A stretch of 25,897 nt of DNA from positions 1 to 25,897 of IMG/VR virus record IMGVR_UViG_3300008516_000622; one strand, given 5' to 3'. Every line of letters starts with the position of its first letter. Positions within the stretch are counted from its first letter, which is position 1. The stretch comes from a virus. The notes beneath the pieces are model-generated. The model had not been told where the DNA came from, ran no database searches, and saw nothing but the letters and a program-made list of their open reading frames with translations. Positions 1 to 25,897 of this stretch are shown one piece after another. The position numbers were made by a program, and so were the translations under genes.

Positions 1-206
1 CTCCTCAGCTTGTCCCGTTCCTCGTCATCCCGCGCCTCTGCCAACGCATCAAGCACCTCGTACCACCGGGCCAGCCGGAGCCGCCGCGGGTCCGTCAGGA
101 CGTCGTCGGACCACCCGTACCGGTGTTGGACGAGATCGAGGACCCGTCGGAAGGAGAGGTATGCCCCGCTCTTTTCTGGTTCGAGTTGTCTGCGACCCCA
201 TCGGCT
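1..206 (-). CDS. Tail assembly chaperone, -1 frame extension (partial, runs off left edge)
   Basis: This is the downstream frame reached by -1 slippage at the UUUUUUA site in the tail assembly chaperone gene. It is open for 67 codons from the slippery site to the window edge. It has no start codon of its own that fits. The translation looks like a genuine protein, with a motif RYGWSDDVL, then an acidic/basic helical stretch (RLARWYEVLDALAEARDDEE), whereas the zero frame ends in a low-complexity Ser/Thr/Gly tail. In lambda-like phages the analogous G-T fusion binds the tape measure protein and recruits tail tube subunits. The fusion would keep the first 134 residues of the chaperone. Seen: open frame, slippery heptamer. 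Inferred: that frameshifting occurs. The gene end and the tape measure gene lie outside the window. Confidence 0.8.
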
Positions 207-607
207 AAAAAAGCCGTGAAGTCGATACTCGACGCCAGAGCCGCGATTGCCGCTGGCATCGCCGTGAGAGGAAACCGCTTCGGGTCCCGAAGGTCGGTTT
301 CGTTAACGCCGAGGAGTTGCGAGAGGAGCGCGAAGACCTCTGCCTCGCAATAGCCGAGCGCGACCAGCAGGAACTTGCCGATCCCCTCCCCGTTCAACTG
401 TACATTTCCAGCCGCGTCCTCGGCCAGACTTCCGTCATCCGCGGTGACGAGAAGGTCGGACACCTTGAGCTTGCCGCGCTCCGTCGCAATCATCAACATG
501 CGCGCCAGAGGCGCCTGCGCGAGTAGTCCGAGGGGCTGAACCTCATAGTCCTGCCCCGCGATCATCACCCGCTTCGGCTCTTCCAACAACGCTGTCGCTT
601 CCGTCAT
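95..607 (-). CDS. Tail assembly chaperone (short, zero-frame product)
   Basis: This 170-residue protein sits directly after the major tail tube gene, the usual place for the tail assembly chaperone (lambda gpG-like role). The N-terminus (residues 10-30, VMIAGQDYEVQPLGLL) resembles chaperone families in which a short beta segment precedes a helical body. Start ATG at 607 has a GGGAGAG SD site about 7 bases upstream. Codon 134 (TTA) ends a UUUUUUA slippery heptamer at 206-212. Beyond it the zero frame runs 36 codons of Ser/Thr/Gly-rich sequence to a stop at 95. Position, size and slippery site support the call; sequence similarity alone is weak. The chaperone acts in the cytoplasm during tail assembly and is not expected in the mature virion. 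Confidence 0.8.
   Translation of the reverse strand: MTEATALLEEPKRVMIAGQDYEVQPLGLLAQAPLARMLMIATERGKLKVSDLLVTADDGSLAEDAAGNVQLNGEGIGKFLLVALGYCEAEVFALLSQLLGVNETDLRDPKRFPLTAMPAAIAALASSIDFTAFLADGVADNSNQKRAGHTSPSDGSSISSNTGTGGPTTS
206..212 (-). promoter_or_regulatory. Programmed -1 ribosomal frameshift site (UUUUUUA)
   Basis: On the minus strand the heptamer T TTT TTA is in the correct zero-frame phase (X XXY YYZ). The flanking bases form a small inverted repeat (CGGCT/AGCCG). The -1 frame downstream is open to the window edge. No strong downstream pseudoknot was identified by eye. Confidence 0.8.
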
Positions 608-639
608 GTCACACTCTCCCGAGATATGGTTTGCGCGGC

Positions 640-686
640 CCGGGGCGGGTCCAGCATCAGCTCGGGTCTGCGAGGACCCGCCCCGG
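640..686 (-). other. Perfect 13-bp GC-rich intercistronic hairpin after the tail tube gene
   Basis: The arms at 640-652 and 674-686 are perfectly complementary over 13 bp (CCGGGGCGGGTCC on the plus strand), with a 21-nt loop that can itself pair weakly. It lies between the tail tube stop (699) and the chaperone start (607). No T-tract follows on either strand, so it is not a classic intrinsic terminator. It could protect the 3' end of the tail tube message or reduce downstream expression. An equivalent hairpin follows the major capsid gene. Confidence 0.75.
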
Positions 687-698
687 TGCCGCTATTGC

Positions 699-1292
699 TC
701 ACGACCCAGAAAGATCGCTCGGCAGCCACAATTCCCACGGCTCGTCGTATGGCGAAGCCAGGGATGCGTGGCCGGTCCACTTGGCGGCGATGACCGCCTC
801 ATCGTTCGGCCCCAACGGAATCGCCAGCGGCGACTCTGGCAGCGCGTTCGAGATGATCGCGACGAAGGGCAGATCGTTGCCGTGGATCGTCCCGACCAAG
901 GCGAGGTTGTCGAGGTAGTCGCCAGCCTCCACCGGTCCCCCCGTGATGACGGTGTAGTCTGGATCGCTGTCATCCGAATCCGCTCCCGCGATCAGGCGTG
1001 CCATGTTGTTCGGGAACAGTTCCAGCGCGTTCGTCTCGATGGTCGCGACGACACGGCTGCGCCGCCGCAGTCCCTTGGTGGGGCCGATGGCCCCGTCCAC
1101 GGTGATCTCCCGGATCTCCCGCTCCACCGTGAACGTGCTTCCGCCCCGCGTCGCCCCGATGCAGATTCCGGGGTTGTCTGCATCGATGAAGTTGGCATAG
1201 ATGGCCCCGGCGTCGATGAGAATGCGACTGGGGGTGTCGCCCGAGAGGCCGTTGAGCCCCAGGTCGCCCGGCATCGTCGGCAGGCTTGCCAT
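699..1292 (-). CDS. Major tail tube protein
   Basis: This 197-residue protein fits the size and position of a siphophage major tail (tube) protein, just before the tail assembly chaperone and its frameshift site. The N-terminal half contains a motif typical of such proteins, with a GAIYANF segment followed by GATRGGSTFTVEREIREI and VDGAIG, consistent with a beta-sandwich tube subunit. The protein would polymerise around the tape measure into the tail tube. The start at 1292 has a GGAGGAG SD site close upstream. The gene is preceded by a leader carrying several hairpins (1358-1433) and followed by a 13-bp hairpin, an arrangement shared with the major capsid gene. Seen: motif, position, SD site. 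Family call is from recall; no search was run. Confidence 0.85.
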   Translation of the reverse strand: MASLPTMPGDLGLNGLSGDTPSRILIDAGAIYANFIDADNPGICIGATRGGSTFTVEREIREITVDGAIGPTKGLRRRSRVVATIETNALELFPNNMARLIAGADSDDSDPDYTVITGGPVEAGDYLDNLALVGTIHGNDLPFVAIISNALPESPLAIPLGPNDEAVIAAKWTGHASLASPYDEPWELWLPSDLSGS

Positions 1293-1357
1293 GTTCGTCT
1301 CCTCCGCGGCTCTCTCGCCGCTATTGATCTCGGGCAGTGCCCGGAACGTCCTGGCCC

Positions 1358-1403
1358 CAAAAGCAAAGGCCCTGACTCCCCCTACCGGTAGGAATCAGGG
1401 CCT
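1358..1403 (-). terminator. Terminator-like leader hairpin upstream of tail tube gene
   Basis: On the minus strand, AGGCCCTGA pairs with TCAGGGCCT (1367-1375 with 1395-1403), with extra inner pairs. It is followed by the T-rich tail TTTGCTTTTGG. It lies about 65 bases 5' of the tail tube start codon, so it is either a terminator for upstream transcripts or an attenuator in the leader. The same design (stem plus CTTTnCTTTTGG-like tail) precedes TerS, portal and capsid genes. Confidence 0.6.
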
Positions 1404-1404
1404 C

Positions 1405-1433
1405 TGTCCCTTCGGACAACCGCCCGTCGGCGG
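1405..1433 (-). promoter_or_regulatory. Tandem small hairpins in tail tube leader
   Basis: Two small perfect stem-loops sit side by side just 5' of the terminator-like hairpin (minus-strand sense): CCGCC/GGCGG with loop GACG at 1420-1433, and TGTCC/GGACA with loop GAAG at 1405-1418. Tandem stem-loops ahead of a terminator are reminiscent of RNA antitermination elements such as HK022 put, but there is no sequence evidence for homology. Confidence 0.45.
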
Positions 1434-1474
1434 CTGCTTTCAGGGCATCCTATGCGATTGTCAATGCGGTCCTA

Positions 1475-1645
1475 TCAGCGTCCGCGGTTTTGTCCCTGTC
1501 CGCGTCCGCCGCCGCCTCCTCGGCCGGGGCCGCCAGCAGGACAGGGTGATGTGTTTCGTCCGCCCCCCTGCCCGCCCGGCACCCCGCGGCCGCCGCCGCG
1601 TCCGTCCTGCGGCCTTGCACCGCCGCCTGGTCGCTGTGAAGCCAT
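1475..1645 (-). CDS. Small Gly/Arg-rich low-complexity protein (56 aa)
   Basis: This short reading frame starts MASQRPGGGARPQ and continues as RGG/GRG repeats (GRGGGRG, GGRGQGQNRGR) to the stop. It is supported by an excellent SD site (AAGGAGAAG, 4 bases before ATG at 1645) and by its place between the Ntn hydrolase gene stop (1656) and the tail leader. It contains a single Cys. RGG-rich sequences often bind RNA or are structurally disordered, but I cannot assign a function. The composition overlaps the first 20 residues of the prohead protease in this window, which are also Gly/Arg-rich before a zinc ribbon, so it may be a relative lacking the ribbon. Overlapping frames reading this strip as Ala/Asp-rich lack such an SD site. 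Confidence 0.6.
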   Translation of the reverse strand: MASQRPGGGARPQDGRGGGRGVPGGQGGGRNTSPCPAGGPGRGGGGGRGQGQNRGR

Positions 1646-1655
1646 GATCTTCTCC

Positions 1656-2168
1656 TTACTCCCTCGGTACTCGCATGATGTTGACTGGCTTCTCGCAATA
1701 GATAGACAGTTCACACGCGCAGTCGATAGCCTCTTCAACGGAGCGTCCAAGGTGAAGGGCCGCCAACGCATAGTCCATACCTGCTCCTATTGCGAAAAAG
1801 TCCAGCACTTCTCGCACGTAGTAGTTGTGGCTGTAGAATGCTTTCTCGCCGAAGACTATAAGGAAGCTGTTTTGCCCCCCCGTGATCTTCGGTTTGTCAT
1901 ACTCGTTCTGCTGGTGCAACCATCCAGCGCATTCATGGAGCCAGCTAAGGACCGCCTCTTCATCTGTCGCTCTCGGTATGTGAGTTGCGGCATAGGTGCG
2001 AAGCAGAAAGCCACCTTGACTTTCCCCCACGTTGCCGATGATGAAGCCAGGGCGCACCTCGGCCAGCTTCGCGAACTGGTCCTTCTCCTGTGTTGTCCCG
2101 CGGACACGAATGCTGTCTGCCCCGATCACGATCTCCGTGTCTGTTACCTTGATAGCGACGACGCTCAT
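1656..2168 (-). CDS. Proteasome/HslV-like Ntn hydrolase
   Basis: This 170-residue protein resembles the N-terminal nucleophile hydrolase fold of proteasome beta subunits and HslV. After removal of Met1 the chain starts with Ser1 (SVVAIKV). In that numbering Asp falls at 17 (IGADS) and Lys at 33 (AKL), exactly the spacing of the Thr1/Asp17/Lys33 catalytic set of proteasomes and HslV, with Ser replacing Thr. The C-terminal part (FFAIGAGMDYALAALHLG, then SVEEAIDCACELSIYC) matches the conserved GxGxxxA helix region of such hydrolases. The start at 2168 has an AGGGA SD site. It lies between the tail completion and Gly-rich genes. Substrate is unknown; roles in structural protein maturation or host protein degradation are inference. 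No partner unfoldase (HslU/ClpX-like) is visible. Confidence 0.75.
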   Translation of the reverse strand: MSVVAIKVTDTEIVIGADSIRVRGTTQEKDQFAKLAEVRPGFIIGNVGESQGGFLLRTYAATHIPRATDEEAVLSWLHECAGWLHQQNEYDKPKITGGQNSFLIVFGEKAFYSHNYYVREVLDFFAIGAGMDYALAALHLGRSVEEAIDCACELSIYCEKPVNIMRVPRE

Positions 2169-2177
2169 CTTGTTTCC

Positions 2178-2636
2178 CTATGCTCGCGTCTGCATGTCCG
2201 CCACTTCCGCGGTCGGGTACAGACGCATCGTCCAACTTGTAGATCTCCGCCACACCTCCGACTCGGGCTGGCTGAGGTTGAAGTCGCCTGCGAACATCAG
2301 CCTCCCCCTGAACTCGTCGCATTCGATCACGCGCCTGTTGAGCAAGGCCTGCACCCGCTTCCTCATCTCGAACAGCCGACTGCTGGATGGATCGCAGTCC
2401 CAGAGGTCAAGCCGCAATTCGGCGGTCTGGTAGCCGTCCTCCGTCCCGAGCGGGCGCACCGTCGCGTCCACCGTCATGTAGGGAAACTCGCAGTTCTTTG
2501 GGGCCCAGACGTGGTGATAGCGGAGTTCGCCTTCGTCCTCACCCTCATCAGCGAGAATGGTGAGTAGTTCGCTGTCCTCTGCGAGGATCGCCCGTACCTC
2601 CTCTATCATCGCCACTACTGTGTCCCTATCGCTCAT
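2178..2636 (-). CDS. Tail completion/terminator-type protein (gp17-like)
   Basis: This 152-residue protein follows the gp10-like gene with an ATGA start/stop overlap and precedes the tail genes, the usual place of the tail terminator or minor tail protein that caps the tube at the head-proximal end. The sequence has an N-terminal helix (MIEEVRAILAEDSELLTILAD), a beta stretch (FPYMTVDATVRP), an AELRLDLWD strand, and a helix with a KRVQALLN motif, in the order expected for the gp17/DUF3168-type fold. The ATG at 2636 has a GGGAGAC SD site. The assignment rests mainly on gene order and secondary-structure-like pattern, so it is moderate. Confidence 0.6.
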   Translation of the reverse strand: MSDRDTVVAMIEEVRAILAEDSELLTILADEGEDEGELRYHHVWAPKNCEFPYMTVDATVRPLGTEDGYQTAELRLDLWDCDPSSSRLFEMRKRVQALLNRRVIECDEFRGRLMFAGDFNLSQPESEVWRRSTSWTMRLYPTAEVADMQTRA

Positions 2637-3139
2637 AGCATCCGTCTCCCGAGAACCCCGTGTACCTCGTCGCGCGTGTGCTCCAGTGCCGGCCGCAGCG
2701 AAGGCCGCGGTGCCATCCCCGCGCTCGATCCGTGCGAGTACCCGGGCGGTAGGTCACTCTGTCCAGCGGCCGCACCGCGCCTGCCAGTCCCGAACTCAAG
2801 CCACGGCGCTTTCTCCATGTCGGAACCGACCAGGGCCTCCCACTCACCCGTCAACGGGCTTCGCCGAGAAATCGCCTTCACCGAACGCCGCAAGTCCCCC
2901 AGCGCCACCGCTGGCGGCTCGCCTGGTGCCGACGCGATGTAGCTCCCCTTCCCGCCCGGGATATTGTACACACGCCCGCTCCTCTGACCGCTCAGGGTAT
3001 GGAGCCAGTCCCGCTTCACGATGTTGGCGGCGGCGTAGGTGCGCTTCCGCGCCTCCCCGTTGAGCCGCTTCGCCACCTCGTCGAGGAAACTTGTGAGCTT
3101 GATATTGCCGCCCGGCCCGAATGCCCTGATCATCGCCAC
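2633..3139 (-). CDS. HK97 gp10-like tail completion protein
   Basis: This 168-residue protein has the layout of HK97 gp10-like neck/tail completion proteins: a helical N-terminus (VAKRLNGEARKRTYAAA), a WLHTLSGQRSGRVY segment, a YIASAPGEPPAVALGDLRRSV segment, VGSDMEKAPWLEFGTG, and a PRPSLRPALE motif near the end. These are characteristic and well conserved here. I chose the GTG at 3139 because GGAGGT lies 9 bases upstream; the ATG three codons later is the alternative. The start shares one base with the TAG stop of the head closure gene (TAGTG). It would act at the head-tail interface with its neighbours. Confidence 0.8.
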   Translation of the reverse strand: MAMIRAFGPGGNIKLTSFLDEVAKRLNGEARKRTYAAANIVKRDWLHTLSGQRSGRVYNIPGGKGSYIASAPGEPPAVALGDLRRSVKAISRRSPLTGEWEALVGSDMEKAPWLEFGTGRRGAAAGQSDLPPGYSHGSSAGMAPRPSLRPALEHTRDEVHGVLGRRML

Positions 3140-3471
3140 TACCGCTGTACCTCCTGCGCAATCAACACCGTGCATTCATTGTGTCGGTGGTTGTACTCGG
3201 GCGGCTCAATTGCCCGGTAGTAGCGGCCGTCGAGCACGAACCGCGTGTTCGCAATGTCGATCTTAAGCTCGCCCCGCAACATCAGCCGTTCCGTTCTCTC
3301 CTCGTGCCCGCGCTGCGCGAGCACCATTGCATAGTGCGTCGAGACCGCTGCCCGCCGGCACCAGCGCGTCGCTGATGTCTCCCACTCCGTGGCAACTTGT
3401 CCGAATGTCCCGTCAGTGGACGTGCGGGTCTGTATCTCCACGCGACTTCGGTACGCACCAGCCTCCAGCAT
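3139..3471 (-). CDS. Head closure / head-tail adaptor protein
   Basis: This 110-residue protein begins MLEAGAYRSRVEIQ and includes TEWET and a YYRAIEPPEYNHRHNE stretch, the pattern of the phage head-tail joining (SPP1 gp16 / HK97 stopper) family, which is a small beta-barrel of about this length. It seals the head pore below the connector after packaging. It sits between the connector and gp10-like genes as in HK97-type operons. ATG at 3471 is preceded by AAGG. A 58-base spacer separates it from the connector stop at 3530; that spacer holds only a 16-codon reading frame I do not consider a gene. Confidence 0.75.
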   Translation of the reverse strand: MLEAGAYRSRVEIQTRTSTDGTFGQVATEWETSATRWCRRAAVSTHYAMVLAQRGHEERTERLMLRGELKIDIANTRFVLDGRYYRAIEPPEYNHRHNECTVLIAQEVQR

Positions 3472-3529
3472 ATCGCCTTATCCCATGCTGCCTATTCGGG
3501 TGCGATCACTAGCCCGCTCATGCATCATC

Positions 3530-4198
3530 TTAAGTCCCAGGCATCTTCCGGTGCGGCGCCCACAACTCTTCCGCCAACGACGGCGCGCCATAGTTGGTGG
3601 CACCCCGCCCGCTGACAGCCTCCGTCGCGATTCCGTCCTGCCGCTGGTCGTACATCCAGGCTATCGTCCGCAGGACACCCGTCCGCACCGCCTCCGGAAT
3701 GTCCGTCTGCGTCCGCCGCGCCCGACACGACAGTGTGCTCACAACCTGGCTCAACGTCACCGGTTCCTTGCGCCCGGTCCGCCAGGTCAAGGAGATCTCG
3801 ATCCCGTCCTGTGCCGCCAACACGTTCAGAGCGCCGTACATCTGGTCGTTTATGATCTCCGCCAGGTTCTCCGCGGTCTCCATGTCGGTCCCTCCGATGG
3901 CGAAGTCCTGTAGCACCACGTCCTGGGTGCGTGAGGCTGGTTCCTCCGCGGCCACCCGGAACGTCATGCCGTCCACGCCAACCGAGTCGCCGACCGCTGC
4001 CGAAATGACGAAGATAACGGCGCGCAACACCTCGAATGGATTGTTCAGAAAGCCGTCGGCATGCTGCTTCGCCGCGTCGATCAGCGTCGTGATGAGATCA
4101 TCATCGGCCTCGTGCTCGACGCGCAGGTAGAGTTTCACCGATGCCAGTTCGGTCAACTCTCCAACGCTCAGATCCAGTCTGTCAACGCACGCGCCCAT
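3530..4198 (-). CDS. Head-tail connector protein (gp6-like) with inserted domain
   Basis: The N-terminus (residues 18-55, ASVKLYLRVEHEADDDLITTLIDAAKQHAD) and C-terminus (about 166-190, DIPEAVRTGVLRTIAWMYDQRQ) match the helical gp6-like head-tail connector family. The family is normally only about 100 residues; here 222. The extra roughly 100 residues (about 60-162) form a beta-rich block with the pattern GDSVGVDGMTF, FAIGGTDMETAENLAEIIND and PVTLSQ. That pattern occurs as a repeat-like module in various phage tail and adhesin proteins. The insertion is in frame and the flanking connector parts look intact. The start overlaps the preceding stop (TGATG). It would form the ring between portal and head closure protein, with the inserted domain possibly exposed at the neck. 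Confidence 0.7.
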   Translation of the reverse strand: MGACVDRLDLSVGELTELASVKLYLRVEHEADDDLITTLIDAAKQHADGFLNNPFEVLRAVIFVISAAVGDSVGVDGMTFRVAAEEPASRTQDVVLQDFAIGGTDMETAENLAEIINDQMYGALNVLAAQDGIEISLTWRTGRKEPVTLSQVVSTLSCRARRTQTDIPEAVRTGVLRTIAWMYDQRQDGIATEAVSGRGATNYGAPSLAEELWAPHRKMPGT

Positions 4199-4488
4199 CA
4201 GTTCTCCTTGTCAGCGGCGGCCTGCCGATGATGAGCGATAGCCTCTTCGCGGGTCGGAAAGGACGGTCCGTTGTCGATGCTGTATCCCACCGTCACGCTC
4301 TCTTTGATCTCGGTAGGCCCAGGACGTTCCTGTGTCTCCTCTGGCTCGATCACGTCAGGGGCCTCATCGTCCTCCACTACCTCGACCAGCCGTCGGCGCA
4401 CCAGTTCGTGGGCGCTCGATGCTGAAAGTTCCAGCACATCGCCCCGCTTCGCCCTGCCCGCCAGCCTCCGCAATGCCCGCACTTTCAC
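4198..4488 (-). CDS. Nested in-frame product: small head-operon protein (96 aa)
   Basis: Within the glycosyltransferase gene, a GTG at 4488 is preceded by GGAGGAGG at 4497-4504, eight bases upstream, one of the strongest SD matches in the window. Initiation here would yield a free 96-residue protein starting VKVRALRRLAGRAKRGDV and ending with an acidic linker and a SIDNGPSFPTREEAIAHH tail. Small proteins of the pattern xVRxLRxFxG...GDVVEVPxxxAxxLxxRGxxE are common just before phage connector genes (recall, no search). I infer that the glycosyltransferase was inserted upstream and fused in frame while the original start survived. Whether both products are made is unknown. Confidence 0.5.
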   Translation of the reverse strand: MKVRALRRLAGRAKRGDVLELSASSAHELVRRRLVEVVEDDEAPDVIEPEETQERPGPTEIKESVTVGYSIDNGPSFPTREEAIAHHRQAAADKEN

Positions 4489-5565
4489 TGTGCCATCCTC
4501 CTCCATGTTAGTTACTGGCGCGTCGCTGGCTCGGGCTCCACTCATCGCCCTTTCCCGCCACTCGTCAGTTATTCTGATGAGTTCACCCTCGAGACGGTCC
4601 AACTGCGGTGTCGGCCCAAGTTCCGCTGATCGTTTCAGCGCGGCCGCCGACGCTTCGGCATACGCACGCTCATCATCCAACATCGTGATGGCATCAACCC
4701 ACTGCTCGGGCTTGTACCGATCACAGAAGGTTCCCGCCTCCCCGAGCGACTCCACCAGCCCCGGCGTCGGATGGGCGATTGTAGGGATGCCGCTTGCTGC
4801 CGCTTCTATGCCGATCCTCCCGTAGCTCTCGGTCCACCAGCGCATTCCGGGTGTGCCCAGGTCCTGGCTTGGCATAAGGACGATGCGCGCCCTCTGGTAA
4901 AACTCCCGCGGGTCAAGGCAGTGCTCCATGATCTCGGCGTTCGGGGGAACACGCTTCGGCACAGCCTGCGCGCCCCAGCCGCCCTTCACGGCGAGGAACT
5001 TGTGGTCCGGCATTCTCCTCGCCAGCTCCCAGAACAGAGCGCCCCCCTTCTCGGCGCAGAAGTTGACCAGGACCATGCGGTCGCCCGTCTTCTCGACCCG
5101 ATAGTCATCCGGGTAGATCAGGGGATACAGGACCATCGCGTTGTCGTCGCGCCCATTCTTTCGGGCCTCATCCATGACCCACTCGGCGTTGTAGATCGCG
5201 AGCTGGACCTGCCTCGGCTTGCACTTGTACAGGGCTAGCTGCCCCTCGTCGTGCACCAGGTGGGCCAGGGGTTTCCTGTAGGCCTTGCACAACGCGAGCG
5301 CCTCCGTCGTGGCTTCCCCCTGGGTGATGATGATATCCGCCTCCAAGTACCGCCTTCGCTTGGCCACTGGTAAGGGCGCGGAATAGACATCCTCGATCCC
5401 GAACTGGCAACCACCGTGCGAGCGCGTGGGCTCCAAAGAGCCGCGCTGGAGCATCAGCCCAACGCTGTGCCCGCGCCGGCGCAAGGCATCTAGCGTCAGA
5501 CACATCGTCACCACGCCGCCGCCCCAGCCCCAGCCCAGGTGATACATATGCCCGAGAATCCTCAC
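4198..5565 (-). CDS. GT4-type glycosyltransferase fused to a small C-terminal phage domain
   Basis: This 455-residue protein has a GT-B glycosyltransferase as residues 1 to about 340. It starts VRILGHMYHLGWGWGGG (Rossmann start with Gly-rich loop) and has an EX7E motif at Glu246/Glu254 (ESYGRIGIE) followed by GIPTIAHPTPGLVESLGEAG, typical of GT4 donor-nucleotide sites. The last 96 residues (KVRALRRLAGRAKRGDVLELS, then ELVRRRLVEVV) look like a separate small protein of the kind found just before connector genes in phage head operons. An internal GTG with its own perfect SD lies at this boundary. GTG at 5565 overlaps the previous stop (GTGA) and has GGAGG upstream. Donor and acceptor sugars are unknown. 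Three methyltransferases precede it, suggesting synthesis of a methylated glycan. Confidence 0.8.
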   Translation of the reverse strand: MRILGHMYHLGWGWGGGVVTMCLTLDALRRRGHSVGLMLQRGSLEPTRSHGGCQFGIEDVYSAPLPVAKRRRYLEADIIITQGEATTEALALCKAYRKPLAHLVHDEGQLALYKCKPRQVQLAIYNAEWVMDEARKNGRDDNAMVLYPLIYPDDYRVEKTGDRMVLVNFCAEKGGALFWELARRMPDHKFLAVKGGWGAQAVPKRVPPNAEIMEHCLDPREFYQRARIVLMPSQDLGTPGMRWWTESYGRIGIEAAASGIPTIAHPTPGLVESLGEAGTFCDRYKPEQWVDAITMLDDERAYAEASAAALKRSAELGPTPQLDRLEGELIRITDEWRERAMSGARASDAPVTNMEEDGTVKVRALRRLAGRAKRGDVLELSASSAHELVRRRLVEVVEDDEAPDVIEPEETQERPGPTEIKESVTVGYSIDNGPSFPTREEAIAHHRQAAADKEN

Positions 5566-6143
5566 CCTGACTGCCTCCTCAGAATCGCCATCCCGTATCG
5601 AATCTCATAGGTGTACCGTTTCGTCGCCAACAGCTTCTCCCGAATTGCCCGCGCCACGCCCCACTCCTCCGTCGCCGCGTCGTGGAAAGCCATGACGCCG
5701 TCAGGGGCAATCCGCGGGCTCCACACGTGGATGTCGCGGCATACCCCCTCGTAGCTGTGGTCCGAATCCACGAAGAGCAGCCCCACCTCGCCGTCCAGTT
5801 CACGCGCCGCCTGCTCTGTGTCGACCTGCAACGGGAGAACTTGGCTGCTTAGGCCCAGGGACCCAATGTTGTCGACCCAGGCGATCTTCACCGCGGGGTC
5901 AGCATACTGGGGCCACGGTGCCTGCTCCCACAGGTCAACCGAGTAGACCAGGGCCATCCCGCCCACCCGCGCTCCAGCGCCCAGGTAGCAACTTGACTTG
6001 CCCTTGTAGGCGCCGATCTCGACGATGATCTGTTCATTGCTGACCGCGCCCGCCAGTTCGGCGAGGATTAGACCCTCTTCGGCCAATATCTCCCCGTGGA
6101 CCTCGGCAAGTCGTTGCTCCATCTCGGGGGTGAGTCGGCTCAC
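5562..6143 (-). CDS. Class I SAM-dependent methyltransferase (Methyltransf_24-like)
   Basis: This is a 193-residue class I methyltransferase. SAM-binding motif I is IIVEIGAYKGKS (about 39-50). The family signature FVDSDHSYEGVCRDIHVW, then GVMAFHDA, matches the Methyltransf_24 group, many members of which act on sugars or in glycan/cephalosporin-type pathways. I start it at GTG 6143, which overlaps the previous stop (GTGA) and has AGGAGACG upstream; a longer frame to 6308 would overlap the neighbour by 170 bases and is Arg/Gly-rich there. It is closely related in design to the next gene upstream, so the pair probably arose by duplication. Substrate unknown; context with the glycosyltransferase suggests sugar methylation. 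Confidence 0.8.
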   Translation of the reverse strand: MSRLTPEMEQRLAEVHGEILAEEGLILAELAGAVSNEQIIVEIGAYKGKSSCYLGAGARVGGMALVYSVDLWEQAPWPQYADPAVKIAWVDNIGSLGLSSQVLPLQVDTEQAARELDGEVGLLFVDSDHSYEGVCRDIHVWSPRIAPDGVMAFHDAATEEWGVARAIREKLLATKRYTYEIRYGMAILRRQSG

Positions 6144-6745
6144 TTCCGTCTCCTGAACCACGCCGAGAACGGCGGGACGAACTCGATCTCGTCCCAGTCG
6201 CCACTCGCCATGATCTCCTCCCCGATAACCCGGTCCACGCCGGGCCACGCCGGACTCCTCGCATCGTGCATGAGCAGGATGCCGCCCCGCACGACATGCG
6301 GGAGCCACGCCTTCGTATCCGCCAACACGTCCTCGTACTCGTGTCCAGCGTCGATTGCGAGCAACCCGATAGACTGTTCCCAGTCCTTCGCCGCTGCCAG
6401 GCTCTCGGAACGTATCAGGGTGACCAAGTGGCCCACACCGAACCGCTCGGCAAAGCCGCGTGCCACCTTCTCGTTCCGCGGGTCATCGTAGGTCGGCCCC
6501 TGACCGCTCGGCCGAAGGCCGAACAGGTCGATGCCGTAGACATCGACGCCATGCCCGAAATTGGAGCCGGACGCAAGGCTGCAGATGCCCTGCCCTCGCA
6601 ACACCCCGATTTCGACGATGACGTTCGGGGGTTCGACCTCCATCGCGTACCGGAGTTTCGATTCGCATTCCGCCCGCGGCCCGCCTCCGATGATCTCCAG
6701 AAAATCGAGTGCGTCCTGCACCTCGTCAGTTTCTATCGCTGTCAT
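6140..6745 (-). CDS. Class I SAM-dependent methyltransferase (Methyltransf_24-like)
   Basis: This 201-residue protein has motif I VIVEIGVLRGQG (about 42-53), then YGIDLFG, LLAIDAGHEYEDVLADTKAW and GGILLMHDARSP, the Methyltransf_24 pattern shared with the following gene. Similarity of the DxxHxYExVxxD and HDA blocks indicates these two are paralogues. ATG 6745 forms an ATGA overlap with the preceding stop and has GAGGCGG upstream, so I prefer it to the frame opening at 6778. It ends FSAWFRRRK. Cytoplasmic; predicted to modify a sugar or small-molecule intermediate together with its neighbours. Confidence 0.8.
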   Translation of the reverse strand: MTAIETDEVQDALDFLEIIGGGPRAECESKLRYAMEVEPPNVIVEIGVLRGQGICSLASGSNFGHGVDVYGIDLFGLRPSGQGPTYDDPRNEKVARGFAERFGVGHLVTLIRSESLAAAKDWEQSIGLLAIDAGHEYEDVLADTKAWLPHVVRGGILLMHDARSPAWPGVDRVIGEEIMASGDWDEIEFVPPFSAWFRRRK

Positions 6746-7473
6746 TGCCGCCTCACAAAATAGGAGTAGCCATCCCATCCGATGGCCGTCGCGTCTGACA
6801 ACGTCTCGACGACGCGCCCGCCTGCCTTCTCCAGCAGGCCAACAACCTTGCTGCGCTCAATCCCATACATGTCCATGCGGGGGTAGTCGTCCTCATCGAC
6901 TGCTGTTCCGACCGGACCCCACTGTTCGCTGTCCTTGCCACTGGCCTTCCGCGTGCTCGGGAGCTGGAAACACAGGAGCCCTCCCGGCGAGAGCACACGC
7001 AGGAACTCCACTACATAGGGCTCAATCAGCCCTGGTGCCATGTGCTGAAGCGTATTGCGGCTCAGCACGAAGTCGAAGCGCCCGCTCGAACACACGGCAA
7101 GTCCGCTGGACAGGTTCACCACGTAGGCGACATGCGGTTCGACCGTGTGGCTCCTGGCTATCCCGATCATCGTCGGAGAGATGTCCACACCCACGACGCT
7201 CTCGAACCGCCGCGCCAGCGGCCGCGTCAGCCTCCCCACACCACAGCCAAAGTCGAGCGCCGTGCCGCGGGGAAATGCCATCCCCCGCTTCCCCAACTGC
7301 CGCATGAGCCGCGTTATCTCGCGTTCGCCGATAGTGTAGATCGCCTTCAGCGTCCACCGACGCCCCTTGTGGGCCGGGTCGGTCCATACCGCCCACAATG
7401 GGTCGCGGTCGGCGAGGCGTTCCCACTTTGCCTGCAGATCGCGCAGGTAGGTTGTCGAGTCGTCTGCGGTCAT
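6742..7473 (-). CDS. Class I SAM-dependent methyltransferase (UbiE/Methyltransf_25-like)
   Basis: This 243-residue protein has a clear class I SAM fold: motif I ALDFGCGVGRLTRPLA at about 72-87, acidic post-I VVGVDISPTMI, motif IV region FDFVLSRNTLQHM, and LRVLSPGGLLCFQLP. This type methylates small molecules, sugars or lipids rather than DNA; no target-recognition domain is present. It is the first gene after the capsid gene hairpin and starts a four-gene block (three methyltransferases and a glycosyltransferase) with ATGA/GTGA overlaps, so the block is translationally coupled. ATG at 7473 has AGGGA only 1-2 bases upstream, a suboptimal spacing suggesting modest initiation. Confidence 0.8.
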   Translation of the reverse strand: MTADDSTTYLRDLQAKWERLADRDPLWAVWTDPAHKGRRWTLKAIYTIGEREITRLMRQLGKRGMAFPRGTALDFGCGVGRLTRPLARRFESVVGVDISPTMIGIARSHTVEPHVAYVVNLSSGLAVCSSGRFDFVLSRNTLQHMAPGLIEPYVVEFLRVLSPGGLLCFQLPSTRKASGKDSEQWGPVGTAVDEDDYPRMDMYGIERSKVVGLLEKAGGRVVETLSDATAIGWDGYSYFVRRQ

Positions 7474-7488
7474 TCCCTATGGTTTCCC

Positions 7489-7530
7489 GGGAGCCGGCCG
7501 GTGAAAGGATGGAAAGCCCGGCCGGCTCCC
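7489..7530 (-). other. Perfect 13-bp GC-rich hairpin after the major capsid gene
   Basis: The arms 7489-7501 and 7518-7530 (GGGAGCCGGCCGG and its complement) pair perfectly with a 16-nt loop. It lies 30 bases past the capsid stop and 16 bases before the next start. No T-tract follows, so it is better read as an mRNA-protecting or expression-step-down hairpin than a full terminator. It matches the hairpin after the tail tube gene in stem length and position but not in sequence. Confidence 0.75.
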
Positions 7531-7559
7531 ATTCCCCCTCACAGGAGGCGGAGCAGTCG

Positions 7560-8861
7560 CTAGCTCCCAGAACCGGAGAAGGTTCCGAGCACGATCGCCT
7601 CCGGGCGGTAGACAGTCAGCGCCAGCCGTTCCTCCGCCAGGATGGCGAGCAGGTTCTTGATGAAGAAGTCGCTGTGCTGGTCGGAGACCCGCACCATGGC
7701 TTCCTCGCGGTCCCAGATGGCAGCCGCGAGATTGAAACCACCACAGGCAAAGCTGAGTTCGTCGATGGCCTGCGAGACCACGACGGGCATACCCCAGAGT
7801 CGGCGCTGTCCGGTTTCCTGGACACGCGCCCAGATGTACCGCCCGTACTCGTCCTTGAGCAGTTCGATGTCCTCCCAGTCGTTCGGATGCAGAACCACGC
7901 CAGATGCCGGGTAGCCGGCAATCTCGGCAAGCGTCACCGCGCGCCGAATCACGTCGGCCTTCGTGTCATCCTCGTCCGCGTCGCCCTGCGCGATGGTCTG
8001 GATATCCTCATCGGTGAGCAGGCCCGTGAGATGCGCACCGGTCCCGTCCCCGTTCAGGAGTTCGTCATCCTCTGTCAGTGCCAAGCCGTACACCAGACGG
8101 GTGTCGATGTAGGCCTGGAGCTGAGCTGCATCGGCGAGGATCTGCCGAGTGACAGGCAGCCAGTGGGCGATAGTCCGCACCGATACCGACTTGATCTCGA
8201 ATGTCAGCGCGGACTGCGCCTTCTCCGCGTTCTCGGCCGCCGCTGCCGCCGCGTTGGTGAAGCCGCTCTCACGCACGAACTCCACCGCTCCGACGGAAAC
8301 CGGGTTCACCGGGAACAAATCGCGAACCCGGGGCTGGAGCTCTGGCGCTACCACGATCCCCGGTACGCGCTGCGCCGGGTACAGGTAGCCGCCCACGTTG
8401 CCCAGGGAGGTGCCGGTCAACTCACCAGCCTTGCGGGCACGCGGGAAGAACGACTTGACCTCGACCGCCTCGGACACCTTGCCGGTGTTAACGTTGAAGC
8501 CCGTGTAAGCCTCGGACCCCACGAACTGCTCGCCGATGCTCTTCTCTTCCTCGCCCAGCGCCTGCGGGAGCCGCTTTGCCGCGGCCTCCGCCTCGTCCAG
8601 TCGCTTGCTGGTAGCGGCCATCTGCTCGACGACCTCGTCCAGCTTGGCGCCCTTCTCTTCCACTAGGCGCCGCTGCTCCTTGAGCTCCTCCTTCGCTTCG
8701 GTCAATGCCTCGATGGAGGCACCCGAAGTCTTGAGTTCCTCGACGGCCCCCTCAAGCGTCTCGACGCGCTCCAGCGCGGCCGTCACCTCGCCGACGCTCT
8801 TGTCGAAGTGGCCCTTGAGCTCCTCAATGCTCTCACCGATGTTCTTCAGTTCGTCTCCCAT
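7560..8861 (-). CDS. Major capsid protein (HK97 fold) with N-terminal scaffold domain
   Basis: This 433-residue protein has the layout of HK97 gp5. Residues 1 to about 105 are a Glu/Lys/Ala-rich coiled coil (ELKNIGESIEELKGHF to KRLPQALG), the delta/scaffold domain removed by the prohead protease in this family. The body follows from SEAYTGFN, with capsid-like segments GTSLGNVGGYLYPAQ, VAPELQPRVRDLFPV, SVRTIAHWLPVTRQIL and LLNGDGTGAHLTGL (the latter a hallmark of the family), then VLHPNDWEDIELLKD and RLWGMPVVVSQAI. ATG 8861 has GGGAGAAAG upstream. It is preceded by the protease and by a hairpin-bearing leader. It is expected to be one of the most abundant products. Confidence 0.93.
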   Translation of the reverse strand: MGDELKNIGESIEELKGHFDKSVGEVTAALERVETLEGAVEELKTSGASIEALTEAKEELKEQRRLVEEKGAKLDEVVEQMAATSKRLDEAEAAAKRLPQALGEEEKSIGEQFVGSEAYTGFNVNTGKVSEAVEVKSFFPRARKAGELTGTSLGNVGGYLYPAQRVPGIVVAPELQPRVRDLFPVNPVSVGAVEFVRESGFTNAAAAAAENAEKAQSALTFEIKSVSVRTIAHWLPVTRQILADAAQLQAYIDTRLVYGLALTEDDELLNGDGTGAHLTGLLTDEDIQTIAQGDADEDDTKADVIRRAVTLAEIAGYPASGVVLHPNDWEDIELLKDEYGRYIWARVQETGQRRLWGMPVVVSQAIDELSFACGGFNLAAAIWDREEAMVRVSDQHSDFFIKNLLAILAEERLALTVYRPEAIVLGTFSGSGS

Positions 8862-8913
8862 CGTTTTCTCTTTCTCCCGCTCACTGGCGGGGTAGTCTGT
8901 GGCCCGGCCCCGG

Positions 8914-8956
8914 CCAAAGAGAAAGCCGATTCCTGCCTGTGCACAGGAACCGGCTT
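8914..8956 (-). terminator. Terminator-like leader hairpin upstream of capsid gene
   Basis: On the minus strand, AAGCCG pairs with CGGCTT (outer stem 8951-8956 with 8923-8928) with further inner pairs around a GTGCAC centre, followed by the tail TTTCTCTTTGG. It sits 53 bases 5' of the capsid start. Two small pairings (CGGC/GCCG at 8967-8976 and CCGA/TCGG at 8975-8989) lie just 5' of it, as in the tail tube leader. It could terminate protease-gene transcripts or act as an attenuator. Confidence 0.55.
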
Positions 8957-9027
8957 GGTTCTCTCTCGGCTCCGCCGATGATCAGTCGGGGGGCCGGGCC
9001 TGTTCTTTCGTTCTCATCCTATGCGGG

Positions 9028-10368
9028 CTAGCGTAGGGAGCGAGCGAATTCCTCCAGGTCATCCCTGACCCGGACTCCCTGCACGAACCTGGATAGGTCC
9101 GCCCCGATCTGCTTGAGCGCAGGACTGAGGGCCTCTCCGCCTCCGTTCGGCGAGGGCGGACCGTCATGGCCCGGCGTCGCGTCCCGGAGAGCCTTGAGGG
9201 CGTCAATCAGTTGCGTCAGATAGTCGGGGTTCGACAGGCGGCCACCGGTGATGTCATCGCGCATGGCCGCGAAGCGCCTCACGGCAAGGGCATAATCGTT
9301 GCCCTTCACTCCCGTCACTCGTGCGAGTCTGTTCATCCCCCAGGTGACGGGGGAATAATCCATCAGATGCACCTCGATGAGATCGCGGATCCCCGTCTCC
9401 TCATCCGTCAAGGCCTTCACGGTGTTGTAGCCGATGCTCATCTCCTTGACCGCACCATCGTGGAGAAGGACGAGCGCATCATTGCCCCTGCTCGTCCTGG
9501 AGATGTAGCTACGCGTGAAAAGACCAGACGAGTCCTCCTCGACCACCCGGGGTACACCTATCGGCCAGAACCAGTCATGCTGCCAGCAGAAGCGGATGTC
9601 CTCGAACGACTCCGCAAGGGTCTTCTCGAACATCCCGCGGTTCGCCCGGTCCTGGCCCTCGTCGACGTTGCCGAAGATAGAGACGTATGCCTCAACGATC
9701 CGGCCTTCCTCATCCACCTTGAACTCACTGGGGTATGACTTGAACTCCATGCCGCCTTCGATGCTGGTGGCCTTGCTCTTCCAGGGTGCTTGCACTGTCT
9801 CGTCCTCCCACTCCCGCCGCATCTTCGCGTAGTAGCGGCCGATGTGCGCCTTGACCTTCGACGCGTCCGACTCCGGTATGTCCACGCCGCCGCGGGCCCC
9901 CTGTATTGCGGCTGCCGCCGCGAACACACCGCGCGGCACTGCCACCAGCGAGCCCTCGATCACGTCCGCAAACTGGAGCTTGTAGGCCCCGAATGTATCC
10001 GCGGCCCCACCATCGAACCAGAAGAAGGCGCGGCGGTACTTGGCGTTCGGCTTCTCATCTGCCTCCGACCACTTGCGCACCCGCTTGTCGGCCGCGGTCT
10101 TATCCCAACGCCGGCCGCGGGGTCCCAGCGGCAGATCGCCAAAGGACGTAGCACCCTTGACCGTCACGGTGGCGCGGGCAGAGGCGCTTTCCAGTTCATC
10201 TTTCCCAACCATTGGCGTACCGCAGTCGGGACACTCCATCTCCGAGCACGCCACACCCCGCTCGTGCTCGGCTTCTGTCCCACATTCCGGGCAGACACAC
10301 GTATCGGTCCCGCCGTCCCCCTGCCGCGGGCCGCCAACGCCGCGCCCGTCACCACGTCCCTTATCCAT
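9028..10368 (-). CDS. HK97-family prohead protease with N-terminal zinc ribbon
   Basis: This 446-residue protein carries the S78-type prohead protease in its second half (about 205-350): EFKSYPSEFKVDEEGRIVEAY, YVSIFGNVDEGQD, catalytic-type His264 (WQHDW) and Ser311 (EMSIGYN). It cleaves scaffold domains inside the prohead. Ahead of it are a Gly/Arg-rich start (residues 3-20), a zinc ribbon with CPEC (26-29) and CPDC (46-49), and a conserved-looking segment (about 88-182, RRWDKTAADKRVRKW to YYAKM) seen in other phage proteases. An internal ATG (Met207) sits exactly at the usual start of the protease domain. ATG 10368 has GAGGAGAAG upstream and overlaps the previous stop. The extra N-terminus is more than 200 residues beyond a minimal protease. 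Confidence 0.88.
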   Translation of the reverse strand: MDKGRGDGRGVGGPRQGDGGTDTCVCPECGTEAEHERGVACSEMECPDCGTPMVGKDELESASARATVTVKGATSFGDLPLGPRGRRWDKTAADKRVRKWSEADEKPNAKYRRAFFWFDGGAADTFGAYKLQFADVIEGSLVAVPRGVFAAAAAIQGARGGVDIPESDASKVKAHIGRYYAKMRREWEDETVQAPWKSKATSIEGGMEFKSYPSEFKVDEEGRIVEAYVSIFGNVDEGQDRANRGMFEKTLAESFEDIRFCWQHDWFWPIGVPRVVEEDSSGLFTRSYISRTSRGNDALVLLHDGAVKEMSIGYNTVKALTDEETGIRDLIEVHLMDYSPVTWGMNRLARVTGVKGNDYALAVRRFAAMRDDITGGRLSNPDYLTQLIDALKALRDATPGHDGPPSPNGGGEALSPALKQIGADLSRFVQGVRVRDDLEEFARSLR

Positions 10369-11296
10369 GCTTCTTCTCCTCTGCTGGCACCGACCTGTCG
10401 ATTCCGCTCAGGTTGTGGCCGATGCCGCAACGCTTCAACACCATCGGGGCGAGGTCTATCTGTGCCGCCTCCTCTGATCGCAGGGAGTATGTGGATTGTT
10501 TCAGCGCCAGGACACCGCGCAAGCTCTCAGGCAAATCACTCCCGTGTCCCCGACCCCGTCCGTCTGGTTGCGCCGCTGCCGAGCAATCCAGCCCGTGATC
10601 CGAGAACACGATGGTGGCCTCCGGCTCAAGCGCATCGACGACATTCTCGACCGAATCCAGGATCCCAGCGATGATAGCGGCTCGCGCTCCCCCGTCCTGC
10701 ATTGCCGAATATGCGTAGTGGCAGAGCCGGTCCAAGTCCATGATGCCGAGGAACGCCAGCATAGGCTCATGCCGGCGGACCCCCGCGATGAAGGTGCGTA
10801 CAAGCCGCTCGCGCCGGTCCGCACATCCCTCAACGTGTTCTTTCGCCGCGGTCTGGAGCAGCTTCTTTCGCACGTCATTCCCTGCCACAGCCAGTTCGTG
10901 CTCGTTCGAGAAGTCCAGATCCTCGTAGCTCCACTGCTCCTGCGGCGGCTGCACGAAATGCTGACGGCCAGCAGGGTAGCCGCTGACCAGCACTCCCGCC
11001 GTGGGCCCGGGCCGTATCAGGAAGGGCCAGTTAACGATGACCAGCCGCCCGCCCGCAGCCTGCAGCCGTTCCCACAAATAGAGCGGCCGTTGCTTGCCTC
11101 TCCGCCCGAACTCGACATAGCTGTTCGGGTTTTCCGTCAGGCCCCACGTAGAAGCGTCCACCCCCGTCCCGAGGGTGTTCCATGCGAGCCAGCTGACCGG
11201 CTTCGGCGCGAGTAACGGGGCGACATCGAATCCGCGGTGCCTCAGCGCGCCGGACCATGCCCAGCTATAGCCGTCTATGCCAATCAGCAGAATCAT
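10361..11296 (-). CDS. Type I phosphodiesterase / alkaline phosphatase superfamily enzyme
   Basis: This 311-residue protein has the metal-site layout of the alkaline phosphatase superfamily (type I phosphodiesterase/nucleotide pyrophosphatase branch): Asp8 in LIGIDGYSW, a nucleophile candidate Ser35 in PKPVSWLAW followed by GTGVDASTWG, Asp189 and His193 (DRLCH), Asp233-His234 (FSDHGLD), and His251 (GRGHG). The usual Thr nucleophile appears to be Ser and the usual HGI is WGL, so specificity may differ. ATG 11296 overlaps the previous stop (ATGA). It is paired with a KpsS-like gene, suggesting removal or transfer of a phospho-group on a glycan, or sugar-nucleotide cleavage. Phosphatase, phosphoglycerol/phosphoethanolamine transferase or sulfatase activity cannot be separated from sequence alone. 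No signal peptide, so cytoplasmic. Confidence 0.7.
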   Translation of the reverse strand: MILLIGIDGYSWAWSGALRHRGFDVAPLLAPKPVSWLAWNTLGTGVDASTWGLTENPNSYVEFGRRGKQRPLYLWERLQAAGGRLVIVNWPFLIRPGPTAGVLVSGYPAGRQHFVQPPQEQWSYEDLDFSNEHELAVAGNDVRKKLLQTAAKEHVEGCADRRERLVRTFIAGVRRHEPMLAFLGIMDLDRLCHYAYSAMQDGGARAAIIAGILDSVENVVDALEPEATIVFSDHGLDCSAAAQPDGRGRGHGSDLPESLRGVLALKQSTYSLRSEEAAQIDLAPMVLKRCGIGHNLSGIDRSVPAEEKKHG

Positions 11297-12480
11297 CGTT
11301 CGCCCCATGCCAGAATTGCTTCCCAGCGCTGGATCAGGGCCGCCTGCGCGTGTCCCCAGTACGGGTAGCCCCAGAAAGACTCAGGGGACCAGTCGGGCAA
11401 CCACGCCCCCTCTGGCACCAAATATGCCTCCATGCGCGCAACATGCTCGCAGACGGCCTGCCACTGCCCTGGTGTCTGATCACCCACCTGCCAAGTGTCC
11501 CCAGCCCTCATATCCACGGTGAAGCCCCGCCCCGAATGGGGACCGTGACCGAACGAGAACGCGGCCCTCCTGGACATCGCCGCCTCCAGCAGAACATTGC
11601 TGTTGATCGCGGCGACTGCCGAGCTCATGCGGAGCAGATCATGGATGCTCTCGTTGGCGGACAGCCACATCCCGCCCTTAGCCTCCACCTCCATCTTGCA
11701 GAGCCGCCGTTGCTCCGCGAACTCTGGCTCCCACTCGATTCCCTCAGATGCTGGATGCTGTTTCACGAGTACGGGCCCGGGCCAGGTTAGGCACTTGCAG
11801 ATGAAGTCGCGCTGGCAAGCGAACTCGGTGTGCTGGTAGACAGCCGCCCCATCTGCTTCGAGCTGCATCGCTACCAACAGCGCCGGGCCTGCCTTGCAGA
11901 ACTCCTGCACGCGTTCCGATGGCTTACCGCCCTGGTGATGCTTGCTCAGCCGCGCGTCGCGCCATAGATCGATGATCGCCTTGCCCCGCCAGCCCCCAAC
12001 ACGAACATGCCGCAGGCCATCCCATCCGCACGGGCCGGTCACGTAGCCGCCGAGCATATCGAAGATGCGCGTCTGCGGCAGCCACCCATGTTCACAGTGT
12101 ATGACTGGAATCCCGCGCTCGCGCGCCAGTAGCGTCCACACAGCCTGATCGGCATTCCCACAGTTCCACAGCAGGATAGCTGCCGTTCGCTCCCGGTCCA
12201 GATACTCCCCGGCGGCGAACCAGAAGCGGGCCACGACATCCAGGATCTCGTCCTGGTCGGCCCCCGATACCTCGGATCGCCGCATTTCCTTCGGCGCTAG
12301 CCGGCGCAGGATGTCGTCTTCAACCTGCTTCCGCGGGCCGCCGCGCCACTCCCCGAGAAATGCCATTTGCACCACATGCTCGGCCGCGATCTCGGGCGGT
12401 ATCTGCGCCATCCAATCCGCAGGCATGGGCGCTGGCGGTGGCCCCTCGGCGTGCCAGTCTATCGGGATAATGATCCTCAC
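11293..12480 (-). CDS. Capsule-polysaccharide-type glycosyltransferase (KpsS/LipB-like)
   Basis: This 395-residue protein resembles the capsule Kdo/glycosyltransferase group (KpsS/LipB, GT-B-like). Features: RGIPVIHCEHGWLPQT (family pattern GxPvxxxExGxLPxT) in the middle, PVLVKQHPASEG (conserved basic K-x-HP) in the C-terminal half, and SSAVAAINSNVLLEAAM (acceptor/donor loop SxxxxEAL). Trp-rich C-terminus (SPESFWGYPYWGHAQAAL). GTG 12480 overlaps the portal stop (GTGA) and has GGAGGGG upstream. It sits between the portal and protease genes, where core head genes are normally adjacent, so it is an accessory insertion. It may add sugar to a host surface glycan or to a phage protein; neither can be shown here. 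Confidence in family moderate, function low. Confidence 0.6.
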   Translation of the reverse strand: MRIIIPIDWHAEGPPPAPMPADWMAQIPPEIAAEHVVQMAFLGEWRGGPRKQVEDDILRRLAPKEMRRSEVSGADQDEILDVVARFWFAAGEYLDRERTAAILLWNCGNADQAVWTLLARERGIPVIHCEHGWLPQTRIFDMLGGYVTGPCGWDGLRHVRVGGWRGKAIIDLWRDARLSKHHQGGKPSERVQEFCKAGPALLVAMQLEADGAAVYQHTEFACQRDFICKCLTWPGPVLVKQHPASEGIEWEPEFAEQRRLCKMEVEAKGGMWLSANESIHDLLRMSSAVAAINSNVLLEAAMSRRAAFSFGHGPHSGRGFTVDMRAGDTWQVGDQTPGQWQAVCEHVARMEAYLVPEGAWLPDWSPESFWGYPYWGHAQAALIQRWEAILAWGER

Positions 12481-14651
12481 GCGCTCAGCCCCTCCACGAT
12501 ATGCCCGACTGTGCATCGGCACGCGATGACCTCAGCCGCCGGTGCGCCTGCCTCATTTGGATACAGCAACCCGTTGGAAAATGCCTCCTCCATCCCTACG
12601 ATCTCCCCATTCACCGCAGCGTGCGAATCCCGCACCCGAGAGTCCCCGGAACTGATCCACTCCTTGAGCACGACGGCATCCGTCTCTTTGACGACCTGCC
12701 GGGCCCCCTCGTGGTGCCCGAAGTTCACCGCCGCACCCGCCTCCGTCCGGGCGATCATGAAGCTCCGGCTCCGGTCCAACGGCGAGTCCCCTTTGCCTGC
12801 CCAGTTCGCGTAGGCCTCGCGGATCCGCCGCGCGATATCCGCCGCGCCCTCATTCTGCGACACCCCCGCGGCCACGGCCTCGGCAATGGCATCCTTCGTC
12901 GTTTCTGACATAATGGATATGTGTTCGGCAGTCGTGGTCCGAATGAAGTGGTCCACTTCCGGGTCATCGAAGTTGAACGCCCAGGAACGTTCCTTGCCCT
13001 CCCACTCCTTCCGTTCGAGGTCTCCCATATTCGGGGCCGCCTTGGGCAACGCCCGAATGATTCGCCTGCCCTCAAGCGTCCCGAAGTGCTTCACCATAGC
13101 CCCATAGACAGTGAGCCAGTAGCCCGTCCACGATGTTGCTGCCAGGTTGATCGCTCCAGTGATCGCGCCCTGGCCACCATCCTCGTACGCGGCCGCGACC
13201 TGCTCACCCTCGGCCCCGAATATCTCCGCCACCCCCTCAGCTACCCGCTGCTCCCACCGGGCCCGGTCGTTGTCGAAGGCTTTGTAGTAGGCCGCCTTCT
13301 CCTGCTCAGGCATCCCCGCTTTCGTCTCGATCGCCGGGACCGCCCTCTTCCCCACGACACCCGTTCCCATACCTGGCGCCCCGGGCTCCTTGCCCCCCCA
13401 CGCTAGATCGCCCCCGGGAACCAGGTGGAAGCCTAACTCCATGCGCTGGTTCAGTTCATTGAACGGCACACCCATCTCCCAAGCCTCGCGTGCAGACTTG
13501 AGGGCCTCTCTCCAGATCTCTTGCATCGCCGGCACGCCGGACACGTCATATCTAACGCGAATGACCTTCTTCGTCGGATCGCTCAGGCCCTCAGGATTCC
13601 AGTACGGAGTGAACTTGAGGTCCAACGCGTCGGCAATGTCATCGAGAAGCGGAATGATCGTATCCTGCCAGAACATACGGCGGCCTGTCGCCATGTTGTT
13701 GAACGTTGTCCGCTCCTGCGTGACTAACACGACGGGGACGCCGAACACGTTGCAGATGCTGGCAACGTTGAAGTAGCGGCTCTTCAGAAAATCCATCTCG
13801 ACCGGGCTGAGAGACATCTGCGTATAGCTAGCATCTGCCCCCAGCACCCAGGGCATATGAGCGTTGGCGGCTCCCGTGTGCTGCTCCCGCACGTGTTCGC
13901 GTGCAGTCTCCCATTGCTCGTCGGTCAGCGGATACTTGAATGCGAAGAGTCCATCGGTCACGGCCCGGTTTTGCAGGCTGATCTTGTTCCAGCGCACCGC
14001 CTCCACGTCGGTATCCACCGTCTGCATGGCAGCCCGAAGCGGGGCCAGTCCCCAGAACGGATTCGCCGGGTCGATGAATTGGAGGTGACATATCTCAGCC
14101 GCGTCCAGCCGGATCTTCTTGCTGCCAAGATGGTATTGATACCCAGCGAGTTCGAGCCCCCGCCCGCTCGGCAGCGGCTTGATCTGATCAGCGGGAAGCG
14201 GCACCAATTGGAGCGGAATCCCCTTGCTGTTCCGCTCAATATGCCAGAAGGCGTTCCCGCCGAGGTACAAATGGTGTGCCGTCCGCTCGAACAGATCCTG
14301 ACGGCTCATCTGCGGATTCGGCTGCGCGAGTAAGTTGCCGAGTGGGTGCGTGTCGTCGCGCTCCCACTCGTCCTCACTCACCCGCTGCTCCACAAACCAG
14401 GGAACCGAAGACATGGCAGATGCCAGCTTCCTCACGCACGAGTAGACCCACTCCGAGGCCTTCAGGCCGTTGCGGATCGCGCTCTCCGTGCTCCACTCGG
14501 TCCACACGGGTCGGGCGACCTGCTGGGGCGGTATGAGTGCCAGCGACTCCCGTGCCGCCCGCGCCGCGGCCTTGGCGGCCGCGGTACGCTGCGAGGGCGT
14601 CAGCGGCGGTGACTTGCCGAGTATCCCCGCCAATCTCTCTCTCAGGCCCAC
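12477..14651 (-). CDS. Portal protein fused to MuF-type minor head protein
   Basis: This 724-residue protein has two parts. Residues 1 to about 420 form a HK97-type portal (SEWVYSCVRKLASAMSSVPW, LYLGGNAFWHIERN, EICHLQFIDPANPFWGLAPL, FGVPVVLVTQERTTFNNM). A helical linker follows, and from about 560 a MuF/SPP1-gp7-like head morphogenesis domain, ending MIARTEAGAAVNFGHHEGA, GDSRVRDSHAAVNGEIV and a final VIACRCTVG (the family's CRC motif). Separate portal and MuF genes are more common; fusions are known. The dodecameric portal is the DNA gate; the MuF part is expected inside or near the portal. GTG 14651 is preceded by GAGGG. It has a dedicated promoter and hairpin leader upstream (14700-14882). 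Confidence 0.9.
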   Translation of the reverse strand: MGLRERLAGILGKSPPLTPSQRTAAAKAAARAARESLALIPPQQVARPVWTEWSTESAIRNGLKASEWVYSCVRKLASAMSSVPWFVEQRVSEDEWERDDTHPLGNLLAQPNPQMSRQDLFERTAHHLYLGGNAFWHIERNSKGIPLQLVPLPADQIKPLPSGRGLELAGYQYHLGSKKIRLDAAEICHLQFIDPANPFWGLAPLRAAMQTVDTDVEAVRWNKISLQNRAVTDGLFAFKYPLTDEQWETAREHVREQHTGAANAHMPWVLGADASYTQMSLSPVEMDFLKSRYFNVASICNVFGVPVVLVTQERTTFNNMATGRRMFWQDTIIPLLDDIADALDLKFTPYWNPEGLSDPTKKVIRVRYDVSGVPAMQEIWREALKSAREAWEMGVPFNELNQRMELGFHLVPGGDLAWGGKEPGAPGMGTGVVGKRAVPAIETKAGMPEQEKAAYYKAFDNDRARWEQRVAEGVAEIFGAEGEQVAAAYEDGGQGAITGAINLAATSWTGYWLTVYGAMVKHFGTLEGRRIIRALPKAAPNMGDLERKEWEGKERSWAFNFDDPEVDHFIRTTTAEHISIMSETTKDAIAEAVAAGVSQNEGAADIARRIREAYANWAGKGDSPLDRSRSFMIARTEAGAAVNFGHHEGARQVVKETDAVVLKEWISSGDSRVRDSHAAVNGEIVGMEEAFSNGLLYPNEAGAPAAEVIACRCTVGHIVEGLSA

Positions 14652-14699
14652 AATCCCTCACCCGTCATCGTCCGCGATCCTCATGCCTCACCTGCTGGC

Positions 14700-14737
14700 C
14701 AAAAGAAAAGCGCCCAGGGATACCATTCCCTGAGCGC
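14700..14737 (-). terminator. Terminator-like leader hairpin upstream of portal gene
   Basis: On the minus strand an 11-position stem (GCGCTCAGGGA with TCCCTGGGCGC, one mismatch) and 6-nt loop is followed by TTTTCTTTTGG, a good intrinsic-terminator shape. It lies about 60 bases 5' of the portal start and 110 bases downstream of a consensus promoter, so it probably attenuates the portal transcript unless read through. It is nearly identical to the hairpin upstream of TerS (only two loop differences). Confidence 0.65.
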
Positions 14738-14851
14738 GTTAGCGGTCTGCCCGTCGACCCGCCCTAGTCAGAACCCCAAATTGTCTGCCGCTCGGCGCCG
14801 CCCTCCGGTCTGCCCAGTCAGGCAGCCACCTCAGCGCGGACCATCACGGCC

Positions 14852-14882
14852 ATTATACCACGCCACGCGGCGATTCTGTCAA
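14852..14882 (-). promoter_or_regulatory. Sigma70-type promoter upstream of portal leader
   Basis: TTGACA (14877-14882) and TATAAT (14852-14857) are perfect -35 and -10 hexamers, separated by 19 bases, with TGG directly before the -10 (extended -10). The TGA inside the -35 hexamer is the stop codon of the upstream 94-residue gene. Predicted transcript start is near 14845, giving a leader of about 195 bases. Confidence 0.75.
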
Positions 14883-15163
14883 GCGACCTGCGCGGGCTTC
14901 AGCCCCCGGCCGAACCTGACGCGCCTCGTGATGCCCTCACGGTGCGTCTCGTCAGCGAGGATGGGTTCGCCCCGCTCGACCTGCACAAGAGTCAACTTCG
15001 CATCCCCGAGTTGCGTGCACAGGTCGAGAAACTCCGCCTGCGCGCCCGTCACGACGCGCAGCTCCGAACCCGCGGGCAGTTTGACGCCAGCCGCGTCGAG
15101 CAGTTCCGCCAATGCCTTCGCCGCCCTCTGCGCCCTGTCAGCTATGATCCGTACCTCCCCCAT
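14879..15163 (-). CDS. Hypothetical protein (94 aa)
   Basis: A short helical, Ala/Leu-rich protein beginning MGEVRIIADRAQRAAKALAELLD, followed by KLPAGSELRVVTGAQAEFL and a basic end (RRVRFGRGLKP). I do not recognise the family. The start is uncertain: ATG 15163 lacks an SD site and ATG 15187 also has only a weak one; translation may be coupled to the small overlapping gene at 15142-15231. Its stop codon overlaps the -35 element of the portal promoter. It closes the accessory block between TerL and portal. Confidence 0.5.
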   Translation of the reverse strand: MGEVRIIADRAQRAAKALAELLDAAGVKLPAGSELRVVTGAQAEFLDLCTQLGDAKLTLVQVERGEPILADETHREGITRRVRFGRGLKPAQVA

Positions 15164-15231
15164 GCGGCAACTGAATCTGTGATCCATGGATCCACGTAGG
15201 CGTCATAGAACCACGTCTGCCAGCGGCTCAT
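15142..15231 (-). CDS. Possible small protein (29 aa), Trp/Tyr-rich
   Basis: ATG at 15231 forms an ATGA overlap with the stop of the upstream methyltransferase, with AAGG about 10 bases before it. The peptide begins MSRWQTWFYDAYVDPW and has four Trp in 29 residues. The tight coupling is like that of real genes in this window, but the length makes it uncertain. No function proposed. Confidence 0.35.
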   Translation of the reverse strand: MSRWQTWFYDAYVDPWITDSVAAWGRYGS

Positions 15232-15944
15232 CGCGCCTGTGCCTTCGTCGCCACAAAGAACATGTATGCCCCCCTCAAGTCTGCCGCCCTGTCCAGCGGC
15301 GAGAATCGACCTGTTGCCGGGTGCTGCCGCTCCAAGCTCAGGACCCCGAACCCTTGTGCTGCCAAGGCATCCTCGACCTCCGCAAGCGTATACTCCCGCG
15401 CATGGTACGGGTTGCCCTGGGGCTTGTGTGGCGTCGAGAGCACGAGCAGTCCCTCCGGACGCAGGACCCGAGCGGCATCGGCCAGGAGCGGTGCCGGATC
15501 AGTGAAGCGCTCCAGCGTCTCGAGGCAGACGAAGGCGTCCACCGATCCGGGCTCCGGGATGATCGGCCACGGCCTTGCCGTGAGATCAGCCCGTACCCAG
15601 AGGATCCGCGAGTGGGCGTAGTGGAGCATGGCATAGCCACATAGCACAGGGTTGCGCTCCAGTGCCCAGACGTTGGCACCCACTATCGCCTCCGCCAGCA
15701 CGTAGGCGCCATACCCGACGCCAGAACCAGCGTCGATGATCAGGCTCGCTCCATGCGTGCCATCGGATATCCTATCGGCAGCGTGCTCGTAGCGCGCGAC
15801 GTGCGCGGGGTACCGTCGTCTCACCGCCTCCACCGTCGGGCAGCTCGCCGCAAACCGCGCCGCTACAACTTGCTCCGGCTCCGCCTTGAAGCCACCGCGG
15901 CGTTCAATTTCAGCCACCATCCCATCTGGTATCTTTCCTGCCAT
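15228..15944 (-). CDS. Class I SAM-dependent methyltransferase (UbiG/Methyltransf_11-like)
   Basis: This 238-residue methyltransferase has motif I IIDAGSGVGYGAYVLAE in its middle, followed by VWALERNP, then VDAFVCLETLERF and ARVLRPEGLLVLSTPHKP, the small-molecule class I pattern. The C-terminal YTLAEVEDALAAQGF is typical of the UbiG/Methyltransf_11 group. I start it at ATG 15944 (GGAGAGG upstream) rather than at the TTG six codons earlier. It lies directly after the CmoA-like gene. No DNA target domain, so it is unlikely to be the DNA modification enzyme. Substrate unknown; sugar or tRNA-related small molecule are both possible. Confidence 0.75.
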   Translation of the reverse strand: MAGKIPDGMVAEIERRGGFKAEPEQVVAARFAASCPTVEAVRRRYPAHVARYEHAADRISDGTHGASLIIDAGSGVGYGAYVLAEAIVGANVWALERNPVLCGYAMLHYAHSRILWVRADLTARPWPIIPEPGSVDAFVCLETLERFTDPAPLLADAARVLRPEGLLVLSTPHKPQGNPYHAREYTLAEVEDALAAQGFGVLSLERQHPATGRFSPLDRAADLRGAYMFFVATKAQAR

Positions 15945-15969
15945 TGCCCTCTCCTTCACCAAGCCCAGC

Positions 15970-16683
15970 TTATTCGGCCACGGCTATCCATCCAGCGAAG
16001 TTCATCCAACGCCAGAAGCAGTCAACGGTCTGGAATCCCGCCATCCGAAGCAGTTCCTCGTTCCATGCCGCCGTAACCGGAACCAGTACCCCCTCCAGCG
16101 ACAGACGCTTGCGCTTGATCTGATCTTCCGTGTACCCCTGGCGCCGTTTCATGTCGAGATACTCTGCGACGAAGGCCTTGTCGAGTCGAGCATTGGCACC
16201 GAGCACCTTCTCCACAACGATAAAGGCACCACCAGGCACCAGGCAGTCGTGCGCGTCCTGGACGATGCGTTGCCGGTATTCGATTGGGACGAACTGGAGC
16301 GTCAGGATCCCCATGACGACGCTCGCCCTCTCTGGAGGAAAGGTCTCCCGCAGATCGAGTTCCCTGATGTCCACAATCCCAGAACTCATATAGCCATTGA
16401 ACCGTTCCCGCGCGGCAGCCAGCATTGGCTCTGACACGTCGACCCCGACGAATCGACACTGCGCACCGAACTTGTCCACGAACGGCTGCAGCGCTTCTCC
16501 CCTGGAACACCCAAGGTCGACGATGCTCGTGCCGGGCTCTACATGCCGACAGCCGAGACGGAAGACTGTCTCGCGCATGACTTCGTACTGAGGTATGCTC
16601 CGCCTCAGCATGTCATCGAAGACGGCCGTCACATCGCCGTCGAACGTCCAGTGCTTGCCGGGTAGTACAGAGTCGTGTCCCAT
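15970..16683 (-). CDS. CmoA-like carboxy-SAM synthase homologue
   Basis: This 237-residue protein matches CmoA along its length, by comparison with the E. coli sequence as I recall it: WTFDGDVTAVFDDMLRRSIPQY (CmoA WTFDERVAEVFPDM), VEPGTSIVDLGCSRGEA, LTLQFVPIEYRQRI, LVPGGAFIVVEK, YLDMKRRQGYTEDQIKRKR-LSLEG and the aromatic end FWRWMNFAGWIAVAE. Arg193 aligns with E. coli Arg199, which binds the carboxylate of carboxy-SAM. CmoA turns SAM and prephenate into carboxy-SAM, which CmoB uses to make cmo5U at the tRNA wobble base. No CmoB is visible here. ATG 16683 has GGAGAGA 7 bases upstream. It could serve host-type tRNA modification, a novel carboxymethylation, or be an ordinary methyltransferase that keeps the fold. 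Fold confidence high, exact reaction moderate. Confidence 0.75.
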   Translation of the reverse strand: MGHDSVLPGKHWTFDGDVTAVFDDMLRRSIPQYEVMRETVFRLGCRHVEPGTSIVDLGCSRGEALQPFVDKFGAQCRFVGVDVSEPMLAAARERFNGYMSSGIVDIRELDLRETFPPERASVVMGILTLQFVPIEYRQRIVQDAHDCLVPGGAFIVVEKVLGANARLDKAFVAEYLDMKRRQGYTEDQIKRKRLSLEGVLVPVTAAWNEELLRMAGFQTVDCFWRWMNFAGWIAVAE

Positions 16684-16776
16684 TCAAGTTCTCTCCAATC
16701 GCTGGTAGGGCATAGCGACGTAGCCGCCCCCAGGTTTGATCTCGTGGAGCAGATCCTCAGTCGGTAGGAGCTTCAC
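16684..16776 (-). CDS. Possible small protein (30 aa)
   Basis: A GTG at 16776 opens a frame beginning VKLLPTEDLLHEIKPGGG and ending YQRLERT; its stop TGA abuts the ATG of the CmoA-like gene. The frame covers the otherwise empty 73 bases between the membrane protein and the CmoA-like gene. The residues look protein-like rather than random. The start is uncertain because the frame is also open upstream. Confidence 0.4.
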   Translation of the reverse strand: MKLLPTEDLLHEIKPGGGYVAMPYQRLERT

Positions 16777-17020
16777 CGTCGCCCTGCCATTCTGGTTCTG
16801 GTTTCGCGTCTGGCGGCAGTTGCCGCGGGCCGCCCCTCTCCTCTACTGGCCGAGCGCGCTTCCTCATCGCTCTTCCCCCTATCGTTGAGGTCAAGTCCTG
16901 GACATAATGCCAGACGGAGATGAGTAGCACAGCAGCGTACAGCAGGAACCCGATAGCGCACAGTACAAAGCCGGCCTTGACCACAAGGAGCAACTCCCCT
17001 AGCATCTCTCTACCCATCAT
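16757..17020 (-). CDS. Small membrane protein (87 aa)
   Basis: The N-terminal 40 residues contain one hydrophobic segment (about residues 12-36, VVKAGFVLCAIGFLLYAAVL) followed by a basic, proline-rich cytosolic-type tail (RKRARPVEERGGP, PPDAKPEPE). One predicted membrane helix with positive charges behind it. Position between DNA methyltransferase-linked genes and the CmoA-like gene gives no clear function. A holin would normally lie near an endolysin and none is present, so I do not call it one. ATG 17020 overlaps the preceding stop. Confidence 0.6.
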   Translation of the reverse strand: MMGREMLGELLLVVKAGFVLCAIGFLLYAAVLLISVWHYVQDLTSTIGGRAMRKRARPVEERGGPRQLPPDAKPEPEWQGDGEAPTD

Positions 17021-17327
17021 CGTTCGGCCTCAATTGCCTCTGGCACTCTGCCTCCTTGAGCAAGGCCTCGAACGTGTCGTCGTCCAGGTGGATGGGCAGT
17101 AGCGGCTTACTCGTCACCACGACCTTGCCCTTCTGCAACCTCGCGAGGTCTACCACCGTCCCGCTTGGCAATCCCTTGAGCTCGTCGCTCAATCTGTCAG
17201 CGGCAGAACTACGAACTGAGCCGACCCGCATCCAGCCAGCCCGTAACGTCGGAGGGTTGCCCACCCACAGCGACACGTAGACGCGCGGCCCCTCACCAAA
17301 CTGTCTCACCTCGCCGATTTCAGGCAT
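17010..17327 (-). CDS. Hypothetical protein (105 aa)
   Basis: Begins MPEIGEVRQFGEGPRVYVSLW, then a basic middle with KVVVTSKPLLPIHLDDDTF and an EALLKEAECQRQ helix at the end. I do not recognise the family. ATG 17327 overlaps the preceding stop by 8 bases with an AGG-type SD site; the longer frame to 17435 is Arg-rich and overlaps its neighbour, so I reject it. Small beta-alpha protein in the accessory block between the DNA methyltransferase and the CmoA-like gene. Confidence 0.55.
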   Translation of the reverse strand: MPEIGEVRQFGEGPRVYVSLWVGNPPTLRAGWMRVGSVRSSAADRLSDELKGLPSGTVVDLARLQKGKVVVTSKPLLPIHLDDDTFEALLKEAECQRQLRPNDDG

Positions 17328-17622
17328 CCTGCGCCACCCTTCCGTTTCTCGTGTCGTTGGCGCCCGGAGTACTTCGGTCACGCGGCCGTTCCCGAAGCAC
17401 TGCCTCAGCCATCTCCGCGAAGTGCAATCGGCCATCCGTCACCCCGCCGAACAGCCTCTCCACCGCATTCATCACGGGCAGCGACACAGCGGCGTCCTTG
17501 CGTGCTACCTCCCACCCCTTCGCTGTCAGCGGCCGCGTTGCTACGAGGAACCACTGCCCCCCGATCTTCTGATACCGCCAGCCTCGCCACACAATAAACA
17601 ACCACTGCCAAAGGCGTCGCAT
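17320..17622 (-). CDS. Hypothetical protein (100 aa)
   Basis: Begins MRRLWQWLFIVWRGWRYQKIGGQWF, with six Trp in 25 residues, then LTAKGWEVARKDAAVSLPVMNAVERLFGG and a basic end. ATG 17622 has an excellent SD site (GAGAGGAG about 5 bases before). In the unbroken reading frame it is continuous with the preceding CCGHG protein, but the strong internal SD and a TGA just before it in another frame argue that it is a separate gene. The Trp-rich start is amphipathic or hydrophobic and might sit at the membrane surface. Function unknown. Confidence 0.55.
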   Translation of the reverse strand: MRRLWQWLFIVWRGWRYQKIGGQWFLVATRPLTAKGWEVARKDAAVSLPVMNAVERLFGGVTDGRLHFAEMAEAVLRERPRDRSTPGANDTRNGRVAQDA

Positions 17623-17633
17623 ATAGGCTCCTC

Positions 17634-18024
17634 TCAGAACTCGACAGCGCTCTCTACGTTCCCATCTTGCTCGATCACCGACTTGCACGGCACATACGCT
17701 GTTCTTCCGCAAAGCCGTTGCGGGAATCTCCAGCATGAAGTCCTCGCTTGGAAGCCGCGCCTCAGTCCATTGCCTCGCGAGACCTGGGCGTCCTGGCATT
17801 GCGACCTTCAGCTTGACATGGAGAGCAGAGAATAGGATGCAGGCCGGTTGCTCACCATGTCCGCAGCAACTGGCTTCCGTGCGAAAGCCAGTCCGATTCA
17901 GTTCCAGGATCAGCGGGGCCAAACACCTGTCGGCACAAGCCAACCTCTTGAAACCCGGCAGGCGCAGGGCTACAGACGAACGAGGATCGCCCAATGGGAC
18001 GCATCTATCGCTGTGCTCATTCAC
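17634..18024 (-). pseudogene. CCGHG-motif phage hypothetical, apparently frameshifted near its end
   Basis: GTG 18024 overlaps the DNA methyltransferase stop (GTGA) with GGGAGGCG upstream. The product contains ELNRTGFRTEASCCGHG, the core of a small protein family widespread in phages (recall; function unknown; conserved Cys/His suggests a metal site). After about residue 107 (EIPATALRKNS) the same frame becomes Arg-rich, while the +1 frame reads AYVPCKSVIEQDGNVESAVEF and stops at 17634-17636, just before the next gene's SD site. So a one-base change near 17695-17703 (real mutation, sequencing error or programmed shift) probably separates the two parts. Without the shift the frame runs on as a 234-residue fusion to 17320. 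Confidence 0.5.
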
Positions 18025-19694
18025 GCCGCGCCTCCCATTGCCAATACCGGCTGCTCCAACCAGTGCGCCAACCTCGCCTCGGCTATGCGGACGTACTCCT
18101 CTTCCCTCTCGCACCCCAGGAATCGGAACCCCTCCTGCCCCGCCGCTATCAGCGTGGAACCAGAGCCGGCGAACGGGTCAAGAACAACCCCGCCGGGAGG
18201 CGTCACCAACCGGCAGAGCCAGCGCATGAGGGCGAGGGGCTTGACGGTGGGGTGGTGGTTCTCCTCACACCCCGCCTCCCTCTCCTTCCTGCTCGCCTTG
18301 GCGCAGTAGAAGAAGCGGGAGGGGCCGCCGGTGTCCAGATTCCGTTCAGGGGCCACCTTCCCAGACCATCCGTTGCCATAGATCGTATAGCCACCTGGTT
18401 CTATGTTTTGCCGATCAGGGAACCGCCCGCGATGCCGCTCCCCCACAACCTCATCCATCTGCCGCCCCGCCTCCTCGTCCAGCACGAGGTTCGCAGGCCA
18501 GCGGCCGGAGGGGTGTGGCGAAGTACGGTACTCCTCACCGCCTGGTGATGCGTTGAAGGTTCGCCCGCTCTGGCAGTCCTTATTGCTAGTCCCCCAAACC
18601 CCACTACCCTTCGTTCCTTCCACCCGGCATCCATCCACGTTCACCGCACCCGTCCCCCACCGCAGCACGTTCGCCGCTACAGTCTTCTCCGAGAGCGGCT
18701 TGCGGGCGACGCAGATCAGTTCCATCGCTGGCTTGAGGGCGGTCCCCCAGCCGGACCATTGGGCGGCTTCGGGGGTGGCGGGGACGGTGATGGGAAGTTC
18801 TGACGGGCCATCGCTTGTAAACGCGACGCCGCGCTGCGCTTTGCGATAGCCAATGACCTCGCGCTCATATTCAAGGAACTTAGCTGGGTGTTCTATGTCC
18901 TCAGATACACCGAGCAACTGCTTGAGGATTGCCCAGTCTGCAGGCGTAGGTATCTGTGGCTGACTGTTATCGAGGTAGTGCGATGCCTTATGACTGTTGA
19001 CATTCCCCAATGCAGCATCTATGTCCCGATACCGTAGCTTGCATTGCTTGACTCGCTCGCGAAGCCAGGCGCGCACCTCATCAAACCGCGCATTCGGTCC
19101 GCCCTGTTTGTCTATCGCCTTGCTCACGTCTAGGCTCTTGGGAAATCCTGAGCCGTACACCCACGCTATCGTGTCCCTGATCTCGAAGCCCGCGTCCTCG
19201 ATGGCGCAGACGAGGCGGTGGTAGGTGCGAGTGCCGCCGAATGCGAGGAGGTGGGCACCAGGCTTGAGGACGCGGTAGACCTCGGCTGCCCACCGGTGGT
19301 GCCAAGATTGCATCGCCGAAAGTTGGCGGTGATAGCCCGCACCAGTCATGTCATTCGGCAGGCCTTCATTCTCGGGATTGCGCCGCTTACCTATCGCCTT
19401 CCAGTGGTCGTGCGGTTGTGGGCAAGTACACTTCTTAGCACCCCGGAGCCGACCGCCGCACTCAGCGCAGGTAGGATTTGCCGCACCGAATCGGGAGGTA
19501 GACGAGAAAGAAACCCATTCAGTTTGCCGTTCACCGATCCCCGGCTTCGAGAACCCGCCCCCAGCGTGCCAACCGAGCTTGTCCCAATCCTTGCCCATGA
19601 ACTCCAAGCCATAGGGCGGATCGGTGACGCAGGACTCGCAGGAGTCAGCCTCCAGCGTCGGCAGCCACTCTAGGCAGTCGGCGTGTGCTATCAC
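18021..19694 (-). CDS. DNA methyltransferase (N4-cytosine/N6-adenine type), DPPY first
   Basis: This 557-residue DNA methyltransferase has motif IV DPPYG at residues 25-29 and SAM motif I DPFAGSGST near residue 506, that is, catalytic motif before SAM motif (beta-class order). Between them are a Zn-ribbon-like Cys cluster (CAECGGRLRGAKKC-TC-QPHDH) and a helical insert (about 205-285, VRAWLRERVKQCKLRYRDID, then WAILKQLLGV), probably for target recognition. GTG 19694 is four bases past the TerL stop. No restriction enzyme gene is adjacent, so it is likely an orphan methylase protecting phage DNA or marking it for packaging. The recognition site cannot be told from sequence. Confidence 0.88.
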   Translation of the reverse strand: MIAHADCLEWLPTLEADSCESCVTDPPYGLEFMGKDWDKLGWHAGGGFSKPGIGERQTEWVSFSSTSRFGAANPTCAECGGRLRGAKKCTCPQPHDHWKAIGKRRNPENEGLPNDMTGAGYHRQLSAMQSWHHRWAAEVYRVLKPGAHLLAFGGTRTYHRLVCAIEDAGFEIRDTIAWVYGSGFPKSLDVSKAIDKQGGPNARFDEVRAWLRERVKQCKLRYRDIDAALGNVNSHKASHYLDNSQPQIPTPADWAILKQLLGVSEDIEHPAKFLEYEREVIGYRKAQRGVAFTSDGPSELPITVPATPEAAQWSGWGTALKPAMELICVARKPLSEKTVAANVLRWGTGAVNVDGCRVEGTKGSGVWGTSNKDCQSGRTFNASPGGEEYRTSPHPSGRWPANLVLDEEAGRQMDEVVGERHRGRFPDRQNIEPGGYTIYGNGWSGKVAPERNLDTGGPSRFFYCAKASRKEREAGCEENHHPTVKPLALMRWLCRLVTPPGGVVLDPFAGSGSTLIAAGQEGFRFLGCEREEEYVRIAEARLAHWLEQPVLAMGGAA

Positions 19695-19698
19695 GGGG

Positions 19699-21150
19699 TC
19701 AACCCCACCCGATCCGGAACGGAGGTGCCTCTTCGTCCTGAAGCATCAGGGCCCACAATGCCCAGACCAGAGCGTCTAACCGATCTGGGCTGTGTGCTCC
19801 CTCGTAGCCGTTCGCGGTCATGTGCATGAGCTGATACTCAAGATCCTCGAACCTGCCCACATGGTGCACACGGCCTTGCTCGTACAGGGAAGCCACAGGC
19901 TCAGCCCGCCGCTCTTTGCCCCGACTTGCATTCACCTTCTTGTACCGCACGTTCCTGTCAACTGTGCGAATATTGACCTCGACGAGATCCCCCCCGTTGT
20001 TGGCCTCGCCAACGATGCAGTCCCCTCCGTACCGACCCATCGCATCGACCGCGCGTTGCGCCCACGTATTCGGAGAGAAGACCCCACTGCGGTCGGACAG
20101 AACATAGCCGTGTCCGTCCACACCGAGCCCTGCAACTGCAATACCCGTCTCGTCCGACTCCGCATTGCTCGTCACCGCTGGGTCAATGGCCACCACGACT
20201 CGCTTCATCTCTGGCGCCGTCGATACGCGCAAATCATCCAGCATCGCCTGTGTCCACATGGCCCCCCGGACCTCTGCCTGCGGGTTCTGCTGATAGACTG
20301 CATCCCAGACGTGCCCGCGGGTTCCCGCCTTGATCGCGGCCAACGCTTCACTGCCGATCCGTTCGGGCCACAACGGCGCGCCAACCTCCCGGCCGAGAAG
20401 ATCGTTCTCTTCCGCCTCTGCTGGCAGCCGCAACACCTCCCAATGCTCACCCCCGTTTGCCTCATCCGCCATAAGCCAACCTGGGAAGTCCCACACGTCA
20501 TACCGCGTACAAACCACCACAATGGGCCCGTTCGGCACACGTGGACGGAAGATCGGTTGGTACCAATGCTCGAAGAGCTGGCGCGTGTGCTTGCGGTTCC
20601 GGGCATCTATCTCTGTCTTGTGCGGGTCGTCGATGATTGCGATCTCTGCACCGTGTCCCGGCAACGGTCCCCCGACACCCGAAGCGTGCAGACGCCCCCG
20701 GTGGCCTGCGATCTCCCAATGACTGACGGCATACGATTCCTGCGATACCTTGATGCCGAAGAGCTCTTCGCCCACATCCTCCATGGTGCGGCGAGCATCC
20801 CGAGAGAGCGAATGGGCCAGGTCGGCGGTGTGGCACGTCAGAATCATGCGACGGTCTGGATTCCGGCCCATGGCATAGCAGGGGAAGTTCCGGCTCACAA
20901 TGTCGCTCTTCCCGTGCTGTGAGGGGATGCACACGATCAACCGCAGGATCTCGCCTCGCTCTACGGCTTCGAGGTATTCACACAGGAGCAGATGGACCTT
21001 CGAGGGTTGCCAGGCGCCAGCGCTGGAATACGTGATAAAGTCCGCGAGTCCCCGGCGCGCCCCTCGCCGGTTCAACTCGAGTCGGGCCGCTGCTCGGGCC
21101 TCCAGTTCAGCGCGGCTTAGCTCCTTCGGCAATCGCTTTGAGTTCGTCAT
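19699..21150 (-). CDS. Terminase large subunit
   Basis: This is the packaging motor. ATPase: Walker A PSQHGKS (residues 76-82), Walker B AIIDDP (171-176) with the GVGGPLPGHGAEI stretch before it. C-terminal RNase H-like nuclease: Asp323 in VVAIDPAV, Glu382 in GEANNGG, and a third acidic site in SPDRLDALVWAL near the end. About 483 residues, a normal length. I start at ATG 21150 (MTNSKRLPKELSR), giving a 44-base overlap with TerS; an ATG at 21192 is possible but its SD is too close. It lies next to TerS. The length and order fit a headful or cos terminase; the type cannot be decided. Confidence 0.93.
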   Translation of the reverse strand: MTNSKRLPKELSRAELEARAAARLELNRRGARRGLADFITYSSAGAWQPSKVHLLLCEYLEAVERGEILRLIVCIPSQHGKSDIVSRNFPCYAMGRNPDRRMILTCHTADLAHSLSRDARRTMEDVGEELFGIKVSQESYAVSHWEIAGHRGRLHASGVGGPLPGHGAEIAIIDDPHKTEIDARNRKHTRQLFEHWYQPIFRPRVPNGPIVVVCTRYDVWDFPGWLMADEANGGEHWEVLRLPAEAEENDLLGREVGAPLWPERIGSEALAAIKAGTRGHVWDAVYQQNPQAEVRGAMWTQAMLDDLRVSTAPEMKRVVVAIDPAVTSNAESDETGIAVAGLGVDGHGYVLSDRSGVFSPNTWAQRAVDAMGRYGGDCIVGEANNGGDLVEVNIRTVDRNVRYKKVNASRGKERRAEPVASLYEQGRVHHVGRFEDLEYQLMHMTANGYEGAHSPDRLDALVWALWALMLQDEEAPPFRIGWG

Positions 21151-21694
21151 CGCTGTATCCGCTAAGCTCGCGGTGCTCAATGGGACCTCCATCCTTGCCC
21201 GTGTGCTCGTAACGGCTAGAGTCCCGCCATCGATCTGGAAGCCTGTTCTTCAGGTAGAAAATCTGCGCAGTTGTGTCCGGGAGAACGGTCTTCGTGACCT
21301 TCTCCCGCCGCACCACACGGGGCACGTTCTTCTTGACATCCAGTTCGACGACCTCCCTAGTCTCCTCGTAGGTGTAACCCAGCGCTCGACGGTATAGGGC
21401 GCCCTCTACCCGTAGATCCACCTCCTGCTTGCTCTCCTTTAGGGCTTCGGCCAACTCGGGGTGAAGGCGGATTACCTCGTAGAAGTAGGTCGCGGAGTAG
21501 CCCAGAGCCTCGGCTATCTGGGCATTGGTGCATCCTTGCCGAGCAAGTTGGCGCGCTATCTCGACCGAACGCTCCCCCTGCCATTTGCTACGGTTCCCCC
21601 TCCGCTTCCCCTTAGCCTCGGCTTTCGGCTTCTCCCCATCGCCTGCCGGGGGATTCTCGGCCGCAGTCTGTTCAGCTTTGTCCTCGTCTGCCAT
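21107..21694 (-). CDS. Terminase small subunit
   Basis: This 195-residue protein starts with a charged tail and continues as a helix-turn-helix (GCTNAQIAEALGYSATYFYEV) followed by the family's diagnostic segment VEGALYRRALGYTYEE, then PDTTAQIFYLKNRLPDRWRD. It recognises the packaging site and loads the large subunit. ATG 21694 has AAAGG upstream. The gene is preceded by a leader with terminator-like hairpin (21730-21767) and a promoter at 21892-21922. It overlaps TerL at its 3' end. Confidence 0.9.
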   Translation of the reverse strand: MADEDKAEQTAAENPPAGDGEKPKAEAKGKRRGNRSKWQGERSVEIARQLARQGCTNAQIAEALGYSATYFYEVIRLHPELAEALKESKQEVDLRVEGALYRRALGYTYEETREVVELDVKKNVPRVVRREKVTKTVLPDTTAQIFYLKNRLPDRWRDSSRYEHTGKDGGPIEHRELSGYSDDELKAIAEGAKPR

Positions 21695-21729
21695 AGCGCC
21701 TTTCGCTCACTATCCCGGCCTCGCCCAAC

Positions 21730-21767
21730 CAAAAGCCAAGCGCCCAGGGACACTATTCCCTGAGCGC
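21730..21767 (-). terminator. Terminator-like leader hairpin upstream of TerS
   Basis: The minus-strand stem GCGCTCAGGGA / TCCCTGGGCGC (one mismatch, loop ATAGTG) spans 21740-21767 and is followed by TTGGCTTTTGG. It lies about 45 bases 5' of the TerS start and about 120 bases downstream of a promoter. Twin of the portal leader hairpin: identical stem, two loop differences. The weaker T-tract suggests leaky termination. Confidence 0.6.
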
Positions 21768-21891
21768 GTCTGCGGTTGTTCCGCTTCGCCCGCCTGGTTA
21801 TGTCGGCTGGCCTCCCAACTCAACCTCGGCCCTGGGTTTTTCCTTTCAGCCTCGGCATCAACGCTGGTCCGCCATGCTGATTGTCAGTCTG

Positions 21892-21922
21892 ACTATACCA
21901 TTTTAGGGTACGACGTTGTCAA
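21892..21922 (-). promoter_or_regulatory. Sigma70-type promoter upstream of TerS leader
   Basis: TTGACA (21917-21922) and TATAGT (21892-21897) with 19-base spacer and TGG directly before the -10. It lies just past the tRNA 3' end. Predicted start near 21885, giving a leader of about 190 bases to the TerS ATG. Confidence 0.7.
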
Positions 21923-21938
21923 GGGCGTTGAAAGGGGA

Positions 21939-22014
21939 TGGAGCGGGGCACGGGACTCGAACCCGGGGCCTTCAGTCTGGAAGACTGATGCTCTACCATC
22001 TGAGCTATCCCCGC
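21939..22014 (-). tRNA. tRNA-Gly (anticodon UCC)
   Basis: A 76-base cloverleaf on the minus strand: acceptor GCGGGGA, D-arm GCTC...GAGC, anticodon arm TCAGT/ACTGA with loop CTTCCAG (anticodon TCC), T-loop TTCGAGT, and an encoded CCA end. Small flaws are an A-G mismatch at the base of the acceptor stem and one mismatch closing the T-stem. It has its own promoter immediately upstream. It reads GGA (and GGG) codons; phage tRNAs often cover codons rare in the host. Confidence 0.95.
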
Positions 22015-22025
22015 TCAGCCACAGA

Positions 22026-22056
22026 ACCCTACCATGCCACAGGGGTATTGTGTCAA
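22026..22056 (-). promoter_or_regulatory. Sigma70-type promoter for the tRNA-Gly gene
   Basis: TTGACA (22051-22056) and TAGGGT (22026-22031) with a 19-base spacer and TGG before the -10. The TGA within the -35 is the stop codon of the upstream ParB-like gene. Predicted start near 22019, about 5 bases before the tRNA, so little 5' trimming would be needed. The -10 is weaker than those of the other two promoters. Confidence 0.6.
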
Positions 22057-23003
22057 GGTTTCGGCACCGCCAGGTAGCTCTGGGCCCATTGGGCCAGAGC
22101 GGATGCCCTGTCGCCACCATCAAGTTCGCCCCGGGCCTGCATCACATCCAGGGCCTTGGCGATCACTGCGGCATCTTTGGGTTTGAGTCGATCCTTCCCG
22201 AGGACGCTAGCCAGCGGTACAGGGTGCCCGTGTTTGGGCTCACCCGTCTCTGTATCCCGCCACCCCTCCTCAAGGTCTCCCCGATGCTGCTCGAAGACAT
22301 CCAGCAGAATCATCAGCGCCGTCGCGCCATTGGTGAGGTCATTTGCCGCCCTCACCTCATCCAGATCATCCAGGAAGCGATCATACTCTGATACCCGGGC
22401 CAGAATGGTATGATCAGGTTTCGGCAACGCAGACAGCCCCTTGAGAACATCTTTCAGCCTCTCTATCTCTTCTGGCAGAAAAGCGAAGGTCACCACGAGC
22501 AGATCCAGGTTGGCTTCGCTCAGACCGGCCAAGGCCACCTTCTCCATCTCGTCCAGAACCTTCGAGTCCAGGCCGGCATATTGCTTGAGCTCCATTGCCT
22601 CGATCTCCTCGTACAGGCTCCGCAGGATGGCCATGTCATCCTCACCCGCCAAGGCATTGTGCGATAGCTGTACAGCAACTTGCTCCTCTCGCGTCAGGTC
22701 CGCCTCGGTGTAAAGAACCAGCACCTCTGCCAGGCCGGCTTCCCGCGCCGCCATGACCCGATGATTGCCAGACATCGCTCGAAACGTCCCTTCCGGTGTG
22801 CGACAGCAGAAGGGGACTGAGGTCAGGGCGCCATCGCGGCGGATGTTGTCCACGAGGTTGCGGAAGGTCTCGTTCCGCATGAACCGAGCATTCTTCTCGA
22901 GTAGCTCGATGCTCCCAACCGGCACTATGGCCAGCTTGAGCCCCTTGGGCAGCCGCTTGTTGATCTCCCCTACGTCATCTTCCCGTGCTTCTCCATCCAC
23001 CAT
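22053..23003 (-). CDS. ParB N-terminal domain protein (ParB-like nuclease family)
   Basis: This 316-residue protein has a ParB-N/Srx-type domain at about 25-115: VPVGSIELLEKNARFM, then LVDNIRRDGALTSVP and the signature MSGNHRVMAAREAG (GNHRV at 79-83). The rest is helical (EEIERLKDVLKGL, DDLDEVRAA) with no clear HTH, unlike chromosomal ParB. In phages such domains occur beside DNA modification and terminase genes, and are proposed to be nucleases or CTP-dependent switches. ATG 23003 is chosen for its GGAGGAAG SD; a GTG eight codons earlier is the alternative. It overlaps the preceding gene by 34 bases. Its stop is inside the tRNA promoter. Confidence 0.75.
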   Translation of the reverse strand: MVDGEAREDDVGEINKRLPKGLKLAIVPVGSIELLEKNARFMRNETFRNLVDNIRRDGALTSVPFCCRTPEGTFRAMSGNHRVMAAREAGLAEVLVLYTEADLTREEQVAVQLSHNALAGEDDMAILRSLYEEIEAMELKQYAGLDSKVLDEMEKVALAGLSEANLDLLVVTFAFLPEEIERLKDVLKGLSALPKPDHTILARVSEYDRFLDDLDEVRAANDLTNGATALMILLDVFEQHRGDLEEGWRDTETGEPKHGHPVPLASVLGKDRLKPKDAAVIAKALDVMQARGELDGGDRASALAQWAQSYLAVPKP

Positions 23004-24280
23004 GACAGAGCTTCCTCCAGTGACCACCGGCCCGCCCCTGCTTGATAGTTCAGGCGCGGCGGATTCTTCTTTCGGCTCAGGAGTTGAAACAGACCCCGAT
23101 ACTTTGAGGATACGGGCCTTTCCGTGAATGCCGTTGTGCCTATTCTGCTCACCCGTCCAGAGAAGTGTTGCTGCAAGTAAATCTGCACCTCTGTGCTCAA
23201 GGCGACCGCCAGAATCAGCTTCGCTAGCCGCGGGTAGATCGTGGGGCGCACCGGGAAGTCCGAAAGCATGTAGATTCGGCCGACCTCACGCCGGACGAAG
23301 TGGCCGATGAACCCCATAGAGCCGATGATCTTCCCGTTTGCCAGCACCGCCAACGAGGCGGTTGGCTTCACCGGGACTATCCCGGGATTCAGATAAAGAC
23401 TCCGCAACTCATTGAACTGTGCCGCGCTCAGACCGGCAATAGACAGCCTTGTGTGTTCTGCGATCCGCAACGCTTCATCCGCTATCAGCGTCCCCGCCCC
23501 CTCCGTCTTCTGCACCGGGGATGCCAGCCAACGCCGGCCCGACGAGTTCCCGTATACCCACAGTGGCTTGGAACGCGCCGAACTCTGCATGATCGCCACG
23601 GCCTCGCCCAGGTCCGGCTGAGGTTCATCTCGAGCGATCAGCCAGTAGGGCCGCTTCACCAACTGCGCCCGCACCAAAGCCATGCGCTGTTCGTCGAAGA
23701 TCTCATAGCTCGGCTCGTCCCAGTCGAACACGGCCTCCATCGACCTGTAGATGCGCTCATATCCGCCGCGATATGTGGGAGGGAATGTGATGAATCCTGC
23801 GTCAACAGGAGCCTGCTCGAGCCAGTCCAAAACATCCCCGGCCCAGAACCGCTTCAAATGCACGGTGCCCGCGGTCAGTTCTATCTTCTGCAACGTTTCA
23901 GCGTGCAGCCGCTTCCACTGCGCCTTGTATGCCTGCCGCTGCCTCTGGTAGTAGGGGGCAGTCTTCCCGTAGCCCCCGAGCAGTTGGGTTGAGAGCAGGA
24001 TAGTGGCAACCGCGGATGCTGGATAGCCCAGCCACGGAGAGAGCCACTCATACTCTGGATCCCGCACCTCAATGCGGAAAGGCTGTCCAGCGAGGTAACT
24101 GCCCACGCAGCAGCTATACAGGCTAACATCGTTGCCGCTCAACTCATACCCGAGCGGCGCCAAGGACCGCTCTACCGTGAAGTTCCCCGAACACCCCACG
24201 TACACTGAAGGGACAGACCACCCTTTCACCGATGTGACGATGACCGACCGCAGGTCTGCCCCTACCGATCCAATGAACAT
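22970..24280 (-). CDS. Putative antirestriction adenine methyltransferase with Mom/GNAT-like C-terminal domain
   Basis: This 436-residue protein appears to be a two-domain DNA-modification protein. Residues about 20-180 carry YVGCSGNFTVE (28-37, SAM-site-like), NDVSLYS (50-56) and FPPTYRGGYE (166-175, in place of the DPPY catalytic motif), the layout of the phage 'AAMT' family described among polyvalent/anti-restriction proteins. The C-terminal part (about 305-405) reads SLAVLANGKIIGSMGF, RIYMLSDFPV, RLAKLILAVALS, GTTAFTERPVSSKYRG, resembling GNAT acyltransferases of the phage Mu Mom type, which hypermodify adenine. I start at ATG 24280, preceded by GAGGGTG, rather than at 24334. It is flanked by ParB-like genes, as seen for such systems. 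Activity unproven. Confidence 0.6.
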   Translation of the reverse strand: MFIGSVGADLRSVIVTSVKGWSVPSVYVGCSGNFTVERSLAPLGYELSGNDVSLYSCCVGSYLAGQPFRIEVRDPEYEWLSPWLGYPASAVATILLSTQLLGGYGKTAPYYQRQRQAYKAQWKRLHAETLQKIELTAGTVHLKRFWAGDVLDWLEQAPVDAGFITFPPTYRGGYERIYRSMEAVFDWDEPSYEIFDEQRMALVRAQLVKRPYWLIARDEPQPDLGEAVAIMQSSARSKPLWVYGNSSGRRWLASPVQKTEGAGTLIADEALRIAEHTRLSIAGLSAAQFNELRSLYLNPGIVPVKPTASLAVLANGKIIGSMGFIGHFVRREVGRIYMLSDFPVRPTIYPRLAKLILAVALSTEVQIYLQQHFSGRVSRIGTTAFTERPVSSKYRGLFQLLSRKKNPPRLNYQAGAGRWSLEEALSWWMEKHGKMT

Positions 24281-24293
24281 TTCACCCTCGCGG

Positions 24294-24713
24294 TTATCCT
24301 GCCCAGGGGAGCTCCTGATATGCCGGCACCGCACTCCGCTCGCACCCCCACTCCGGGACCGTGATGCCCAACTCCGTCTCGAGCCACTCCGCTACGAGTC
24401 GGCGATGGCACGCAACGCCCCGCTTCTCCCAGCACAGCAATACCACGTCCCCCTTCGGCAGTCTCTTCACGATATCCGATGCTTCCAGCGCCGCCAGCTT
24501 CTTCGCCATGTGTTGGTCGTACACCCCTTGATCAGACTGCTTGACCATGTTCGGGTCTGGAGCCAGCGCAATCATTCTGCCGAGTCGCCACCCACGGGGA
24601 GGCCACCTGGCGATCGACACCTGTGCAAGCCCTTCAGGAAACCGCCGACACATTCCGAAGTAACTGGTCCAGATGCGCCTAACTTTACGGCTACGCTTCC
24701 CTGAATCCACCAT
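24294..24713 (-). CDS. DUF488 family protein
   Basis: This 139-residue protein has the DUF488 pattern: TSYFGMCRRFPEG near the N-terminus, SIARWPP, APDPNMV, YDQHMAKKLAAL, and the signature VVLLCWEKRGVACHRRLVAEWL (CHR) near the C-terminus. Biochemical role of the family is not known. The conserved Cys and His of the CHR motif are present. ATG 24713 overlaps the ParB gene end by 23 bases and has GGAGGGG upstream. Its place between ParB and the methyltransferase-Mom gene suggests a role in the same module, by inference only. Confidence 0.75.
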   Translation of the reverse strand: MVDSGKRSRKVRRIWTSYFGMCRRFPEGLAQVSIARWPPRGWRLGRMIALAPDPNMVKQSDQGVYDQHMAKKLAALEASDIVKRLPKGDVVLLCWEKRGVACHRRLVAEWLETELGITVPEWGCERSAVPAYQELPWAG

Positions 24714-25617
24714 CCCCTCCTCGTCCCGACACCAACGATGTTAGCCGGCGCCGTTCTAGTTCCTTCGCCAATGCCTGCTCGACCTGCCCGAACCATTGCT
24801 TCAGATTCCGAACCTTCCCCAGGTCCAATTCGACTGCGTTCGTAAGGAGTTTCGCGCTCACCCTCTGCAGTCTCTCGTCCCATGTCGTGGCGAGCAGATC
24901 CGATACCTTGTCTAGCGCGGCCAGGAACCGCACCCGTGACTTCTGCTCCTCCTCGCTCAGAACCCGGACCGTGAACAGAGCATCTTGGTCCTGTGATCCC
25001 CCAACCATGCCAGGATTCCTCATGATCCTTACCAAGTGTCCCACTTCATGCTGCGTCAGCCCATTCCGAACAGCGTGCAGAGCCACCTTCATCTGTTCCT
25101 CGGGATCCTCCACCTGCGCGATGAACCACGCTGCCCCCGGCCCCAGAGAACCCGAGATCACCAGCGCCCGCACCCCCTTCCCAAGCGAGCAGAGCTGGAG
25201 CTTGTCCCTCACATACTGCACGCTCTTCCCCGTCGTCTCTGCGATGCTTTCCACTGTCATATCATAGGTGCCCCGCATGGTCGCGTACGCATCCGCTTCT
25301 TCGATCACGTTGATGTCCTGTCGCTGGACATTCCCGACCACTGCCATCCGGTAGGCTTCTGCGTCCGTCGCCAATACAACGCGGCACGGAACCGTTGCTA
25401 CCTTTGCCAGCTTCGCCGCTCGGAACCGCCGCTCGCCAGCGATGATCTCGAACCGGTGCCGCTGCCGCGGATGCGGGCGCACCACGAGATTCTGGAGAAC
25501 CCCCTGCTCCAGGATAGATGCGGCCAGCTTGCCCAAAGACTCCTCATCGAAGTTATGCCGGTGCTGGGTCGCGTTGGCATCGATGTCGCTCGTCGGGATC
25601 TGCTGGATACCTACCAT
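24691..25617 (-). CDS. ParB/Spo0J family protein
   Basis: This 308-residue protein has the classical ParB N-terminal box (NFDEESLGKLAASILEQGVLQNLVVRP, then AGERRFRAAKLA at about 60-71) followed by a helix-turn-helix (VESIAETTGKSVQYVRDKLQL, about 119-139). Unlike the second ParB-like gene it keeps the DNA-binding half. Roles could be partition of an extrachromosomal prophage or transcription control. No ParA gene lies in the window, and no parS-like cluster was noticed. ATG 25617 has GGAAGGTGGG upstream and overlaps the previous stop. Confidence 0.85.
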   Translation of the reverse strand: MVGIQQIPTSDIDANATQHRHNFDEESLGKLAASILEQGVLQNLVVRPHPRQRHRFEIIAGERRFRAAKLAKVATVPCRVVLATDAEAYRMAVVGNVQRQDINVIEEADAYATMRGTYDMTVESIAETTGKSVQYVRDKLQLCSLGKGVRALVISGSLGPGAAWFIAQVEDPEEQMKVALHAVRNGLTQHEVGHLVRIMRNPGMVGGSQDQDALFTVRVLSEEEQKSRVRFLAALDKVSDLLATTWDERLQRVSAKLLTNAVELDLGKVRNLKQWFGQVEQALAKELERRRLTSLVSGRGGDGGFREA

Positions 25618-25823
25618 GTCCCACCTTCCTCGCTCCAGGTCATCTGGTAGCGGGTCTGTGCCCTGTCCGCCCAGGCGTCCAGCCTGGGAATTGGCACTAG
25701 CGGCCTCCCATAAGGACAGTTGATTCGACGCCGGTCTGCCAGGGCTACCCTCATATCGTGGCGGAATCTCCTCACATCCTCGTGGTTCCCGAAGTTGTAA
25801 GGGGCTTTGCCGCGCCTAGCCAC
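25611..25823 (-). CDS. Hypothetical protein (70 aa)
   Basis: Reads VARRGKAPYNFGNHEDVRRF, then RVALADRRRINCPYGRPLVPIPRLD, ending TWSEEGGTW. Not recognised. GTG 25823 is preceded by GAGGAGGGC, so it is the likely start; the frame is open further up to the window edge (the stretch reads KRPSPRRWLIEEG), so a longer protein is possible. It overlaps the ParB start by 7 bases and probably belongs to the same operon. Confidence 0.55.
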   Translation of the reverse strand: MARRGKAPYNFGNHEDVRRFRHDMRVALADRRRINCPYGRPLVPIPRLDAWADRAQTRYQMTWSEEGGTW

Positions 25824-25896
25824 GGTGCCCTCCTCGATCAACCATCGCCTGGGTGAGGGCCTCTTCCCTGCGGATCCGCCGCACCAGCGGAGGGCT
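25816..25896 (-). CDS. Partial C-terminus of an upstream gene
   Basis: A frame open from the window edge reads PLVRRIRREEALTQAMVD and stops at 25816-25818, overlapping the start of the next gene by 8 bases in the manner of the other genes here. Only 26 residues are visible; no function can be given. Confidence 0.35.
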   Translation of the reverse strand, partial: SPPLVRRIRREEALTQAMVDRGGHRG

Positions 25897-25897
25897 C

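Follow-up and report, generated by a model that had tools for sequence, protein, structure and literature searches.

Background

Homologs of the proteasome that are borne by phages were described by Fuchs, Alva and Lupas in 2021 (PMC8665760), who placed two types, PPH and AAH, in group I together with HslV and BPH, and who reported neither a co-occurring AAA+ partner nor a known function for either type. According to the same work, PPH is a protein of about 140 aa from which helix H2 is absent, and AAH occurs in many phage genomes; BPH forms a double heptameric ring, helices H3 and H4 provide the main between-ring contacts, and connectase, another proteasome-like family member, is a monomeric ligase from which the first helix pair is absent (PMC8665760). 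Phage proteasome homologs are common and their active site is well conserved, and they are functionally uncharacterised: no functional study of a phage member of the family came up in our literature search.

The present work concerns a gene of this kind in an IMG/VR virus record (IMGVR_UViG_3300008516_000622), of which positions 1 to 25,897 were analysed; this stretch of 25,897 nucleotides is referred to below as the window. A sequence-only reading had proposed the encoded Ntn hydrolase as a new phage component, a claim that does not hold, because such genes are present in hundreds of phage records, in many with an annotation, and PPH and AAH are published. The hydrolase is a further member of this known and widespread family of phage proteasome homologs. 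A tblastn search with the window protein returned 11 phage records, and searches with two of those 11 relatives returned 459 and 332 records, many of which already bear the annotation HslV-family peptidase, protease or ATP-dependent protease. No match was obtained in the plasmids searched for relatives, and a search of genome contigs with a two-sequence alignment of the subfamily confirmed no relative. As a separate observation, actinobacteriophages (Microbacterium, Arthrobacter) carry a family gene annotated simply as “protease” (L003 4574-5104, L100 6001-6528), and the E. coli phage Bas73, which can be cultivated, has a family member too.

The gene and its active site

The gene and the codons discussed in this section are as follows.

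1656..2168, minus strand: proteasome-like Ntn hydrolase gene (170 aa, ATG at 2168, stop at 1656; PHROG 1040)
2160..2168, minus strand: Met-Ser-Val start, with no propeptide; the predicted nucleophile is Ser2, mature Ser1
2115..2117, minus strand: codon for Asp18 (mature Asp17)
2067..2069, minus strand: codon for Lys34 (mature Lys33)
1683..1712, minus strand: codons for ELSIYCEKPV, within the subfamily signature ACELSIYC(E/S)xP

The extent of the gene had been given correctly in the sequence-only reading, which left its minus-strand orientation unstated. An AGGGA motif lies a few bases 5' of the ATG, and 9 bases separate the start from the end of the preceding tail-completion/neck gene. With Met counted, the residues of interest are S2, D18, K34 and G48, which correspond to Ser1, Asp17, Lys33 and Gly47 of the mature protein, so that the proposed spacing of Ser1, Asp17 and Lys33 after removal of Met1 is indeed present in the 170-aa ORF. 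When every ATG, GTG or TTG start opening at least 60 aa was scanned on both strands of the window, the hydrolase alone, out of 912 starts, combined Ser or Thr at position 2 with D18 and K34.

These residues are strongly conserved. Ser or Thr at mature position 1 and Asp17 are both present in 37 of 37 non-redundant phage relatives (less than 70% identity), and Gly47 is present in 34 of the same 37. In alignment A2, which is a different set of 37 sequences headed by the window protein, Lys33 is invariant and G47 is conserved at 90% or more, and a Lys33-equivalent was found in each of 37 divergent phage relatives. An apparent loss of Lys33 in about 20 sequences was rejected, as it reflects an alignment shift of about 2 residues; the five apparent exceptions among the non-redundant relatives are likewise alignment shifts, the Lys standing a few residues further on. 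With Ser/Thr1 and Asp17 unchanged and a Lys33-equivalent in every relative, the catalytic set does not vary freely among the homologues.

The window hydrolase and its five closest relatives, which are 39-46% identical to it, constitute a near subfamily of six members in which S1, D17, K33, G47 and ACELSIYC are all invariant. The C-terminal “AIGAGMDYALAALHLG” region, which had been said to fit the proteasome-like assignment, belongs to the family core. The presence of Ser155 in place of a proteasome Asp166-like residue was considered as a peculiarity and dropped, Thermotoga HslV having Cys at that place (“GEICIYTNQNI” in the profile alignment). Ser serves less well than Thr as the nucleophile of the proteasome, so peptide hydrolysis by the hydrolase could be weak.

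Predicted fold

The AlphaFold2 model of the hydrolase, computed as a monomer from an alignment of 37 phage sequences, has a pLDDT of 91.1 and a pTM of 0.87 and shows the Ntn alpha-beta-beta-alpha sandwich. Helix pairs H1/H2 and H3/H4 are both retained, H1 (50-62) and H2 (70-90) coming after the Gly47 strand and before the one that follows it. In the comparison with the PDB by Foldseek, 1,096 chains match the model at E<=0.001, and all 50 of those listed are BPH, HslV or 20S proteasome; among these matches listed BPH is at the top with a TM of 0.83, followed by HslV (0.67-0.68) and 20S beta subunits. Superposition on HslV had been suggested as a check, and the result is that the sandwich is present and that BPH is the better match. 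The Foldseek viral library yielded many phage relatives, and some of these carry the name HslV or proteasome subunit. When the 37-sequence phage alignment behind the model was used as a profile, it matched PDB chains of BPH, HslV and the proteasome with E values down to 6e-12; the profile was needed, as a single-sequence phmmer search of the PDB with the hydrolase gave nothing significant.

At the level of sequence families, PHROG 1040, “peptidase HslV family”, matches hydrolase residues 1-169 with E=2.1e-16, and four near relatives likewise match it. The Pfam Proteasome model gives a sub-threshold score (E=0.14, 12 bits against a curated cut-off of 22.4), as might be expected of an unrelated phage protein in which Ser, Asp and Lys merely occupy matching positions; the PHROG match, the PDB profile match, the confident fold match and the strict conservation all argue against such a chance resemblance, which is refuted by the fold comparison and whose probability is negligible. 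The fold prediction, the PDB comparison and PHROG 1040 thus agree with the earlier proposal of a proteasome/HslV-like Ntn hydrolase.

The model also bears on whether the protein might act, as a monomer or low-order oligomer, as a specific transpeptidase or ligase in the manner of connectase, rather than as a compartmentalised protease. The inclusion of this monomeric ligase in the family (PMC8665760), the compact subunit and the failure to find an unfoldase partner are compatible with such an activity, but the closest fold among the PDB matches listed is that of double-ring BPH, and the model keeps both H1/H2 and H3/H4, whereas connectase is without the first pair (Fuchs et al.). A connectase-like activity is accordingly considered quite improbable.

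Relation to described families

The homology of the hydrolase to PHROG 1040, which contains genes from Jerseyvirus, Kagunavirus, Rhizobium, Klebsiella and Microbacterium phages, extends over the whole length, and the two have in common the set S/T1-D17-K33-G47, the absence of a propeptide and an unfoldase that was not found. The hydrolase has less than 30% identity to most members, and it differs in having Ser rather than Thr as nucleophile, in its ACELSIYC signature and in its location inside the neck operon of the window phage.

PPH resembles the hydrolase in being phage-borne and group-I proteasome-like with the same catalytic set, but the hydrolase has 170 aa with H1 and H2, whereas PPH has about 140 aa without H2. 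The description of PPH therefore does not apply to the hydrolase; the feature is found in another family member of 149 aa (L013), which has one helix only in the H1/H2 region. On the evidence of the model, the hydrolase is best described as a group-I-like proteasome homolog that does not fit the PPH description. The likeness to AAH is by description only, and consists in group I and in H1 plus H2 (the only exceptions named being connectase and PPH/RPC).

BPH (PDB 5ovs, 5ovu), the closest solved fold among the PDB matches listed, resembles the hydrolase also in having no known unfoldase partner, and differs from it in being a bacterial gene with a longer subunit, a Thr nucleophile and about 20% identity. 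HslV (ClpQ) shares the Ntn fold, the T/S1-D17-K33 set and ring-forming relatives, but no HslU partner gene was found for the hydrolase, and TM and identity to HslV are about 0.68 and 20%. The possibility that the hydrolase is HslV itself was rejected, the NCBIfam HslV models giving no match to it at E<=1; these models show faint similarity to two relatives, L108 and L019.

Search for an unfoldase

The sequence-only reading had seen no unfoldase, and a wider search agrees. No match to the HslU/ClpX-type model PF07724 exceeded the cut-off in 14 records with family members, some of which may be fragments, or in G001, a longer 72-kb record of the window phage; as a positive control, the model found a match in 14 of 14 control genomes. 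The sole AAA match in G001, to PF00004, was rejected as an unfoldase partner and is a DnaC-like loader, and AAA matches in the relatives G005 and G014 were judged from their sequences to be clamp-loader-like.

A host HslU, or another host ATPase, might be hijacked instead, with the hydrolase replacing an HslV subunit or acting as a dominant-negative one. The HslV-like fold and the faint HslV-model similarity of L108 and L019 are in keeping with this, but the low identity to HslV and the absent NCBIfam match for the window protein are against it, and such hijacking appears very unlikely.

Genomic context

The genes around the hydrolase that are relevant to its role are listed below.

699..1292, minus strand: major tail protein, downstream of the hydrolase (phrog_885, E 1e-41)
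2178..2636, minus strand: tail completion gp17-like / head protein, immediately upstream (phrog_957, E 1.4e-8; weak match to Pfam Tail_completion_gp17)
2633..3175, minus strand: Neck1 / tail completion protein (phrog_5, E 1.6e-10)
3139..3471, minus strand: head completion protein (Phage_HCP)
3530..4198, minus strand: head-tail connector (Phage_connect_1)
9028..10368, minus strand: the phage's own prohead protease (Peptidase_S78)

The order on the minus strand begins with a putative terminase (large ORF), portal-MuF, S78 protease, capsid, methyltransferases and a glycosyltransferase, and continues with connector, head completion, neck1, tail completion, Ntn hydrolase and major tail protein. The head-tail setting that had been noticed is therefore real, with four head and neck genes upstream of the hydrolase and the major tail protein downstream.

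Among relatives the setting differs. The L108 hydrolase adjoins terL, behind a gene that is in the usual place of terS and that PHROGs calls a minor tail protein; that of L107 has portal/MuF on one side and a capsid-protease fusion on the other; and that of L019 lies within a glycosyltransferase/methyltransferase island just before terS. In L109 and L110 the neighbouring ORFs, as read from sequence, look non-structural (glycosyltransferase-like, phosphoesterase-like), terL being about 3.6 kb upstream of the hydrolase in L109. In the wider family the gene is found before holins, after early genes or near terL, and for most of the members examined the surroundings are a glycosyltransferase, early, lysis or regulatory region. 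Because the position varies among relatives, a fixed neck role is not indicated, and it is unlikely that the protein is dedicated to neck or tail morphogenesis, as had been suggested.

A related explanation is that the hydrolase is a late-expressed, specific peptidase whose task in assembly is to trim a neck, tail or decoration protein. The gene is co-directional with the neck genes and only 9 bases away from them, and L108 and L107 also have theirs amid head genes; but the position is not fixed, as L109, L110 and most of the wider family show, and the phage is already equipped with an S78 prohead protease, so that this kind of trimming is unlikely.

Proposed role

The explanation that accounts best for the data, to which we assign a probability of about 0.62, is that this is an accessory (moron-like) gene of the late operon whose product, a group-I proteasome-like Ntn hydrolase, is catalytically competent. 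Computation establishes the fold, the conserved active site, the absence of a propeptide and the place directly behind the neck genes. The third-position GC of the hydrolase gene, 0.66 against 0.75-0.84 in the surrounding genes, is consistent with an accessory gene. What counts against the accessory-gene explanation is that several near relatives, beside terL, portal/capsid or neck genes, do belong to the late structural region, so that a function in virion assembly is conceivable.

Most probably the enzyme is an accessory peptidase, expressed late, that works unaided by any phage unfoldase. Met1 would be removed by the host Met aminopeptidase, which would expose Ser1; Ser1, polarised by Lys33 and Asp17, would attack carbonyls; and the subunits might form a ring or double ring of the BPH/HslV type. 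Without a phage unfoldase, the substrates of the enzyme late in infection would presumably be host or phage proteins that are small or unfolded.

A further proposal, which we regard as speculative and improbable, is that the six ACELSIYC relatives with a Ser nucleophile are a distinct, undescribed subfamily which tends to occupy the late head/neck region and may provide an ATP-independent ring peptidase acting on virion or host proteins during assembly. A late-operon, Ser-nucleophile subfamily would represent added diversity and a concrete target within a family that is itself already published and annotated.

A second record of the same phage

The record G001 (IMGVR 3300028837_001398) is 99.996% identical to the window over 24 kb and lacks 97 bp, corresponding to window 1619-1715 (the affected locus is L001 5001-5621). 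With this deletion the G001 hydrolase loses its 19 C-terminal residues, ELSIYCEKPV among them, and is fused to the downstream Ala-rich frame; the deletion is either a natural variant or an assembly artefact. Since the C-terminus encoded in the window agrees with that of the relatives, the window form of the hydrolase is the complete one.

Other features of the window

A small Gly/Arg-rich ORF (MASQRPGGGARPQDGRGGGRG...) with a good AAGGAG ribosome site directly follows the hydrolase at 1475-1645 (minus strand), and overlaps a longer Ala-rich frame. A glycosyltransferase and several methyltransferases, together with phosphodiesterase-like and capsule-synthesis-like proteins, are encoded among the head genes (4198-7473, 10361-12522, 15228-16683), and the island that surrounds the L019 hydrolase is similar in its glycosyltransferase and methyltransferase content. 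The portal protein continues into a fused Mu F-like head morphogenesis domain (12477-14651), and at 22970-24334 a phage Dam-like methylase domain is fused with a phage GNAT-like domain (PF22555 + PF22559).
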